DNA from: Lentilitoribacter sp. Alg239-R112
Lineage (GTDB): Bacteria > Pseudomonadota > Alphaproteobacteria > Rhizobiales > Rhizobiaceae
Assembly (NCBI RefSeq): GCF_900537175.1
Contig: NZ_LS999833.1
Coordinates: forward strand, 930,001 to 994,000
Direction of reading: 5' to 3'
DNA: 64,000 nt
Under the pieces are notes generated by a model that saw only the letters and a program-made list of their open reading frames with translations, was not told the origin of the DNA and did not search any database. The first letter of the stretch is position 1, and each line of letters starts with the position of its first letter. The translations under genes were made by a program, and so were the position numbers. Positions 1 through 64,000 of the stretch are shown one piece after another.

Positions 1-521
1 TGCATGGCCGCTCTATTATCAAATCCAACAAAATGCCCGGCTTCTCTTCGCTTGCCTGATGAATGATGGCTCCATGAAACAACAAAAGGGACATTTCTTT
101 CATTCAGAAAATCGTAAATTGCAGAACTTCTGTCCGTCCCGATTAGGAAAAGTCCTTCTGCCCCCCGCGATACCAGTGATCGAATTTGTTTTTCTTCAGT
201 TCCCTGATCATAGGAGGAGCTTGCGACAAGCAAATCAAATCCTGCACCATTTAAAACCTCTTGAAAGGCCTGCAGGCCGCTCGCAAAAATAGAATTTTCC
301 ATGGTTGGAATAATCGCACCAATGATATTCGAACGATTTGCAGCAAGAGCTCTTGCATTAGAGTTTGGAAGATAACCTAACTCATTAACTGCATTTAAAA
401 CCTTCTCACGCGTTTTAGAAACAACCTGACCAGGCGAATTAAGACAACGCGAAACGGTTGCGGTTGATACACCAGCCAATCGCGCCACATCTTCCAGTTT
501 CGGTAAATCATTACCTCTCAA
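1..521 (-). CDS. LacI-family transcriptional regulator, C-terminal part cut off by the window edge
   Basis: Reading the minus strand from a TTG at 521 gives an open frame to the window edge. It opens with a LacI helix-turn-helix (LEDVARLAGVSTATVSRCLN) and the hinge segment, then the start of the periplasmic-binding-like sensor domain (NIIGAIIPTMENSIFASGLQ). The TTG start is chosen because AAGGGG lies seven bases upstream and no in-frame ATG gives the complete DNA-binding domain. LacI proteins bind short palindromes and release them on binding a small ligand. A perfect palindrome sits 58 bases upstream in the divergent promoter region of the dehydrogenase operon, so this is most likely its local repressor. 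About 174 codons are visible; the ligand pocket is mostly outside the window. Confidence 0.9.
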   Translation of the reverse strand, partial: MRGNDLPKLEDVARLAGVSTATVSRCLNSPGQVVSKTREKVLNAVNELGYLPNSNARALAANRSNIIGAIIPTMENSIFASGLQAFQEVLNGAGFDLLVASSSYDQGTEEKQIRSLVSRGAEGLFLIGTDRSSAIYDFLNERNVPFVVSWSHHSSGKRREAGHFVGFDNRAAM

Positions 522-578
522 CAGGATTCCCCTTCGTTTTCACAATAAACATGTAACTTATAAAAAAAGACTTGCCAA

Positions 579-604
579 GCTAAATGTAAGCGCTTACATT
601 TAGC
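579..604. promoter_or_regulatory. Perfect 26-bp palindromic operator, LacI-type
   Basis: Bases 579-604 are their own reverse complement over 26 bp. The core TGTAAGCGCTTACA has the central CG and alternating pattern typical of LacI/GalR operators. It lies between the divergent LacI-type gene (start 521) and the HpsN-like gene (start 633), 28 bases from the latter, a position suited to repression. That the adjacent LacI protein binds it is inferred from position and symmetry. Confidence 0.75.
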
Positions 605-632
605 CAGACGAATTTTACAGATAGAGATAAAA

Positions 633-1940
633 ATGGCACGTACATATTTAAAGAAAGCAGATCTAACATCATCAAGCGACGCGGGTGACGTTCGCGCAAC
701 TGTTCAACAGGTATTGGATGATATCGAAAAGGGCGGTGATAAAACTGCACTCGAATATGCAAAAAAATTCGATAAATATGAAGGTACGCTTAAACTAAGC
801 CGTGCGGATATTGATGCTGCGTCAGCGCTGGTACCAGAAAAACTTAAGCGCGATATCCAGTTTGCCCATGCGAATGTAAAGAAGTTTGCTGAAGCACAAA
901 AAGAAACACTTAAAGATATTTCTATTGAAGTTGTTCCTGGCTTAACCGCAGGGCAAAAAAGTATTCCAGTTCAAGCTGCTGGTTGTTATATTCCAGGTGG
1001 TCGATATAGCCACATTGCATCGGCCATTATGACAGTTACAACAGCAAAAGTTGCCGGTGTTGATCATATTATGGCATGCTCCCCCCCTCGCCCAGGCGTT
1101 GGTATAGCACCTGCAATTGTCTATGCGGCAGACCTATGTGGTGCAGATACAATTCTGGCAATGGGTGGAATTCAGGCAATTGCGTCGATGACTTTTGGAT
1201 TGTTTGACTTGCCAAAAGCTGACATTCTGGTCGGTCCAGGCAACCAGTTTGTAGCCGAAGCAAAACGCATTCTGTTCGGCCGCGTTGGCATTGATATGTT
1301 TGCAGGTCCTACCGACAGTCTCATTTTGGCGGATGCGACTGCGGATGCTGACATTGTAGCGGCTGATCTGGTTGGACAAGCAGAGCATGGTTACAATTCA
1401 CCAGTTTGGCTCGTGACCGATGATAAGGCGCTTGCAGAAAAAGTGATGGAACTTGTACCACCGCTTATCGCTGACCTTCCTGAACTCAATAGCAAAAACG
1501 CAGAAGCAGCTTGGCGTGATTATGCCGAGGTGATCGTTTGCGATAACCGCGAAGAAATGGCCGCAACAAGTGATGAATATGCCCCCGAGCACTTAACTGT
1601 TCAAGCGCAGGATCTCCCTTGGTGGCTCGATCGCCTTGCATGTTATGGTTCACTCTTCCTTGGTGAAGAAACAACAGTTGCATTTGGGGATAAAGCGTCA
1701 GGTACAAACCATGTGCTTCCAACATCAGGTGCTGCAAGTTACACTGGTGGTTTGTCTGTTCATAAATATATGAAAATTGTGACGTGGCAGCAGGCAACAC
1801 GTGAAGGTGCAAAACCAGTTGCCGAAGCAACAGCACGCATATCTCGTCTTGAAGGTATGGAAGGGCATGCTCGTACTGCTGACATCCGCTTGGCGAAATA
1901 CTTCCCGAACGAAACGTTTGACCTTACGTCTGAGGAATAG
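633..1940 (+). CDS. hpsN: Histidinol-dehydrogenase family protein, probable sulfopropanediol 3-dehydrogenase (HpsN-like)
   Basis: A 435-residue NAD-dependent dehydrogenase of the HisD fold. The zinc ligands of HisD are all present (Gln249, His252, Asp353, His412), as is the catalytic Glu-His pair (APEH, 319-320). The segment CYIPGGRYSH around 118-127 differs from the YVPGG..A.YPSS stretch I expect in histidine-biosynthetic enzymes and resembles the HpsN subgroup. HpsN oxidises (R)-2,3-dihydroxypropane-1-sulfonate (DHPS) in two steps to sulfolactate. Context supports catabolism: no his genes, two further dehydrogenases immediately downstream (2 bp gap, then 4-bp overlap) and a TRAP transporter nearby. 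Start ATG 633 follows a weak purine run. The family call is firm; the substrate is inferred, and no sulfolactate-cleaving enzyme is visible in the window. Confidence 0.75.
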   Translation: MARTYLKKADLTSSSDAGDVRATVQQVLDDIEKGGDKTALEYAKKFDKYEGTLKLSRADIDAASALVPEKLKRDIQFAHANVKKFAEAQKETLKDISIEVVPGLTAGQKSIPVQAAGCYIPGGRYSHIASAIMTVTTAKVAGVDHIMACSPPRPGVGIAPAIVYAADLCGADTILAMGGIQAIASMTFGLFDLPKADILVGPGNQFVAEAKRILFGRVGIDMFAGPTDSLILADATADADIVAADLVGQAEHGYNSPVWLVTDDKALAEKVMELVPPLIADLPELNSKNAEAAWRDYAEVIVCDNREEMAATSDEYAPEHLTVQAQDLPWWLDRLACYGSLFLGEETTVAFGDKASGTNHVLPTSGAASYTGGLSVHKYMKIVTWQQATREGAKPVAEATARISRLEGMEGHARTADIRLAKYFPNETFDLTSEE

Positions 1941-1942
1941 TT

Positions 1943-2704
1943 GTGAACACAAGCGATCAATTGTTTGATGTTTCAGGCAAAGTTGTCTGCGTAACAGGAG
2001 CAAGCTCAGGCATTTGTCGTCATACGGCGACAATGCTTGCTAATCGCGGCGCCAAAGTAGTAGGCGTCGCACGCAGGGCAGACCAACTTGAAGCTTGGGA
2101 AAATGAAACCGACGGACAGACCGCATCTCTTGCGTTTGATCTGTCTGACAAATGCAGAATGGGGGAACTGGCACAACTTGTTTCCAAACCATTTGGAGCA
2201 CCTGATATATTAATAAATGGTGCGGGCATTAACACCCGCACATCTGCGGATGAAGTCACTGAAGAAATTTGGGACTTAACACAGTCCGTAAACTTAGCTG
2301 CCCCATTTTTCCTCAGTCAGAAACTTGTGCCAGCTATGAAAGCAAAAGGCTGGGGCCGCATCATAAATTTTGCGTCCCTACAAAGTTTTCGCGCATTTCC
2401 AAATGGTATTTCTTATGGATCAGCGAAAGGTGCTGTTGCGCAGATGACCCGCGCAATGTCTGAAGCTTGGTCAAAAGATGGTATCAATACGAATGCGATT
2501 GGACCTGGTTTTTTTAAAACAGAATTGACTGCAAAGGTTTTTGACGATCCCGAACGAGCTAACCGCAATGCGGAACAAACATGTATTGGCCGTAATGGCG
2601 AAATGGCTGACCTTGACGGCCCAGTCCTCTTCTTAAGTTCCGATGCTTCAGCATATATAACCGGGCAAATACTGATGGTTGATGGGGGATTTACCGCAAA
2701 ATGA
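1943..2704 (+). CDS. Short-chain dehydrogenase/reductase, possibly a DHPS 2-dehydrogenase
   Basis: A 253-residue classical SDR. The nucleotide-binding motif TGASSGI is at 18-24, NGAG at 92-95, and the catalytic Ser145, Tyr158 and Lys162 (YGSAK) are intact. It starts with GTG two bases after the stop of the HpsN-like gene and overlaps the next gene by 4 bp (ATGA), so the three are translationally coupled. In Cupriavidus pinatubonensis two extra dehydrogenases (HpsO, HpsP) interconvert DHPS enantiomers through the 2-oxo intermediate; this gene and its neighbour are good candidates for that pair. Which is O and which is P cannot be told here. It could equally act on another polyol. Confidence 0.85.
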   Translation: MNTSDQLFDVSGKVVCVTGASSGICRHTATMLANRGAKVVGVARRADQLEAWENETDGQTASLAFDLSDKCRMGELAQLVSKPFGAPDILINGAGINTRTSADEVTEEIWDLTQSVNLAAPFFLSQKLVPAMKAKGWGRIINFASLQSFRAFPNGISYGSAKGAVAQMTRAMSEAWSKDGINTNAIGPGFFKTELTAKVFDDPERANRNAEQTCIGRNGEMADLDGPVLFLSSDASAYITGQILMVDGGFTAK

Positions 2705-3690
2705 AGGCACTAGTCTATACGAGCGAAAAAACACTTGAATATCGTGAAACGCCAAACCCTGAAACCGTTGACAACGACGTTCTCATTAAGGTCGAAAGTG
2801 TTGGTCTGTGTGGGTCAGATATGCATGCTTTTCTTGGCCACGATGAACGACGTCCCGCCCCATTAATCCTGGGTCATGAAGCGGCTGGAACGATTGTATC
2901 CGGCCCCGATAGTGGCAAGCGCGTAACCGTTAACCCGCTTGTGACTTGCGGCACTTGCGATAATTGTAAAAATGGACGCGGAAATATTTGCGCTAACAGG
3001 CAGATCATATCTATGCCACCACGCGAGGGTGCTTTCGCAGAATACATATCTATGCCTATGCAAAACCTCGTCGAAGTTCCAGACAATGTTTCATTCGATC
3101 AAGCTGCATTATGCGAACCAATTGCCTGCGGTTGGCATGCAGTTCGCTTGGCAGAACGCGTTCTAACATCCTCACATGAAAACACGAGCGCACTAGCTAT
3201 CGGCGGCGGCGCAATTGGTTTGGGAGCAGCTTTGAGTCTAAAAGCAAATGGCTACCAGGATGTAGTTATTGTCGAAGCAAATGAAAAACGTCGTAATTTT
3301 ATAACTGAAAAGACTGATTTCAAAGTTGTTGCGCCTGCTGGACTAACCGAAGATCAATGTTTTGACTTGATTATTGATGGTGTTGGCATCAAGCCGACAC
3401 GGGAGATGGCCTGCCGTGTTGCCAAACCAGGCGGTGTGATTGCCCATATTGGTTTAGGCGACAGTCAAGATGGTCTTGATATCAGACGCATGACTCTGCA
3501 AGAGATTTCATTCATTGGATGTTATACCTATACACACGAACATTTTTGCGAGACAGCCGAAGCAATCTTTAATGGTGGTTTAGGGTCACTCGACTGGGTT
3601 GAATTTCGCAACTTAAATGACGGGCAATCTGCCTTTGAGGATATTCTTGCTGGCAATGTTTGCGCACCAAAAATTGTTCTCAAGCCTTAG
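2701..3690 (+). CDS. Zinc-dependent medium-chain alcohol dehydrogenase (polyol or sulfonate dehydrogenase)
   Basis: A 329-residue MDR-family enzyme. It has the catalytic-zinc segment GLCGSDMH and GHE(A)AG, the four-cysteine structural zinc lobe (CGTCDNCKNGRGNIC), and the Rossmann glycine run AIGGGAIGLG. It resembles the threonine/sorbitol/galactitol-phosphate dehydrogenase branch. The start ATG overlaps the SDR stop. As last gene of the tight three-gene operon it probably oxidises the same compound as its neighbours, or epimerises it together with the SDR (HpsO/HpsP-like). The convergent IclR gene starts 12 bp past its stop, so the operon ends here. Confidence 0.85.
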   Translation: MKALVYTSEKTLEYRETPNPETVDNDVLIKVESVGLCGSDMHAFLGHDERRPAPLILGHEAAGTIVSGPDSGKRVTVNPLVTCGTCDNCKNGRGNICANRQIISMPPREGAFAEYISMPMQNLVEVPDNVSFDQAALCEPIACGWHAVRLAERVLTSSHENTSALAIGGGAIGLGAALSLKANGYQDVVIVEANEKRRNFITEKTDFKVVAPAGLTEDQCFDLIIDGVGIKPTREMACRVAKPGGVIAHIGLGDSQDGLDIRRMTLQEISFIGCYTYTHEHFCETAEAIFNGGLGSLDWVEFRNLNDGQSAFEDILAGNVCAPKIVLKP

Positions 3691-3702
3691 CATCAGATCA
3701 AT

Positions 3703-4467
3703 TTAATCATCGAAAAGCGCTGTAGAAAGCGCCACGGCCCCATCGAATAAATGCTGCTTTCGGGATATCATCTCATCAATTGATATTCTCTGTATCGGTC
3801 CATGGAAAGCAAGCGATGCAACAAAACGCCCTTTCGCATCCGTGACAGGTACTGCGATAGCGACCATGTCATCCATAAACTCCTCATCATCGATGGCATA
3901 TCCACGCTTGCGTGTTTGCTTTAAATCCTCCAACAAAGACGCAGCAGTCTGATGTGTTTTATCAGTCCATTTTTTTAGCTTTAATCCAGCAACAAATTGT
4001 TCACGTTTTGATTTAGGCATACTCGCCATAAAGGTCTTACCACTTGCCGTGCAATGAAAAGGCACGTTTGATCCAACAGGTAGCTGGATACGAAATGGCC
4101 AATCGGTTTCCACACGATCAATATAATTCATGCCTGTTTCTTCAGGCACGACCATGTTCACAGTTTCTTGCACCTTATTTGCAACATCCACCAGAATCTG
4201 ATGACGAGTAATATGAAAACGTGATGCATGCAGCAAACCATTTGCAATTAAGCGAAGTTTTCTTGAAGGGCGCAAACGCTTACCGTCAGCCTCACGCACG
4301 AGATAACCCTCATTCTCCAACGTCGTACAAAGACGATGAACTGTTTGTTTTGGCAAGCCTAACTCAGCATTAATCTGCGTTGGTGTCATAGCACTTTCGC
4401 TCCGTCCCATGATTTCCAAAATCATAAGCGTGCGTAAATTCGTCGGAATTCGATTTTCCTCGTTCAC
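3703..4467 (-). CDS. IclR-family transcriptional regulator
   Basis: A 254-residue IclR protein: N-terminal winged helix-turn-helix (about residues 10-70, with LGLPKQTVHRLCTTLENEGYL) and a C-terminal GAF-like effector domain (about 85-250). It sits convergent to the dehydrogenase operon and divergent from the GMC oxidoreductase gene. The 100-base divergent region holds an imperfect 31-bp palindrome, so it probably controls the GMC-TerC unit and perhaps the TRAP transporter. Effector unknown; a substrate of this locus is the natural guess. Confidence 0.92.
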   Translation of the reverse strand: MNEENRIPTNLRTLMILEIMGRSESAMTPTQINAELGLPKQTVHRLCTTLENEGYLVREADGKRLRPSRKLRLIANGLLHASRFHITRHQILVDVANKVQETVNMVVPEETGMNYIDRVETDWPFRIQLPVGSNVPFHCTASGKTFMASMPKSKREQFVAGLKLKKWTDKTHQTAASLLEDLKQTRKRGYAIDDEEFMDDMVAIAVPVTDAKGRFVASLAFHGPIQRISIDEMISRKQHLFDGAVALSTALFDD

Positions 4468-4521
4468 CTTCCTATCTCCCTCTTTACATCCTCCATGAAA
4501 AGGCTATAAAGTAAAAAATAA

Positions 4522-4552
4522 TGAAAAACAAGACAAAAAGTCTCATTTTTCA
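4522..4552. promoter_or_regulatory. Imperfect palindrome, candidate IclR operator
   Basis: Outer arms TGAAAAA (4522-4528) and TTTTTCA (4546-4552) and inner arms AGAC (4531-4534) and GTCT (4540-4543) form a 31-bp dyad with only the CA/CA step unpaired. It ends five bases before the Shine-Dalgarno of the GMC gene, between two divergent genes of which one encodes an IclR regulator. Binding is inferred. Confidence 0.45.
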
Positions 4553-4567
4553 CCGTTGGAGGGTTTT

Positions 4568-6178
4568 TTGGAATTTGATTACGTTGTTATAGGTGCTGGT
4601 TCCGCTGGATGTGCAGTTGCGAGCCGACTTTCCGAAAATGGTAAATATACTGTTGCTATGATTGAGGCTGGTGGTCGCGATACGAACCCATGGATCCACA
4701 TACCAGTTGGGTATTTCAAAACTATGAACAACCCAAATACTGATTGGCGCTACAAAACTGAAAATGACCCTGGTATTAATGGACGATCCATCCCATGGCC
4801 CCGCGGTAAAGTGTTGGGTGGCTCTAGTTCCATTAATGGACTTTTGTATGTACGCGGACAGGCCGAAGACTATGATCATTGGCGTCAGCTAGGAAACGAG
4901 GGTTGGGCCTGGGACGATGTACTCCCATTCTTTAAACGATCTGAATCGTGGATTGGCGAGCAAAAAAATAAAGACCGTGGTGAAAACGGCCCTCTATCTG
5001 TTTCGCCAACTCGTTTAAAACGTGACGTTGTCGATAAATGGGTCGATGCGGCAGAAGCTGCCGGTTATAAAAAGAATTCAGATTATAATAGCGGCGACCA
5101 AGAAGGTGTTGGTTATTTCCAACTGACCATGGTCAATGGCAAACGTTGCAGTTCAGCTGTTGCATATCTTAAACCTGCACGAAATCGCTCGAATCTTGAA
5201 ATTATTACCAATACCCAAGTTGAAAAAGTCATCATCGAAGACGGACGTGCAACAGGTGTAGCTGCAGTTACTCGTGGCAAGAAAAAAACCATCAAGGCAC
5301 GACGAGAGGTAATTTTATCCGCCGGAGCAATCGGTTCTCCACAAATTTTGATGTTATCCGGCATTGGGGCAAGCGAAGAACTCTCGGCCGTTGGGATTGA
5401 GACAAGAATTGAACTCAAGGGGGTTGGCAAAAACCTGCAAGATCATTTGCAAGCACGACCTGTTTTCAAGACCGATCTATCGACAATCAACATCGAGACA
5501 AACAACATCTTTAAACAAGGTATGATTGCTCTTGAATACGCACTTAAGCGGACAGGCCCTATGGCAATGGCAGCAAGCCTTGGCACTGGTTTTTTAAAAA
5601 CAGATCCATCATTATCGACACCGGATATCCAATTCCATATTCAGCCATTTAGTGCAACTAATCCTGCTGATGGGCCACATAAGTTCTCAGCCTTTACAGC
5701 TTCTGTGCTGCAAATGCGGCCTGAAAGCGCAGGTCACTTACAGCTTAAGTCTGCCGATTATCGCGACCACCCGGAAATTCATCCGAATTATCTTGCGACA
5801 CAACTTGACCAAGATACCATTGTAAAAGGCATTCAAATTGCTCGTAAAATTGCGGATTTCGAACCGTTGAAATCTCATGTGACTGAAGAATTTTCCCCCG
5901 GTAAAGAAGTCGCATTTGACGATTATGAAGGCACGCTCAATTGGGCTCGCAATACCGCTGTTACAATTTATCACCCAACCGGAACATGCAAAATGGGCCC
6001 CGAAAGCGACAAGTTGTCTGTTGTTGATGCACGACTTCGTGTCCGCGGTATTAAAAGTTTACGTGTAGCCGATGCATCCATCATGCCCCAAATCATGTCG
6101 GGCAACACGAATGCTCCATGCATTATGATTGGTGAAAAAGTTTCTGACATGATTTTAGAGGACGCTGCGAATGCTTGA
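4568..6178 (+). CDS. GMC-family FAD-dependent oxidoreductase (choline dehydrogenase-like)
   Basis: About 536 residues. The N-terminal ADP-binding motif VVIGAGSAGCAVA, the GMC signature region PRGKVLGGSSSINGLLYVRG and the C-terminal catalytic-histidine segment YHPTGTCKMG are all present. Members oxidise primary alcohols such as choline, polyols or glycol ethers to aldehydes, passing electrons to a quinone or other carrier. I prefer the TTG at 4568 (GGAGGG just upstream) over the TTG at 4556, which lies inside that ribosome site. Its last 8 bp overlap the TerC gene. Co-location with three dehydrogenases suggests a polyol or sulfonated polyol substrate rather than choline; no betaine aldehyde dehydrogenase is adjacent. 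Confidence 0.88.
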   Translation: MEFDYVVIGAGSAGCAVASRLSENGKYTVAMIEAGGRDTNPWIHIPVGYFKTMNNPNTDWRYKTENDPGINGRSIPWPRGKVLGGSSSINGLLYVRGQAEDYDHWRQLGNEGWAWDDVLPFFKRSESWIGEQKNKDRGENGPLSVSPTRLKRDVVDKWVDAAEAAGYKKNSDYNSGDQEGVGYFQLTMVNGKRCSSAVAYLKPARNRSNLEIITNTQVEKVIIEDGRATGVAAVTRGKKKTIKARREVILSAGAIGSPQILMLSGIGASEELSAVGIETRIELKGVGKNLQDHLQARPVFKTDLSTINIETNNIFKQGMIALEYALKRTGPMAMAASLGTGFLKTDPSLSTPDIQFHIQPFSATNPADGPHKFSAFTASVLQMRPESAGHLQLKSADYRDHPEIHPNYLATQLDQDTIVKGIQIARKIADFEPLKSHVTEEFSPGKEVAFDDYEGTLNWARNTAVTIYHPTGTCKMGPESDKLSVVDARLRVRGIKSLRVADASIMPQIMSGNTNAPCIMIGEKVSDMILEDAANA

Positions 6179-6812
6179 ACTTATCATTGATTACAGTCAA
6201 ATTATTATTGCTGATTTGATCTTATCAGGCGACAATGCCTTGGTCATTGGAATGGCGGCAGCTGGCCTTTCGCCGGAATTGCGTAAGAAAGCAATTCTTT
6301 ATGGCATGATTATTGCTGCTGTTATGCGTATCGTTTTTGCAGTTATTGCAACCAGCCTTCTTGATGTTCCGGGCATATTGTTTATTGGTGCCTTGCTGCT
6401 ATTTTGGGTATGCTGGACCCTTTTCAAAGAAATCAGAGAAGGACAATCTGAAGAAGCAGAGGACGCGATGGAAATCGCAGACAATCTGGAGGCAGGATAT
6501 ACTGGCGCGCCGCGCCGTACAATGTTCTCGGCACTTGTCTCCATCACGATCGCTGACGTTTCGATGTCACTTGATAATGTTCTTGCGGTTGCAGCAATTG
6601 CAGATGGAAATACTACAACGCTCGTGTTTGGTCTTGGTCTGGCAATTATCCTCATGGCATTTGCTGCCACACTTATTATGAAATTACTTGCAAAGTACCC
6701 CTGGATTTCATGGCTGGGCCTTATCGTTCTGCTCTATGTAGCGGGCGAAATGATGAAACGTGGAATATTTGATGCACCGAACGGGGTCGGTCATTTGTTA
6801 GGTATCCTTTAA
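6171..6812 (+). CDS. TerC-family integral membrane protein
   Basis: A 213-residue protein with about seven hydrophobic segments and the family motif LSGDNALVIGMAA near residues 17-30, repeated in variant form in the second half (SLDNVLAVAA). Members (TerC, YjbE, Alx, MeeY) are implicated in manganese or calcium transport and metalation of exported proteins. The gene overlaps the GMC oxidoreductase by 8 bp, so they are cotranslated. Why a TerC protein belongs here is unclear: it could supply metal to a dehydrogenase or protect against a toxic product. No yybP-ykoY-type riboswitch precedes it. Confidence 0.88.
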   Translation: MLELIIDYSQIIIADLILSGDNALVIGMAAAGLSPELRKKAILYGMIIAAVMRIVFAVIATSLLDVPGILFIGALLLFWVCWTLFKEIREGQSEEAEDAMEIADNLEAGYTGAPRRTMFSALVSITIADVSMSLDNVLAVAAIADGNTTTLVFGLGLAIILMAFAATLIMKLLAKYPWISWLGLIVLLYVAGEMMKRGIFDAPNGVGHLLGIL

Positions 6813-6868
6813 ATTGTGATTATTTCTTAAAAAGATAAAATAATCAATTATTTAATGGTGGAAATTGT

Positions 6869-6893
6869 AGTTCAATTGAGACATAATTGAACT
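6869..6893. promoter_or_regulatory. 9-bp inverted repeat upstream of the TRAP transporter
   Basis: AGTTCAATT (6869-6877) and AATTGAACT (6885-6893) are perfect arms separated by 7 bp, in the 162-base gap before the DctP gene. The arrangement suits a dimeric regulator, for example the nearby IclR protein. A second short inverted repeat (GCCTTC 6916-6921, GAAGGC 6946-6951) lies between it and the start codon and could form a leader hairpin. Confidence 0.4.
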
Positions 6894-6974
6894 GCCAAAT
6901 CAGGCTGAGAGAGATGCCTTCGTGTCTTGGCCGTAGACTTAGGGAGAAGGCGTAACATTGGGAGGAATAAATCA

Positions 6975-8078
6975 ATGAATTTATCCAAACTTACTAAAGG
7001 TATCGCAGCAACAGCTGTCGGCCTAACTTTAATGGCTTCTTCTGCCTTGGCAGAGAAAGTTATCCGCGTTCAATCAGTGTTGCCAACAACAGCCGACGAA
7101 GTTGTAATGTTGAAAGCATTTGGTGACGATGTTTCAGAATTAACAAATGGTTCGCTTAAGATTGAGGTTCTGCCAGCTGGTGCTGTTGTAGGCCCACGCG
7201 ACATCATGGATGCAGTTGATGCTGGCCTAGTAGAAGGTGGCTTTGCATGGACCCACTATTGGGGTGGTAAGCACGTTGCAGCCAACCTGTTTGGTGCACC
7301 AGTTGCTGGTGCTGGTGTTGGAATGGACAACATCGCATTCTTATCTTGGTTCCAGTTTGGCGGTGGTAAAGAGCTTTATGACCGTTTATGGGATGAAATG
7401 GGCGTAAATGTAAAAGGCTTCATGCTACAACCAGTTGGCCCGGAAGCTCTAGGTTGGTTCCCAAAACCAATCGCATCTATGGATGACTTCCGTAAAATGC
7501 GTTTCCGCGCACCTCCAGGAATGGTTGGCGCCGCTTACGCTGAAGTCGGTGTTCCTGCTGTTGCTATGGGTGGTGGTGATATTCTACCAGCTCTGGAAAA
7601 AGGCACAATTGACGCGGCTGAATGGTGTTGCCCAAAACCTGACAGTGTGTTTGGTTTCCAAAAGGTTCTAAAGCACTACTACTTGCAAGGTCTACACCAA
7701 GTTGTTGTGAACGCTGATTTGTACGTGAACGGTGATTTTTATGACGGTTTGACTGACATCGAGAAAAAAGCTCTTGAAGTTGCTGCTAATGCGTCTTTGT
7801 CAAAGTCTATGTCTTACCGTATTTATGAAAATGGTAAAGCTCTAAAAGACTTGACGGATAACCATGGCGTTATTCTTGAAGATACACCAGCTGATTATTT
7901 CACAGAATACATGGCTGCTGCGAAGAAATCTCTGCAAGCTGCAGCTGACGAAAATGAATTCTTCGCTGAAGTATGGCAATCGCAGAAAGATTTTGCTGAT
8001 ATCGCTGTTCCATTTTGGGCTGGCGCACAAGCATCAAATGCTAGCTTAGGCAAAGCCCACGCTGACACATTGAAATAA
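6975..8078 (+). CDS. TRAP transporter substrate-binding protein, DctP family
   Basis: A 367-residue periplasmic protein. Start ATG 6975 follows GGGAGGAA; an upstream in-frame GTG is disfavoured. Residues 1-25 form a Sec signal peptide ending ASSALA. The mature part carries DctP landmarks: RVQSVLPTT at the N-terminus, FRAPPGMVGAAYAEVGVPAVAM in the ligand region (the usual position of the carboxylate-binding arginine), and EWCCPKPD in the second lobe. It delivers an organic acid, or possibly a sulfonate, to the DctQM membrane protein encoded next. Three hairpins separate it from that gene, which would favour excess binding protein. Substrate unproven; DHPS is suggested by the upstream operon. 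Confidence 0.9.
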   Translation: MNLSKLTKGIAATAVGLTLMASSALAEKVIRVQSVLPTTADEVVMLKAFGDDVSELTNGSLKIEVLPAGAVVGPRDIMDAVDAGLVEGGFAWTHYWGGKHVAANLFGAPVAGAGVGMDNIAFLSWFQFGGGKELYDRLWDEMGVNVKGFMLQPVGPEALGWFPKPIASMDDFRKMRFRAPPGMVGAAYAEVGVPAVAMGGGDILPALEKGTIDAAEWCCPKPDSVFGFQKVLKHYYLQGLHQVVVNADLYVNGDFYDGLTDIEKKALEVAANASLSKSMSYRIYENGKALKDLTDNHGVILEDTPADYFTEYMAAAKKSLQAAADENEFFAEVWQSQKDFADIAVPFWAGAQASNASLGKAHADTLK

Positions 8079-8096
8079 TACTTTCACATAGTTTCG

Positions 8097-8118
8097 CGAG
8101 GCCCTTTTGAGGGCCTCG
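8097..8118 (+). terminator. Intercistronic hairpin after the TRAP binding-protein gene
   Basis: CGAGGCCC (8097-8104), a six-base loop and GGGCCTCG (8111-8118) form a perfect 8-bp GC-rich stem followed by a T-rich run. It lies 18 bases after the DctP stop. It probably acts as a partial terminator or 3-prime stabiliser, letting the binding protein be made in excess over the membrane subunit. Confidence 0.8.
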
Positions 8119-8129
8119 TGTTTCTTTTT

Positions 8130-8190
8130 CGAAAGGGATTAAGATCCTTTTCGAAAAGGAAACCTCAGATCAAATAAATCTTAGATCTGA
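8130..8190 (+). other. Two further inverted repeats before dctQM
   Basis: CGAAAGGGAT (8130-8139) pairs with ATCCTTTTCG (8144-8153) with one G-T wobble. TCAGATC (8165-8171) pairs with GATCTGA (8184-8190) around a 12-base loop. Both lie between the attenuator hairpin and the start of the fused membrane subunit at 8218. Function unknown; mRNA processing or a second regulatory layer is possible. Confidence 0.5.
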
Positions 8191-8217
8191 AGACTTACCA
8201 CGGGAGGGAGTGTAGAC

Positions 8218-10686
8218 ATGGCCGCAGAGGAACCAAATCCGGAAGATCTTGAAATTGCCGACGAGCTGATTGCAGAACGTCGCGCAGAAGAGCCAGGGGA
8301 AACACCTGAGGATATGACATCTTGGCAGCGCCCTATTACAGCTGTCATTGATGTTATTAACCATCGCGCGGGTCAGCTAATTGCTCTGATGTTGGTGCCC
8401 TTAATCGCTATTGTGGTCTGGGAGGTGTTCTCTCGTAATGGTGACTCAATTTTGACGAATGCTGGCTTGGGCTGGATATCTGATGCCCTTGGCTTGGGAC
8501 CCACATTGATCGCTTATGACATGAGTCGAATGATCGCGGGTGTCCTTTGGATGGCAGGGGCTGGCTATGGCCTAATGCGCGGCGTACATATCCGCGCTGA
8601 TTTTCTTTATCGGAATTGGTCGGACAAAACTCAGGCCACAGTCGATGCTTCCCTGTATTTGCTGTTCTTTATTCCTTCCATGATTTTCTTTACATGGGTG
8701 GCGTCTGAATTTTGGTGGAAAGCCTTCATTAACGGAGAAACAAACCAAGTGGATAGTGCATGGGGCCCTCTATTGTGGCCTGCGCGTATAGCAATGCCAA
8801 TTGGTGGTGCACTATTGCTGTTGCAGGGTTTGCCTGAGATCTTCCGAGCATTCCACAAAATGGGAAAAGAGCGAGAGCGCATCTTTGTAAGACTATTGCC
8901 AATTTATCTCATCGGTTTAGTTTGGCTCGTGCTCGCAGTGTTTGAACCACAAATGGTACCTGGTGGTGAATGGTTCGAGGCTTTAACAAAAGCCAAATCG
9001 TCTCTGGATAAGCCTATCATCGGTCTCATCATGCTTGCAGCAATGTTGTTCGTGATCTTCATCGGCTTCCCAATCGCGTTTACCCTTGTCTTCTTGGCAT
9101 TTGTGTTCGGGATCTGGGGTGATAGCTTCTTGAAAACAACATTTATTTTCACTCTCCAAACTAACTCTTCAATGCTAAACGATCAACTTATGGCGGTGCC
9201 ATTGTTCGTGCTGATGGGGATCGTAATGGAAAGTGCCGGCCTGATGGAGCGACTATTCTCGTCCATCCAAATGATCATGTCGCGCGTGCGTGGTGCATTG
9301 TTCATTGCCGTGTTGATTGTGTCTACGATCTTTGCGGCAGCGACGGGTATTGTTGGTGCATCTGTGACCATGCTTGGTATTATGGCGGGCGCCACGATGA
9401 GCCGTGCCGGCTATGATGTGAAACTGGCTGCAGGGACCATTACAGCGGGCGGAACCTTGGGTATTCTGATTCCACCGTCGATCATGCTAATCGTGCTGGG
9501 GCCAGTGCTTGAGGTATCCACGCTTGATTTATTCCGGGCGGCGTTTGTTCCCGGTGCGATGCTCGCAGCCTTGTATCTGTTGTACACGCTTGGACGGTGC
9601 TGGCTGAACCCTAGTTTGGGGCCTATCCTTTCGGAAGAAGATCAGCCTGAAACGTCCAAATTCTATGGTGCAGAGGTTGCTTTAATCTGTCTGGGCGTTT
9701 TAACAATATGCAGGGTCTTTGGCCTTGGTATTGGCGGAACGTTTAGTGTGATCCCATTTGGTGGATTGCTTGCGCTGTTGATCGTGCTGGCGGTTGCTTA
9801 TCAAGCCTATCGCAAATTACCTATACTGCGCATAGCTCTGCCTGTGGCGGTTCTGTTCCACCTATACATGGTCTTTGCGAACCGTGGTGATGATGGCAGC
9901 CTGTCCGTTATGTCAATTGTGATGGCCGCGTTCATTCTGCTGTTGGCTTTCTTGGGGCGTCATATTTATGGCCAAGAGGCGGAGGAAAAATTCTACTTTG
10001 CACCGCTATGGGATGAGTTCTTTGCAGGGCTGATGCCGCCAACGATCTTGATCTCGTTTGCGCTTGGTTCAATTCTACTTGGTTTTGCGACACCTGCAGA
10101 AGCTGCGGCAATGGGTGCCTTTGGAGCGATCCTGCTGTCCATCGGGTACCGAAAGTTCACCATCAAGGGCTTCTTTGATAGCATGATCAAAACACTGGAA
10201 CTAACAGTGCTGATTATGTTCCTCGTGGCCGCATCCAACTTCTTTGGCGCACAGTTCAGTTCACTAGGTACACCGCAATTGTTGACTGATATATTGCTTG
10301 GCACGGATCTGTCGCCATACATTATGCTCTTGCTGGTGATGGCGCTGATCTTCTTGCTTGGCTGGCCACTGGAATGGGTTCCGATTGTTCTAATCGTTGT
10401 TCCAATCCTGTTACCTGTGGTTCAAGCGTTGGATCTGCATGGGCTAGATCGCTATGATCTGATGGTCTGGTTCGGCATCCTTGTGGCGGTTAACCTGCAA
10501 ACAGCTTGGCTCAGTCCGCCTGTTGCTCTTTCGGCCTACTTCTTGAAGGGGGTTGTGCCGAACTGGGATCTTAAGGACATCTATCTTGGTATGATGCAGT
10601 TCATGCTAGTACAGCTGACCGGCCTGGTCCTGCTGTTGATCTTCCCTCAGTTGGTGCTTTGGCTGCCAGCTTGGATGAGCCAGTAG
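8218..10686 (+). CDS. Fused TRAP transporter membrane subunit (DctQ plus DctM)
   Basis: An 822-residue fusion. After a charged cytoplasmic N-terminus (1-40) comes a DctQ-like four-helix part (about 45-240) and then a DctM-like large permease from about 255, with GFPIAFTLVF and ATGIVGASVTMLG typical of DctM. Between about residues 470 and 600 there is an added hydrophobic block that splits DctM, making it far longer than the usual DctM of about 430 residues; the family core resumes at LIPPTILISFALG-like sequence and GFATPAEAAAMG. It imports the DctP ligand using a sodium gradient. Stretches I counted by hand are richer in G+C (roughly 45-60%) than the preceding binding-protein gene (about 40%), hinting at a different history. 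Start ATG 8218 follows GGGAGGG. Confidence 0.9.
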   Translation: MAAEEPNPEDLEIADELIAERRAEEPGETPEDMTSWQRPITAVIDVINHRAGQLIALMLVPLIAIVVWEVFSRNGDSILTNAGLGWISDALGLGPTLIAYDMSRMIAGVLWMAGAGYGLMRGVHIRADFLYRNWSDKTQATVDASLYLLFFIPSMIFFTWVASEFWWKAFINGETNQVDSAWGPLLWPARIAMPIGGALLLLQGLPEIFRAFHKMGKERERIFVRLLPIYLIGLVWLVLAVFEPQMVPGGEWFEALTKAKSSLDKPIIGLIMLAAMLFVIFIGFPIAFTLVFLAFVFGIWGDSFLKTTFIFTLQTNSSMLNDQLMAVPLFVLMGIVMESAGLMERLFSSIQMIMSRVRGALFIAVLIVSTIFAAATGIVGASVTMLGIMAGATMSRAGYDVKLAAGTITAGGTLGILIPPSIMLIVLGPVLEVSTLDLFRAAFVPGAMLAALYLLYTLGRCWLNPSLGPILSEEDQPETSKFYGAEVALICLGVLTICRVFGLGIGGTFSVIPFGGLLALLIVLAVAYQAYRKLPILRIALPVAVLFHLYMVFANRGDDGSLSVMSIVMAAFILLLAFLGRHIYGQEAEEKFYFAPLWDEFFAGLMPPTILISFALGSILLGFATPAEAAAMGAFGAILLSIGYRKFTIKGFFDSMIKTLELTVLIMFLVAASNFFGAQFSSLGTPQLLTDILLGTDLSPYIMLLLVMALIFLLGWPLEWVPIVLIVVPILLPVVQALDLHGLDRYDLMVWFGILVAVNLQTAWLSPPVALSAYFLKGVVPNWDLKDIYLGMMQFMLVQLTGLVLLLIFPQLVLWLPAWMSQ

Positions 10687-10734
10687 TATGCAACCATTAT
10701 TAAGCGACATAGGTTCCATGTACTAAACACTTAT

Positions 10735-10769
10735 CTGAGTCAGTCATTTCTTTATACTTGCTGACTCAG
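10735..10769 (+). terminator. Stem-loop with T-run after dctQM
   Basis: CTGAGTCAG (10735-10743) pairs perfectly with CTGACTCAG (10761-10769), followed by TTTT. It is the first of two terminators between dctQM and the convergent dgoA. Confidence 0.65.
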
Positions 10770-10791
10770 TTTTAAAGGAACCGACATATTA

Positions 10792-10827
10792 GGGCGCTCT
10801 GTTATCATCAAACAGAGCGCCCTTTTT
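10792..10827. terminator. Strong intrinsic terminator
   Basis: GGGCGCTCTGTT (10792-10803) and AACAGAGCGCCC (10811-10822) form a 12-bp perfect stem with a 7-base loop, followed by TTTTT. It ends the TRAP transcript. The minus-strand dgo operon also runs towards it, though the T-tract favours the plus direction. Confidence 0.9.
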
Positions 10828-10903
10828 GTATGTCGCATAGATTACCAGCACAAAAACCTCTGACCGTCAGAGGGATAATATATCTTACGAGTGTCTGGAA
10901 GGG

Positions 10904-11512
10904 TTAGTTTTGAAATGCCTTGTCGTAAGCTTCAAGAATATCTTTGCCACGTGCGGCAACTTCACCCGCAGATAATCCTGCCTGATAAAGCGCTGAACCA
11001 AGACCAAAGCCTGAGGCACCAGCCTTGACCCATTCCGCAAAGTTAGACGGACCTGCACCACCCACCGCATAAACAGGCACATGTTTCGGCAGTACTGCTT
11101 TTAGTGCGGAGAGACCTTCTGGCTTAAGTGCAAAACCGGGGAATAATTTCAAACCTGTTGCACCGTGACGAATGGCAGTAAACGCTTCTGTCGCAGTTGC
11201 GACACCGGGCCAACTTTCCATACCGTTTGCTATCGTTGCATCAATCACATCAGGGTTACAATCAGGTGAGACAATCAAAGTACCACCTGCTTTCTTTACG
11301 TTGAGAACATCATCGGCGCTTAACACAGTGCCTGCACCAATCATAATATCATCATCAAAGGCATTTGATAATATTTCAATACTTTTCAAAGCATTCGGTG
11401 AATTGAGTGGAACTTCAATCTTATTAAACCCGATTGCTACCAATTCTTGGCAGATTTCTAACACTTCATGATTTTCAACACCGCGCAAAATCGCGATCAA
11501 ATTTCTTGACAT
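10904..11512 (-). CDS. dgoA: 2-dehydro-3-deoxy-6-phosphogalactonate aldolase
   Basis: A 202-residue class I aldolase of the KDPG/KDPGal family. The signature ILRG (8-11), Glu33 in KIEVP and the Schiff-base Lys122 in GLKLFPG are present. It splits KDPGal to pyruvate and glyceraldehyde 3-phosphate, the last step of the De Ley-Doudoroff galactose route. Its start overlaps the stop of dgoK by one base (TAATG), and it ends the minus-strand operon that also carries an ABC ATPase and an IclR regulator. The neighbouring galactosidases make galactose the obvious source. KDPGal rather than KDPG specificity rests on the dgoK partner. Confidence 0.9.
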   Translation of the reverse strand: MSRNLIAILRGVENHEVLEICQELVAIGFNKIEVPLNSPNALKSIEILSNAFDDDIMIGAGTVLSADDVLNVKKAGGTLIVSPDCNPDVIDATIANGMESWPGVATATEAFTAIRHGATGLKLFPGFALKPEGLSALKAVLPKHVPVYAVGGAGPSNFAEWVKAGASGFGLGSALYQAGLSAGEVAARGKDILEAYDKAFQN

Positions 11513-12453
11513 TATTTTACCTTTGTAAGAGTTTCTCGTGCTTGAATTAGACCTTTAAGCGTGAGTTCGGTCACATTTATCTTTTCAAAATCATGACCAA
11601 GAATATGAAGAGCCTGACTGTAAAGCTCGCCTAACTTGCCAGCCCCTAATAAATAGAGCTTTCCTGACGGCATGTTCTTCATAATCGATACGATCTCAGA
11701 ACCAATCAATAAGCCGGAAAGAAAAGCAGCTGTTTCAATTTGATTTGCTCCCTGCAAAACAGCACGAGCGCGTAAGGAAAAAATACTATTCAAAACCATA
11801 TCTGGCGCATGAACAGCCCTTGCTATGCCTTTCGCAAATTCATCTGCATCGGCACTTTTTTTATCTGTCAGCGTTTTTAGGACAGAATGCTCACAGATCA
11901 GCGAATAAAGCTCACCAGTTAAAGCTGTCGTAAATTGTTCGACCATGCCCCGATTAAGACAAATCCATTTACTGTGCGTTCCTGGCATACATAGAATACC
12001 CGACACGTCTTCACGACCTGATATAAAACCTGCAATCTGAGTTTCTTCACCGCGCATAACATCGGGAGGGTCCATTTGGCTGAGACCAGATAGTATATTC
12101 ACATCCAAACGTTGATCATGTGTCTTGGGTTGAACAATTTTACTTGCAACAGGATTGCAAGGGACTTGCACATAAGGTGCTTCTATCCACCCCTGCCGTG
12201 CGCCGACCATTCCACAAGCAACAATTTGCATTCTGGTACCTGAATGATCATCAAGCCAATCCGAAATTAACTCAAGCAATGCGGCTTCAAATTCGCAAGG
12301 TTCAAGTGAACTCATGCCTGTATCTGCTGTTTTTGCGTCGACCACCTGCCTGTATGACATCAGCCAAACACGTAAATTACTGGTACCCCAATCAACCGCA
12401 ATCCACGTGTCTTCGCCCCTGTCTAGGCTTGTGTCTTTGCGATCATCTAACAT
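11512..12453 (-). CDS. dgoK: 2-dehydro-3-deoxygalactonokinase
   Basis: A 313-residue kinase with the ASKHA-type phosphate motif VDWGTSNLRVWL near residues 19-30 and the family segment MPGTHSKWICL in the middle. It phosphorylates 2-keto-3-deoxygalactonate to KDPGal for the aldolase encoded next. Length fits the family (about 290-320). It follows the ABC ATPase gene by 54 bp in the same operon. The two earlier galactonate steps (lactonase, dehydratase) are not encoded in this window. Confidence 0.92.
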   Translation of the reverse strand: MLDDRKDTSLDRGEDTWIAVDWGTSNLRVWLMSYRQVVDAKTADTGMSSLEPCEFEAALLELISDWLDDHSGTRMQIVACGMVGARQGWIEAPYVQVPCNPVASKIVQPKTHDQRLDVNILSGLSQMDPPDVMRGEETQIAGFISGREDVSGILCMPGTHSKWICLNRGMVEQFTTALTGELYSLICEHSVLKTLTDKKSADADEFAKGIARAVHAPDMVLNSIFSLRARAVLQGANQIETAAFLSGLLIGSEIVSIMKNMPSGKLYLLGAGKLGELYSQALHILGHDFEKINVTELTLKGLIQARETLTKVK

Positions 12454-12507
12454 AAAAATACGCCTGTCCTTTCATAATCTGAACAATAGTGCTTAAAATG
12501 AAACCGT

Positions 12508-13569
12508 TTAGTACAGACGCTTACCAGTTGAAGTTTCAAAGTAAAGAACATCTTTTTCGTCAAAAGAAACGCCGGCGCTATCACCAAGTTTGACATTCGC
12601 TCGACCGTTCTTTTCTGCGATGATCTTTTCTCCCGACTGGGTCGATAGATAGATAAACGATACGCCGCCAAGTTCTTCAACGAGATCAACGCTTAAGTTA
12701 CCTGGCTTGTCAGTAGTTTCAATGTGCTCTGGACGTATACCTATTGTAACAGACCCATCAGCGATGGCATCTTTAAACTTTGGAGACAGTTTAGCTCCAG
12801 CTAATGCTTCCGCTGTTACACTTCCAGCTTTCAGTTCACCGCTAACAAAATTCATTGCAGGTGAACCTATAAAACCGGCCACAAACTGGTTGCAAGGATT
12901 TTCGTAGAGTTCAAGCGGTGCACCAACTTGCTCAATAAGACCATCACGCAAAACAACAATTTTATCAGCAAGCGTCATCGCTTCAACCTGATCATGGGTC
13001 ACATAAATCATGGTTGTACCAAGTTCACGATGAAGGCGGGCAATTTCGACGCGCATCTCGAGCCGAAGCTCGGCATCCAGGTTTGACAAAGGCTCATCAA
13101 ATAAAAATACTTCCGGTCCACGAACAATTGCGCGACCAATGGCTACTCTTTGTCTTTGACCACCAGACATCGCTTTTGGTTTACGGTCCATATATTCTTC
13201 AAGCTTCAAGATCGCCGCCGCTTTTGCCACTTTCTCATCAATGACATCCTTAGGCACTTTATTCATACGAAGACCAAAGCCCATATTTTCTGCCACGGTC
13301 ATATGCGGATAAAGTGCATATGTTTGGAAAACCATGGCAATGCCACGCTCTGCGGGATCAGCATGTGTAACGTCGTTACCGCCGATATCGATTTGACCGC
13401 CTGTTGTTTCTTCCAGGCCAGCAATCATTCTAAGAAGTGTTGATTTACCACAACCAGACGGGCCGACAAAAACCACAAATTCACCATCATCAATATCTAA
13501 ATCGACACCGTGTATGACTTCTACTTTGCCGTACTTTTTAATAATATTTGAAAGCTTAAGACCAGACAT
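12508..13569 (-). CDS. Sugar ABC transporter ATP-binding protein (UgpC/MsmK type)
   Basis: A 353-residue ATPase. Walker A GPSGCGKST (about 39-47), Q-loop FQTYALYPHM, signature SGGQRQRVAIGRA, Walker B FLFDEPLSNLD and the H-loop THDQVEAM are complete, and a C-terminal TOBE/MalK regulatory domain follows (GIRPEHIE). The start is MSGLKLSNI at 13569; a longer in-frame reading runs back into the IclR gene and is rejected. It almost certainly energises the galactoside permeases encoded divergently at 15904-17940, which have no ATPase of their own. Cotranscribed with IclR upstream (19 bp) and dgoK-dgoA downstream. Confidence 0.93.
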   Translation of the reverse strand: MSGLKLSNIIKKYGKVEVIHGVDLDIDDGEFVVFVGPSGCGKSTLLRMIAGLEETTGGQIDIGGNDVTHADPAERGIAMVFQTYALYPHMTVAENMGFGLRMNKVPKDVIDEKVAKAAAILKLEEYMDRKPKAMSGGQRQRVAIGRAIVRGPEVFLFDEPLSNLDAELRLEMRVEIARLHRELGTTMIYVTHDQVEAMTLADKIVVLRDGLIEQVGAPLELYENPCNQFVAGFIGSPAMNFVSGELKAGSVTAEALAGAKLSPKFKDAIADGSVTIGIRPEHIETTDKPGNLSVDLVEELGGVSFIYLSTQSGEKIIAEKNGRANVKLGDSAGVSFDEKDVLYFETSTGKRLY

Positions 13570-13588
13570 GCAGGGCTCCTTAGTGGTT

Positions 13589-14383
13589 TTAGTTGTGCTC
13601 CGGAAAACGCCATGTTTCCGAGGCCGTAGCAATTTGTTTCGCGCATTCAAGAACACGCGGCGCAAGTTTCTCCATCTCATCAAGTGATGATCTATGGGTT
13701 GAGTTCGTAACGGAAATGGCACCTAAAACATGGTTTTTCACGCTCAGTATTGGAACGGCAATACAGATAATACCCAACTCGTGCTCCTCCCTATCGAACG
13801 AAATTCCAGATTTTCTGATTTCGGATAGATGAGCGATCAGTGCATCTGCATTATCTAGTGTATTTGCCGTAAATTTGTGGAAGGATTGTTGCTGAAGTGC
13901 TTGTTGCAGTTCTTCTTCTTCTAGATACGCAAGCATAGCCTTGCCAACACCTGTGCAATAACCCGGCCCAACTTTGCCAGATTCAGAATACATTTCAATC
14001 GGATTTGCAGGGTTACGCTTATCCACATAAAGCACCTGCCCAGCATCAAGTTGTGCTAAATGAACTGTCATCTGTACGTCTTGAGCAAGTTCTTTGACAA
14101 ACGGGCGTGCGATTGGAGCAAGTGAACTTTGGCGCCATGCAGCATGGGCAAGCCTAATCAGGCGTACGCCCAAACTATAGGTTTGCGTGTGCTTATCAAA
14201 GGATAACATGCCTTGATTGGTTAGTGTCTGAAGAAACCTATAAAGTGTCGCTTTAGGATATTCGCTATTTTCTAATAGCTCCCCAAACCTAACAGGCCGC
14301 CCCATAGACGCAACTTGGTCTAAAGCAGCCAGTGCCTTTCCAACAGTCCCATCTCCAACATTTGCCTGCGCCATTTCTGTCAT
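13589..14383 (-). CDS. IclR-family regulator of the galactoside operons
   Basis: A 264-residue IclR protein with an N-terminal winged helix (about 12-75, SEYPKATLYRFLQTLTNQGML) and the effector domain (about 90-255). It is the first gene of the minus operon with the ATPase, dgoK and dgoA, and diverges from the binding-protein operon. It is therefore placed to control both arms from the 115-base shared promoter region, where an IclR-like dyad is present. The likely inducer is galactose or a galactoside derivative (inference). Confidence 0.92.
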   Translation of the reverse strand: MTEMAQANVGDGTVGKALAALDQVASMGRPVRFGELLENSEYPKATLYRFLQTLTNQGMLSFDKHTQTYSLGVRLIRLAHAAWRQSSLAPIARPFVKELAQDVQMTVHLAQLDAGQVLYVDKRNPANPIEMYSESGKVGPGYCTGVGKAMLAYLEEEELQQALQQQSFHKFTANTLDNADALIAHLSEIRKSGISFDREEHELGIICIAVPILSVKNHVLGAISVTNSTHRSSLDEMEKLAPRVLECAKQIATASETWRFPEHN

Positions 14384-14419
14384 CCCTCCCCCATCGCCGT
14401 TACCTAGCGATAAATATTA

Positions 14420-14448
14420 TTGACAACCCTACCGCAAACGATTTAAGA
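14420..14448 (+). promoter_or_regulatory. Candidate sigma70 promoter for the galactoside ABC operon
   Basis: TTGACA (14420-14425), a 17-base spacer and TTAAGA (14443-14448) give a consensus -35 and a weak -10, about 50 bases before the start codon of the binding-protein gene. Assigned by eye only. Confidence 0.4.
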
Positions 14449-14466
14449 TTTCAATATTCAAAATTA

Positions 14467-14485
14467 TGTTTCATTATTTGGAACA
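14467..14485. promoter_or_regulatory. Candidate IclR operator before the galactoside binding-protein gene
   Basis: TGTTTCA (14467-14473), five A/T bases, and TGGAACA (14479-14485) form an inverted repeat with one mismatched pair. The shape resembles IclR-family sites. It lies just downstream of the predicted promoter and abuts the Shine-Dalgarno, so binding would block the transcript. Confidence 0.45.
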
Positions 14486-14498
14486 AAGGGAGAGAGAA

Positions 14499-15740
14499 AT
14501 GAATTCAATTTTAAAATCAGGTATTGTGGGATTGTTTGCGACATCTATGTTGTCGACAGCCGCGATGGCCGGTGATCTCGTCATTAACTTTGATGACTTG
14601 AACCCAGCACCAAAAGCGGCTTTCGAAGCAGCTGTAGAAGCTTTTAAAGCTGCAAATCCAGATATCAATGTGACTGTAAACAACACAGACCGTGAAGCTC
14701 ACAAATCAGCGATCCGTAACTTTTTGACCAACGATGCGCCTGATATCACATCATGGTACCCGGGCAACCGAATGGCTCCGTTTGTTGATGCTGGCCTTTT
14801 TGAAGATATCTCTGACCTATGGGCATCGGATGCAAATCTATCTTCAAAATTTGAAGCCATTAAACCGACCATGACGCGTGATGGTAAGCAATGGGGTGTT
14901 CCATACACATATTACCAATGGGGCGTTTATTACCGCAAAGACATCTTTGATAAGCTTAATCTTTCAGAACCATCAAACTGGGGCGAAATGCTTCAGGCTT
15001 GCGGCACGATGAAAGACGCTGGGGTTACACCATTTACAATTGGTACAAAATTCCTTTGGACTGCCGCAGGTGTATTCGATTACATCAATCTTCGCACCAA
15101 TGGCTATGAAGTGCACAATGCATTGACCGCAGGTGAAATCAAATACACAGATGACCGGATTAAGAAAACTTTTGCTAACTGGGCAGAAATGATCGACAAA
15201 TGTACACCTGTTAAAAACCATGCAACGATGTCTTGGCAAGATGCGATTGCACCTTTTGCAAATGGCGATGCAGCAATGTACGTCATGGGCAACTTCTCAG
15301 TATCCAGCTATAAAGATGCTGGTTTGACGGATGATCAAATCGATTTCTTCCAATTTCCAGAAATCACACCTGGGTTAGCTCGTGCTGAGGAAGCTCCTGC
15401 GGATGCGCTGTTCATTCCAGCAAATGCCAAGAACAAAGAAGACGCGAAGAAGTTCTTGTCTTTCATTGCAACGCCACAAATTCAGGGCGAATGGAATAAA
15501 ACTCTTGGTCAACTTCCACCAAACTCAGATGCAGAAATCAACAAAGATGACAAATTCATTGTTGAAGGCTTTGAAACAGTATCAACGGCTTCTGGTCTAG
15601 CTCAATTCTATGACCGTGACGCACCGGCTGCAATGGCAAAGGCCGGTATGGAAGGCTTCCAAAAGTTCATGCTTGATCCAAGCAAGGTTGATGAAATTTT
15701 GGCTGATCTCGATAAAGTTCAGGCTGAAGTTTACAAATAG
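14499..15740 (+). CDS. Galactoside ABC transporter substrate-binding protein (CUT1 family)
   Basis: A 413-residue periplasmic protein. The ATG at 14499 is chosen because AAAGGGAGAG precedes it and a Sec signal peptide follows (cleavage after STAAMA). The upstream in-frame ATG at 14466 would put charged residues before the signal. The mature part is a type 1 sugar-binding fold (FEAAVEAFKAANPDINVTV near the start, WGVPYTYYQWGVYYRKDIF in the hinge region). With the two permeases, two galactosidases and the divergent ATPase it defines an importer for an oligosaccharide containing alpha- and beta-linked galactose, such as melibiose-type sugars or a galactosylglycerol. Confidence 0.9.
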   Translation: MNSILKSGIVGLFATSMLSTAAMAGDLVINFDDLNPAPKAAFEAAVEAFKAANPDINVTVNNTDREAHKSAIRNFLTNDAPDITSWYPGNRMAPFVDAGLFEDISDLWASDANLSSKFEAIKPTMTRDGKQWGVPYTYYQWGVYYRKDIFDKLNLSEPSNWGEMLQACGTMKDAGVTPFTIGTKFLWTAAGVFDYINLRTNGYEVHNALTAGEIKYTDDRIKKTFANWAEMIDKCTPVKNHATMSWQDAIAPFANGDAAMYVMGNFSVSSYKDAGLTDDQIDFFQFPEITPGLARAEEAPADALFIPANAKNKEDAKKFLSFIATPQIQGEWNKTLGQLPPNSDAEINKDDKFIVEGFETVSTASGLAQFYDRDAPAAMAKAGMEGFQKFMLDPSKVDEILADLDKVQAEVYK

Positions 15741-15758
15741 GTTCGTTAAAAATCTGTA

Positions 15759-15778
15759 GGGTCGGCTATTGCCGGCCC
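15759..15778 (+). terminator. Hairpin between binding-protein and permease genes
   Basis: GGGTCGGC (15759-15766) pairs with GCCGGCCC (15771-15778) through a 4-base loop with one wobble, followed by a pyrimidine run. It lies 19 bases after the binding-protein stop, as at the other transport operons here, and probably gives partial termination. Confidence 0.75.
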
Positions 15779-15903
15779 TCTTCTCCAACACTGACCACAT
15801 TTCATATCGTTAGACACTTGCCTCTAATGATATAAAATTTGATCATAGGATTAAGTTGAAGGCTAATGATCTGAGTTTTGATCAATGCCTTGTGGAGGGA
15901 CCA

Positions 15904-17091
15904 ATGGCGTTAGACACTTCAATGCAGATAAATCGAACAGATTCCAACATGCCACTGGTAGTGGTTTGTGTACTTTTTGCTGTCGCGGCACTTGTTGCTA
16001 TGTATAACATCAATATTGACAGCGTTATGTCCACATTTAACTACGAAAAACGTACTTTGGCCCGCGTCCCCGCATTTTTAATCCGGGTTACGCTTCTGGT
16101 CGTTGCGTTAATTGCTTTGTTTATTGCGATCACCAATTCAGCCATTTACAAACGGAACAAGATTGCATTTTCACCCTGGATATTCTTATCAGTCGGTCTT
16201 GTGTTTTTCTCTGTCTACGTCATCATCCCGATTTTTCAGTCAATCTCCTATTCTTTCACTCGTTGGGATGGTCTTTATGACATCAACGGCGTTTGGACTG
16301 GTGAATGGATTGGCTTGCATAACTATGTCGTGCTTTGGGATGATCCAAAATTCTGGACGTCACTTTGGAACAACTTTCTTTGGCTTGGGTTATTCATGCT
16401 TGCTGTTCCAATTGGTCTTGCTCTTGCATTATTCTTGAACCAAACCGTTCGTGGTATCCGGATTTATAAATCCCTCTTCTTTTTCCCATTTGTAATCTCG
16501 CAAGTTGTTGTCGGGCTAATATTTGCTTGGGCATATAATCCTGAATTTGGCCTCCTGGCTGAAGCATGGGGCATATTCTTCTGCGAAGACAAAACAAATA
16601 TCATGGGAAATCTTACGACTGTTTGCTCCATCGATCCACCATCCATTTTAGGCGACGAGGACTATGCAACATACGGGATTATTGCGGCTGGTCTGTGGCC
16701 CCAAATAGCCTACTGCATGATTTTATATCTAACGGGCCTTAACAATGTAGCCCACGATCAAATCGAGGCAGCCCGCTTAGATAATGCCAAGGGTTGGAAC
16801 ATGCTACGTTTCATTATATGGCCCCAACTGCAGCCTGCGACATTCATCGCTGTGGTTGTAACTGTTGTCGGGGCGCTTCGTTCATTTGATATGGTTGCGA
16901 CAATGACCCAAGGCGGCCCGTTTGGATCAACGAATGTTCTATCTTATTATATGTTCGACCAAGCTGTAGGCGAAGGTGTTGGCCGTTACGGCTATGGCTC
17001 ATCAATTGCAACGGTTCTATTTGCGATCATGCTCGTTTTCATAAGCGGCTTTCTCTACAGAATGTATCAAGATGAAAGGGAGGGCAGATAA
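15904..17091 (+). CDS. ABC sugar permease, MalF type, with extended N-terminus
   Basis: A 395-residue inner-membrane protein from ATG 15904 (GGAGGGA upstream; an earlier TTG at 15856 lacks a comparable site). Two extra hydrophobic segments (about 17-37 and 60-85) precede the usual six-helix permease core. The ATPase-docking loop EAARLDNAKGWNMLRFIIWPQLQP is present. A periplasmic insertion near residues 230-260 contains two cysteines that could form a disulfide. Stop and next start are adjacent (no gap), so it is coupled to the MalG-type partner. Confidence 0.9.
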   Translation: MALDTSMQINRTDSNMPLVVVCVLFAVAALVAMYNINIDSVMSTFNYEKRTLARVPAFLIRVTLLVVALIALFIAITNSAIYKRNKIAFSPWIFLSVGLVFFSVYVIIPIFQSISYSFTRWDGLYDINGVWTGEWIGLHNYVVLWDDPKFWTSLWNNFLWLGLFMLAVPIGLALALFLNQTVRGIRIYKSLFFFPFVISQVVVGLIFAWAYNPEFGLLAEAWGIFFCEDKTNIMGNLTTVCSIDPPSILGDEDYATYGIIAAGLWPQIAYCMILYLTGLNNVAHDQIEAARLDNAKGWNMLRFIIWPQLQPATFIAVVVTVVGALRSFDMVATMTQGGPFGSTNVLSYYMFDQAVGEGVGRYGYGSSIATVLFAIMLVFISGFLYRMYQDEREGR

Positions 17092-17940
17092 ATGTTTCCT
17101 TCTCCAATTGAAAAATCATCCGCTAGAATGCAACTAGCCTACAAAACAATTCTTCCATTCTCGCTTCTTATTTGGCTTTTGCCAATTCTCGCGATCTTTA
17201 TGACGTCTATTCGTTCGTCAAAGGACATCAATACTGGTAACGTCTTTGGTGTTCCGAGTGAATTCAATTTCATTGAAAACTACACTCAAGTTCTGACGCA
17301 TCCAGATGCATTGAATTTCATGGTCAATACGTTCATTATTACTATACCAACTGTGGTTGTATCAGTGGCGCTTGCTTGCATTACCGGTTATGCGCTTGCA
17401 ACCTACAAATTCCGCTGGGCGCTGCCGCTATTTTTCATTTTTGTCGCGGGCAATTTTGTGCCATTTCAGATATTAATGCTGCCGGTTATTGACCTATCAA
17501 ACAGCTTAGAAATCTACAATACAGTGCCTGGTCTCGTACTTTTTCATGCTGCATTCCAGACAGGTTTCTGCACACTCTTCATGCGTAATTTCATGAAAGC
17601 CCTACCTTTTGACTTGATTGAATCTGCGCGCATTGAAGGCGTCGGTGAGTTCAAGATTTTCTGGTATGTGGTCGTGCCATTAGTAAAACCGGCTATTGCA
17701 GCCTTGGCCGTTTTGATCTTCACATTTATCTGGAATGACTTCTTCTGGGCAACTGTGATGATCCAAGACGAGGCCAGCTTGCCGATTACCGTGGGTGTTC
17801 GTTCGTTAAACGGCGAATTTGTGCAACAATGGCAATTAATTTCTGCAGCATCCTTATTGGCAGCTGCTCCTCCTGTGCTTATGTTCTTCCTGATGCAAAA
17901 GCACTTTATTGCTGGCCTTACATTAGGAGCCGTCAAATAA
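17092..17940 (+). CDS. ABC sugar permease, MalG type
   Basis: A 282-residue permease with six predicted membrane segments and the EAA loop ESARIEGVGEFKIFWYVVVPLVKP at about 180-203, which contacts the ATPase. It begins directly after the MalF-type gene. Its stop TAA shares its last A with the ATG of the alpha-galactosidase gene (TAATG), so transporter and hydrolases are translationally coupled. With the MalF partner it forms the membrane channel of the galactoside importer. Confidence 0.92.
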   Translation: MFPSPIEKSSARMQLAYKTILPFSLLIWLLPILAIFMTSIRSSKDINTGNVFGVPSEFNFIENYTQVLTHPDALNFMVNTFIITIPTVVVSVALACITGYALATYKFRWALPLFFIFVAGNFVPFQILMLPVIDLSNSLEIYNTVPGLVLFHAAFQTGFCTLFMRNFMKALPFDLIESARIEGVGEFKIFWYVVVPLVKPAIAALAVLIFTFIWNDFFWATVMIQDEASLPITVGVRSLNGEFVQQWQLISAASLLAAAPPVLMFFLMQKHFIAGLTLGAVK

Positions 17941-20039
17941 TGAAGACATGGCGTCTTAACACGCCACGTCAGAGCATAGTTTTTAAGCAGGGTGAGAAGC
18001 AGCAGCTTCCCTCTGTGTGCTACTGGGGTGCGCCTTTACCAGAAACTGAAGACCTAACCCAACTTGCATTATCCACGAATATGGATGTCGCAGGTGGTAT
18101 GCTGGATGCAGTGCCTGATATTACATTATCACCAAAAATCACGACAACATTTCAAGGCCAGTATGGCAATATCTTCAGGCGTCCTGATGGTGCCAGCTTG
18201 TGTCCCGACTTCACGCATACTGACGTAAATGTTTCGAAAGATAAGTTAGTATTTGTCTGCAAAGCGGCCAGTGATGACATATCAATTCGTTTTGAAATTA
18301 CTGCGCATCAAAGCTCTGACATACTGGAAATGCAGACCCGTGTAGATAGTAAGGAACCTATCTTTATCGATTGGTTATCCGCACCGGTTCTACCGGCTCC
18401 ACAGAATTCGACCAATACGATAGAAATCTCTGGCCGTTGGTGTCGCGAATTTCAAATGAAAGAGGTTCCCTGGGTATCTGGCGCAAGGCTACGCGAAACC
18501 CCGTCAGGTCGATCAGGGCATGAATCCTATCCAGGCGTTCTGATCCCCGAAACAGGCACCACAAATTCTAAAGGTGGGTGTTTTGGCTTGCATTACGGTT
18601 GGTCCGGCGGACACCGCATGATCACCGAAGAGCTGCAAGATGGGCGTCGGCAAATTCAATTTGGCCATTCTTCAGATGCTAATAATTGCCCAACAACACA
18701 CAAGAAAACAGCATCGCTATTTGCATGTTATTCTGGTGATGGACTAAACGGTATTGCACATAGTTTTCAAAAACATGCGCGAGAGGAAATCCTCCCATTT
18801 AAAGCCGCAACCCGCCCTCGCCTTGTACATTACAATTGTTGGGAAGCGGTCTATTTTGATCATAAGTTAGATGAATTGAAGGAAATAGCGGAACACGCTC
18901 AGACGCTTGGCGCGGAGCGATTTGTTCTTGATGATGGTTGGTTTGGTTCGCCTACAAAAGGACGCAACGATGATACATCGAGTCTAGGTGATTGGAATAT
19001 TGATCGAAGTAAATATCCAGATGGCCTTACTCCGCTTATCGATCACATCAATGATCTTGGGATGGAATTTGGCCTTTGGTTCGAGCCTGAGATGATTAAT
19101 CCTGACAGTGATCTTTACCGTGCACATCCAGACTGGATTTTGGGTGATCATAATCAATTACTCGGCAGGCAGCAGATGGTGCTCAATCTCGACAAGGCTG
19201 AGGTGAGTGATTACTTATTTGAGAAGGTAAGCGCAATATTAAGCTCTCATAAAATCACTTATGTGAAGTGGGATCACAATCGTGTTCTACCCTATACAAG
19301 CTCTAAGCAAACAGATGGGTTTTATGCTCTGTTAGCTCGTTTACGGCAAATACACCCGGATGTTGAGTTTGAATCTTGCGCATCTGGCGGTGGGCGAATA
19401 GATTTTGGTGTATTGCAACATTGCCAGCGCGTGTGGTTATCTGACAGCAATGATGCGCTTGAACGTTTCGAGATTCAAAATAATGCTGCAATGTGGCTTC
19501 CGAATGATGCGGTGGGTTCTCATGTCGGACCGCGCCTATGTCATACATCTGCACGCATTTTGCCGATGTCTTTCAGAGCATGGGTTGCTGCCAGTCGTCA
19601 TATGGGTTTTGAAATGGACCCGCGCGAACTCACCGACGATGAAACGCGCATCCTAAAGGATGTAACATCTTGGTATCGCGAGAACCGGGTCTGGATGCAT
19701 CAAGGTTTTACGCATCGTCTTGACACGAGTGATCAATCGCAGATCGCTGAAATATGTATATCAGAAAACGGTGATCGCTTCGTCGTATTTGTTGGGCAGA
19801 TGAGAACAACCGATGCTATTTTCGCGCGACCCACTGCACTTACTGGCCTTGATCCAAATGCTCGATACAAGCTATCTTTACGAAACCCGGAAGATGCTCA
19901 CCGTACGAGCCGTGGCCAAGTCGCTTTAAGAGATGGGCCGCTTGAATTATCAGGCCAAAGCCTGATGCATATGGGCATACGATTACCATTAGCTTTCCCC
20001 GCAACGATGTGGGTTGTTGAAGGACAGAAAATTTTATGA
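17940..20039 (+). CDS. Alpha-galactosidase, glycoside hydrolase family 36
   Basis: A 699-residue retaining hydrolase without a signal peptide, hence cytoplasmic. The nucleophile aspartate lies in YVKWDHNR and the acid/base aspartate in WLSDSND, after the conserved CASGGGRIDFG. An N-terminal beta-sandwich (about 1-310) precedes the TIM barrel, as in RafA/AgaA-like enzymes. The true start is the ATG overlapping the permease stop; a longer in-frame extension runs inside the permease gene. It removes non-reducing alpha-galactose (melibiose, raffinose, or the outer galactose of digalactosylglycerol). A 4-bp overlap links it to a GH42 beta-galactosidase. Confidence 0.95.
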   Translation: MKTWRLNTPRQSIVFKQGEKQQLPSVCYWGAPLPETEDLTQLALSTNMDVAGGMLDAVPDITLSPKITTTFQGQYGNIFRRPDGASLCPDFTHTDVNVSKDKLVFVCKAASDDISIRFEITAHQSSDILEMQTRVDSKEPIFIDWLSAPVLPAPQNSTNTIEISGRWCREFQMKEVPWVSGARLRETPSGRSGHESYPGVLIPETGTTNSKGGCFGLHYGWSGGHRMITEELQDGRRQIQFGHSSDANNCPTTHKKTASLFACYSGDGLNGIAHSFQKHAREEILPFKAATRPRLVHYNCWEAVYFDHKLDELKEIAEHAQTLGAERFVLDDGWFGSPTKGRNDDTSSLGDWNIDRSKYPDGLTPLIDHINDLGMEFGLWFEPEMINPDSDLYRAHPDWILGDHNQLLGRQQMVLNLDKAEVSDYLFEKVSAILSSHKITYVKWDHNRVLPYTSSKQTDGFYALLARLRQIHPDVEFESCASGGGRIDFGVLQHCQRVWLSDSNDALERFEIQNNAAMWLPNDAVGSHVGPRLCHTSARILPMSFRAWVAASRHMGFEMDPRELTDDETRILKDVTSWYRENRVWMHQGFTHRLDTSDQSQIAEICISENGDRFVVFVGQMRTTDAIFARPTALTGLDPNARYKLSLRNPEDAHRTSRGQVALRDGPLELSGQSLMHMGIRLPLAFPATMWVVEGQKIL

Positions 20040-21937
20040 AACCGACAATAGGCACCTGTTATTATCCTGAACATTGGGATGAAAAAATTTGGCGTGATGA
20101 TGCGGCACGTATGCGTGATGCAGGCATTGACTGGGTTCGCATTGGCGAGTTTGCATGGAGCCGGATCGAGCCAAAAGAAGGCCAATTAGATTGGGGTTGG
20201 CTAGATCGCGCAGTCAATATTCTGAGCGATGCAAACCTGAAAATCATCATGGGAACACCAACGGCGACACCGCCAAATTGGGTTATTGAAAAGTACCCCG
20301 ATATGATTGCCATGGATCAAAATGGTCAGCCGCGCAAATTTGGTTCACGTCGCCATTATTGCTTCTCTCATCAAGGTTATAAACAACAATGCGCAAATAT
20401 CGTAACTTTGATGGCGGAGCGTTATGGAAAACATCCTGCGGTGCAAGCTTGGCAGACCGATAATGAATATGGATGCCACGAAACAACGCTATCTTTCGGT
20501 CCATCTGCACGCGACGAATTTCGGAATTGGCTTGCACAAAAGTACCAATCACCTGAGGCTTTAAACCGGGCATGGGGTAATATTTTCTGGTCGATGGAAT
20601 ATGATGATTTTAATCAGATTGATGTTCCGAACCTTACAGTAACAGAACCAAACCCATCGCATGTTATGGATTTTCGCCGTTTTTCGTCAGATCAAGTTGT
20701 AGCATTCAATAAGTTGCAGGCTGATATTTTGCGTCGATATACTGATATGCCGCTTGTTCATAATTATATGGGAAAGGTCACCGGCTTTGATCATTTTGAT
20801 ATTGGCGCAGATTTAGATATTGCCAGTTGGGACAGCTATCCACTTGGTTTCCTTGAAATGATCATTAAGGCTAGTGAAGAACACAAAGCTGAATATTATC
20901 AGCAAGGTGACCCTGATTTCCAGGCTTTTCATCATGACCTGTACCGCAATGTGGGAAATGGCCGCTTATGGGTCATGGAACAACAGCCTGGGCCGGTGAA
21001 CTGGGCGCATTTTAATCCAGCACCCCTTAATGGTATGGTTCGCTTATGGAGTTTGGAAGCTATTGCCCATGGTGCCGAATCCGTTAATTATTTTCGATGG
21101 CGGCAAGCGCCATTTGCCCAAGAGCAAATGCATGCAGGCCTTTTGCGACCCGACCATAAGGACGCGCAAGGCCTTGTAGAAGCTAAACAAGTCAAGGATG
21201 ATATCGAAGCGTTTGGTGATGTTACTCAGATACAAGCACCCGTTGCATTGATCTTTGACTACCCATCCCAATGGGCAAGTGAGGTTCAACCGCAAGGCGC
21301 GAGTTTTGATTACTTCCAACTGCTGTTTAATTGCTATAAAAGTCTGCGCGCTATGGGCGTAGATGTAGATATCATCAGCGGGAATGGACCCAAATTAGAG
21401 GGCTATAAACTCGTCCTACTCCCAGGATTATTCACTCTTGATGATGATTTGAAGCACTCATTAAATACATTTGATGGCTTGGTTCTCGCAGGCCCTCGTT
21501 TCAATTCGAAAACCAAAGATTTTCAAATTCCGCAAAACCTTGCACCTGATCTAGATCAGTTGGATATAACTGTTTCGCGCGTCGAAACACTGCGTTCGAA
21601 TGTCGACCGCAAACTCAAAAACGGCGGCAAAGCCATAAATTGGGTGGAAGAAATTGAGACCAGCGAAGATGTCATCGAGAAAACAGCAGATGGCGCTCCC
21701 ATCTTAATTCGTAAAAATAACTTGTTATACCTTGCGGCTTGGCTTGATGACGAAGCACTTAAACTAACCTTTAAAAGAATTCTTTCTGAACTGGATATTG
21801 AGACACTCGAACTACCAACTGGGGTTCGCCTAAAGCGCACGCGCGACCATACTTTTTTCTTTAATTACTCGAAAAATGAACAGGTCCTTGATGATATCGT
21901 GTTGTCGGCAGCGGGCGCTACGTGGATCGAACACTAG
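20036..21937 (+). CDS. Beta-galactosidase, glycoside hydrolase family 42
   Basis: A 633-residue GH42 enzyme. The acid/base glutamate is in QTDNEYGCH and the nucleophile glutamate in WVMEQQPGPVNW. The TIM barrel (about 1-380) is followed by a GATase-like trimerisation domain and a small C-terminal beta domain. There is no signal peptide and no obvious metal-cysteine cluster. It overlaps the alpha-galactosidase by 4 bp (ATGA), implying sequential action on one substrate that carries both linkages. Its stop overlaps the convergent uracil-DNA-glycosylase gene by 4 bp. Confidence 0.95.
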   Translation: MKPTIGTCYYPEHWDEKIWRDDAARMRDAGIDWVRIGEFAWSRIEPKEGQLDWGWLDRAVNILSDANLKIIMGTPTATPPNWVIEKYPDMIAMDQNGQPRKFGSRRHYCFSHQGYKQQCANIVTLMAERYGKHPAVQAWQTDNEYGCHETTLSFGPSARDEFRNWLAQKYQSPEALNRAWGNIFWSMEYDDFNQIDVPNLTVTEPNPSHVMDFRRFSSDQVVAFNKLQADILRRYTDMPLVHNYMGKVTGFDHFDIGADLDIASWDSYPLGFLEMIIKASEEHKAEYYQQGDPDFQAFHHDLYRNVGNGRLWVMEQQPGPVNWAHFNPAPLNGMVRLWSLEAIAHGAESVNYFRWRQAPFAQEQMHAGLLRPDHKDAQGLVEAKQVKDDIEAFGDVTQIQAPVALIFDYPSQWASEVQPQGASFDYFQLLFNCYKSLRAMGVDVDIISGNGPKLEGYKLVLLPGLFTLDDDLKHSLNTFDGLVLAGPRFNSKTKDFQIPQNLAPDLDQLDITVSRVETLRSNVDRKLKNGGKAINWVEEIETSEDVIEKTADGAPILIRKNNLLYLAAWLDDEALKLTFKRILSELDIETLELPTGVRLKRTRDHTFFFNYSKNEQVLDDIVLSAAGATWIEH

Positions 21938-22521
21938 AGAAGTTCGTCTACGCGCGCTTTCAACGCAGGCAAAATCTCGATCTCAAACCATGGATTTGTC
22001 TTTAACCAACGGTTGTTTCGCGGACTAGGGTGCGGCAAAGGCAACATGTTTGGCATATAATTCTGCCACATAGACACACGTTTTGTAAGCGTCATTTTTT
22101 GACCATCATTAATATGCCAATCAAGCGCGTATTGACCTATGACCAATGTAAGTTCGACATTCTTCAGTTCTGCAAGCAGCTTTTCACGCCATGTTTCAGC
22201 GCATTCAGACCTCGGTGGAAGATCTCCGCCCTTACCTGTCCCTGGGAAACAAAACCCCATTGGAACGATTGCCATTTTCTTCGCATCATAAAAAGTCTGA
22301 CGTGAGATACCTAACCAGTCACGCAAACGATTACCCGATGGGTCGTCAAATGGGATACCTTTGTTATGTGTGATACGTCCAGGTGCCTGCCCGACTATTA
22401 AAATTTTAGCGTCTCCACTCATTTGTAAAATCGGTCTTGGGCCGAGCGGTAACCCCTCGCATACTTGGCAAGAGCGCACATCTTTAAGTAAGCGGTCGAT
22501 ACTTTTATTTACATTGTTCAA
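21934..22521 (-). CDS. Uracil-DNA glycosylase family protein
   Basis: A 195-residue protein of the UDG superfamily. Motif 1 is GQAPGRITHNKGIPFDDPSG (about 45-64) and the C-terminal motif is HPSPRN (about 163-168). An N-terminal CxxC (CQVC) could belong to an iron-sulfur site, but the further cysteines of family 4 enzymes are not evident. The TTG start at 22521 is supported by GAAGG seven bases upstream. Members remove uracil from DNA, but the function of this subgroup is not well established. Unrelated to the flanking sugar genes. Confidence 0.8.
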   Translation of the reverse strand: MNNVNKSIDRLLKDVRSCQVCEGLPLGPRPILQMSGDAKILIVGQAPGRITHNKGIPFDDPSGNRLRDWLGISRQTFYDAKKMAIVPMGFCFPGTGKGGDLPPRSECAETWREKLLAELKNVELTLVIGQYALDWHINDGQKMTLTKRVSMWQNYMPNMLPLPHPSPRNNRWLKTNPWFEIEILPALKARVDELL

Positions 22522-22640
22522 AACAAACCTTCATAAGATCAAACATAACACTTGGAAAAGAGATATATCAAAAGTAAGATCGCCACAAAGTACAAAGTGT
22601 AATGCGGATATACACATTTTCGCGAGAATGAGATGATGAT

Positions 22641-23636
22641 ATGACACAACAAAGCATAGATGCCTTGCTAAAGCAGAATTCAGGGGTCATTGACCGCAAT
22701 GCGGGTATGGATCTTGACCTTGATTGGGTTGAAGCAGTGCAGGCCAATACATCAGCTATTGAGCGCAGGGCCGCTACCATCCCTGCACGCCGTAGCATTA
22801 AAAAACAATGGCAAGCTGCATGGATGATCAAGGCCGTGGAATGTATGGACCTCACAACATTGTCGGGCGATGATACGCCAAATCGTGTGCGCCGCCTATG
22901 CGCGAAGGCCAAACAACCCATTCGCGCCGATCTGATCAAAGCGCTTGGCTTGGAAAACCGTAACATTACTACGGGCGCTGTCTGCGTTTATCATGAAATG
23001 ATAGAAACAGCCGTTCACGCGCTCGAAGGAACAGGCATTCCAGTGGCTGCCGTTTCGACAGGTTTCCCTGCCGGGTTGACACCGCACGTGCTCAAACTCA
23101 AAGAAATTGAAATGTCTGTTGAAGCTGGCGCCAGCGAGATAGACATCGTGATCTCTCGTCGCCATGTGCTTGAAGGTAACTGGCACGCACTCTATCAGGA
23201 AATGCGAGAATTTCGCGAAGCCTGCGGCGAAGCACATGTTAAGGCAATTTTAGCAACTGGTGAACTTGGCACATTGCGAAATGTTGCCCGTGCGTCGCTT
23301 GTTTGCATGATGGCGGGTGCTGATTTTATTAAAACGTCGACAGGCAAAGAAAGCGTCAATGCAACGCTACCTGTTAGCCTCGTCATGGTTCGTGCCATCC
23401 GCGAGTACGGTGCACGAACGGGCTATGCGGTTGGCTATAAACCAGCTGGCGGGATTTCAAAAGCCAAAGACTCATTGGTTTATCTCACCCTAATGAAGGA
23501 AGAGTTGGGTCGCAATTGGCTGGAACCAGAACTGTTCCGCTTTGGCGCATCTTCACTTCTTGGCGATATTGAACGCCAGCTTGAACATTATATTACTGGT
23601 CGGTATTCGGCTTCCTTCCGTCACCCAATTGGTTAA
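22641..23636 (+). CDS. deoC: Deoxyribose-phosphate aldolase
   Basis: A 331-residue class I aldolase. The Schiff-base lysine lies in DFIKTSTGKES and the second active-site lysine in GYKPAGGI. It is about 70-80 residues longer at the N-terminus than E. coli DeoC, resembling the long, eukaryote-like form. It cleaves 2-deoxyribose 5-phosphate to acetaldehyde and glyceraldehyde 3-phosphate. The aldehyde dehydrogenase gene 28 bp downstream is well suited to oxidise the acetaldehyde. This pair would complete nucleoside sugar degradation, and a nucleoside-type importer lies at 51-57 kb. Confidence 0.93.
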   Translation: MTQQSIDALLKQNSGVIDRNAGMDLDLDWVEAVQANTSAIERRAATIPARRSIKKQWQAAWMIKAVECMDLTTLSGDDTPNRVRRLCAKAKQPIRADLIKALGLENRNITTGAVCVYHEMIETAVHALEGTGIPVAAVSTGFPAGLTPHVLKLKEIEMSVEAGASEIDIVISRRHVLEGNWHALYQEMREFREACGEAHVKAILATGELGTLRNVARASLVCMMAGADFIKTSTGKESVNATLPVSLVMVRAIREYGARTGYAVGYKPAGGISKAKDSLVYLTLMKEELGRNWLEPELFRFGASSLLGDIERQLEHYITGRYSASFRHPIG

Positions 23637-23664
23637 TAAGAGCGACTAGCTTTAGGATAAATAG

Positions 23665-26037
23665 ATGACAATCAACGAGATTTTGGACACGATGGACTAT
23701 GGCAAGGCGCCAGAAGATTCAGCCCCAGCATTAAAATGGCTTGAGGAGCAAGAATGGACAATTCGTTCATTCATTGATGGCGAATTTCTGTCAGTTGCCG
23801 AAGATGGTTTTTTTAATACCGTTAATCCGGGTACAGGGGAAGTGCTCGCGCGCGTTCAACCTGCCTCGAAGAACGACATCGACAAAGCAGTAAAAGCTGC
23901 ACGCAAAGCACAAAAATCCTGGGCTGCATTACGCGGCCATGAGCGCGCGAAATACCTTTATGCCATCGCCCGCCTTGTACAAAAACATTCACGCCTTCTG
24001 GCTGTGCTAGAGACACTGGATAATGGTAAGCCGATACGAGAAAGTCGTGATATTGATGTACCGTTAGTCGCACGTCATTTCTATCACCACGCGGGCTGGG
24101 CACAGCTCATGGAACGAGAACTTCCCGACATGGAATCTGTTGGCGTGGTCGGTCAGGTTATCCCATGGAACTTCCCGCTTCTCATGTTGGCATGGAAGAT
24201 TGCCCCTGCACTTGCAATGGGCAATACCGTTGTCCTTAAACCCGCTGAATTAACACCTGTGACCGCAATGCTATTTTCCCAAATATGCGCCGAGGCAGGA
24301 CTGCCAAAAGGTGTAGTTAATATCGTCATGGGCGATGGTGCCATCGGTGCAGCGCTCACCGAACATAAAGACGTTGATAAAGTTGCCTTCACCGGTTCAA
24401 CTGATGTTGGTCGCATCATCCGTTCGCGTATTGCAGGATCTGGCAAAAAACTGACGCTCGAACTGGGCGGAAAATCTCCTTTTATTATATTTGATGACGC
24501 AGATATCGATAGCGCTGTTGAGGGTATTGTTGATGCTATCTGGTTTAATCAAGGCCAGGTTTGCTGTGCAGGCTCACGCCTTTTGGTACACGAACCTGTT
24601 GCCCAAAAACTCTATGACAAGTTGCGTTACCGCATTGAAAACTTGCGCGTTGGCGATCCATTGGATAAGTCGACGGACATCGGCGCCATTATTGATGAAA
24701 ATCAGCTCAAGCAAATCACGACACTTGTTCAATATGGAATTGATGACGGAGCGGAGCCCATCCGCCCGTCTGGAGAACTACCAAAAGAAGGGTTTTTCTT
24801 CCCACCAACATTGCTAACCAATGTCGACACGGCTTCCAAATTAGCACAGGACGAAATCTTCGGACCCGTTCTTGTTTCCATGACATTTAGAACCCCAGCG
24901 GAGGCTGTCCAACTTGCAAATAATACGCGCTATGGATTAGCCGCGAGTGTTTGGACCGAAAACATTAATCTTGCCATGGATATGGCGCCAAAAATTAAGG
25001 CAGGCGTTGTTTGGGTTAACTGTACAAACCAACTTGACGCTGCCGCTGGATTTGGCGGCATGCGCGAAAGTGGATTTGGACGCGAAGGAGGCAAGGAAGG
25101 TCTGTACGAATATGTAAAACCCACCTACCTCAAGTCGCTTCAGCTCATAAAAGCTTTAGATATGAAAGAGAAAACTGGTGTCGTAGAGGCATCGGTTGAT
25201 CGAACAGCAAAGCTCTATATAGGCGGCAAGCAATCCCGACCGGATAGCGCTTATGCTCGCGAGGTATTAGACACCAAGGGCAAACTTATCGGCCATGTTG
25301 GTGAGGGTAATAGAAAAGATATTCGAAATGCCGTTGAGGCCGCAAACAAGGCGGCAAACTGGGCGAAAACAACGGGGCATCTTCGCGCGCAAATCCTTTA
25401 TTATATCGGCGAAAACCTCTCTGCACGCGCATCAGAATTTGAAGAACGCATTCGCTCAATGACCGGTGTAACTGCCAAAACTGCTACGCAAGAGGTTGCG
25501 ACATCCATTGATCGCCTCTTTACCTATGCGGCATGGGCCGACAAATATGACGGGAACGTGCACTCTGTCCCCATTCGTGGTGTCGCGCTTGCTATGCGTG
25601 AAGCTGTTGGAAACTTAGGTCTATTATGTCCCGATGAGAATCCGCTTCTGGCCTTCACATCAATGATTGCGCCAGCAATTGCTATGGGTAACCGAGTAAT
25701 CATTGTGCCCTCATCTATATCTCCGCTTGCTGCGACAGATTTATATCAAGTCTTCGATACATCAGATTTGCCAGCAGGTGTTGTGAATATCGTCACAGGC
25801 GATCGGAATGTACTTGCAAAAACACTTGCAGAGCACGCCGATATTGATGGCCTTTGGTATCATGGCGACAAAAATGGGTGCAAACTTGTGGAAGATGCCG
25901 CAGCTCACAATATGAAGCGAACTTGGGTCAATAATGGTCTTGCAATCGACTGGCTCGATGAGGCGCAAGGTGCCTCGGAAGAGTTTTTACGTCATTCGAC
26001 TGAGATCAAAAACGTCTGGGTTCCTTACGGCGAATAA
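23665..26037 (+). CDS. Tandem-domain aldehyde dehydrogenase, second domain degenerate
   Basis: A 790-residue protein with two ALDH modules. Module 1 (about 1-490) is complete: LELGGKSPF carries the general-base glutamate and NQGQVCCAGSR the nucleophile cysteine, with the PWNFP cofactor segment. Module 2 (about 510-790) keeps the fold (GVVNIVTGD, DGLWYHGD) but where the catalytic cysteine loop and glutamate should be I see GLLCPDENPLL and no canonical motif, so it is probably structural. The gene follows deoC and probably oxidises acetaldehyde, or a deoxysugar aldehyde, to the acid. Confidence 0.88.
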   Translation: MTINEILDTMDYGKAPEDSAPALKWLEEQEWTIRSFIDGEFLSVAEDGFFNTVNPGTGEVLARVQPASKNDIDKAVKAARKAQKSWAALRGHERAKYLYAIARLVQKHSRLLAVLETLDNGKPIRESRDIDVPLVARHFYHHAGWAQLMERELPDMESVGVVGQVIPWNFPLLMLAWKIAPALAMGNTVVLKPAELTPVTAMLFSQICAEAGLPKGVVNIVMGDGAIGAALTEHKDVDKVAFTGSTDVGRIIRSRIAGSGKKLTLELGGKSPFIIFDDADIDSAVEGIVDAIWFNQGQVCCAGSRLLVHEPVAQKLYDKLRYRIENLRVGDPLDKSTDIGAIIDENQLKQITTLVQYGIDDGAEPIRPSGELPKEGFFFPPTLLTNVDTASKLAQDEIFGPVLVSMTFRTPAEAVQLANNTRYGLAASVWTENINLAMDMAPKIKAGVVWVNCTNQLDAAAGFGGMRESGFGREGGKEGLYEYVKPTYLKSLQLIKALDMKEKTGVVEASVDRTAKLYIGGKQSRPDSAYAREVLDTKGKLIGHVGEGNRKDIRNAVEAANKAANWAKTTGHLRAQILYYIGENLSARASEFEERIRSMTGVTAKTATQEVATSIDRLFTYAAWADKYDGNVHSVPIRGVALAMREAVGNLGLLCPDENPLLAFTSMIAPAIAMGNRVIIVPSSISPLAATDLYQVFDTSDLPAGVVNIVTGDRNVLAKTLAEHADIDGLWYHGDKNGCKLVEDAAAHNMKRTWVNNGLAIDWLDEAQGASEEFLRHSTEIKNVWVPYGE

Positions 26038-26055
26038 TTCTCTGGTTTATGGGAA

Positions 26056-26451
26056 TTATGGCATGATCGCCGCAAGGGTCTGCTTATCAAGGACCGTTAG
26101 AAACGCCGATCTTGCCTCATGCATCAAACCTTTGAGTTTACATTGAGGCAAGAATAGGCATGTTTGCTTTCCAGCTTGCATACATTCCACCATCGCAAAG
26201 TCCTGCTCAATGACACGCACAACTTCGCCAACATGAATGTCTTCCGGTGGCAGGGCAAGACTGATGCCACCATGTCGCCCACGGTGGGAAAGCAAAATCT
26301 CTACTTTGACCAATTTGGCAACAATTTTCATAGTATGAGACTTTGCCAAGTTCAGCTTTTCTGCGATGACTTCAACTGTCAGCGGTTGCTTCTCTCTTGC
26401 CAGCAACATCAAAATTCGTAGAGCAAAGTCACTTGCTTGGTTTAATCGCAT
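26056..26451 (-). CDS. Rrf2-family iron-sulfur transcriptional regulator (NsrR/RirA type)
   Basis: A 131-residue Rrf2 protein: winged helix (about 1-65, LNLAKSHTMKIVAKLVKVEIL, then HRGRHGGISLA wing) and three cluster cysteines C90, C98, C104. The CX7CX5C spacing matches my recollection of rhizobial RirA more than E. coli NsrR (CX4CX5C), but alphaproteobacterial NsrR proteins vary. It diverges from a truncated haemoglobin gene, the classic neighbour of nitric-oxide-responsive NsrR. A 12-bp inverted repeat flanks both starts. I favour NO (or iron/NO) sensing controlling the haemoglobin. Confidence 0.85.
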   Translation of the reverse strand: MRLNQASDFALRILMLLAREKQPLTVEVIAEKLNLAKSHTMKIVAKLVKVEILLSHRGRHGGISLALPPEDIHVGEVVRVIEQDFAMVECMQAGKQTCLFLPQCKLKGLMHEARSAFLTVLDKQTLAAIMP

Positions 26452-26462
26452 AAGAGCACCAT

Positions 26463-26538
26463 TTAATCATTCATTTTATATGTTGCTTTTAACATTAAGT
26501 TACATTAGTTTAAAGATGCAAATTATATGAATGATTAA
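26463..26538. promoter_or_regulatory. Widely spaced 12-bp inverted repeat between rrf2 and haemoglobin genes
   Basis: TTAATCATTCAT (26463-26474) and ATGAATGATTAA (26527-26538) are perfect reverse complements, each about a dozen bases or fewer from one of the two divergent genes. Between them lies AAGATGCAAATT (26513-26524), whose first half resembles the AAGATGC half-site of NsrR operators. Together these are likely regulator sites for both directions. Confidence 0.5.
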
Positions 26539-26547
26539 TTGAGCAAA

Positions 26548-27003
26548 ATGACACATCATATTCACCCAAGATCTGCACGAATAGCATTACATCCAACCAT
26601 TACAGAGGAACAGATTTCTGAAATGGTTGAAACATTTTATGCCCGTGTTCAAAAAGACGATGCTCTTGCACCGATTTTTGCAAATAATATACAAAATACT
26701 TGGCCAGTACATCTTGAACGTATGAAGGTGTTCTGGAGATCTGTGTTACTCAAGTCTGGCGAATATAAAGGGCAGCCTGTTCCAATTCACCAAAAGATTG
26801 ATGGATTGACGGAAGAAAATTTTGAACAATGGCTCATTCTCTTCGCTGACACAGCATATTCGATATTCCACTCGGATGCTGCACCTCTCGTATTTGGTGC
26901 AGCAAAAAACATCGCGACCAGCCTTTGGCTTTCACGCAACCAAGACCCATTTGCTCAACCTCCTAAATGGCAACTCAAACCAAATGACAGGATTGAAAAA
27001 TGA
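26548..27003 (+). CDS. Truncated haemoglobin, probable group III
   Basis: About 151 residues from ATG 26548. A TTG at 26539 in frame is possible, and neither has a strong ribosome site. The globin shows the group III pattern: TFYARVQKDDALAPIF near the B/C helices, the probable haem-ligand histidine in VPIHQKI and the conserved tryptophan in FEQWLILFADTA. Such proteins bind oxygen or nitric oxide and are linked to NO detoxification. It diverges from the Rrf2 regulator and overlaps a small membrane-protein gene by 4 bp, making a two-gene unit. Confidence 0.85.
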   Translation: MTHHIHPRSARIALHPTITEEQISEMVETFYARVQKDDALAPIFANNIQNTWPVHLERMKVFWRSVLLKSGEYKGQPVPIHQKIDGLTEENFEQWLILFADTAYSIFHSDAAPLVFGAAKNIATSLWLSRNQDPFAQPPKWQLKPNDRIEK

Positions 27004-27170
27004 GTATCTTCAAATTATTGCTAGCTGGGTTTTTATTACCCGGAACTCTGGTTCTCAAACGTTTAGGCATCTCGATTGAAGAAGATGGCGGCGTCATGCG
27101 TTCCTTCATCAATATGTGTTTTTGGGGTGTAGTATTTCTTTGGATTGCCTTGAAATTCTATGTGGATTAG
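27000..27170 (+). CDS. Small membrane protein (56 aa) coupled to truncated haemoglobin
   Basis: A short frame starting with the ATG that overlaps the haemoglobin stop (ATGA) and ending at TAG 27168-27170. It encodes 56 residues: a hydrophobic N-terminal segment (MSIFKLLLAGFLLPGTLVL), a polar linker with EEDGG, and a second hydrophobic segment (FWGVVFLWIALKFYV). The ATGA coupling and two clean membrane helices argue that it is real. I do not recognise a named family. It may anchor or assist the haemoglobin at the membrane, close to respiratory oxidases (inference). Its stop overlaps the convergent dehydrogenase gene by 4 bp. Confidence 0.7.
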   Translation: MSIFKLLLAGFLLPGTLVLKRLGISIEEDGGVMRSFINMCFWGVVFLWIALKFYVD

Positions 27171-28114
27171 TGCCCACTCCGGTCATCATGAAATTGCTCT
27201 ACAATGGTGCGTTTACCTAACATGAAAGCATCTGCAACATGTTTAAGTGGCATAATATCAACGTCTGATTGATTTGAATTTAATAGATCCGAAAGCCGCG
27301 CATAAATATTTGGGTATTCAGCTTCCGGCGCTTCAAAATGCAATGCACCATCTATCAGCATCTGACTACCACCCTCAGCAAGATGCATATTGCCAGCATC
27401 GGTCTGAACATAAATATCCCATTGTTGGGCACCCTCTTGGCGCCAATCAAATTCAGCCTCTATCTCAAGTCGATTTTCACCAGTAAACGCCATATCTGCA
27501 GCAATCGGCGTCTCGCAATTTTGTGGGAATTTTAGCTCTGCTTTCTGAAGATGAAATGGCACATTCATTATGTAGGTTAGAATCGATAATGCATTGATGC
27601 CCGGATCAAAAACACCCATTCCTCCAGCCTGCCAAATCCATTTTTGACCAGGATGCCAATGTTTTACATCCTCTTTCCAGATAATTTTCACAGATTTAAT
27701 TCTCTTATCAGAGAGCCATTGTTTGGCTGTTTCTACAGCTGCTGCATAACGTGAATGCCACGTTGCAAACAATGAAACACCTTGACGATTTGCAAGATCA
27801 ATTAAACGCTCGACTTCAACAACAGAAATCCCTGGCGGCTTCTCCAACAATACATGCTTCTTGGCGAGTAATGCTTCACAAGCCATATCAAACCGCACCT
27901 GAGGCGGCACACAAAGTGATACAGCATCAACGTTAGTATCACTTTCGAGCATGTCAGAAAGTGATATGAAATTCGGAACCCCATCGGCTTTTTGATGACG
28001 GCTGACAGCGGCACAAAACTTGAAGTCACCATTTTTCAAGATAGCTGGAATATGCTGATTTCGAGCAATTTCACCCACGCCCACGATCGCAATATTGTAG
28101 AGTTTTGCAGCCAT
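27167..28114 (-). CDS. Gfo/Idh/MocA dehydrogenase, probable D-galactose (or L-arabinose) 1-dehydrogenase
   Basis: A 315-residue protein. The NAD(P)-binding GVGEIARNQHIPA lies at the N-terminus and the EKPPG motif near residue 93 supplies the active-site lysine of this superfamily. The stretch KHWHPGQKWIWQAGGMGVFD with PGINALSI following is the hallmark of pseudomonad galactose dehydrogenase and Azospirillum arabinose 1-dehydrogenase. It oxidises the pyranose to the 1,5-lactone, the entry step of the De Ley-Doudoroff route whose last two enzymes (DgoK, DgoA) lie about 15 kb away. Galactose is therefore the favoured substrate. Transcribed alone, divergent from the branched-chain-type transporter. 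Confidence 0.82.
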   Translation of the reverse strand: MAAKLYNIAIVGVGEIARNQHIPAILKNGDFKFCAAVSRHQKADGVPNFISLSDMLESDTNVDAVSLCVPPQVRFDMACEALLAKKHVLLEKPPGISVVEVERLIDLANRQGVSLFATWHSRYAAAVETAKQWLSDKRIKSVKIIWKEDVKHWHPGQKWIWQAGGMGVFDPGINALSILTYIMNVPFHLQKAELKFPQNCETPIAADMAFTGENRLEIEAEFDWRQEGAQQWDIYVQTDAGNMHLAEGGSQMLIDGALHFEAPEAEYPNIYARLSDLLNSNQSDVDIMPLKHVADAFMLGKRTIVEQFHDDRSGH

Positions 28115-28223
28115 ATTTAGCTCCTCATATTAAGAGAATTCATTCCTGCGATCTAGCAGTAAAAACAAGTTATCACAAGGCAAAGAACGAGCATATTGGC
28201 AAAGCATACTAAACTGATGTAAA

Positions 28224-28252
28224 CCCCTTATCAAACGTGTTTGAGGTTGGGG
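28224..28252 (+). promoter_or_regulatory. Hairpin covering the ribosome site of livH
   Basis: CCCC (28224-28227) can pair with GGGG (28249-28252) around an inner perfect stem TCAAAC (28231-28236) and GTTTGA (28239-28244). The GAGG likely used as Shine-Dalgarno (28243-28246) lies partly in the stem, and the start codon is at 28256, so folding would hide it. Possible translational control. Confidence 0.45.
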
Positions 28253-28255
28253 TTG

Positions 28256-29176
28256 ATGGCCGTTAGTTTAGTTATCGAACAAGTACTTAATGGTCTTCAG
28301 TTTGGCATTATGTTGTTTTTAATGTCAGCAGGTCTAACGCTTGTTTTTGGTGTCATGGGTCTCATAAATCTTGCCCATGGATCTCTATATATGATCGGTG
28401 CGTTTGCTGCTGCTGCAGTTGCCGGTGCAACAGGTTCATTTTGGTTCGGACTGGCAGCAAGCCTCATGGCCGCTGCAATCGCAGGGGCAATTGTCGAGAT
28501 CGTTGTCATCCGCCGTCTTTATGATCGAGATCATCTTGATCAAGTCCTAGCGACATTTGCCCTCATCCTGATTTTCTCTGAGGGTACACGCTGGTTGTTT
28601 GGCGCGTTCCCGCTTTTTCTCGACATTCCCACCGCTTTATCAGGAAGTATTGAACTACCAATGGGAATTGTTTATTCAAAATATCGATTGGCTATTATCC
28701 TTATCGGCATATTGATCGCCATTGGTTTATTTCTACTCATCTCAAAAACACGATTGGGTATTCGCATTCGTGCCGGCCAAGTGGATCGAGAAATGATATC
28801 TGCACTTGGTGTCGATATTTCCAAGTTATACACCATCGTCTTTGCTTTGGGTGCAGCACTGGCGGGTTTAGCAGGCGCACTTATTGGCGCCATCCAATCT
28901 GTGGAAGTCGGCATGGGAGAACCAGTGCTAATTCTGGCATTTGTCGTAATCGTTATTGGAGGCATAGGCTCAATAAAGGGCGCCTTGGTTGGCGCAATCC
29001 TGGTAGGCCTTACTGATACCTTAGGACGTTTTGTTCTGCCGATCATATTCAAAAGTTTTCTTGATCCAGCAGCCGCTATTTCCATCGGTTCCGCACTTGC
29101 CTCTATGCTTATTTATATTCTGATGGCGCTGGTTCTGATCTTCAAACCTTCTGGATTATATGGAAGGTCTGTTTAA
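28256..29176 (+). CDS. Branched-chain-type ABC transporter permease (LivH family)
   Basis: A 306-residue permease with about eight hydrophobic segments and the LivH landmarks GLTLVFGVMGLINLAHGSLY (about 27-46) and VVIVIGGIGSIKGALVGAIL near 225-245. The ATG at 28256 is preferred over the upstream TTG at 28241. First gene of a tight four-gene unit (1-bp overlap with livM). Members carry branched-chain amino acids, urea, amides or aromatic acids. No periplasmic binding protein gene is adjacent, so the substrate is open. Confidence 0.9.
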   Translation: MAVSLVIEQVLNGLQFGIMLFLMSAGLTLVFGVMGLINLAHGSLYMIGAFAAAAVAGATGSFWFGLAASLMAAAIAGAIVEIVVIRRLYDRDHLDQVLATFALILIFSEGTRWLFGAFPLFLDIPTALSGSIELPMGIVYSKYRLAIILIGILIAIGLFLLISKTRLGIRIRAGQVDREMISALGVDISKLYTIVFALGAALAGLAGALIGAIQSVEVGMGEPVLILAFVVIVIGGIGSIKGALVGAILVGLTDTLGRFVLPIIFKSFLDPAAAISIGSALASMLIYILMALVLIFKPSGLYGRSV

Positions 29177-30153
29177 TGAAGGAATTTCATGTCAACCTGG
29201 CCTGTATTTTGTTGCTTGTGCTTGTTCCTGTATATGGAACTTTATTCGACGAACCTTATTTCATAACGTTGGCGACCAAAGTTACCATTCTCGCAATGGC
29301 AGGGATTGGGTTAAATCTAGCGCTTGGATATGGTGGCTTAGTATCTTTTGGACATGCCGCGTTCTTTGGTATTGGTGGATATGTTGCAGGCATCTTAGCA
29401 AGCCATGCCCTCAATTATGAGACCATGTTCAGCTGGCCATTTGAATTTGAAGGCACAACCCAAATGCTTATCATCTGGCCTATTGCAGCAATAGTTTGCG
29501 GATTGGTGGCGTGTATTATTGGCTATCTATCGCTGCGGACAAGCGGCGTCTATTTCATCATGATCACTTTAGCCTTTGCGCAAATGATCTACTACTTTGC
29601 GATCAGTTGGCCGACTTATGGCGGAGAAGATGGGCTGTCCGTTTATCTTAGAGGAAGTTTCCCCGGGTTAAACACTATGGATGGTTTAAACTTCTTCAGT
29701 ATTTGTTTTATCTGGCTCATGATGGCCATATATTTCAGTCATCTTGTTACAAATTCGAAGTTTGGACTGGCATTACGAGCCACTAAAGAAAACACTGTTC
29801 GCGTCTCTTCTGTCGGCATTAATCCTCAACGTATAAAGCTGATTGCCTTTATTATTTCAGGCGTCATAACCGGCCTTGCCGGTGCACTCTACACCGATCT
29901 CAACCGTTTTGTTAGCCCATCTGTGTTGAGTTGGCATACATCCGGCGAGATTATGATCTTTGTAATTTTGGGTGGCGTCGCGCGCCTCTACGGTCCTTTA
30001 GTTGGCGCTGCGCTCTTCATCATATTGGAACAAATTTTGGGTGGCCTGACTGAGAATTGGCAGTTTTGGCTCGGAATTCTTTTGCTGATTGTCGTCCTTT
30101 ATGCACGTGGCGGTATCGTTGGGCTGCTTGCGCGGAGAAGAACTGATGTCTAA
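29176..30153 (+). CDS. Branched-chain-type ABC transporter permease (LivM family)
   Basis: A 325-residue permease with about ten hydrophobic segments. The family signatures NLALGYGGLVSFGHAAFFGIG near residues 47-67 and ALRATKENTVRVSSVGINPQ in the cytoplasmic loop are clear. It begins at the stop of livH (TAATG) and overlaps the following ATPase gene by 8 bp. It pairs with LivH to form the membrane domain. Confidence 0.92.
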   Translation: MKEFHVNLACILLLVLVPVYGTLFDEPYFITLATKVTILAMAGIGLNLALGYGGLVSFGHAAFFGIGGYVAGILASHALNYETMFSWPFEFEGTTQMLIIWPIAAIVCGLVACIIGYLSLRTSGVYFIMITLAFAQMIYYFAISWPTYGGEDGLSVYLRGSFPGLNTMDGLNFFSICFIWLMMAIYFSHLVTNSKFGLALRATKENTVRVSSVGINPQRIKLIAFIISGVITGLAGALYTDLNRFVSPSVLSWHTSGEIMIFVILGGVARLYGPLVGAALFIILEQILGGLTENWQFWLGILLLIVVLYARGGIVGLLARRRTDV

Positions 30154-30898
30154 TCCCGTTATCTCAATCAGAAATCTCACTAAGAAATTTGGAGCCATTA
30201 TTGCAAGCGACAATCTTAATATCGAACTACGTGAGGGCGAAATTCATGCTCTAATTGGACCGAACGGGGCTGGAAAATCAACTCTGATCGGGCAAATTTG
30301 CGGAACACTTAAACCTGATGCTGGAAGCATTCATCTCTGCAATGAAGATGTAAACCAGCTTAAACCTTCAGAGCGAGCGAAAGCTGGGCTTGCGCGAAGT
30401 TTTCAGATCTCATCTGCCATCACCAATTTTACTGCACTTGAGAACGTCTTGCTTTCGGTACAGGGAAATGCTGGGGGAACGTTCAGCTTTTTTACACCGT
30501 TTATGAAGGATGAAAGTCATGTTGAACTTGCGCGAAGTTATCTCACTGAGCTCGATCTTCTGGACCGACAAAATGTGCAAACCTCAACCCTAAGTCACGG
30601 TGAACGCAGACGGTTAGAACTTGCCGTTGCTTTGGCTCTGGAACCAAAAGCATTCTTACTGGATGAACCCATGGCCGGTTTGGGCATTGAGGGTGTGCGG
30701 GGCATGATCGCTTTGCTGTCTAAACTGAAGCATAAAGCTCCCATTTTTCTTGTTGAACACGATATGGATGCAGTTTTTGCGCTTGCAGATCGAATTTCGG
30801 TGCTTGTTTCTGGCAAAATCATCGCGACCGGAGATAAGGATACCATCCAGAATAATGCTGAGGTTCGCAAAGCTTATTTGGGGGATGATGATCGATGA
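30146..30898 (+). CDS. Branched-chain-type ABC transporter ATPase (LivG family)
   Basis: A 250-residue ATPase starting at MSNPVISI (ATG 30146, inside the end of livM). Walker A GPNGAGKST, signature LSHGERRRLELAVAL and Walker B FLLDEPMAGLG are intact. The signature has LSHGE, the usual form in LivG. Overlaps livF by 4 bp. Confidence 0.92.
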   Translation: MSNPVISIRNLTKKFGAIIASDNLNIELREGEIHALIGPNGAGKSTLIGQICGTLKPDAGSIHLCNEDVNQLKPSERAKAGLARSFQISSAITNFTALENVLLSVQGNAGGTFSFFTPFMKDESHVELARSYLTELDLLDRQNVQTSTLSHGERRRLELAVALALEPKAFLLDEPMAGLGIEGVRGMIALLSKLKHKAPIFLVEHDMDAVFALADRISVLVSGKIIATGDKDTIQNNAEVRKAYLGDDDR

Positions 30899-31584
30899 CT
30901 CTTCTTCTTGATGTACGAAATCTCCACACTTGGTATGGCGCAAGCCAAGCTCTCTTTGGCGTTAATCTTTCCATCAACGAAGGGCAAGTCGTATCTTTGA
31001 TGGGCCGAAACGGTATGGGGAAGTCGACCGTTGTTAAATCCATATTTGGAATGATGAAAACCACAAAAGGTAGCATCAAATTTCAAAACCAGGAGCTTTT
31101 GGGGCAACCTTCCTACAAGATAGCTCGGTGTGGACTGGGTCTTGTACCTGAAGGACGACGAGCGTTTGGTAATCTCACAGTGTCAGAAAACCTTCATGCC
31201 GCATCCACTAACGGGCCTTGGAATGAGAAGTCTATTCATCACTTGTTTCCACGTCTTGGAGAGAGAACCTCTCAACTCTCATCCACACTTTCAGGCGGAG
31301 AGCAACAAATGCTGGTGATCGCACGCGCCTTAATGACAAATCCTTATCTTCTAATTCTAGACGAGGCCACCGAAGGTTTAGCTCCAACTATCAGGCAGGA
31401 GATTTGGACAGCCATAGGAGAGCTCAAACGTCAAGGCATTTCAATATTGGTCATCGATAAAACATTAAAAGAGCTCATCCGAATTTCTGATCATTGTGTA
31501 ATCCTCGAACGAGGAGCAAATGTCTGGGCGGGAAACCCGAGCGATATTAATGAAAATATATCAAAACGATATCTCGGTGTTTAA
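30895..31584 (+). CDS. Branched-chain-type ABC transporter ATPase (LivF family)
   Basis: A 229-residue ATPase. Walker A appears as GRNGMGKST (the N-G-M-G-K form typical of LivF), the signature is LSGGEQQMLVIARAL and Walker B LILDEATEGLAP. Last gene of the four-gene unit. The next gene downstream is luxR after 179 bases, so no binding protein is encoded on either side. Confidence 0.92.
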   Translation: MTLLLDVRNLHTWYGASQALFGVNLSINEGQVVSLMGRNGMGKSTVVKSIFGMMKTTKGSIKFQNQELLGQPSYKIARCGLGLVPEGRRAFGNLTVSENLHAASTNGPWNEKSIHHLFPRLGERTSQLSSTLSGGEQQMLVIARALMTNPYLLILDEATEGLAPTIRQEIWTAIGELKRQGISILVIDKTLKELIRISDHCVILERGANVWAGNPSDINENISKRYLGV

Positions 31585-31711
31585 CACCGTGCTTTTGTAT
31601 TGCAGTTAAAACTCAGTTGAACTTTTCTTTGCAATCAAACACAACTTTAAATAGCTATTTTTTTAGATACAATTTTAAGTGTTGTTTACTATTGAAAATT
31701 GTTATACTTAC

Positions 31712-31759
31712 TAACGTCAATAATAGTGAAATGAGCACAAGCTCATATGATTGACGTTA
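31712..31759 (+). promoter_or_regulatory. Nested palindrome (cruciform or mRNA hairpin) just before luxR
   Basis: Outer arms TAACGTCAAT (31712-31721) and ATTGACGTTA (31750-31759) are perfect complements, and ATGAGC (31731-31736) and GCTCAT (31741-31746) form an inner perfect stem around ACAA. The structure ends four bases before the luxR start codon, where no clear Shine-Dalgarno exists. A TATACT at 31703-31708 could serve as -10, which would make the palindrome essentially the whole 5-prime leader. It may be an operator for autoregulation or an RNA switch. Confidence 0.6.
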
Positions 31760-31763
31760 CAAT

Positions 31764-32498
31764 ATGGCTGAGCTGGATGACACAATTGAAGATTTCCTCG
31801 GACCTCTGGCTAGAGCTAAATCCGATGTAGAATTGGTCAATGAATTCAGATCTTTGGCACGATTTTATAACTTGAGTCATGTGGCATTGTTTTGTGTTGG
31901 AATAACCGGCCGCGCGGATGAGGCGCCTAGTCTTGCAGTGACATATTCCGGCGAGTGGATACAGCACTATGTTGACGAAAATTTCGCGAATATCGATCCT
32001 GTGCTCTCTATGGGGTTTAACTCCATGATACCCATAGATTGGAGAGATATTCCGACCTCTGGACGAAAAGTCAAACGTATGTTTGGCGAAGCTAGAGAAT
32101 TTGGCATCGGTCGGCAAGGCATCACATTTTCTGTTAAAGGTCGCAATGCAGAACGTGCTCTTTTTTCAATAAACAGCGACATGAAAGACTGGGAATGGGA
32201 CAGCTTTTTGAATGGGTATTTGCGCCTTCTACAGCTTTATAGTTTTGAAGCTTTTGAAACTTACTTACGCATTCGCGGTGTCGAGCGGGAGACTGTTTTG
32301 TTAGCCAAACGCGAGATTGAATGTCTGAAATGGGTTTCTGCAGGAAAAACAGCGTCCGAAATCGCCGACATACTAGACCTTTCGGAGCGGACAGTGCGTT
32401 TCTATCTGGAAACCGCCAGATACAAGCTAAAGGCGAACACGGTTGCACAAGCCGTAGCGAATGCCATATATACCAATCAGCTTACCCGTAGTTGGTAA
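31764..32498 (+). CDS. luxR: LuxR-family quorum-sensing regulator
   Basis: A 244-residue regulator: autoinducer-binding domain (about 20-170) and GerE-type helix-turn-helix (about 178-240). The conserved ligand-pocket residues of LuxR/TraR are present as Trp65, Tyr69, Asp78, Pro79 and Trp93. The DNA-binding part keeps the Glu184 region (REIECLKW) and SERTVRFYL. It is expected to bind an acyl-homoserine lactone made by the luxI product 84 bases downstream and to act at the dyad before luxI. Start ATG 31764 has no good ribosome site and follows a nested palindrome. Confidence 0.93.
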   Translation: MAELDDTIEDFLGPLARAKSDVELVNEFRSLARFYNLSHVALFCVGITGRADEAPSLAVTYSGEWIQHYVDENFANIDPVLSMGFNSMIPIDWRDIPTSGRKVKRMFGEAREFGIGRQGITFSVKGRNAERALFSINSDMKDWEWDSFLNGYLRLLQLYSFEAFETYLRIRGVERETVLLAKREIECLKWVSAGKTASEIADILDLSERTVRFYLETARYKLKANTVAQAVANAIYTNQLTRSW

Positions 32499-32510
32499 TC
32501 AGAAACAGTA

Positions 32511-32530
32511 ACCCGGTAAATTTACCGTAT
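32511..32530 (+). promoter_or_regulatory. Candidate lux box upstream of luxI
   Basis: ACCCGGTAAATTTACCGTAT is a 20-bp dyad (8 of 10 positions symmetric; the inner 14 bp at 32514-32527 perfect). Its centre (32520.5) is about 40 bases before the transcription start expected from the -10 at 32549-32554, the placement used by LuxR-type activators overlapping the -35. Confidence 0.65.
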
Positions 32531-32548
32531 TCACATCCATGATTTTTC

Positions 32549-32554
32549 TACAAT
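32549..32554 (+). promoter_or_regulatory. Candidate -10 element for luxI
   Basis: TACAAT differs from the sigma70 consensus by one base. No good -35 precedes it at 17 bases, as expected for a promoter that depends on an activator at the lux box. Confidence 0.5.
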
Positions 32555-32581
32555 AATTTGATCAAACGAATTGGAGCGATC

Positions 32582-33223
32582 ATGATTACTATTGTTGAAC
32601 AATCAAACCTCGATCAATTTCCGCAGCTTGTGGAAGATATGTACAGAACCAGAGCACGCGTCTTTAGCGAACGTCTCGGCTGGGATGTGAATGTTGTAAA
32701 TGACCTTGAAATCGATCAATTTGACGACGCAAACCCTTTATACCTTATCTCCACAGATGATGACATGAAGCAGTTTTATGGATCCGTTCGCCTCCTGCGA
32801 ACAACGGGACCAAATATGTTGCGCGATGTGTTCAATTGTCTTCTAGATGACGACGAGGTTATTGAAAGCCCGCTTATTTGGGAAAGTTCACGTTTTTCGA
32901 TCAACCCGGACGTGATGCAAGAAGGTGAGAATTTCAATAAAAAACTCGTCAATCACATTACATTTGAATTGCTGCTTGGTCTTACCGAGGTTGGTATGAA
33001 AGTAGGTATAGATTTTATCGTGTCTGTCTATGATGCGAGAATGGCCAGAATTTTTCGCTCGGCAAAATGCACGTCAACAATCATCGGAACGCCGCAGAAG
33101 ATCGGAAAGGTCAAGGCCTATGCGGGCTTATTTGAGACCAACCAATCCATGATAGATCAGCTCGCCAAAGCAGGTTCAATTTATCAATCAGTTCTTTCAC
33201 CAAACACGCGAATAGCAGCATAG
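32582..33223 (+). CDS. luxI: Acyl-homoserine-lactone synthase (LuxI family)
   Basis: A 213-residue autoinducer synthase. The invariant residues of LuxI enzymes are all present: Arg24, Phe28, Trp34, Asp45, Asp48, Arg70, Phe84, Glu101 and Arg104. Start ATG 32582 is preferred because GGAG precedes it by six bases; a longer frame from 32558 lacks this. It makes an N-acyl-homoserine lactone from S-adenosylmethionine and an acyl carrier; chain length cannot be read from sequence. A lux-box-like dyad in its promoter implies positive feedback through the adjacent LuxR. A 65-residue gene follows 20 bp later. Confidence 0.94.
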   Translation: MITIVEQSNLDQFPQLVEDMYRTRARVFSERLGWDVNVVNDLEIDQFDDANPLYLISTDDDMKQFYGSVRLLRTTGPNMLRDVFNCLLDDDEVIESPLIWESSRFSINPDVMQEGENFNKKLVNHITFELLLGLTEVGMKVGIDFIVSVYDARMARIFRSAKCTSTIIGTPQKIGKVKAYAGLFETNQSMIDQLAKAGSIYQSVLSPNTRIAA

Positions 33224-33243
33224 AAACAAAGGCGGGATTTCGC

Positions 33244-33441
33244 ATGAAAAATAAATTGCAAAAACCAACAAGTGATATCGCAATGCTAAAGCATTGGCAC
33301 AATATGGCAGAAACCATACATTCAGATGCAACTGAGCAAAAAGACGAAATGATTTCATTTCTTGCAGCTATGTTATCCGCCCAAATTTACGAACGCCTAG
33401 GCGAACAAGAGGCCAGCGCGCTGCTTTCTGCTTCAGGTTAG
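33244..33441 (+). CDS. Uncharacterised small protein (65 aa) downstream of luxI
   Basis: A 65-residue acidic/polar protein with predicted helices (AMLKHWHNMAETI, MISFLAAMLSAQIYERL) and no membrane segment or signal. GGCGGG lies about nine bases before ATG 33244. The 20-bp gap to luxI suggests one transcript, so it may be produced with the autoinducer synthase. I recognise no family; a small modulator of quorum sensing, like the unrelated anti-activator TraM of agrobacteria, is one possibility (inference only). Confidence 0.6.
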   Translation: MKNKLQKPTSDIAMLKHWHNMAETIHSDATEQKDEMISFLAAMLSAQIYERLGEQEASALLSASG

Positions 33442-33445
33442 TTAG

Positions 33446-33631
33446 TTAGTTAAGGTGTTTCATCCGCCGATAGGAACTCAAATGAAGCACAAGTTCTTCT
33501 GATAATTCGATCTCATTAAGACGAAAATACTCTTCCAGAGCATCAACAAGTGCCGGGACATCTTTGTCCCGCATGGCCTGAATAACTTTTACACCCAACT
33601 CAGGTGAGCAAGTTACATATTCATCAATCAT
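33446..33631 (-). CDS. Uncharacterised small protein (61 aa)
   Basis: A 61-residue protein beginning MIDEYVTCSPELGVK. The ATG at 33631 is favoured by GGAG six bases upstream; longer in-frame starts at 33643 and 33703 exist. It is rich in Leu, Glu and Asp, probably all helical (ALVDALEEYFRLNEIELSEELVLHL), with no membrane helix. Its stop lies four bases from the stop of the convergent 65-residue gene, with a short TTAG tandem repeat between them. Function unknown. Confidence 0.5.
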   Translation of the reverse strand: MIDEYVTCSPELGVKVIQAMRDKDVPALVDALEEYFRLNEIELSEELVLHLSSYRRMKHLN

Positions 33632-33735
33632 CAACCACTCCATTTTGCATGGAATATTACTAAGACAGTACGGTAAAATAGAGAAGCAAGTAAAAGCAAT
33701 CATAGATTGTATTATCTTTACTCCGTTGATATTAC

Positions 33736-33894
33736 TTACTTATTTAATACCTTCGACGTTAGGCCTGATTGAACAAACTCAATGAACTCATTTTCTGCAC
33801 TCTGGATAACTAACGGCAATATGCAGATAGGCATAATTTCATCGACATAAATTTGAAATTTCGTTAGATAATGGTTCCAAATTATAGCGATCAA
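33736..33894 (-). CDS. Possible small ORF (52 aa)
   Basis: An open frame from TTG 33894 (AGGT just upstream), or from ATG 33834 for a 32-residue product, ending at 33736. The translation (including FQIYVDEIMPICILPLVIQS and a C-terminal VQSGLTSKVLNK) has ordinary protein composition. It lies divergent from pncA in a 292-base gap. It may be a real small gene, the tail of a decayed gene, or chance. Without comparative data I cannot decide. Confidence 0.25.
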   Translation of the reverse strand: MIAIIWNHYLTKFQIYVDEIMPICILPLVIQSAENEFIEFVQSGLTSKVLNK

Positions 33895-33923
33895 CGCACC
33901 TAACCATTTGAGTGAGATAAATT

Positions 33924-34529
33924 ATGAAACCTCAATCTGAAGCCCTGATTGTCATCGATGTTCAAAATGATTTTTGCCCCGGCGGTGCACTTGCGGTAGA
34001 TGAGGGTGACAAAATCATCAAAGGCATCAACACTCTAATGCCTGCATACCAAACAATTATTTTAACACAGGATTGGCACCCAACAGGCCATTCGTCATTC
34101 GCCTCATCCCACGATGGAAAAGAGCCATTTTCCATGATTGATATGCCTTACGGTCCGCAAGTCTTATGGCCTGATCATTGCGTTCAGGGAAGTAACGGCG
34201 CACAATTTCATTCCGACCTCGACGTAGACCAAGCACACATGATTGTACGTAAGGGGTTTCGAAAGCAAATTGACAGCTATTCTGCTTTTTTTGAGAATGA
34301 TCACGAAACACCTACGGGCCTTGAAGGTTACCTGCGCACACGAGGTGTCGAAATACTGACGATAGTTGGCCTGGCAACAGACTTTTGCGTAAACTATTCG
34401 GCAGTTGATGGTGCCAAACTTGGATTTAAAATGAATGTTGACCAATCTTTATGCCGAGGTATTGATTTAGATGGCTCTCTTACCGCAGCTCAAAAGCTGA
34501 TGCGTGAAAATAATGTCAATTTGATTTGA
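33924..34529 (+). CDS. pncA: Nicotinamidase (cysteine hydrolase)
   Basis: A 201-residue enzyme. The catalytic triad Asp12 (VIDVQNDF), Lys110 (VRKG) and Cys155 (ATDFCV) and the metal ligands Asp50, His52 and His86 are all present. It hydrolyses nicotinamide to nicotinate for NAD recycling and may also act on pyrazinamide. Length matches bacterial PncA. It is monocistronic here: 109 bases separate it from adhC. Confidence 0.94.
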   Translation: MKPQSEALIVIDVQNDFCPGGALAVDEGDKIIKGINTLMPAYQTIILTQDWHPTGHSSFASSHDGKEPFSMIDMPYGPQVLWPDHCVQGSNGAQFHSDLDVDQAHMIVRKGFRKQIDSYSAFFENDHETPTGLEGYLRTRGVEILTIVGLATDFCVNYSAVDGAKLGFKMNVDQSLCRGIDLDGSLTAAQKLMRENNVNLI

Positions 34530-34638
34530 GGCTGAAGACTCAAATCCCAATTCTTCACCCTCAATTAATCAACTGGACGATTATCCAATCTCAATGATAA
34601 ACATAAGATAACGAATAAACTTATTTGGAGGAAGCCCT

Positions 34639-35751
34639 ATGAAAACTCGTGCTGCTGTAGCCGTCGCCGCCGGAAAACCGCTTGAGGTTATGGATGTTAT
34701 GCTTGATGCGCCACGCGCTGGCGAAGTGCTGGTAGAAATCAAAGCGACAGGGCTATGTCACACTGATGAGTTCACACGCTCCGGGGCAGATCCCGAAGGC
34801 ATCTTTCCTGCAATTTTGGGCCATGAAGGCGCTGGTATTGTTATCGAAGTTGGCGAAGGCGTTACTGGTCTTGAAGTTGGAGATCATGTTATCCCGCTTT
34901 ATACGCCCGAATGTCGCGAATGCGAATATTGCCTAAATCCAAAAACCAATCTTTGCCAGGCCATCCGCTCCACACAAGGCCAAGGCCTCTTACCTGATGG
35001 CTCCACTCGCTTTTCTATGATGGATGGCACACCAATCCACCACTATATGGGCTGCTCAACATTTGCCAACCACACGGTTGTACCTGAAATAGCGCTTGCG
35101 AAAGTTCGCAAAGATGCACCATTTGATAAGATTTGCTACATTGGCTGCGGTGTAACAACAGGCATCGGCGCGGTGATCAACACCGCCAAAGTGGAGCTGG
35201 GTTCACGAGGCATTGTCTTCGGTTTAGGTGGCATTGGCCTTAATGTTATTCAGGGACTTAAGCTCGCTGGAGCTGATCAGATTGTTGGTGTTGATATCAA
35301 TGAAGGCAAAGTCGAAATGGCAACACATTTTGGTATGACCGATTTTGTAAACCCATCAAAAATTGAAGGTAATCTGGTTGCTCACCTCGTGGAGCTTACC
35401 AAGGGTGGCGCAGATTATACATTTGACGCAACGGGCAACGTGAAGGTCATGCGCGATGCGCTTGAAGCAGCACATAAAGGCTGGGGTGAAAGTATTATCA
35501 TTGGTGTTGCACCTGCTGGCGCAGAAATATCAACTCGCCCATTCCAGCTTGTAACGGGCCGCAGCTGGCGCGGTACCGCGTTTGGTGGAGCCTCCGGACG
35601 TACGGATGTACCAAAAATCGTTGACTGGTATATGGATGGAAAAATTGAAATCGATCCAATGATCACGCACAAATTAACACTAGATGAGATCAATCATGGC
35701 TTTGATCTTATGCATGAGGGAAAAAGTATTCGTGCAGTTGTCGAGTTTTGA
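34639..35751 (+). CDS. adhC: S-(hydroxymethyl)glutathione dehydrogenase / class III alcohol dehydrogenase
   Basis: A 370-residue zinc enzyme. GLCHTDEFTRSGADPEG, ILGHEGAGIV, the structural zinc cysteines (CRECEYCLNPKTNLC) and the GLGGIGLNVIQG cofactor loop identify class III ADH. It oxidises the formaldehyde-glutathione adduct, or reduces S-nitrosoglutathione. No formylglutathione hydrolase follows. A strong GGAGGAAG ribosome site precedes ATG 34639. Besides general formaldehyde defence, nitrosoglutathione reduction would complement the haemoglobin gene at 26.5 kb. Confidence 0.94.
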   Translation: MKTRAAVAVAAGKPLEVMDVMLDAPRAGEVLVEIKATGLCHTDEFTRSGADPEGIFPAILGHEGAGIVIEVGEGVTGLEVGDHVIPLYTPECRECEYCLNPKTNLCQAIRSTQGQGLLPDGSTRFSMMDGTPIHHYMGCSTFANHTVVPEIALAKVRKDAPFDKICYIGCGVTTGIGAVINTAKVELGSRGIVFGLGGIGLNVIQGLKLAGADQIVGVDINEGKVEMATHFGMTDFVNPSKIEGNLVAHLVELTKGGADYTFDATGNVKVMRDALEAAHKGWGESIIIGVAPAGAEISTRPFQLVTGRSWRGTAFGGASGRTDVPKIVDWYMDGKIEIDPMITHKLTLDEINHGFDLMHEGKSIRAVVEF

Positions 35752-35772
35752 TTTGAGGTAGAAGTGAAAACC

Positions 35773-35806
35773 GTAACCTGCCCCACAAAATGTGGAGGCA
35801 GGCTAC
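35773..35806. terminator. Long hairpin between convergent adhC and nagB
   Basis: The arms at 35773-35787 and 35791-35806 can pair over about 14 bp with a single bulge and one wobble around an AAA loop. It lies between two converging genes. There is no T-run on either side, so it may be a weak bidirectional terminator or transcript-end stabiliser. Confidence 0.5.
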
Positions 35807-35846
35807 AGCTCAATTACGTCCACCTCATACAGATGCTAAATTATCC

Positions 35847-36629
35847 CTAACGATATTCTGGCTCTTCGCCATCAGGATGCGCCAAGAAGTAATATTCTCG
35901 CAACTTCAATTTGGCGGACGCTGCTTGATCTAAAATCACAGTAACCGATGGATGCATTTGTAACGCCGATGCAGGATTATGTGCTCCCATCGGACCTTCG
36001 GCCATACCTGCCACAGCATCTGCCTTCTTTTCACCCAACGCCAACAATACGATCGTCTTACTGTCGAAAATAGTCCCAATACCGGTCGTAATCGCATGGT
36101 TAGGTGGTGTCTCACCATCCGCGAAAAATTGCTTGTTTGCATCTCGTGTTGACGCAGTCAATGTTTTAACCCTCGTGCGTGAGGCCAGGCTAGAGGTTGG
36201 TTCGTTAAAGCCAATATGGCCATTACTACCGATTCCAAGAAGCTGGAGGTCGATAGGCCCTTTTTCTTTAATCAGGGTTTCATAACGGTCTGCCTCGCTA
36301 TTAGGAACTGGAGCATCTCCTCTTGGCAAGAACGTATTGGCAGGATTGAAATCAGTTTTAGAAAACAGCTCTTGTCTCATAAACTCATGGTATGAACATG
36401 GATGTGTCGGCGACAGCCCGACATACTCGTCAAGATTGAAGCTTGTCGCGTTGGCAAAGCTAACCGTACCATTTTTATATTCGTTCGAAAGCTGCTCATA
36501 TACTGGAGGCATCGTACCACCCGTTGCAAGCCCAAGAACGCTATCTGGCTTTGCCTGAACTTGATCAGTAATCATTCGTGCAGTGCGTTTCACAGCCTCT
36601 TCGGGTGTATCAAATATTAAAACTTTCAT
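35847..36629 (-). CDS. nagB: Glucosamine-6-phosphate deaminase
   Basis: A 260-residue deaminase/isomerase. FNLDEYVGL carries the active-site Asp and LGIGSNGHIGFNEP the Asp/His relay; GLATGGTMPPVYEQL is the phosphate loop. It converts glucosamine 6-phosphate to fructose 6-phosphate and ammonia. No nagA or nagK is next to it. In this window the only other amino-sugar-type enzymes are the PIG-L deacetylase and the PfkB kinase at 39.6-49.9 kb, so NagB could be the exit step of that system (inference). Confidence 0.95.
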   Translation of the reverse strand: MKVLIFDTPEEAVKRTARMITDQVQAKPDSVLGLATGGTMPPVYEQLSNEYKNGTVSFANATSFNLDEYVGLSPTHPCSYHEFMRQELFSKTDFNPANTFLPRGDAPVPNSEADRYETLIKEKGPIDLQLLGIGSNGHIGFNEPTSSLASRTRVKTLTASTRDANKQFFADGETPPNHAITTGIGTIFDSKTIVLLALGEKKADAVAGMAEGPMGAHNPASALQMHPSVTVILDQAASAKLKLREYYFLAHPDGEEPEYR

Positions 36630-36673
36630 GTAAAATTCCTATTCGCCTAAAATTTTGTCATTAACTCGCATTT

Positions 36674-37423
36674 TTATTGCAACTTTCCAATGAAAATTAT
36701 TTCTCGCGAGGTTTCCATAAACGGTGTCTCATCCCACGCTCCAAAACACTCGACCACATCAAGCCCTGCCTTATTCACTAATTCGATAAGCTCTGGTTTT
36801 GGTGAATATTTTATCTGTTCCTCAGCGGATTTAGTCTCACCGGTGCCAGGTAATTTATAACTATTTGAATAGGTCAAAATACCGGATTTCTCATCGTAAT
36901 TAGATTCATTCCAAGCCTCGACCTCACCAAATTTGCTGTGATTAAATCTACGATATGTTTGATCTTTTGTGCGCTCTTTACTGTGTGGAAAATATGGGTT
37001 TCTGCTATCAAACACGAACCTACCTTCAATGGCTAGATGCGCGGAAATCGTATTTAGTACTTCTTGTTGATCTGTCTTTGTTAAAAAGCACTGAAATGCA
37101 TGCCCACTTAAAACAATAAGATCAAACTTGCGATCCAAACTTACGTTGCGAGCATCACCTTCAACCCACTCGATATCTAACTCATTATATCTCTCTTGTC
37201 CGATATCAAGCATCGCACCAGCTGGATCAACCGCGACAACATTAGCGCTCTTGGCAAGTCGTGCAGATAAGACGCCAGTCCCGCAACCTAAATCCAAAAT
37301 CGTCTTCGAACCCTTAGCTAATCTACAAATCACATCATAATCTTGCCGATTGTGATCATTAACTTCATAAAATTGCGCAAGTTCCGGATCTGAGTAAAGA
37401 CCTGTAGATGTGACATTGGTCAA
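36674..37423 (-). CDS. Class I SAM-dependent methyltransferase
   Basis: About 249 residues. Motif I is ILDLGCGTGVLSARLA, with an acidic residue (VVAVDPAGAM) at the end of strand 2 and FDLIVLSGHAFQCFL after strand 4. The best start is TTG 37423, preceded by GGAGG at six bases; the TTG at 37441 would overlap that site. The acceptor substrate is unknown; the UbiE/Tam-like pattern is common to many small-molecule methyltransferases. Confidence 0.82.
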   Translation of the reverse strand: MTNVTSTGLYSDPELAQFYEVNDHNRQDYDVICRLAKGSKTILDLGCGTGVLSARLAKSANVVAVDPAGAMLDIGQERYNELDIEWVEGDARNVSLDRKFDLIVLSGHAFQCFLTKTDQQEVLNTISAHLAIEGRFVFDSRNPYFPHSKERTKDQTYRRFNHSKFGEVEAWNESNYDEKSGILTYSNSYKLPGTGETKSAEEQIKYSPKPELIELVNKAGLDVVECFGAWDETPFMETSREIIFIGKLQ

Positions 37424-37554
37424 AGCGATACCTCCAGACAAACATAATTCTCGCGTATCTATTTACTCGCTTACAATCTCAAATGCCATATTCATATCAA
37501 GCTTATTATGTTATTATTTTGTTATACAGTTTGTTTTGAAAGGTGCTCCCCCAT

Positions 37555-38097
37555 ATGCCATTTAGTTACTCGGGCTTTGTAGAAAAAATGCGTGTTGCTG
37601 CCAGTTCTCAAACGCCAACAATATCAGTTCGCGAAGAACTTGTATCCACATTAGCAAGCGAAGAATTGCAAAAGTCTGGCTTACCTGAGCAACATGAAGA
37701 TGAAATTCTTCTATTTGAGGACGACACGGTTTCGATATGGTCTTGCCGATTTAATCCGGAATTTGTCATGCCACCACACGAGCACAAGATGGAAGTTCAT
37801 ATTGGTGTTGTATCAGGTCAAGAAAAGAACATCATGTTCGAGCAAAATAATGGCGTACTAAAACACGTCAAAACGGAGATTGTTGGTCCCGGCGAGATCC
37901 TGTCAATTGGTGCTGATGCCCTGCATGCAGTGACCGCCATTGGAGATACACATAGCCATGCGCTGCATGTTTATCTTGGTCCTCTAACAAAGGTTAAGCG
38001 CGATCTCTATGATTGGATAACTGGCAGCGCTGTTGATTTTACCATGGAAAATTTTGAAGATATGAAACGTTCTCCGAAGGAACTGCCAGCATTTTAG
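37555..38097 (+). CDS. Cupin-fold protein, possible cysteine-dioxygenase-like metalloprotein
   Basis: About 180 residues. The centre carries PPHEHKMEVHIGVV and a later HAVTAIGDTHSHALHVYLG, matching the two histidine/glutamate motifs of a metal-binding cupin. The arrangement resembles predicted metal-dependent proteins of the cysteine dioxygenase superfamily. ATG 37555 is used; AAGG precedes it at somewhat long spacing, and a GTG at 37543 is an alternative. Isolated gene; substrate unknown. Confidence 0.65.
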   Translation: MPFSYSGFVEKMRVAASSQTPTISVREELVSTLASEELQKSGLPEQHEDEILLFEDDTVSIWSCRFNPEFVMPPHEHKMEVHIGVVSGQEKNIMFEQNNGVLKHVKTEIVGPGEILSIGADALHAVTAIGDTHSHALHVYLGPLTKVKRDLYDWITGSAVDFTMENFEDMKRSPKELPAF

Positions 38098-38121
38098 ATC
38101 GAACATTTTAGGGTTCGGTTA

Positions 38122-38718
38122 TCACCCCACAGGCCTCGTCTGTTGCATATCAGTTCGTTCTGAGAATACCTGCACCCAAGCATCGAGCGCTGTACAATCC
38201 CGACGCCAACCGCTTGTGTATCTAAAGTCAAGATATTCAAGAGCGCACGCAATCACAATTTGCTCTAATCTGATTTCACCCTCGGTAATCAAATCAGCCC
38301 ACGCTTCCAACTGTTCAACGCAACGTCCCATACGGGCTTTAAGTTTCGAAATTCGAGCGACATTCCGTTCATCCTCTGGTAACATCATTTCCATACGATA
38401 TTGAAGGCAGGCATCTGTCATTCCCAGCGCCAAAGAAATTCGGGTAGCCTGTTGAAAATCTGTTTTGTTAGTTTTATGACCAGTCGAGTTTTCAAAATAT
38501 TCAAATATGGTTCTACTATCAAAAATGGCCATATCGTCGGCAACCATTGTTGGAATTTGGCGCAGTGGGTTAAATTGATCTATAAACTCTGCACTATAAA
38601 TATCGATTTGTTCATAGGTAAAATTAGCCCCAAGTACCTCTCCATATATTTTGGTCATACGAGCAAATGGCGACGTCGGCCCACCATATAGCGTTGGTTG
38701 AACTTGTTTAGTTTTCAT
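38122..38718 (-). CDS. Glutathione S-transferase-like protein
   Basis: A 198-residue protein with an N-terminal thioredoxin-fold domain (TLYGGPTSPFARMTKIYGEV; serine in the usual catalytic position; NPLRQIPTMV and the DSRTIFEYFE glutathione contact) and a helical C-terminal domain. It overlaps the DMT transporter gene by 4 bp and is the last gene of the operon ROK regulator, PIG-L deacetylase, DMT transporter, GST. It might open or detoxify a product of that pathway using glutathione (inference). Confidence 0.85.
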   Translation of the reverse strand: MKTKQVQPTLYGGPTSPFARMTKIYGEVLGANFTYEQIDIYSAEFIDQFNPLRQIPTMVADDMAIFDSRTIFEYFENSTGHKTNKTDFQQATRISLALGMTDACLQYRMEMMLPEDERNVARISKLKARMGRCVEQLEAWADLITEGEIRLEQIVIACALEYLDFRYTSGWRRDCTALDAWVQVFSERTDMQQTRPVG

Positions 38719-39599
38719 AATTTAGTCTTCTCCAAATTAATTGATTTACGACGTGCTGATAAAGTTGCCCAAAGCGTTGCTCCAACAATAAGTACTGCAC
38801 CAAATACAAAGCCCAATTGAGGAATTTCGTCAAATACAAAATAGCCAACACTTGTACTTAGAAGCAGGCTTGAATAACTTAACAGAGCTAGAAATCCTGC
38901 TTCGCCCCATTTGTGTGCTTTTAAGAAACAGAACTGCGCAGATTGGGCAAATAAGCCTATGGCTAGCAAAATTGGCCAGTCATTTAGTTGCATTGGCACC
39001 CATGACCAGAGCGCAAATGGAAGGGTTAATATTGATAAGCCGGCCGTGTAAAATGTCATCATCACAACCGTTGGCGCGCCCGACAATTTACGTGTGACAA
39101 TGATTGCAGACGTACCAAATATTACGGTCAGGAATAAAGCAGGAAGCCCCCAAGTTAGGACCAGTTCGCCAGGCTCGAGGGCGATGATTACACCAATCAA
39201 ACCGATGACAGCCGCAATCCATTGTCTTGAGGAAATGGTTTCTCGCAAAATAAATGCAGCCATGACCATTAAAACCAGCGGCCGTGTAAAATTAATGGCG
39301 GTAAACAATGCAAATGGTATGCGTGCGATTGCGAAAAAACTGGTCGTCAAAGTTAATGCAGACAGTCCTACTCTCAATGCATGAAGTTGCAGGTGCTGAA
39401 TGTCCTTAAATGCACTTGGCTGACTTAAAATCCAAGGAACCATCATAAAGAACCCGATAATGGCGCGAAGAAAAACAATCTGCCATGCAGTATATTCAAG
39501 CCCCACAGACTTGACGATTGTCAGCGCCCAAATATTGAGACTCATATCAGCAAGCAACCACACGCCACCTAGAAAATTTCTAGGTTTTTCAACCATCAT
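38715..39599 (-). CDS. DMT-superfamily (EamA) transporter
   Basis: A 294-residue protein with ten predicted membrane helices in two EamA repeats. Such proteins usually export metabolites. It overlaps the PIG-L deacetylase gene upstream (11 bp) and the GST gene downstream (4 bp), so it is part of the ROK/PIG-L operon. It may export a by-product of the conjugate breakdown proposed for this block. Confidence 0.9.
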   Translation of the reverse strand: MMVEKPRNFLGGVWLLADMSLNIWALTIVKSVGLEYTAWQIVFLRAIIGFFMMVPWILSQPSAFKDIQHLQLHALRVGLSALTLTTSFFAIARIPFALFTAINFTRPLVLMVMAAFILRETISSRQWIAAVIGLIGVIIALEPGELVLTWGLPALFLTVIFGTSAIIVTRKLSGAPTVVMMTFYTAGLSILTLPFALWSWVPMQLNDWPILLAIGLFAQSAQFCFLKAHKWGEAGFLALLSYSSLLLSTSVGYFVFDEIPQLGFVFGAVLIVGATLWATLSARRKSINLEKTKL

Positions 39600-41946
39600 T
39601 ATAAATCAGGTTGGCCATAATGTTAAAAGCACCAGGCGTTAGCTTTTCCATCTGATGGTGCAAAATTAGCGATGTATGAGTATGACGGCCCTTATTAATT
39701 TTGGCGGTCAGCATTGACCCCAAAAGGGCCTGTTCATCGGGATCATGCATTGATAGCAAGGGTGTGTAAGATGCATCCCAGTCCATTGCAAAATACAAGC
39801 CGCGTTCTTTGTGCCATCCCTCCCAATCATTACTGGAAATTATATTCGGTAAGTTAAAAATCGAATGTTCTGGCTGCAGAATTTCTACCTCTGCATTCTC
39901 ATCCGTCACACGCCACCGCAAGGATGGTTGCCCTATTTTAAGGTACTTAGGTGGTACGGCATCCGGGTTCCAGTTATCCCACGGTCGATGATATAACGTC
40001 ACTAAGTTTCCGCCATTTTCACACCATTTATGAAGACGTGGCATCTGCTCAAGAAGACCATCGCGAAACTTCATTGCAAATATGCCAATAACAATTGAAT
40101 CATACGTCGCAAGCGTTTGATCACTTTGCAGGTCTGTATCGGTAAGCGATGTTACATTAAGGCCCATCTGCGCCAACCAATAATCTACGCGGTCATTACC
40201 TCCCCCGACATAACCAATGCGTGAATTAGATAATTTTGTATCAATCACTAATACTTTAACCTTCGCAGGCTGTGCTAATGCCCTGGGAGCAACATGAGGA
40301 TAATTAATTTCTGTCACACTTTGCGCAGGAACATCACTCACAGTCAGAGATAATTCATAGAGCCCTACATCTACATTATCTGGTGCAGTTACTTCAAAAC
40401 CCATATTCGTTGCATTTGCCACCCAACCATCTGGAACAATTAAGTTTGTTCGCTCAGCGTCATTCATAACGCCGTCCACAGCAACATCTATCTGACGTCT
40501 GTTTGCGTTCACATTAATAATCTGTGTAACAGGGGTCATGATAGCGGATTTTAACGGAATAACATTTGGTTGAACTTCCAGCTGAACCCGTGAACAAGAA
40601 GTAACGCCATAAACCGTCACCTCAACGTTTAAACAAGGGACTGTCGGCGTATCTGGAAGGTAAATAGAGGGATATGGGTCGCTAACATCGGCGCGATCAT
40701 CTATTGATATTTGCCCATCTATATAACTCCAGTCATCTGGAAGTTCTGGGGTGACAACAACTTGATCTGATCGGCCCTTTCTAACCTCAATTGTCAAGGG
40801 CGTTGCTTCACCAGGACGCAACACATCTAAATCTGTTCGACTAATGACCTCCACTCTTGCTGCAACACGAATAAGATTAGAAAGCTGTGTTTCCTTGCGA
40901 ACCAATTTATGCAGAACATCAGCTTTAGCATTTTCTGGACAGAATTTAATGGCCTCTCGTACACTTTCCAGCGCAGAGTTGGCATGTTTTAAGATCTTCA
41001 CATTATCGGGAAAAGAAGCCCTAGCCGCATCCATTTGCGCCTGAGCCTTCTTTAAAATCGTTGAAATTTCTGAAACATTAACATCGGCCAAAGTTTTAGC
41101 CAGGCCGGATTCGAGCACAACATCAGGGCCATCGAGCCGACTATCCGCTAGATGCAACGGAAAATGGTGCTCCTCTCCCGATGGCACCCACCTTCCCATA
41201 GCCTGTGTGCGATGAAATGCGCGCGATTGTTGTCCAATGCGATGGTAACCCCAACCGCTACCCGCCTCAATTCCATCTCCTGAGATCGTTAAAGTCGCAG
41301 GCGGTGGTGGCAAGTCATCATCATAAGCCTGCCCTGCTCCCGACCAGGCAGGAAGATACATTTTCTTCACTTGCCAAGGCTCTAAGTCGCATTCATCATA
41401 ATTTGGGTCAGCTGCTAAATCCATAACCAAATGCGCAGCTTCAGTCATTGCTCTGTGATGGCCATGTTGACCTGGAATATCAAGGAATGTTGGACATATG
41501 ATATCCGGACGTTCTGTGCGGATAATCTCAACAAACCGTTTCAAGGTGCGCTTCTTATCCCATTTTCCTAACGTCTCGATACCAGATTTGGAAAACCCGA
41601 AGTCAAATATACTGTCATCCGGAGTTTGAGAATGCCAATACATACGCAGATTGAGAATGTCACATGCTCGCTCCATTTCAGCTGTACGCAATACTCCCAA
41701 AGCTTGGCCCGTTTCCGTTCCAATATCGTTCTGACCACCCTCACCCCTGGTTGAACAAGCATAACTGATGTCAATACCATCGCGGAAAGCCATCGCCGCC
41801 AGCATAGCTGATGTCTCATCATCTGGATGCGCACCAGTATTCATAAATGAAACTATGGTTTGTAACGGTGTTAAGGAGCGCCATAGCTGCAACAAATGAG
41901 GCGTTTGCTTTTCATTAACAATACGTTCTTGATCCGTGAGAGGCAT
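39589..41946 (-). CDS. Two-domain PIG-L family N-acetylglucosaminyl-type deacetylase (785 aa)
   Basis: Residues about 30-280 form a PIG-L/LmbE domain with the zinc motif AHPDDE (39-44) and a second histidine region GQHGHHRAMTEAA, as in BshB and MshB, which deacetylate GlcNAc conjugates. A linker with beta-rich repeats (about 370-560) leads to a C-terminal GATase1/ThuA-like domain (about 580-785, YDSIVIGIFAMKF, GGNLVTLYHRPWDNW). No signal peptide, so it acts in the cytoplasm on imported or internal substrate. Start ATG 41946 follows GGAG. It lies 46 bp after the ROK regulator and is divergent from a sugar ABC operon. At 785 residues it is about three times the size of a minimal PIG-L enzyme. 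Confidence 0.85.
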   Translation of the reverse strand: MPLTDQERIVNEKQTPHLLQLWRSLTPLQTIVSFMNTGAHPDDETSAMLAAMAFRDGIDISYACSTRGEGGQNDIGTETGQALGVLRTAEMERACDILNLRMYWHSQTPDDSIFDFGFSKSGIETLGKWDKKRTLKRFVEIIRTERPDIICPTFLDIPGQHGHHRAMTEAAHLVMDLAADPNYDECDLEPWQVKKMYLPAWSGAGQAYDDDLPPPPATLTISGDGIEAGSGWGYHRIGQQSRAFHRTQAMGRWVPSGEEHHFPLHLADSRLDGPDVVLESGLAKTLADVNVSEISTILKKAQAQMDAARASFPDNVKILKHANSALESVREAIKFCPENAKADVLHKLVRKETQLSNLIRVAARVEVISRTDLDVLRPGEATPLTIEVRKGRSDQVVVTPELPDDWSYIDGQISIDDRADVSDPYPSIYLPDTPTVPCLNVEVTVYGVTSCSRVQLEVQPNVIPLKSAIMTPVTQIINVNANRRQIDVAVDGVMNDAERTNLIVPDGWVANATNMGFEVTAPDNVDVGLYELSLTVSDVPAQSVTEINYPHVAPRALAQPAKVKVLVIDTKLSNSRIGYVGGGNDRVDYWLAQMGLNVTSLTDTDLQSDQTLATYDSIVIGIFAMKFRDGLLEQMPRLHKWCENGGNLVTLYHRPWDNWNPDAVPPKYLKIGQPSLRWRVTDENAEVEILQPEHSIFNLPNIISSNDWEGWHKERGLYFAMDWDASYTPLLSMHDPDEQALLGSMLTAKINKGRHTHTSLILHHQMEKLTPGAFNIMANLIYNDG

Positions 41947-41992
41947 CTTATCTCCAAATTAAATGGCCAATATCTTGGCCGCTATATTGGTG

Positions 41993-43165
41993 CTAATGCA
42001 CCGGGATAAATTGAGGTGTATAGGTTTGATTGAGAACGAGTGCGGCGGCGCCAAGCGTCGCCGTAAGGCGGCTTGATTCCCCTGTTTTCAGTCTTGGTTG
42101 CTCTCGCTCTAATCGATTGGATACTGACAGATCCGGCAAAGGTGCATTCGCAACTAGATGATCAAGCACCCCAGATGGCATCGCCCCGCCGACGATAATT
42201 GTCTGGGGATCAAACATGTTTTCGATAATTTGTGTTGCATGTCCCAAAGCTTGGCTCGCTGTATCCAGCCATTCAAACAGATAAGGGTCCTTATCGGAAA
42301 ATAACTCGGTCAAGCGCTCAAAATCGACCGAACCCTGACCATTATTTTGCAAATAACGTTGCACAGAAAGCCGACTTAGAACGCTTTCCAATGATGCATA
42401 TTCTCCATTGACCAGAACAGATACATGGCCAATTTCACCTGCATTTCCAAATGCGCCAGAAATCAAATGCCCTTGACTTACCAAACCCAGGCCAAGACCT
42501 GTACCAAAATAAAGATACGCATAAGTTGATAGACCCTGAGCAACACCTGTTATACGTTCTGCCATCGCAGATGCATTTGCATCATTACTCACCATAATGG
42601 GAATCTCCAACGCCTCGTGAAATAGCTTAGCTGGATCAACTTCGCTCCATTCGGGCAAGTCAGAACCCTGCCCGATAAGGCCAGTTGTTCCAAACGGTCC
42701 GGGCATCACAATGCCTGCACCAAGTAACTTGTCTTGTGCCGATGGAATAGCTGCAATCATCTCATCCCGCAGAGCAGTAACATGACTTATTACGGCGGCA
42801 GGGCGTGCATCTTTGAATGTTATTCTATGTTTGAAAACGGTCTTACCTTGCATATCTAAAAGTGCTGCAAGGATAGCATTTGGGCGGACTTCTATTCCAA
42901 ACGCATATCCACCGTCTGGATTGACGCCATATTGTAAGGCAGGTAATCCTCGGCCACTGGCTCGTGTTCCCTTTTCATGAAGCAGCCCATCTTCAAGCAA
43001 CTCAGCGATAATATTGCTAACTGCTTGCGTCGAAAGACTAAGATTGCGAGCGATTTCCGCTCTCCCCATTTCCCCCGCACTATGAATATAGCCCATAACG
43101 GCCCGCCGATTACTCGATCTGGAACGCTCTGCATTACTGCCTTTGGGTGATGAAATTATAGCCAT
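41993..43165 (-). CDS. ROK-family transcriptional regulator (NagC-like), kinase motifs lost
   Basis: A 390-residue protein with an N-terminal winged helix (about 18-75, MGRAEIARNLSLSTQAVSNII) and a ROK sugar-binding domain (NDANASAMAERI, YLYFGTGLGLGLV, GNAGEIGH). The phosphate-binding DxGGT motif is replaced (FGIEVRPN) and the cysteine-rich zinc motif CxCGxxGC after GEIGH is missing (VNGEYASLE), so it should not be a kinase. It diverges from the sugar-binding-protein gene and precedes the PIG-L gene; it probably represses both arms until a sugar ligand binds. Confidence 0.9.
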   Translation of the reverse strand: MAIISSPKGSNAERSRSSNRRAVMGYIHSAGEMGRAEIARNLSLSTQAVSNIIAELLEDGLLHEKGTRASGRGLPALQYGVNPDGGYAFGIEVRPNAILAALLDMQGKTVFKHRITFKDARPAAVISHVTALRDEMIAAIPSAQDKLLGAGIVMPGPFGTTGLIGQGSDLPEWSEVDPAKLFHEALEIPIMVSNDANASAMAERITGVAQGLSTYAYLYFGTGLGLGLVSQGHLISGAFGNAGEIGHVSVLVNGEYASLESVLSRLSVQRYLQNNGQGSVDFERLTELFSDKDPYLFEWLDTASQALGHATQIIENMFDPQTIIVGGAMPSGVLDHLVANAPLPDLSVSNRLEREQPRLKTGESSRLTATLGAAALVLNQTYTPQFIPVH

Positions 43166-43292
43166 GTAAATTAATTAACTCAAGCCAGTTGATAATTCAA
43201 GTCGATTGAGTAATGATAGAAGTAAGAAACTGAAAAGATATTCGAAGTCAGCTCAATTTGAATGAGATGACATATAAACTGGGAGAACAATA

Positions 43293-44552
43293 ATGATGAA
43301 ACGAGTAAGAAATCTAGTTGTGGCCGGCCTAACGTCGTCCATAGCAGTACTAGGAAGTACGAGCGCGCAAGCGGTCGAAATCGAATATTGGCAGTATTTT
43401 TTCGATGCGCGTGTGGATGCCATGGAACAACTGATCGATGGGTTTGAAGCTGCTAACCCTGACATAACAGTTAAAATGACCCATTTTCCCTATGCGGATT
43501 ATCGCACAAAGGTTTCAGCTGCTATTCCTGCAGGTGAAGGACCGGATGTTGTTCAACTATTTTATGGCTGGTTGAATGACTATAGAGCGGCAAACCTCAT
43601 TCAGCCTTTATCGGAATCAGATTTTCCTGCAGCTAAGATTGATGAAGAATTTTTCCCAATGGTGCAAGCCATGAAGGTTGATGGTCAGTATTTTGCCCTT
43701 CCAACAGCTGTTCGTTCGCTTGCGTTGTTTTACAATAAGCGCCTCTTTAAAGAAGCGGGAATTGATGCGCCGCCGGCAAATCTGGACGAGTTGGTTGAAA
43801 CCGCAAAGAAAATAGCAAAGCGTGATGGTGCAGGAAATCTAACAACTGTTGGATTTACAACTGGTATGAATGCGCAGGATCATCATTGGTGGCGTGAAGT
43901 ACTTGTTCGCCAGTTTGGTGGCGAGGCTTATAAAGATGATTACAAACAAGTAAATTACAATGATGATGCCGGATTAGCTGCTCTTAACTTCTACACATCA
44001 TTGGAAAAAGAGCATGGTGTAACTGCATTTGGCTTTATGGATGAGCCACAAGCTGCATTTAAAGCCGGACGTGCAGGTATGCATATCGACGGCTCTTTCC
44101 GTATTGGTTCACTTAATAAAATTCGCGGACTAGATTGGGGTGTCGCTGAACTTCCTGCTGGACCAGATGGCACAAAATCCAATTACTCATCTTACTGGGT
44201 GAATGCGATTACCACCAAAGCAAAAGATGAAAAGTACGAAGCTTCGGTCAAGTTCATGCAGTATATTACATCAGATGATGCGATGCAGGTTTGGCTTGAT
44301 GTGGTAGGCGAGTTGCCAGCCAAGCCGAGCGTTGGTTTGACTGACAAGAATGCTAACAATGAAGTCTTTGGACCATTTATCAAAGGTCTTGCATATGCAC
44401 ATACGACAAAGTTTGCGAATGAAAGTTCTCAACGTCAAGTCTTGATGGATATGGTTTCTCGCACAGACATCGAAGGACAAGCTGCAAAAGACAGCCTTGC
44501 CCAAGCTGCTGAGCAGGAACAAAAAATACTGACTGAATATTATACAAAATAA
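43293..44552 (+). CDS. ABC sugar-type substrate-binding protein (CUT1 family)
   Basis: A 419-residue periplasmic protein with a Sec signal peptide (cleavage near STSAQA, residues 23-28). It shows the CUT1 fold (FEAANPDITVKM, GEGPDVVQLFYGWLNDYRAANLIQPL, FALPTAVRSLALFYNKRLF). Two ATGs in tandem (43293, 43296) follow GGGAG. It heads an operon of two permeases, an argininosuccinate-lyase-like enzyme, an ATPase and a PfkB kinase. The ligand is unknown; the operon suggests a sugar or amino-sugar conjugate. Confidence 0.9.
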   Translation: MMKRVRNLVVAGLTSSIAVLGSTSAQAVEIEYWQYFFDARVDAMEQLIDGFEAANPDITVKMTHFPYADYRTKVSAAIPAGEGPDVVQLFYGWLNDYRAANLIQPLSESDFPAAKIDEEFFPMVQAMKVDGQYFALPTAVRSLALFYNKRLFKEAGIDAPPANLDELVETAKKIAKRDGAGNLTTVGFTTGMNAQDHHWWREVLVRQFGGEAYKDDYKQVNYNDDAGLAALNFYTSLEKEHGVTAFGFMDEPQAAFKAGRAGMHIDGSFRIGSLNKIRGLDWGVAELPAGPDGTKSNYSSYWVNAITTKAKDEKYEASVKFMQYITSDDAMQVWLDVVGELPAKPSVGLTDKNANNEVFGPFIKGLAYAHTTKFANESSQRQVLMDMVSRTDIEGQAAKDSLAQAAEQEQKILTEYYTK

Positions 44553-44557
44553 CTAGT

Positions 44558-44578
44558 GATGCAGAGGTTTTCTGCATC
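44558..44578 (+). terminator. Hairpin after the binding-protein gene
   Basis: GATGCAGA (44558-44565) and TCTGCATC (44571-44578) form a perfect 8-bp stem six bases after the stop. A second, weaker stem (CCATA/TATGG, about 44607-44621) follows before the permease start. Likely partial termination. Confidence 0.7.
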
Positions 44579-44664
44579 CAACCTCTTCTCCCTGAGGCGT
44601 GTTTCCATAGTGTTTATGGGGCACGTCGCTGGGAAATTATAGATATCTCTAAGAATGTGGGACT

Positions 44665-45558
44665 ATGCTTTTTTATAAAAACCTATCAATCAAACAGAAA
44701 CAGATAGTCTGGGCATGGACTTTCCTCGCTCTGCCTGTTCTCTTCTACGGAGTGATTAGGTTTTATCCAACCGGAAATGCTATCCTGATTTCTTTCCAAA
44801 ATTGGAATCTTTTGGGCTCTCGCACTTGGGCTGGATTGGATAATTATATAAAACTTTTCAACGATCCAGTATTTTGGAAGGTTTTTAAAAACACGTTTAT
44901 CTACCTTCTACTGGGTACTCCTATCTCGCTCATTATTTCTTTTATTGTTGCCTATCATCTTGATAAACTGCGCTTCATGCATGGCTTTCTGCGGATGTTG
45001 TATTTTCTTCCGTTTATGACAAGTGCCGTTGCGATGGCATGGGTTTGGCGCTGGTTTTATCAAGATGTACCAATAGGACTGTTTAATAATTTTCTTGCCG
45101 GATTTGGTATTCCACAAATTGAATTTTTAAACTCCACCACAAATGCGTTGCCTGCTGTCTTGGCTCCCGCGGTTTGGGCGGGTCTGGGTTTTCAGATCAT
45201 AATCTTCATGGCTGGAATTCGCGCAATTCCTACCACTTACTATGAGGCCGCGCGTATCGATGGCGTTGGTTGGTGGACTATTTTAACTCAAATTACAATT
45301 CCGCTTTTGCGACCAACAATTGTTTTTATCGTCGTGTTTTCATCGATCGGATTTTTGCGCATTTTCGATCACGTATTCAACATGACAACAAACAATCCTG
45401 GTGGTCCGCTAAACGCAACAAAACCTCTGGTGCTTATGATTTACGACACAGCTTTTAATGGCTTTGACATGGGGTATGCATCGGCACAAACCGTTGTTCT
45501 ATTTCTCATATTGCTGGTTGTCAGCCTTATTCAACTCCGCTTATTGAGGAGCAAATAG
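44665..45558 (+). CDS. ABC sugar permease, MalF/UgpA type
   Basis: A 297-residue permease with six predicted helices and the EAA loop YEAARIDGVGWWTILTQITI near 191-210. It precedes its partner with no gap. Together with 45559-46437 it forms the membrane channel of the transporter associated with the lyase and kinase. Confidence 0.92.
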   Translation: MLFYKNLSIKQKQIVWAWTFLALPVLFYGVIRFYPTGNAILISFQNWNLLGSRTWAGLDNYIKLFNDPVFWKVFKNTFIYLLLGTPISLIISFIVAYHLDKLRFMHGFLRMLYFLPFMTSAVAMAWVWRWFYQDVPIGLFNNFLAGFGIPQIEFLNSTTNALPAVLAPAVWAGLGFQIIIFMAGIRAIPTTYYEAARIDGVGWWTILTQITIPLLRPTIVFIVVFSSIGFLRIFDHVFNMTTNNPGGPLNATKPLVLMIYDTAFNGFDMGYASAQTVVLFLILLVVSLIQLRLLRSK

Positions 45559-46437
45559 ATGGCTTCTGCTGATACAATTCGCGCATCCAGCGCAACGCTT
45601 TTAGATACAAAACCTGCCGGAAAACCTCAGAATATGGGGCAAATCATTCGTTGGCTTTTGCTGTTTGCAGGTGGCATTGTTATGATTATGCCAATTGTCT
45701 ATATGATCTCTACATCATTGAAATGGCCGCATGAAGTTTATAACATCAACCTCATCCCAGATGAACCAACTTTAGACAATTATAACTATGTGCTGGAAGA
45801 TGGGCGTTTTTACTGGTGGTTCGTTAATTCTACGATCATTGCTACACTTACAACAATCTCAAATTTGCTCTTTGATAGCCTGGTTGGTTACACATTATGT
45901 AAGTTCAAGTTTCCAGGTCGAACACTTGTTTTCATCGCGATCTTATCAACACTTATGATACCGACCGAGATGCTTGTTATTCCGTGGTATTTAATGAGCC
46001 AAGAATTTGGTTGGCTCGATAGTTATTGGGGTATCATGTTCCCGGGCCTTATGACTGGTTTTGGAACATTTTTAATGAAGCAGTTTTTTGAATCGGTTCC
46101 CGATGATTTCATTGAAGCCGCACGAATTGATGGTCTAAACGAGTTGCAAATTTGGTGGACTGTTGCGATGCCGCTTGTCAAACCAGCCCTAGCCGCACTG
46201 GCAATATTTGTTTTCTTAGGCAATTGGACAGCATTCTTGTGGCCGCTTATTGTCACCAATTCACCGGATATGTACACCATCCCCGTTGGCCTATCTGGCT
46301 TTGGCGATGAGGTTGATGTTGCATGGGAATTGATTATGACTGGTGCAGCAATCTCAACAATTCCAACCCTCATCGTATTTTTAATTTTCCAACGCTTCAT
46401 CATTCGCGGCGTTGTTATGGCTGGACTTAAAGGATGA
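45559..46437 (+). CDS. ABC sugar permease, MalG/UgpE type
   Basis: A 292-residue permease with six helices and the EAA loop IEAARIDGLNELQIWWTVAM. It begins directly after the first permease and overlaps the lyase gene by 4 bp (ATGA at 46434), which firmly ties the lyase to the transporter. Confidence 0.92.
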   Translation: MASADTIRASSATLLDTKPAGKPQNMGQIIRWLLLFAGGIVMIMPIVYMISTSLKWPHEVYNINLIPDEPTLDNYNYVLEDGRFYWWFVNSTIIATLTTISNLLFDSLVGYTLCKFKFPGRTLVFIAILSTLMIPTEMLVIPWYLMSQEFGWLDSYWGIMFPGLMTGFGTFLMKQFFESVPDDFIEAARIDGLNELQIWWTVAMPLVKPALAALAIFVFLGNWTAFLWPLIVTNSPDMYTIPVGLSGFGDEVDVAWELIMTGAAISTIPTLIVFLIFQRFIIRGVVMAGLKG

Positions 46438-47918
46438 TTGATACTTCTAAATTCCCCAATCCTATCTACAAAGAAACGGTGCTTGCGCCTTTGTTTGAGG
46501 GTGTCAAAAATCACTATGCTTCGCATATGTCCAAAATCAATAAAGCACATTTGGTCATGCTTGTTGAAACAGGGATTCTGAGCAATGATCAAGGTAAGAT
46601 AATTGCTGACGCTTTAAGCAAGATTGATAAAGACACTGATATTCCCTCCCTAACCTACACAGGTGAGCACGAGGATTACTTCTTCTTTGTTGAAGCTCGG
46701 CTTCGTGATTTACTTGGTGATCTTGGCGGTGCATTACATACCGCTCGTTCTCGAAATGATATGGACCACACGCTGTTTAAAATAGCTCTCAGAACACGCG
46801 CAGAAACAATGCTTGTGCAAGTGCTACAACTTACGGATGCATTGATTGAAAAGGCCAGTAAAGAACACAAGACCCCAATCGTTGCCTATACTCACGGGCA
46901 ACCTGCACAACCTTCGACTTTCGGGCACTATTTAGGTGCTATGATTGAAGTGTTAATTCGAGATGCAACGCGGCTTGAAACGGCAATCAATGACCTTAGC
47001 CATTGCCCAATGGGGGCAGCTGCGATTACTACATCAGGTTTTCCAATTGATCGCGAACGCATGGCGGATCTTTTAGGTTTTGATGGTCCATTAGTAAATT
47101 CATATGGATGCATTGCAAGCGTTGACTATATCACAGGATTATATTCAGCGATTAAATTGGTTTTCATACATTTAGGTCGCGTCATACAGGATCTTGCTTT
47201 TTGGTCGGCGTTTGAAGTCAGTCAATTATATGTGCCAAATGAACTCGTTCAGATTAGCTCGATCATGCCGCAAAAACGTAATCCGGTTCCTATTGAACAT
47301 ATGCGCCATTTAGCATCTGTCACAGTTGGCCGATGTGACACCATTGTCAATACGATGCATAACACCCCTTATACTGATATGAATGATAGTGAAGGTGAGG
47401 TTCAGCAGGCAGGATACGTAACATTTGAAAGTGGCAGCCGAGTGTTAGAACTTCTCACAGCTTTCCTTCCTGCATGTTCAATTAATGCAGACGCAGTGCA
47501 GCGAAATACCGATGCAGCATGTATTACGATCACAGAGCTTGCCGATACATTGGTGAGAGACGAAAACCTTACATTCCGACAAGCACATGAGATTGCTGCA
47601 GCAACAGCCAAGTCCGTTATCGCACAAAACAAACCGCTCCGAGAGGGATATGATGCATTTATCAAAGCCTTTGAAGCGGAAGAAGGTCGGAAAACACATA
47701 TTTCGGATGATACTTTCCGAAATATCGTATCTGTTGAAAATTTCATTGCAAAGCGAGATCGTACAGGTGGCCCTGCACCGATAGCGCTAAATACAGCACT
47801 CAAATCGTATACAAACCAGACTTCACAATTACATATGAAGCAAATTCAAAGACACACGAAGCGCAGCGATGCTCAAGCCCGTCTTGATGTTGCTTTCTCA
47901 TCCCTGATGGAGCACTAA
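46434..47918 (+). CDS. Argininosuccinate-lyase-like enzyme in a sugar transport operon
   Basis: A 494-residue member of the fumarase/aspartase/ASL superfamily. Conserved blocks are LHTARSRND (101-109), THGQPAQP (153-160, general acid/base region) and the mobile catalytic-serine loop SSIMPQKRNP (275-284). It departs from true argininosuccinate lyase: the N-terminal WGGRF motif is absent, and THLQRAQP is THGQPAQP. Such lyases eliminate fumarate from substituted succinates; EDDS lyase is a known non-arginine example. Its overlap with the permease and the two-base gap to the ATPase gene argue for a catabolic role on the imported compound, for example an N-substituted aspartate or O-substituted malate joined to a sugar (inference). 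Confidence 0.85.
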   Translation: MIDTSKFPNPIYKETVLAPLFEGVKNHYASHMSKINKAHLVMLVETGILSNDQGKIIADALSKIDKDTDIPSLTYTGEHEDYFFFVEARLRDLLGDLGGALHTARSRNDMDHTLFKIALRTRAETMLVQVLQLTDALIEKASKEHKTPIVAYTHGQPAQPSTFGHYLGAMIEVLIRDATRLETAINDLSHCPMGAAAITTSGFPIDRERMADLLGFDGPLVNSYGCIASVDYITGLYSAIKLVFIHLGRVIQDLAFWSAFEVSQLYVPNELVQISSIMPQKRNPVPIEHMRHLASVTVGRCDTIVNTMHNTPYTDMNDSEGEVQQAGYVTFESGSRVLELLTAFLPACSINADAVQRNTDAACITITELADTLVRDENLTFRQAHEIAAATAKSVIAQNKPLREGYDAFIKAFEAEEGRKTHISDDTFRNIVSVENFIAKRDRTGGPAPIALNTALKSYTNQTSQLHMKQIQRHTKRSDAQARLDVAFSSLMEH

Positions 47919-47919
47919 C

Positions 47920-48975
47920 TTGGCTAATCTTAATTTACAAAACCTCACCAAGGCCTACGGAAAAGTTGAAGTAGTTCACGGCATAAACTTGGAAGTTCAC
48001 GATGGTGAATTTCTGGTTTTTGTTGGTCCATCTGGTTGTGGTAAATCCACTACACTTCGAATGATCGCCGGGCTTGAAGAAATCACATCAGGCATTATTA
48101 ATATCGCTGACCGAGAAGTTAACAACTTGGAACCCAAAGAGCGCAATATTGCAATGGTGTTTCAAAACTACGCCATCTATCCGCACATGTCGGTGAAGAA
48201 GAATATTGCCTTTGGCTTACGGTCCTCCAAAGCCTCCAAGGCTGAAAAAGAAGCACGTATACTCGAGGTCGCAGGCATCTTGGATATGACAGATCTACTT
48301 GAGCGACGCCCCAACGAATTGTCCGGTGGCCAACGCCAGCGTGTCGCTATTGGCCGCGCTATGGTTCGTGACCCAGCGGTATTTTTATTTGATGAGCCTT
48401 TGTCAAATTTAGATGCCCAGCTTCGCACCCAAATGCGCTTGGAAATAAAGAAGCTGCATCAACGTGTGAACAGTACGATCATTTTTGTAACCCATGATCA
48501 GGTTGAAGCCATGACACTGGCCGACCGAATTGTGATCATGAAAGATGGTCATATTCAACAAGTCGGCACTCCTGAAGAGGTTTACCACAAGCCCGCAAAT
48601 ACGTTTGTTGCTCAATTCATTGGAGCTCCTTCAATGAATATGCTCAAAGGTTCTTACTCAAATAATACCGTGAAGTTAGAGTCTGGTCTTTCTACGCAGC
48701 TGAATGGCAGTAGATCTGCTAATGAAGAAATTTTGCTTGGCGTGAGACCTGACGACTTAACTCTTGGCAGTAAAACTCCAATCATCAAAGGTCATGTGAC
48801 TGTTCGAGAACCTCTTGGGCCGGAAACACTTATTTATGTTGAGACGAAAACTGGTGAAGTTATAGCAAAAGCGGATGGTAAAATGCCACCGGCCATTGGC
48901 GAAGAAGTATCTCTTGGTGTTGAACCTGAGAATATGCATCTATTCGATGCAAAGACCGGAGCGGCAATCGTTTGA
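47920..48975 (+). CDS. ABC transporter ATP-binding protein (UgpC/MsmK type)
   Basis: A 351-residue ATPase with Walker A GPSGCGKST, signature LSGGQRQRVAIGRAM, Walker B FLFDEPLSNLD and the C-terminal regulatory OB domain. The start is TTG 47920, one base after the lyase stop. It overlaps the kinase gene by 4 bp. It powers the permeases at 44665-46437. Confidence 0.93.
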   Translation: MANLNLQNLTKAYGKVEVVHGINLEVHDGEFLVFVGPSGCGKSTTLRMIAGLEEITSGIINIADREVNNLEPKERNIAMVFQNYAIYPHMSVKKNIAFGLRSSKASKAEKEARILEVAGILDMTDLLERRPNELSGGQRQRVAIGRAMVRDPAVFLFDEPLSNLDAQLRTQMRLEIKKLHQRVNSTIIFVTHDQVEAMTLADRIVIMKDGHIQQVGTPEEVYHKPANTFVAQFIGAPSMNMLKGSYSNNTVKLESGLSTQLNGSRSANEEILLGVRPDDLTLGSKTPIIKGHVTVREPLGPETLIYVETKTGEVIAKADGKMPPAIGEEVSLGVEPENMHLFDAKTGAAIV

Positions 48976-49889
48976 CCCAGCCATCTCAACCATTTTCAGT
49001 ATTATGCGCAGGCCGTCTTTATTGTGATCTGGTCTTCACAGATGTTCCTAGATTGCCAACAATGGGTACGGAAACCTTTGCCGGCGGGCTTGGGCTGCAT
49101 ACAGGCGGAGGTGCGTTTATTACTGCCGTTACTTTAGCCAAACTTGGGCAGAGGTTATCGTTGCTGTCTACTTTTCCCGCCGCGCCATTTAACAAACTAA
49201 CAGAAATTGAAATTCTACAAAATGATATCAATATCGACCTGTGCGCCGAGGCGCCTTTGGGTAGTGATCCACAAGTAACAGTAGCTATCGCATCTAAAAA
49301 TGATCGCGCATTTCTTAGCCGGAAGAGTGGGGCTGCTCTACCTAAAATACATGCAGATAAAATGAATGGTTTTCATCATTTACATATTGGGGAACTCCGC
49401 ACCCTCAAGGAGCATCCTGAACTCATTGACCTCGCGCGAGATGCAAAGCTTACGATTTCACTCGATTGCGGATGGGATGATGAGCTCATGAATGACGCAA
49501 ATGGCTTAGCGAAGCTGATTGCCAGCGTTGACATATTCTTGCCGAATGAAATGGAAGCTAACCAGTTAAAGCGACTTGGGATCGCTGAAAACACCGCTCC
49601 CCTTACCGTTATAAAATGTGGCTCTGATGGTGCACGCGCGCATACAAAGAACGATTTTTTTTCGGCGGAAACCTGGTCTGTGGATGTAATTGATGCGACA
49701 GGTGCAGGCGATGCATTCAATGGCGGCTTCATATATGAATGGCTCAGAAATTCACCTATTGATCAGTGTCTGCGAACAGGAAATGCCTGTGGAACAGCTG
49801 CCGTACAAGGTCGCGGCGGTACCGGAGGGCTGAATTCATTGCTAGAGTTAGTGGCAGTTAACTCGCCGAACCTGCAAGCTAGCAATTAG
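48972..49889 (+). CDS. PfkB-family carbohydrate kinase
   Basis: A 305-residue ribokinase-type kinase starting with TTG 48972 that overlaps the ATPase stop. The glycine-rich N-terminal motif GGLGLHTGGGAFITAVTLAK and the C-terminal DATGAGDAFNGGF, with the catalytic aspartate in GAGD, are intact. It should phosphorylate the sugar released inside the cell. If that sugar is glucosamine, the product would be the NagB substrate; this is inference. Last gene of the operon, followed by a convergent gene after 27 bp. Confidence 0.9.
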   Translation: MTQPSQPFSVLCAGRLYCDLVFTDVPRLPTMGTETFAGGLGLHTGGGAFITAVTLAKLGQRLSLLSTFPAAPFNKLTEIEILQNDINIDLCAEAPLGSDPQVTVAIASKNDRAFLSRKSGAALPKIHADKMNGFHHLHIGELRTLKEHPELIDLARDAKLTISLDCGWDDELMNDANGLAKLIASVDIFLPNEMEANQLKRLGIAENTAPLTVIKCGSDGARAHTKNDFFSAETWSVDVIDATGAGDAFNGGFIYEWLRNSPIDQCLRTGNACGTAAVQGRGGTGGLNSLLELVAVNSPNLQASN

Positions 49890-49916
49890 AATAAAAACGT
49901 TGAAGTTTTGAGATCA

Positions 49917-51209
49917 TCAAAGCGTTTCTGGGACAAAATCACTGCCACTATCAACCGAATCCGGGCGACCTTCGATTGATAAAGAGCTTATGCGCGGCGG
50001 CGTTTGACTAATAACTTTTCCACCTTTGATGACGAACAGTCGGGTCGGTTTTAAACGCAATGCTTCAATTACATCACTAGCTTGCAAAATTACCAGATCT
50101 GCATTGCACCCAACATTCAGACCGTATTTCTCCAGTCCCATAGTGCGGGCAGAGTTAAGTGTTATGGCGTCAAAAATCTTTTTCTTATCCTCGATGCTTC
50201 CCATTTGGGTAGCATGGATACCCATATGAGCGACCTCGAGCATATCCGCTGATCCCATAGAATACCAAGGGTCCATTGTGCAATCCTGACCGAACGAAAC
50301 ATTTAAACCAGCATCCATTAGTTCGCGCACGCGTGTTAATCCGCGGCGTTTGGGATATGTATCATGACGCCCCTGCAACATCATATTTATAAGCGGATTT
50401 GGGATCACATTAATCTTGGCCTCGGCCATGAGTGGAATGAGTTTTGAGACGTAATAATTATCCATTGAATGCATAGATGTAAGGTGCGAACCAGCTACCT
50501 GCCCTTCTAAACCAAAACGTATTGTTTGCGCTGCAAGAGTTTCTATATGGCGTGACATTGGGTCATCTGTTTCATCGCAATGGATATCCACACATAGTCC
50601 TCGGTCGGCAGCAATTCGACACAGCGCTTCCAAAGATGCGCGACCATCCTCCATGGTGCGTTCAAAATGCGGAATACCACCGACAATTTCAATACCCATA
50701 TCAAGCGCTCGGTTGAGTGCAGCTACACCGTCAGGTGCACGAAGATATCCATCCTGAGGGAACGCCACCAATTGCAGATCAATATAAGGAGCAACTTTTT
50801 CCCGAACTTCCAACATCGCCTCTGCCGTTACCAGCCGTGGATCAGATGTATCGACGTGACTTCGAATAAACAGCAGACCCTGGCTGACGGCTAAATCGCA
50901 ATAACGCAAAGCACGATCGACCAGCTCTTCCTTTGTAACAATCGGTCTTAACTCACCCCAAAGGGTAATTCCCTCCAATAAAGTACCCGACACGTTCATC
51001 CGCGGTTTTCCGAGGGATAAAGTAGCATCCATGTGAAAATGTGGATCACAAAATGCTGGGCTTAAAAGACGACCACTAGCGTCAATCTCATTGCCGCTCT
51101 CACCCTCTAATCGTTTTTCAATCGCAGTGATCTTGCCCGATGAAATCCCAACATCAAAACCACTTTGACCAGAGGTAAGGTTTGCATTGCGGATAATAAG
51201 ATCAAACAT
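49917..51209 (-). CDS. Cytosine-deaminase-family amidohydrolase
   Basis: A 430-residue enzyme very similar along its length to E. coli CodA as I recall it. Metal and catalytic residues are present: His57, His59, Gln152, His210, Glu213, His242, Asp309 (CodA 61, 63, 156, 214, 217, 246, 313). CodA Asp314, in the substrate pocket, is replaced by Cys310 (GQDCTMDPWY). It should deaminate cytosine or a related nucleobase or cyclic amidine. Start ATG 51209 has GGAG upstream. It is the last gene of the BMP transporter operon. Confidence 0.85.
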   Translation of the reverse strand: MFDLIIRNANLTSGQSGFDVGISSGKITAIEKRLEGESGNEIDASGRLLSPAFCDPHFHMDATLSLGKPRMNVSGTLLEGITLWGELRPIVTKEELVDRALRYCDLAVSQGLLFIRSHVDTSDPRLVTAEAMLEVREKVAPYIDLQLVAFPQDGYLRAPDGVAALNRALDMGIEIVGGIPHFERTMEDGRASLEALCRIAADRGLCVDIHCDETDDPMSRHIETLAAQTIRFGLEGQVAGSHLTSMHSMDNYYVSKLIPLMAEAKINVIPNPLINMMLQGRHDTYPKRRGLTRVRELMDAGLNVSFGQDCTMDPWYSMGSADMLEVAHMGIHATQMGSIEDKKKIFDAITLNSARTMGLEKYGLNVGCNADLVILQASDVIEALRLKPTRLFVIKGGKVISQTPPRISSLSIEGRPDSVDSGSDFVPETL

Positions 51210-51245
51210 AGTCTATCTCCAATAAGTGGACGTAGCGTTCAGTTT

Positions 51246-52190
51246 CTAGCGTTCGCCGCGGCGGAATGGCTGCATAAGCGCTTGCGGTACGCGCGCGCGA
51301 CGAGCCATCACCGCAAGGGCAGCGATGGAAAGAATATAAGGTATCATCAAGAATATCTGGTAGGGCACAACACCGCTGAGTACTGTTTGCAAGCGGAACT
51401 GAAATCCATCAAAGAATGCAAATAGCAGAGCGCCCAACAACGCTCGTGAAGGTCGCCATGAGGCAAAAACAACGAGTGCAATACAAATCCAGCCACGACC
51501 CTGTACCATGGTCGGGAAGAAACTGTTAAATGCAGAAAGCGTTAAAAATGCACCGCCTACTCCCATCAATGCGCTACCAACAATAACGGCACCATAACGA
51601 ACGACAATCGGATTTATTCCTTGCGCCTCTGCGGCATGAGGGTTCTCACCAGTCATCCTTATTGCAAGACCAAGGGGCGTTCTAAATATGACATAGGCCA
51701 AAACGAATGCCAGCACGATGGCAAGATAAGTTGGTGGTGTTTGTGAGAAAAATGCGGGGCCAAAAAAAGGTATTGACGACAGACCAGGAATATCAATTGG
51801 CTGAAAAGCCTCAATTGTTGGCGGCGTACCCGCAACGGGCACCAGAAGTCGGAAAACATAATAGGAGAAGCTCGACGCAAATAGAGTGACACCTAAACCG
51901 CTAACATGTTGAGATAGACCTAGGGTAACAGTGAACAAAGCATGCAGCAGCCCGAATATGCCGCCAGCAATTGCGGCAACTAAGATACCCGTCCATAAAT
52001 CCGCACCATTGAAAACTGCAAGCCACCCAATCATGGCTCCGAACGTCATAATGCCCTCTATACCCAAATTAAGAACGCCTGCGCGCTCACATAACAAAGC
52101 ACCCAGAGTACCAAATATCAGCGGAGTCGCGATGCGTAGCACAGCAGCCCATAGGCCAGCTGACGAAAGTATGTCGATTATCTCGTTCAT
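51246..52190 (-). CDS. BMP-type (nucleoside) ABC transporter permease, second subunit
   Basis: A 314-residue permease with about eight helices. The segments GTLGALLCERAGVLNLGIEGIM (about 27-48) and IRMTGENPHAAEAQGINP are typical of YufQ/NupQ-like subunits of nucleoside ABC importers. It overlaps the first permease gene by 4 bp and precedes the deaminase by 36 bp. Confidence 0.9.
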   Translation of the reverse strand: MNEIIDILSSAGLWAAVLRIATPLIFGTLGALLCERAGVLNLGIEGIMTFGAMIGWLAVFNGADLWTGILVAAIAGGIFGLLHALFTVTLGLSQHVSGLGVTLFASSFSYYVFRLLVPVAGTPPTIEAFQPIDIPGLSSIPFFGPAFFSQTPPTYLAIVLAFVLAYVIFRTPLGLAIRMTGENPHAAEAQGINPIVVRYGAVIVGSALMGVGGAFLTLSAFNSFFPTMVQGRGWICIALVVFASWRPSRALLGALLFAFFDGFQFRLQTVLSGVVPYQIFLMIPYILSIAALAVMARRARVPQALMQPFRRGER

Positions 52191-53236
52191 CTGCGGATCC
52201 TATATTGAGTGAAAAATATTGCGACCAACATCGACAATAGTGACAGCGCCACAGTTACATCTGCGATATAGGTCGGGATTTCCATCACCCGGCTCATCCC
52301 GTCCGCACCTACAAACATGGCAGCAATGAACAATGCAGCGAAAACAACTCCGATTGGATTAAGGTTTGCCAGCATCGCTACAACAATACCTGAATATCCA
52401 AACCCGGGAGAGAGCTCCGTCGTCACATAGCCTTGCACACCCATGACCTCAATTGAACCAGCCAGGCCCGCAAAGCCACCAGACATCATGGCGACTAAAA
52501 CCAATGTTTTCCCCAATGGAACGCCTGCAAAAATTGCGGCCTCCGGATTAAGCCCAGCGGCACGAGACTGGATACCAAATACCGTCCGCGACTGAACAAA
52601 ATATACGACCACCGCAAGTACAATAGCAATGAGCAAGCCAATATGAAGGCGAGAACGTGTTAGGAGCCGCGGCAGCATAGCCTCGTCATCAACAGGTACG
52701 GATTGTGGCCAACCAAATGCCAACGGATCTTTCAAGACAGTGTCGATAAGCATTGAAACAAATAGAATTGCAACGAAATTAAGCAAAAGTGTCGTTACCA
52801 CTTCATCAACTGAAAACCGCAAGCGTAGCCAAAGAGGGATTAAAAGCAGGATCATGCCAGCTATTGCACCACAAATGAGAAGCAATGGAATCTGAACGAT
52901 GCCGGGTAATCCACCCAAAAACTGTGAGCTGATCGCAGACACTGCAATTGCGCCCATATAGAGCTGTCCTTCCGCTCCAATATTCCACAGCTTGGCGCGA
53001 AATGCGATGGCGGCGGCAAGACCAGTGAACATCAATGGTATGGCACGGGTCAGAGTTTCTGTTGCTGAAAGTCGCGACCCAAATGCACCTACTGCAATAT
53101 TCCAGTAAGCTTCGAACACCGGTGCGCCTGCTAATGCAATTAATACACCAGATAGAGCCAGCGCAACAACGATTGCGATAATTGGTGTTGCTACGACAAG
53201 CAATATGGGTTGGCGTTCACGCCGCTCAAATCGCAT
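52187..53236 (-). CDS. BMP-type (nucleoside) ABC transporter permease, first subunit
   Basis: A 349-residue permease (YufP/NupP-like). ATG 53236 is used because GAGGAGG lies six bases upstream; the ATG at 53251 is inside that site. Family segments include AFRAKLWNIGAEGQLYMGAI and SRAAGLNPEAAIFAGV. Its start lies 11 bases inside the end of the ATPase gene. Confidence 0.9.
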   Translation of the reverse strand: MRFERRERQPILLVVATPIIAIVVALALSGVLIALAGAPVFEAYWNIAVGAFGSRLSATETLTRAIPLMFTGLAAAIAFRAKLWNIGAEGQLYMGAIAVSAISSQFLGGLPGIVQIPLLLICGAIAGMILLLIPLWLRLRFSVDEVVTTLLLNFVAILFVSMLIDTVLKDPLAFGWPQSVPVDDEAMLPRLLTRSRLHIGLLIAIVLAVVVYFVQSRTVFGIQSRAAGLNPEAAIFAGVPLGKTLVLVAMMSGGFAGLAGSIEVMGVQGYVTTELSPGFGYSGIVVAMLANLNPIGVVFAALFIAAMFVGADGMSRVMEIPTYIADVTVALSLLSMLVAIFFTQYRIRR

Positions 53237-54749
53237 TTTGCACCTCCTCATCGCCCCACTCGCCGGACATCATAAGCCCCATTTTGCGCGCATTTGCATC
53301 TTTGGCATCTACATCAGGCGAAAGCCGTCCGCCAACAATTGCTTGTATTCGATCGGCAAGCGCTAGAACTTCATCTAAATCTTCTGAGATCAGCAGAACA
53401 CCTGCTCCGGCTTTTCGAGCTTCTAAAATGCGCTGATGAACAGCTGCAACTGCACCCTCATCAAGACCGCGAGCAGGTTGGGCGGCCAGCAGCAAACGCG
53501 GTTGTTTAATAAGATTACGCCCCAATATCAGCTTCTGCATATTGCCACCGGAGAGGAGCCTTATACGGCTTGATGGTGTACCACCACGTACATCAAATGT
53601 GTCTATCACCTCACTTGCAAAAGCCATTCCGGCGTTTCGGTCAACCAATCCGTTTTTAGAAAATTCCGGTAAACGCTCAAGAATTGCATTTTCCCAAATT
53701 GCCATCTCACCAATGACGCCCTCATGGTTTCGATCCTCAGGTATGCGCCCAATACCCGCGTTAACAATCTCGGGAACAGAGAGATCTCCAACAGATTCAC
53801 CAAATAGCATCATCGAACCTAATGCCCGTTTTGCTGTGCCGCTGAGCAACTGAGCTAACGCCGCCTGCCCATTTCCGGATACGCCTATTATGCCCAAGAC
53901 TTCACCTTCGCGGACATGGAAATCCACCTCCTTCAAGCGGTCCACTCCTTCCACGCGAACTGTCACTCCTGTGGCTTCCAAAATGACATCGCCGGGAGTT
54001 GCGGCCGCACGGACAGGTCGGTTAACTTCACGCCCAACCATTAATTCCGCTAACTCTGCTTTATTGGTTTCGTTTACCAGACGCTCAGCAACTGATTTGC
54101 CGCCCCGCAAAACAAAAATTCGATCTGCCGTTGCCATTACTTCATCTAACTTGTGAGAAATAAAGATTAAAGACAGCCCCTGTTTTGCCATATCCTTCAA
54201 GGTGGAAAACATTTGCTCAGCTTCAATGTTGGTCAGAACCGCTGTCGGCTCATCCAGCACAAGTATGCGGGCATCATTGTAAAGCGCTTTTAAAATTTCG
54301 ACACGTTGTTGCTCCCCAACGGATAGATCACCAAGGCGTGCATCGGGATCGACAATCAAGCCAAAACGCTTTGAGATTTCCATCAATTTAGCACGTGCTG
54401 TTTTCACATCGGTTGCTATCGACCAAATATCTTGCGTTCCGGTGATTACATTTTCAAGGACCGTTAGATTTGGCGCAAGTGAAAAATGCTGGTGCACCAT
54501 ACCAACGCCCGCACGAATAGCTTCCCGTGGTTTACCTTGTGGCAATTCAGACCCCATTACCATGACGTTGCCAGTATCAGGCACATAATGACCAAACAGA
54601 ATATTCATGAGCGTTGTTTTGCCAGCGCCATTTTCACCCAGCAACGCGACAATCTCGCCCTTTGCAAGGTTTAGTGAAATATTATCATTAGCTAAATTAT
54701 CGCCGAAGCGTTTGCTAACACCAGAAATTTCAAGTGCGTTTTCCGTCAT
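53226..54749 (-). CDS. BMP-type (nucleoside) ABC transporter ATPase, two nucleotide-binding domains
   Basis: About 507 residues from ATG 54749 (overlapping the amidase stop). Domain 1 has Walker A GENGAGKTT, signature LSVGEQQRVEI and Walker B LVLDEPTAVL. Domain 2 has a degenerate Walker A (GVSGNGQAAL) and signature LSGGNMQKLILGR, as usual for this class (YufO, RbsA-like), where one site is inactive. Confidence 0.92.
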   Translation of the reverse strand: MTENALEISGVSKRFGDNLANDNISLNLAKGEIVALLGENGAGKTTLMNILFGHYVPDTGNVMVMGSELPQGKPREAIRAGVGMVHQHFSLAPNLTVLENVITGTQDIWSIATDVKTARAKLMEISKRFGLIVDPDARLGDLSVGEQQRVEILKALYNDARILVLDEPTAVLTNIEAEQMFSTLKDMAKQGLSLIFISHKLDEVMATADRIFVLRGGKSVAERLVNETNKAELAELMVGREVNRPVRAAATPGDVILEATGVTVRVEGVDRLKEVDFHVREGEVLGIIGVSGNGQAALAQLLSGTAKRALGSMMLFGESVGDLSVPEIVNAGIGRIPEDRNHEGVIGEMAIWENAILERLPEFSKNGLVDRNAGMAFASEVIDTFDVRGGTPSSRIRLLSGGNMQKLILGRNLIKQPRLLLAAQPARGLDEGAVAAVHQRILEARKAGAGVLLISEDLDEVLALADRIQAIVGGRLSPDVDAKDANARKMGLMMSGEWGDEEVQNAI

Positions 54750-56158
54750 TGATTTAATCCAGCAATAGGGAAGCGATGTTGCCAACGTAACTCGGTTTCT
54801 AACCGCGCGGCAAGACTTAGAAGAAGCTTCTCACAACCCATTGGAGCTAATATCTGTATAGGCAACGGAAGTGAATCTGCATCAGTACCAAATGGCAAGG
54901 TGATTGCAGGAAATCCTGAAATATTTGCAAGCATTGCCAAGGGAGAAAAAGCTGTCATCCGATCAAAGTGTAAATCTATATCGCGATGGTCTGTCGGAAA
55001 TGAACCAATCGGCTTAGGCGCTGTTGATAACATTGGTGTAAACAGGCAATCAAAATTTTCGAAAAATTGCCACAGATCCCGACTCACCAAAACCATCTCA
55101 TTCAATGAATGCCAAAGCCTTGTACCACTCATGCTTTGTCCACGCTCAAGCGCAGCTTGAGTGATCAACTCAGATTGCGAAAAGTCCCAGTTGGTACTTC
55201 TTTCCAATTCAGCAAGATTGATTGTTATAATATCTGCAAATACGCCTGTACTCACATCAATCAAGCGAGCAATCTTTGACCAATCCAATGGGACGATTTT
55301 GTGTCCATCAGCTTCAAGAGATTTAGCAGCAGCTTCGACTACTTCAACACGTTCAATTGATGTAGGATAGTCTTCGCCAGTTTCAGAAATCATACCGATA
55401 CGCAATTTACCAGCGGGTACGGGAATTTGTTCAACGGGTGGGAATGGACCTCTTACATCTCCAGCAACAATATCAAATATGGAAGCTGCATCTCGCACAG
55501 AACGACAAACGGCCAGTTCACTTGCAATACCGCCTAAATGGTTGCCAAAGCTTGGACCCGCGGGAACAATGCCTCGGCTTGGCTTAAGCCCAACAAGTCC
55601 ACAGCACGCAGCAGGAACACGAATTGACCCACCTGCGTCTGTGGCATGGGCAATTGAGACAATACCTGACGCGACAGCGGCGGCGGCACCGCCAGATGAT
55701 CCGCCAGAGGACAGATCCGTGTTGAGTGGATTACGACATATAGGTCCGATAGCTGGCTCACTCGCGAGTGAAAGACCAAATTCCGGACTTGTTGTAACGC
55801 CAAACAAACAAAATCCACTTGCACGACAGCGTGCGGCAAAGATTGAATCCTCTCCATAAGCGCTATCTTTCGGAACAGCATTTGAGCCAACCCGAACTGG
55901 AAAACCTTCAAAAGGACCACCCAAATCTTTTGCTAAGGTTGGAACACCACCAAAATCTAAACTGATACTTTTTGATTTGTATTTATAAGCGTTGTCAAAT
56001 TCTGCTGCCGCTTGCTTTCCCTTCTCGGGATCACAATAAACAACAGAACCAAGAAATGAGTTTTCCCCTAACATATCAAGCGAGGCTTTCATTGCCTCGC
56101 TTGCTGTTAGGTCGCCAACGCGAATTGCATTGGCAAGCGCAATCGCATCTGAATGCAT
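54746..56158 (-). CDS. Amidase signature family enzyme
   Basis: A 470-residue amidase. The Ser-cisSer-Lys triad is recognisable: Lys in TLAKDLGG (near 75), the first serine in SSGGSSGGAAAAVASG and the nucleophile serine in DAGGSIRVPA. It lies six bases after the BMP binding-protein gene and overlaps the ATPase gene, so it acts on what this transporter brings in. With the CodA-like enzyme it suggests a nucleobase derivative or ureido/amide compound. Exact substrate unknown. Confidence 0.9.
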   Translation of the reverse strand: MHSDAIALANAIRVGDLTASEAMKASLDMLGENSFLGSVVYCDPEKGKQAAAEFDNAYKYKSKSISLDFGGVPTLAKDLGGPFEGFPVRVGSNAVPKDSAYGEDSIFAARCRASGFCLFGVTTSPEFGLSLASEPAIGPICRNPLNTDLSSGGSSGGAAAAVASGIVSIAHATDAGGSIRVPAACCGLVGLKPSRGIVPAGPSFGNHLGGIASELAVCRSVRDAASIFDIVAGDVRGPFPPVEQIPVPAGKLRIGMISETGEDYPTSIERVEVVEAAAKSLEADGHKIVPLDWSKIARLIDVSTGVFADIITINLAELERSTNWDFSQSELITQAALERGQSMSGTRLWHSLNEMVLVSRDLWQFFENFDCLFTPMLSTAPKPIGSFPTDHRDIDLHFDRMTAFSPLAMLANISGFPAITLPFGTDADSLPLPIQILAPMGCEKLLLSLAARLETELRWQHRFPIAGLNQ

Positions 56159-56164
56159 CGTGCG

Positions 56165-57160
56165 TTAAGTCGGTTCAGCCATATTTTGTGGAACTTCAAA
56201 TGTTCTCGCTTTAATCTGTGCTCGAACGGCTTCCATCTCTGCTTCCACTTCAGCAGGGGCAGACCCTTTTACATAGACGATATCGCTGCCACCTTCTTTC
56301 ATCAAACCATAAGATGTATATTCACGCCCAACAGGTTTTCCAGCAACAGCATCAGCAATTGCAGCATTTAATATTGGACGGAAATTCCACAATGCATTTG
56401 CAAAAACTGTATCAGGATAGCGCGATGTATAATCGATCAGAGAACCAATGGACTTAATTCCACGCTCTTTGGCTGCATCAGCTGTACCGATTCGCTCACC
56501 AAACAGGATATCAGCACCCGCATCGATTTGAGCCAAACCAGCTTCACGTGCTTTCGGAGGATCAAAGAATGTACCAATAAAGCTCGTAAGATGTTTAGCA
56601 TCCGGATTAACTGCCTTAACACCAGCTGCAAATGCATTGATAAGCATATTAACTTCAGGAATTGGAATAGCACCAACAGAACCAACAATATTGGATTTTG
56701 TCATTTTACCCGCAAGCATACCTGCAAGATAGGCGCCATCAAAGTTCCAGGTTCCAAATGTTCCGAAATTATCGCCTGAGAACGTACCGCTTGACCCCAT
56801 AACAAACGATGTTTCAGGATAATCAGCTGCAACTGAACGAGCTTGTTTTTCCACAGGGAAAGTTTCACCGATTATTAGTTTAGCACCTTGTTCAGCATAC
56901 TCGCTCATCGCGCGTGGATAATCTGTACCTGACACGCCTTCTGAGAACACATACTCGATCACACCTTCTGCTGCAGCGTCTTGCAAGGCTTTATGAAGAA
57001 CTGAATTCCATGCATTTTCGACAGGTGAGCCGTGAATACCTGCAACCTTGATTGGGCTTGCGGCACGTACTGAAGGCACCAAAGCACTCGCACCCAGTGC
57101 CAAGCCTGAAGCAAGCATAAATCGCCGTGAGACAAGAGCATCATTATTATTTTTCGTCAT
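56165..57160 (-). CDS. BMP-family substrate-binding protein with twin-arginine signal
   Basis: A 331-residue basic-membrane-protein (PnrA/BmpA) family binder. The N-terminus VSRRFMLASGLALGASALV carries a twin-arginine motif and ends VRAA, so export by Tat rather than Sec is likely. The mature part has family segments (IKVAGIHGSPVENAWN, EQGAKLIIGETF, GTFGTWNFDGAYLAGMLAGK). BMP proteins bind nucleosides or related ligands. First gene of the operon BMP, amidase, ATPase, two permeases, deaminase. Confidence 0.92.
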   Translation of the reverse strand: MTKNNNDALVSRRFMLASGLALGASALVPSVRAASPIKVAGIHGSPVENAWNSVLHKALQDAAAEGVIEYVFSEGVSGTDYPRAMSEYAEQGAKLIIGETFPVEKQARSVAADYPETSFVMGSSGTFSGDNFGTFGTWNFDGAYLAGMLAGKMTKSNIVGSVGAIPIPEVNMLINAFAAGVKAVNPDAKHLTSFIGTFFDPPKAREAGLAQIDAGADILFGERIGTADAAKERGIKSIGSLIDYTSRYPDTVFANALWNFRPILNAAIADAVAGKPVGREYTSYGLMKEGGSDIVYVKGSAPAEVEAEMEAVRAQIKARTFEVPQNMAEPT

Positions 57161-57285
57161 AAAGCCGTTCCTTTTTTGATGATTTCACACAAACAATATG
57201 AGCTGACCAAATATGTGTCAAGCAATTCAAATGCCTAAACTTTCATCGAGAATTATGCTGTTTCTTGGCAACAAAAGAACTTCTT

Positions 57286-57314
57286 CTGTCACGTAAAAGA
57301 CATGAAACTGTCAG
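57286..57314 (+). promoter_or_regulatory. Candidate Pho box upstream of ugpB
   Basis: CTGTCAC (57286-57292) and CTGTCAG (57308-57314) lie exactly 22 bases apart, two periods of the 11-base repeat of PHO boxes. The middle repeat position (57297-57303, AAGACAT) matches CTGTCAT at four of seven. It lies about 115 bases before ugpB. PhoB control of ugp is known in enterobacteria and rhizobia, supporting this reading. Confidence 0.55.
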
Positions 57315-57430
57315 CAAAATGAAAAACTTAAGCGGTAGGTCACTGAAATTGTAAATAGCGGGTAATTAGCTTCTTCAAAATTTGCTGAAAGCTAGCCCTA
57401 CTCGTATCCATCAATTTGAAAGAGATCAAA

Positions 57431-58738
57431 ATGTCCCTTCGTAAAATCGTATTAGCCGCTCTGCTCGCGTCGGCATCCAGCACAGCAGCACTTGCTGAAA
57501 CTAACATTAACTGGTGGCACGCTATGGGCGGCCAGCTTGGTGAAACTGTTAATCAGATCGCTGAAGACTTCAATGCCAGTCAGGATGAGTATAAAATCAC
57601 ACCAGTTTTTAAAGGCACTTATGAGGAAGCTTTGACAGCTGGAATCGCGGCTTTCCGTGCAGGTGAGCAACCAAATATCCTGCAAGTATTCGATGCTGGC
57701 GCTGCCACTGTAATTGGCGCAAAAGGCGCAACAGTTCCTGTGCAAGACCTGCTTTCTGAAAATGGCGTTGACTTCGACATTAATGATTATATCGCCGGTG
57801 TCCGTTATTTCTACGCAGATACAAATGGCAAGATGATCGGCATGCCGTTTAACTCTTCAACACCAATTATGTATTTCAACGAAGAAGCCATGGCTAAAGC
57901 TGGTGTAACAGCTCCAAAAACATGGGAAGAATATGCTTCAGTAACAGCACCAGCATTGAAAGAAGCGGGCTATATCCCTCTTACTCAATCGCATCTTCCA
58001 TGGATTTTTACTGAGAACTTCTTTTCTCGTCACGACATCCAGTTTGCATCCAACAACAATGGTTATGATGGCGCTGATACAACAATCAACATTAACCACC
58101 CAGCAATCAAAGCTCACTTTACTGCTTTAAAGGAGTGGAAAGATGCAGGTTTGTTTGAATGGCTCGGCACTGGCTGGGGCGACAATGCGAAACCTTTCGA
58201 AGAAGGTAAATCTGCAATGTGGCTTGGTTCTTCAGGCTCATTCGGTGGTTTGCAGCAAAAAGTTGATTTCAAGTTTTCGGCAACAATGCTTCCTTATTGG
58301 GAAGGTGTGACGAAAGAGCCGAAACAAACATTTATCGGTGGCGCTGCATTGTTTGCAATGTCAGGAAAATCAGAAGCTGAAAACAAAGCGACTGCTGAGT
58401 TTTTTCGTTTCCTTACATCTGCAAAAACGCAATATTTTTGGCATAAGGCAACAGGTTATGTGCCAATTACCGAAGCTGCTTACGAGCTAGCTCAAAAAGA
58501 TGGTTACTATAAAGAAGCGCCTGCCGCTGAAGTTGGCATCCAGCAATTGTCTTTGCCAGCTGGTGATTGGACTAAAGGCTACCGTATGGGCTTCTATGTT
58601 CAAATTCGTGACGTTATGAACCGTGAATACGGCCGTATCCTAACAGGTGAAACAACTGTTGAAGATGGTTTTGCTGCAATTGAAAAAGAAGCTAATGAGC
58701 TTCTGGCTCGCTTTGCGAAAACACAGAACAACTCATAA
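57431..58738 (+). CDS. ugpB: sn-Glycerol-3-phosphate ABC transporter substrate-binding protein
   Basis: A 435-residue periplasmic protein beginning at ATG 57431 (AAAGAG upstream) with a Sec signal peptide ending TAALA. The start of the mature protein (INWWHAMGGQLGETVNQIAE, then FNASQDEYKITPVFKG and AFRAGEQPNILQVFDAG) closely follows UgpB. It binds glycerol 3-phosphate and glycerophosphodiesters. It heads the operon ugpB-ugpA-ugpE-ugpC-EEP hydrolase, with a probable Pho box upstream. Confidence 0.93.
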   Translation: MSLRKIVLAALLASASSTAALAETNINWWHAMGGQLGETVNQIAEDFNASQDEYKITPVFKGTYEEALTAGIAAFRAGEQPNILQVFDAGAATVIGAKGATVPVQDLLSENGVDFDINDYIAGVRYFYADTNGKMIGMPFNSSTPIMYFNEEAMAKAGVTAPKTWEEYASVTAPALKEAGYIPLTQSHLPWIFTENFFSRHDIQFASNNNGYDGADTTININHPAIKAHFTALKEWKDAGLFEWLGTGWGDNAKPFEEGKSAMWLGSSGSFGGLQQKVDFKFSATMLPYWEGVTKEPKQTFIGGAALFAMSGKSEAENKATAEFFRFLTSAKTQYFWHKATGYVPITEAAYELAQKDGYYKEAPAAEVGIQQLSLPAGDWTKGYRMGFYVQIRDVMNREYGRILTGETTVEDGFAAIEKEANELLARFAKTQNNS

Positions 58739-58756
58739 ATTTCTACCATCAACAAG

Positions 58757-58787
58757 TTGGGTGGGTGGTCTTTGACCATCCACCCAA
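58757..58787 (+). terminator. Hairpin between ugpB and ugpA
   Basis: TTGGGTGGGTGG (58757-58768) pairs with CCATCCACCCAA (58776-58787) over 12 bp with one wobble and a 7-base loop, ending about 20 bases before ugpA. It probably limits read-through so that UgpB exceeds the membrane parts. Confidence 0.8.
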
Positions 58788-58808
58788 ATATTTAGAAAGT
58801 CATCTATC

Positions 58809-59690
58809 GTGAAGCGCGCCGCCTTTTCCAACCCCTGGATGCCACTTTTCCTGCTGATCCCTCAGCTAAGCATCATTGTAATATTTTTTTATTGGCCAGC
58901 TCTGCAAGCGGTCTCATCGTCTTTCTATCTACAAGACCCATTTGGGTTTAGCTCTTCTTTTGTGGGTGTAGACAATTATACAAACCTGTTTAACAATTCC
59001 GAATATATACGTGTTGCAGGGTTCACGCTTCTCTTTACAGGCTCTGTCACATTCTTCTCCCTCGCCTTGGGTTTATTATTTGCTGTAAAAGCCGATAAAG
59101 TTCTGAAAGGCGCATCATCCTACAAGACATTATTGATGTGGGTATATGCAGTTGCACCGCCTGTAGCCGGATTACTAGGTGTCAGTTTATTTTATCAAAA
59201 CCATGGCCTCTTGACCCAGTTATTTGCGCTTTTTGGCTATGAATTTATTGTCGGTGTAAATTACAATGATACCGCCATTGCCATGATTATCGTATCTATC
59301 TGGAAACAGGTGCCTGTTAATTTTATCTTCTTCCTGTCTGGCCTGCAATCGGTTCCACGTTCTATCCGTGAAGCGGCAATTATTGATAATAATTCCGGTA
59401 TAAATCGTTTTTGGACAATTACATTTCCTTTACTCGCGCCCACCTCATTCTTCCTCCTGATCACGAATATTACCTATGCATTGTTTGATACGTTTGGTGT
59501 GATTGATGTGATGTTGCGCAGCGAACCCGGGAACAATCCATTTACACTGGTTTACAAAGTATTTGTCGATGGCTTTCGAGGAAATGATCTGGGCGGTTCG
59601 TCAGCGCAATCGGTCATATTGATGCTCCTTGTCTTAGCCCTGACCATTTTTCAATTCCGGCTGATTGAGCGCCGGATACATTATACGTGA
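58809..59690 (+). CDS. ugpA: Glycerol-3-phosphate ABC transporter permease
   Basis: A 293-residue permease with a GTG start (58809), six helices and an EAA loop (REAAIIDNNSGINRFWTITF). UgpA-type segments are VSSFYLQDPFGFSSSFVGVDNYTNLF and DGFRGNDLGGSSAQS. Seven bases separate its stop from ugpE. Confidence 0.93.
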   Translation: MKRAAFSNPWMPLFLLIPQLSIIVIFFYWPALQAVSSSFYLQDPFGFSSSFVGVDNYTNLFNNSEYIRVAGFTLLFTGSVTFFSLALGLLFAVKADKVLKGASSYKTLLMWVYAVAPPVAGLLGVSLFYQNHGLLTQLFALFGYEFIVGVNYNDTAIAMIIVSIWKQVPVNFIFFLSGLQSVPRSIREAAIIDNNSGINRFWTITFPLLAPTSFFLLITNITYALFDTFGVIDVMLRSEPGNNPFTLVYKVFVDGFRGNDLGGSSAQSVILMLLVLALTIFQFRLIERRIHYT

Positions 59691-59697
59691 GAATGTC

Positions 59698-60606
59698 ATG
59701 ACCATTTTAAATCCTGCGCAAACCGCAAGTGCTGCGATCCAAACCAAATCGCGAAAACCCATCAAATGGGAAATCATTGGTGATCACGCGATTTTAGTAC
59801 TGGGATCCTTATTTATGTTAACGCCAGTGGTTCTAACATTTTTGACATCCAGCCACGATGATTTAGCATTTTCACGAACCGGCCTTCAATGGACGTGGGG
59901 CGACAAATTTATTGAGAACTATGACCGGGCCATGTTTGAAGCTGGTGGTTTTAGTGGCACCATTGATGGCCTAACGATGCTCTCCAACTCGCTCATATTG
60001 GGACTAGGATTTGCCATTGGCAAAATTATCGTATCTATGATGGCAGCTTATGCGATTGTTTATTTCCGGTTTCGATTTGCAACTTTTGCTTTTTGGATCA
60101 TCTTCACCACTTTACTTCTACCCTTGGAAGTTCGCATTCTGCCTTCGTACGAAGTTGTCCATAGTTTTGGGCTGGCAAACACCTACACAGGTCTAATCGT
60201 GCCTCTCATTGCATCTGCAACAGGTACGTTTTTCTTCCGGCAGTTTTTCCGCTCAGTGCCAGAAGAGTTAGTAGAGGCCGCACGTATTGATGGTGCAGGT
60301 TCTTTCAAATTCTTTATCGACATTTTGATACCTTTATCACGTACAATGATTGCCGCCATGTTCATCATCATGTTTGTCTTCGGCTGGAACCAGTATTTAT
60401 GGCCCACTCTGATTACGACAGAAGAAAGCATGTTCACTTTAGTGCGCGGCATTAAGAACATCATTCAGTCGTTTACCGACAGCAACGCAATCCCTCAATA
60501 TGGCGTAGGACTAGCATTAACGATCATCACAATGCTTCCCCCGGTTCTCATCGTCATCTTCTTCCAATCCTGGTTCGTCAAGGGCCTGACAGAGTCTGAT
60601 AAATAG
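59698..60606 (+). CDS. ugpE: Glycerol-3-phosphate ABC transporter permease
   Basis: About 302 residues from ATG 59698; an earlier in-frame start would overlap ugpA. Six helices and the EAA loop EAARIDGAGSFKFFIDILIP. The C-terminus with QYGVGLALTIITMLPPVLIV is typical of UgpE. Confidence 0.93.
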   Translation: MTILNPAQTASAAIQTKSRKPIKWEIIGDHAILVLGSLFMLTPVVLTFLTSSHDDLAFSRTGLQWTWGDKFIENYDRAMFEAGGFSGTIDGLTMLSNSLILGLGFAIGKIIVSMMAAYAIVYFRFRFATFAFWIIFTTLLLPLEVRILPSYEVVHSFGLANTYTGLIVPLIASATGTFFFRQFFRSVPEELVEAARIDGAGSFKFFIDILIPLSRTMIAAMFIIMFVFGWNQYLWPTLITTEESMFTLVRGIKNIIQSFTDSNAIPQYGVGLALTIITMLPPVLIVIFFQSWFVKGLTESDK

Positions 60607-60615
60607 GAAATCCCA

Positions 60616-61692
60616 ATGGCGACTGTATCACTCAAAACCATTCAAAAAGTATATTCCAACGGCTTTAAAGCTGTGCATGGAGCAAATTTGGATATTCAGG
60701 ATGGCGAATTCATTGTACTTGTCGGACCGTCTGGCTGCGGTAAATCCACTTTACTGCGCATGGTGGCAGGCCTTGAAGAAATAACAAATGGTGATTTGTT
60801 TATCGGCAACAAAAAGGTCAATGATGTCGACCCTGCCGAGCGGGACATTGCGATGGTGTTTCAAAACTACGCGCTCTATCCTCACATGACTGTTTACAAC
60901 AATATGGCCTATGGCCTGCGTAATCGTAAATTCGATAAGGCTCAAATTGATGCGGCGGTGAAAAAAGCTGCCAAGATGTTAAACTTAGAGGATTTTCTAG
61001 ATCGCAAACCAAGTCAATTGTCAGGCGGTCAACGACAACGCGTTGCCATGGGTCGGGCAACTGTGCGTAATCCTGCATTGTTTTTATTTGATGAGCCCCT
61101 TTCTAACTTGGACGCCAAGTTACGCAGTCAAATGCGCATCGAAATTCGTAAGCTTCAACGCCAATTAGGAACAACATCGATTTATGTGACACATGATCAG
61201 GTGGAAGCCATGACAATGGCCGACAGAATTGTAGTACTAAATGGTGGACATATCGAACAGGTTGGAACGCCTGATGAAATCTATAATAAACCAGCCAGCA
61301 CATTCGTCGCCAGCTTCATGGGAGCTCCTCCGATGAATATGATACCGGGGGAACTCGATAAAACTGGAAAACTTTCACTGGGGGAGTTGGGAGATATTAA
61401 ACTTTCATCCGAACCAACAGAAGATGGTGATGTTCTTGTCGGCATTCGGCCGGAAAAAGTTCAGATCTCCAATGTTCCAAACGGGGTGACACAGCCGTTT
61501 TCTCATGATTTTACAGAAGAACTCGGCGCGACAAGATTGGTTCATGGCAAGCTGGGACATACACCTTTCATAGTTAATCTTCCACAAGAAAACAGATTGC
61601 CTGATGGTGATCTACACATAGCGTTGAATCCAGAAAATTTGCACATATTCGACAAAGATAAAGGCACACGTATCGAGTTAAAGAACACATGA
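60616..61692 (+). CDS. ugpC: Glycerol-3-phosphate ABC transporter ATPase
   Basis: A 358-residue ATPase with Walker A GPSGCGKST, signature LSGGQRQRVAMGRA, Walker B FLFDEPLSNLD and a C-terminal regulatory domain (GIRPEKVQ). Overlaps the hydrolase gene by 4 bp. Confidence 0.93.
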   Translation: MATVSLKTIQKVYSNGFKAVHGANLDIQDGEFIVLVGPSGCGKSTLLRMVAGLEEITNGDLFIGNKKVNDVDPAERDIAMVFQNYALYPHMTVYNNMAYGLRNRKFDKAQIDAAVKKAAKMLNLEDFLDRKPSQLSGGQRQRVAMGRATVRNPALFLFDEPLSNLDAKLRSQMRIEIRKLQRQLGTTSIYVTHDQVEAMTMADRIVVLNGGHIEQVGTPDEIYNKPASTFVASFMGAPPMNMIPGELDKTGKLSLGELGDIKLSSEPTEDGDVLVGIRPEKVQISNVPNGVTQPFSHDFTEELGATRLVHGKLGHTPFIVNLPQENRLPDGDLHIALNPENLHIFDKDKGTRIELKNT

Positions 61693-62699
61693 AGCTGTTC
61701 GAAACCAAGACATGCGGTAAACTTCCACAAGTTCCGCCTCAGCTAAAACAAGAGATTGAGACTGCAGAGAGAACATCATCTCACCACCGCGCTTTGATGG
61801 ACGAGCTTTCAGCAATGCATCTCATTGAGATTGGGGGAGTAGTATCACAAGACGCGCCCCTACCTCACGATCTGACGGTTGCTGCGTGGAATGTAGAACG
61901 CTGCCTCGATGTAAAGGGCAGTGCAAAATTATTACAAAGTCGTGCGCCTGACATTGTACTTCTGTCTGAAATGGACAGTGGTATGGCTCGGACCGGTCAG
62001 AAAAACACAACGCGCGAAATCGCCGAACTGTTGGGCATGAACTATGCTTATGTGTTGGAATTTTATGAGCTTGATCTTGGTAGCGCCATTGAAATTGAAC
62101 TGGCGACAGATAATTTCAATGAATTTGGGTGGCACGGGAATGCCTTACTAAGCCGAACCAAGCCTAAAGACGTTGCGCTTATTCGCCTTGATGACCATGG
62201 CCATTGGTTCTGTAAGTCCGATGCCAATGCTAACGAGCCACGCGTTGGCGGCCGCGTTGCTGTTGCTGCTATTTTGGAAACAGCGGGTGGTCTTATTTGC
62301 ACCGTTTCAACACATTTAGAAAGTGCGGGAAGTATCGCTGCTCGTCAGTCACAAATGGATCGGATTATGGCAGCCGTGGATATTTTTGCGCCTGATATGC
62401 CCGTGATAATTGGTGGCGATCTAAACACCGGAAACAATCTTCCCGACCCCGACTGGAAACGGGAAACATTGTTTGAAGCTGCTGAGCGGCAAGGATATTC
62501 ATGGTCCAGCAATGATGATGGCACAACGACAAGACCAAGTCGACTGACCAGATTTCCTGACAAAAAGATGAAACTGGACTGGCTGGCACACAGAGACTTG
62601 AAAGCTGAGAGAACGCAGATCATTGAAGCACTTGATGATTACGGTGTCCCATTATCTGATCATGAGCTCCTCGTTGGAAAGTTCGAAATACAAATCTGA
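61689..62699 (+). CDS. Endonuclease/exonuclease/phosphatase-fold hydrolase in the ugp operon
   Basis: A 336-residue EEP-superfamily protein. Catalytic landmarks are AAWNVE, LLSEMD (metal-binding Glu), STHLES, GGDLNTG (Asp/Asn pair) and the C-terminal SDHE. No signal peptide. Where many ugp operons have the glycerophosphodiesterase UgpQ, this one has an EEP enzyme coupled by a 4-bp overlap to ugpC. The likely role is hydrolysis of imported phosphodiesters or phosphomonoesters derived from phospholipid head groups; DNA repair activity is less likely in this setting. Confidence 0.85.
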   Translation: MKLFETKTCGKLPQVPPQLKQEIETAERTSSHHRALMDELSAMHLIEIGGVVSQDAPLPHDLTVAAWNVERCLDVKGSAKLLQSRAPDIVLLSEMDSGMARTGQKNTTREIAELLGMNYAYVLEFYELDLGSAIEIELATDNFNEFGWHGNALLSRTKPKDVALIRLDDHGHWFCKSDANANEPRVGGRVAVAAILETAGGLICTVSTHLESAGSIAARQSQMDRIMAAVDIFAPDMPVIIGGDLNTGNNLPDPDWKRETLFEAAERQGYSWSSNDDGTTTRPSRLTRFPDKKMKLDWLAHRDLKAERTQIIEALDDYGVPLSDHELLVGKFEIQI

Positions 62700-62727
62700 A
62701 TATGGCTAATCCATCGCGGGCAAATAT

Positions 62728-63633
62728 CTAGACCCTATCGGAGAACTGGTTATCTCGCGAGAAGCTTCTGATATGCCCCATGAACGCTCGTGCCACTCTT
62801 GATACTGGCTGCAAGTCATTGAGAGCAAAGTAACTGTGATACCTGATGGGAGAGATAAATGTCCGAACTTCCAAATTTTTATTTTCGTCGGCAATTGTCG
62901 GAAATGGATTGACGATTGCAATACCAAGATTACGCCGAGCAAGCTCGATCGCAGACACCGATGTTCCGACCTCCGCGACAATCTCGATGCTTACCCCTGC
63001 TTCATGAACGAGTTTTTCCAACTGATTGCGACGTTGATGGCGAGATGTAAGCGCAATCAACCGTTGTCGATCTAAATCCATTGGCGTTATGGCATCTAAC
63101 TTCGCCAATTCATGGTTTAATGGCATGACACAGACTGCACCTGATTTACGAAAAGGTGTAAGACTTAACCCAGCTCGACTTTGCTCCACGCCAGTAAAGC
63201 CGATATCAAATCTATTTTCCAAAACACCGCTAATGACATCATCTGTGGTTCCAACCTCCAGGCTGATAAAAAAGTTCGGGTTATGGGTAAGAAACTTGGC
63301 AATATGGGGAATAAGCAACCGATGAGCGTAACTGGGCGGTGCTATAATCCGTAATGTTTCTTTTGCAGGTAACTTTGGCTGATCTATTTCATTGAGAGCC
63401 AGAAACAGATTGTCCAGTTTCGCATTTAATTCTATCGCTTCAATCGTTGGTACAAGCCGTCCGCCTTCGCGATTAAACAAAGCATGACCAATGCGCGCCT
63501 CAAGGCTGCTTAATGAGCGGCTAATAGCCGATTGAGACAATCCTAAACGTCGCGCCGCCGATATCGTTGTTCCACCTTCCAAGATTGATCGTAATGTCTG
63601 ATATTCTCGAAGGCTATGCCAGTTTTCCCTCAT
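62728..63633 (-). CDS. LysR-family transcriptional regulator
   Basis: About 301 residues. Winged helix-turn-helix at 1-65 (TISAARRLGLSQSAISRSLSSLE) and the type 2 periplasmic-binding-like effector domain. ATG 63633 is chosen since GGAG lies six bases upstream; longer frames to 63681 lack this. It is divergent from a membrane-dipeptidase family gene, its probable target, and convergent with the EEP hydrolase gene. Confidence 0.92.
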   Translation of the reverse strand: MRENWHSLREYQTLRSILEGGTTISAARRLGLSQSAISRSLSSLEARIGHALFNREGGRLVPTIEAIELNAKLDNLFLALNEIDQPKLPAKETLRIIAPPSYAHRLLIPHIAKFLTHNPNFFISLEVGTTDDVISGVLENRFDIGFTGVEQSRAGLSLTPFRKSGAVCVMPLNHELAKLDAITPMDLDRQRLIALTSRHQRRNQLEKLVHEAGVSIEIVAEVGTSVSAIELARRNLGIAIVNPFPTIADENKNLEVRTFISPIRYHSYFALNDLQPVSRVARAFMGHIRSFSRDNQFSDRV

Positions 63634-63759
63634 GGGTGACTCCGTTTTAATATTATGCATTGGTCTATGATATAAACTCATAACTTATTTGATGGGAATT
63701 ATGAAATTTAGTGATAACCTCATTTCACGTTCTTTATATCTGGGGAGTTGAATAGCTAA

Positions 63760-64000
63760 ATGCATTCCAGTAATGCCGATTTGATATCCGAGACAGGTTT
63801 TCCTCTGGTCTTTGATGGACATAATGATGTCCTGTCAAAACTCATGAAAATTGGCGGACTGGACGTAGCTGATAGTTTTTTAACAGGTTGGGATGGAGCA
63901 ATTGATGTCAAACGCGCTAAAACTGGCGGGTTTGGCGGCGGTTTCTTTGCGATTTATATCCCCTCACCCACCGACGAAAAGCTTCGTCTCAAAGCAATGA
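63760..64000 (+). CDS. Membrane-dipeptidase family protein (peptidase M19), N-terminal part
   Basis: The frame from ATG 63760 (GGGGAG about a dozen bases upstream) runs to the window edge. FPLVFDGHNDVLSKL carries the first metal-binding HxD pair of renal-dipeptidase-like enzymes, and GGFGGGFFAIYIPSP is also typical. About 80 residues are visible. It should hydrolyse dipeptides or related amides using two zinc ions. Divergent from the LysR gene. Confidence 0.88.
   Translation, partial: MHSSNADLISETGFPLVFDGHNDVLSKLMKIGGLDVADSFLTGWDGAIDVKRAKTGGFGGGFFAIYIPSPTDEKLRLKAM

Follow-up and report, generated by a model that had tools for sequence, protein, structure and literature searches.

With moderate confidence, we read a gene cluster of Lentilitoribacter sp. 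Alg239-R112, contained in a 64,000-nucleotide stretch of DNA (the window), as encoding a regulated pathway that breaks down a conjugate of an N-acyl-glucosamine with a C4 dicarboxylate. We propose that this conjugate is imported by an ABC transporter and that its N-acyl group (acetyl or aminoacyl) is hydrolysed off glucosamine by a PIG-L enzyme. The C4 unit might then be eliminated as fumarate by a lyase, and the freed glucosamine could be converted to glucosamine 6-phosphate by a PfkB kinase. Fructose 6-phosphate and ammonia would finally be generated by NagB or NagB-II. Both operons might be repressed by a ROK protein at a shared operator until a sugar of the pathway binds. We infer the reactions, their order and the substrate; tentatively, the likeliest substrate would be one of the malyl glucosaminides, for example GlcNAc-malate, GlcN-malate or bacillithiol. 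The literature searched, which consisted of open-licence articles in PMC, contained no account of this combination.

ORF and profile scans of the locus agree with an earlier note on this DNA, recovering two divergent operons that share a conserved operator-like region, with the same ORFs and families. The forward operon comprises a sugar-type, CUT1-like SBP (43293-44552; PF13416/PF01547), the UgpA-like ABC permease 1 (44665-45558; PF00528), the UgpE-like permease 2 (45559-46437; PF00528), a Lyase_1/ASL_C2 lyase of the fumarase/aspartase superfamily (46434-47918; PF00206 and PF14698), a UgpC-like ABC ATPase with a TTG start (47920-48975; NF008653, 502.6 bits, cut-off 432) and a PfkB-family kinase, also with a TTG start, that is a predicted glucosamine kinase (48972-49889; PF00294). 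The reverse operon encodes a ROK-family repressor with a winged HTH (41993-43165; PF00480, 119 bits), a PIG-L/LmbE-type amidohydrolase of 785 aa (39589-41946), an EamA/DMT transporter (38715-39599; PF00892) that overlaps the PIG-L gene by 11 bp, and a GST-like protein (38122-38718; PF02798) that overlaps the DMT gene by 4 bp. Gaps or overlaps of a few bases, as described in the note, hold for most junctions; those between SBP and permease 1 (112 bp) and between PIG-L and ROK (46 bp) are longer. A glucosamine-6-phosphate deaminase, NagB, the predicted last step, lies in a separate reverse-strand operon (35847-36629; TIGR00502, 279.1 bits, cut-off 236.9).

The cassette ROK–PIG-L(–DMT)/SBP–permease–permease–lyase–ATPase–PfkB was found repeatedly, mostly in alphaproteobacteria. 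Counts for named loci were drawn from the closest 80 of 489 relatives, and within this set PIG-L was present in 71/71 eligible loci, SBP and the ATPase each in 76/76, and permeases 1 and 2 in 76/76 and 77/77, respectively. ROK was divergent in 69/75 and DMT lay downstream of PIG-L in 48/71. Since the arrangement occurs in nearly all of these 80 closest loci (of 489), it exceeds chance. The neighbourhood survey contradicts the first refuting condition of the earlier note, as lyase, kinase and deacetylase are linked in other genomes. The GST is not a conserved member of the cassette: a search of the ORFs of 104 loci gave no match at E 1e-3. Of 21 distant loci, 8 yielded no PIG-L, so that deacylation is not always local. 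In the tally behind the named-locus counts, L128 was scored as lacking PIG-L only because its PIG-L sits closer than the range set.

Tandem operator-like dyads occupy the region between the divergent operons (43175-43213). They read TTAACTCAA-N5-TTGA-N3-TTCAA-N5-TTGAG, with copies at 43179-43193 and 43196-43210. Of the 78 gaps between the two operons that could be scored, the window's among them, 71 contain a TCAA-N5-TTGA dyad, where 0.28 would be expected after letter shuffles, and tandem dyads at 17 bp spacing were seen in 38 of the 78. Across the window as a whole, the short dyad shows no enrichment (20 matches vs 14.3 expected). We infer that the dyads are bound by the ROK protein, which likely regulates both operons; its best NCBIfam match is NagC (94 bits, under the cut-off of 650). 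The idea that the window nagB belongs to the same regulon is weakened by its distance of 10 kb and by the lack of a dyad upstream.

The lyase carries the marks of its superfamily, namely a Lyase_1 domain, TH...AQP, SSxMPQKxNP and TH154, with the motifs SSIMPQKRNP and HNTPYTDMND, and we predict that it is the fumarate-releasing enzyme of the pathway. It shares its family and signature loop with ArgH, in which a YNKDLQEDKE-like motif and a KKNPD loop are characteristic. The window lyase instead has HNTPYTDMNDSEGE and KRNPV. In the tree, ASL 1tj7 and 2e9f cluster with the separate argH of this genome (100/100), whereas the cluster lyases fall outside this group (fork 94/100). Tree and genome scan thus contradict the note's second refuting condition: the lyase is not inside ArgH and the genome has another argH, which, together with the replaced motif, argues against an ArgH identity. 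Its TIGR00838 score of 286.9 bits exceeds the cut-off of 279.5, which alone does not discriminate, and this score probably accounts for argH labels in records. The best NCBIfam score was obtained with NF005218/PRK06705 (327.6 bits, cut-off 883). Among public labels of relatives, argininosuccinate lyase appears in 22 of 27 plasmid rows at identities of at least 48%, and genes so labelled probably do something else.

The PIG-L domain spans residues 30 to 285 approximately and is followed by an all-beta middle and a GATase1/ThuA-like C-terminal domain (573-785). HPDDE and a downstream His are present, and the PIG-L model matches the MshB/BshB fold; no solved structure was matched by sequence search. 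GalB, a hydratase, has the same fold, a point against the proposed pathway. For the LmbE-like enzymes reviewed in PMC4101496, the substrates have N-acetyl- or N-acyl-glucosamine cores.

The observed deaminase link argues for an amino sugar and supports the amino-sugar branch with a NagB-type exit suggested previously: some loci have a deaminase next to the lyase, and the two also co-occur across genomes. NagB and NagB-II act on 2-amino-2-deoxy sugars. They lie mostly outside the cluster and beside the lyase in a minority of loci: NagB-II is within about 10 kb of it in 14/104 loci, and NagB is near it in L066, L118 and L122. Either enzyme is encoded in 47 of 48 cluster genomes. Across 198 genomes of one family, a deaminase occurs in 28/31 lyase carriers vs 57/167 others (p 3.5e-9), within 10 kb of the lyase in 8/31 carriers against a rough expectation of 0.18. 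The 31 carriers divide into 2 with both enzymes, 6 with NagB only, 20 with NagB-II only and 3 with neither (p 0.0026), a pattern in which one enzyme tends to stand in for the other; these p-values are optimistic because the genomes are related. All NagB-II matches are below the curated 430 bits, and our own working line was near 170 bits; carrier G420 was counted on a NagB score of 227 bits, just under the cut-off of 236.9. Of the nagB genes near the lyase, the one of G442 is below the cut-off (222 bits) and the one of G342 is interrupted by an internal stop. As background, in a class-wide sample of 142 genomes, the host's included, NagB-II scored at least 180 bits in 14 genomes and NagB was seen in 5. 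Four NagB-II-type SIS proteins near the lyase were scanned; NagB-II and GlmS models match them, and all are best to NagB-II.

PfkB is present in 61 of 71 eligible named loci (closest 80 of 489) and missing in 10; with its predicted specificity and a linked deaminase, the cluster has the makings of an amino-sugar catabolic operon. ROK-family kinases replace PfkB in L118, L119, L122 and L131. In L126, a NagK_SO3507-like kinase is encoded some 6 kb away from the lyase. The ROK-family kinases are best to fructokinase/glucokinase models and the L126 kinase to the NagK model, all below cut-off. As these matches are unspecific, the kinases alone are no proof of an amino sugar. Natural variation among loci points to glucosamine 6-phosphate as the predicted exit metabolite. 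A relation to the glucosamine transporter of S. meliloti may exist.

The nearest familiar systems are the MurNAc/GlcNAc catabolic operons with MurQ etherase, NagK, NagA and NagB. These likewise combine a sugar transporter, removal of an acid side group by elimination, a kinase and a deaminase; here, in contrast, the etherase would give way to a lyase of the ASL superfamily, and PIG-L would act at NagA's step. The same genome has a second cluster (G000:C1:741000-757000) with NagA above its cut-off and, judged by eye from the sequences, a transporter of CUT1 type, a SIS protein resembling MurQ and a NagK-like kinase.

GlcNAc-malate and GlcN-malate are bacillithiol-pathway metabolites, and BshB/Bca are PIG-L-family enzymes, as stated in PMC4101496, PMC4360819 and PMC6282198. 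Bacillithiol biosynthesis and detoxification (BshA/B/C, Bca) thus share metabolites and an enzyme family with the cluster. The conjugate is built there, however, whereas a lyase, transporter, kinase and repressor are added here in a host whose genome has no PF10079 (BshC) match (3/14 controls match, B. subtilis among them); this argues against turnover of the host's own BSH, not against scavenging. It is possible, if well short of probable, that marine and soil bacteria take up a bacillithiol-type thiol or its GlcN-malate core released by others, that a PIG-L amidase strips it of its acyl or cysteinyl group, and that an ASL-type lyase degrades the malyl glycoside to fumarate and glucosamine. 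Bacillithiol scavenging proper seems unlikely. Here Cys-GlcN-malate would be imported, either as such or as an S-conjugate, a disulfide or an N-methyl form, PIG-L would free cysteine as a Bca/Mca-like amidase, the EamA-family transporter would export it, and the lyase would cleave GlcN-malate. Cysteine export is known for EamA-family proteins. The best NCBIfam matches of PIG-L fit this scheme, being Mca, MshB, BshB2 and BshB1 in that order (34.7, 31.1, 26.0 and 21.9 bits), all far under the equivalog cut-offs of 182-277 bits. So do the position of DMT after PIG-L given above and its presence in 0/2 eligible distant loci without PIG-L, yet Terrarubrum (L120) lacks PIG-L and has an annotated DMT-family transporter nearby. 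In L127 and L128, which have PIG-L and lyase, an Opp/Dpp-type SBP_bac_5 transporter follows PIG-L. BSH or N-methyl-BSH is widespread, including in Polaribacter of the Bacteroidetes, according to PMC6282198. Further thiol hints are weak: a GST sits in the window operon and another kind follows the ATPase in five loci, and a cupin with a thiol-dioxygenase fold lies at 37543-38097 and also beside PfkB in L040 and L047, but GSTs and cupins are sporadic. The cupin failed a genome-wide test, showing no link to the lyase in 198 genomes (2/31 carriers, on contigs other than the lyase's, vs 9/167 non-carriers, p 0.68). Its fold is clear, but with a homologue near the lyase in 2/65 eligible named loci (closest 80 of 489), we rejected it as a core part. 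Nor did Pfam models run over 95 of the 183 flanking ORFs listed, chosen after exclusion of NagB-II, kinases and most GSTs and probably including some that are not genes, reveal a recurrent sulfur gene family; no family had more than three members, and one Cys/Met-metabolism PLP enzyme was seen.

It is unlikely that the C4 acid is removed from a compound that is not an amino sugar, such as a peptide-like substance or a chelator of the opine or EDDS kind, with the nearby amino-sugar genes serving a separate moiety. The unspecific ROK kinases raise this option and lower the preferred N-acyl-glucosamine pathway. The closest solved sequences to the lyase in a PDB profile search are 6rx8/6g3d (262/257 bits), beside ASL 2e9f (257 bits); the former are deposited as 'argininosuccinate lyase', and we take them to be EDDS lyase, an ASL-like enzyme with a non-arginine substrate. 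Core loci of Bosea and Shinella have transporter and lyase only among annotated neighbours, and the transporter of L127 and L128 is of peptide type. EDDS lyase, however, lacks TH154, having TQRK where the cluster lyases have THGQ, and is placed apart from them (fork 80/49), a position made unsure by its long branch; the strong deaminase link also speaks against this option.

An aspartyl amino sugar with an N-linkage, N-(1,2-dicarboxyethyl)-glucosamine, which fructose and aspartate form as a Heyns product, is in our view quite unlikely as the substrate. The lyase would cut the C-N bond of this compound, as enzymes of the ASL group usually do, and so yield fumarate and glucosamine without an intermediate step, while PIG-L would trim some other amide. 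This accounts for L119 and L122, which have lyase, kinase and NagB or NagB-II and no PIG-L, but leaves no obvious task for PIG-L, which all 71 eligible named loci have, because a substituted N2 is not its usual N-acetyl target; no paper on catabolism of this compound was found in open-licence PMC. Catabolism of an Amadori-type fructosyl-aspartate, an option of the earlier note, is very improbable: the chemistry is imaginable and PfkB weakly resembles fructoselysine 6-kinase (44.8 bits, cut-off 247), but the deaminases that recur fit the NagB and NagB-II models, no deglycase model matched the four scanned SIS proteins at E 1e-15, and PIG-L is left unexplained.

The argH labels on these genes probably mislead annotation and metabolic models, and the cluster provides a short list of candidate substrates. 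As predicted here, a conserved gene set of marine bacteria appears to deliver both fumarate and glucosamine to central metabolism. Should a conjugate of glucosamine and a C4 acid prove to be the substrate, this would be a new catabolic route in which an ASL-type lyase acts on a sugar conjugate, and such conjugates would constitute a nutrient pool contested by marine and soil bacteria.

The window spans C1:930001-994000 of a host genome of 3.9 Mb, and the two divergent operons described by the earlier note are borne out by the gene and family assignments in the window. The left-going operon (- strand) runs from ROK through PIG-L and EamA/DMT to GST, and the right-going operon (+ strand) from the substrate-binding protein (SBP) through two permeases, lyase (46434-47918) and ATPase to PfkB. 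Most adjacent pairs in both operons overlap or almost abut; the gap between SBP and permease 1 is 112 bp. Lentilitoribacter-named close relatives were found for two window proteins, the lyase (80%) and a cupin (96%). The cupin (37543-38097, +) is a small protein with no Pfam or NCBIfam match, for which a confident model (pLDDT 96) predicts a thiol dioxygenase fold; its HxH, a further His and HxY are invariant across 35 rows. In the PIG-L protein (39589-41946, -), residues 573-785 form a GATase1/ThuA-like domain, joined to the enzyme via an all-beta middle part. Convergent to the right-going operon stands another (49917-54785, -) with a cytosine deaminase-like amidohydrolase (NF005748, above cut-off), two permeases that score below cut-off to putative B6 transporter models, and a gene that reads as an ABC ATPase; it has the look of a separate salvage operon for bases or nucleosides.

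A profile built from 12 lyases found at least 489 relatives, of which the best 80 were used, and cassette genes were counted wherever a locus extended far enough on the side in question. Among these best 80 of 489, SBP (76/76), the permeases (76/76 and 77/77), ATPase (76/76) and PIG-L (71/71) were present in every eligible locus, followed by ROK (69/75), PfkB (61/71) and DMT (48/71). Lyase, kinase and deacetylase are thus linked in other genomes, and the absence of such linkage, which the earlier note would have taken as a refutation, was not observed. Hosts of these 80 are recorded chiefly as Rhodobacteraceae and Hyphomicrobiales, with two Granulosicoccaceae; Tateyamaria omphalii and Roseibium album are examples of culturable carriers. 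In a class sample, 11 of 289 genomes, host included, carry the lyase at E <= 1e-140. Transporter and lyase are mostly retained in 21 more distant loci, plasmids included, and PIG-L was not found in eight of them (L119, L120, L122, L125, L126, L130, L133, L137). Deinococcus plasmids (L117, L123, L139) code for a more distant lyase with a shared HNxPFGDxND motif, directly adjoining two permeases and a related SBP of the sugar type. The core loci of Bosea and Shinella (L133, L137) show transporter and lyase only among their annotated genes, and the divergent place of ROK is taken by a protein annotated with a substrate-binding domain, probably a regulator. Downstream of the transporter-lyase core in Terrarubrum (L120, 11736-16119) come an NrtR-like regulator, nadA, L-aspartate oxidase and nadC. 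A different GST gene occupies PfkB's position directly 3' of the ATPase in L074, L084, L091, L098 and L110.

The divergent gap carries tandem TTAAYTCAA-N5-TTGA-N3-YTCAA-N5-TTGAGTTAA-like dyads. Of 78 divergent gaps, window included, 71 contain a TCAA-N5-TTGA dyad, where letter shuffles would give 0.28, and in 38 another one follows at exactly 17 bp; the window's copies lie at 43179-43210, and seven gaps, those of L102 and six distant loci, have none. The ROK protein would be the binder of these tandem dyads.

The sugar of the conjugate is probably glucosamine because of neighbouring genes, deaminase proximity and deaminase co-occurrence. In Loktanella salsilacus nagB extends the PIG-L side, and PfkB's position is taken by a ROK-family protein; the ATPase is followed by a ROK-family protein and nagB in Paroceanicella and by a ROK-family protein and a SIS protein in Roseomonas; and NagB-II, NagA and a NagK-like kinase flank the operon of L126. 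The four SIS proteins scanned best match the NagB-II model (234-313 bits, below the 430 cut-off). The ROK kinases score best, below cut-off, to fructokinase or glucokinase models and are therefore unspecific as evidence for glucosamine. In 14 of 104 loci NagB-II is encoded close to the lyase, and of the 31 carriers in the family sample 8 have a deaminase no more than 10 kb from it (rough expectation 0.18). NagB or NagB-II is present in 28 of these 31 carriers, G420 being counted on a NagB match just below cut-off, versus 57 of 167 non-carriers (odds ratio 18, p 3.5e-9), and carriers tend to have one, not both (p 0.0026), p-values that are optimistic because the sampled genomes are related. Three carriers (G348, G471, G477) have neither. 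Of the 48 genomes reached through named loci, 47 have NagB or NagB-II; that of L114 has neither at our threshold. A second amino-sugar cluster in the host genome (L142, C1:741000-757000) includes NagA and, assigned by eye, a CUT1-type transporter, a MurQ-like SIS protein, a NagK-like kinase and a GntR-type regulator.

GlcNAc-malate, GlcN-malate and bacillithiol are natural compounds of the kind required, an N-acyl-glucosamine with an eliminable C4 acid (PMC4360819, PMC6282198). A malyl glucosaminide is the favoured, though tentative, candidate for the substrate, and bacillithiol itself a somewhat less likely one. The thiol-dioxygenase-fold cupin in the window hints weakly at a thiol, but across genomes the cupin shows no association with the lyase; GSTs at two positions and the peptide-type transporter adjoining lyase and PIG-L in L127 and L128 are further weak hints, against which no recurrent sulfur gene family appeared among the flanking ORFs scanned. 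The DMT gene after PIG-L also points weakly that way, yet a DMT-family gene lies near the L120 locus, which is without PIG-L. BshC has no match in the host genome, and bacillithiol use would therefore be scavenging.

The lyase is not ArgH: it falls outside ArgH in the tree, HNTPYTDMNDSEGE replaces the YNKDLQEDKE-like ArgH stretch, and the host has a separate argH elsewhere, followed by a gene reading as lysA, so that the earlier note's alternative, a lyase inside arginine-biosynthetic ASL with no other argH, did not hold. That tree, which leaves many splits within the cluster lyases open and gives EDDS lyase a long branch, places the separate argH together with the solved ASL chains 1tj7 and 2e9f. 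A fumC-like gene is also present in the host genome. The cluster lyase scores 286.9 bits against TIGR00838 (cut-off 279.5), and argH labels on such lyases probably stem from this score above cut-off. It retains the THGQPAQP and SSIMPQKRNP motifs, and its superfamily membership is the reason that it is predicted to release fumarate.

No description of this gene combination was found among open-licence PMC papers. Although the enzyme families are each already known, their combination looks new, and so does the reaction predicted here.
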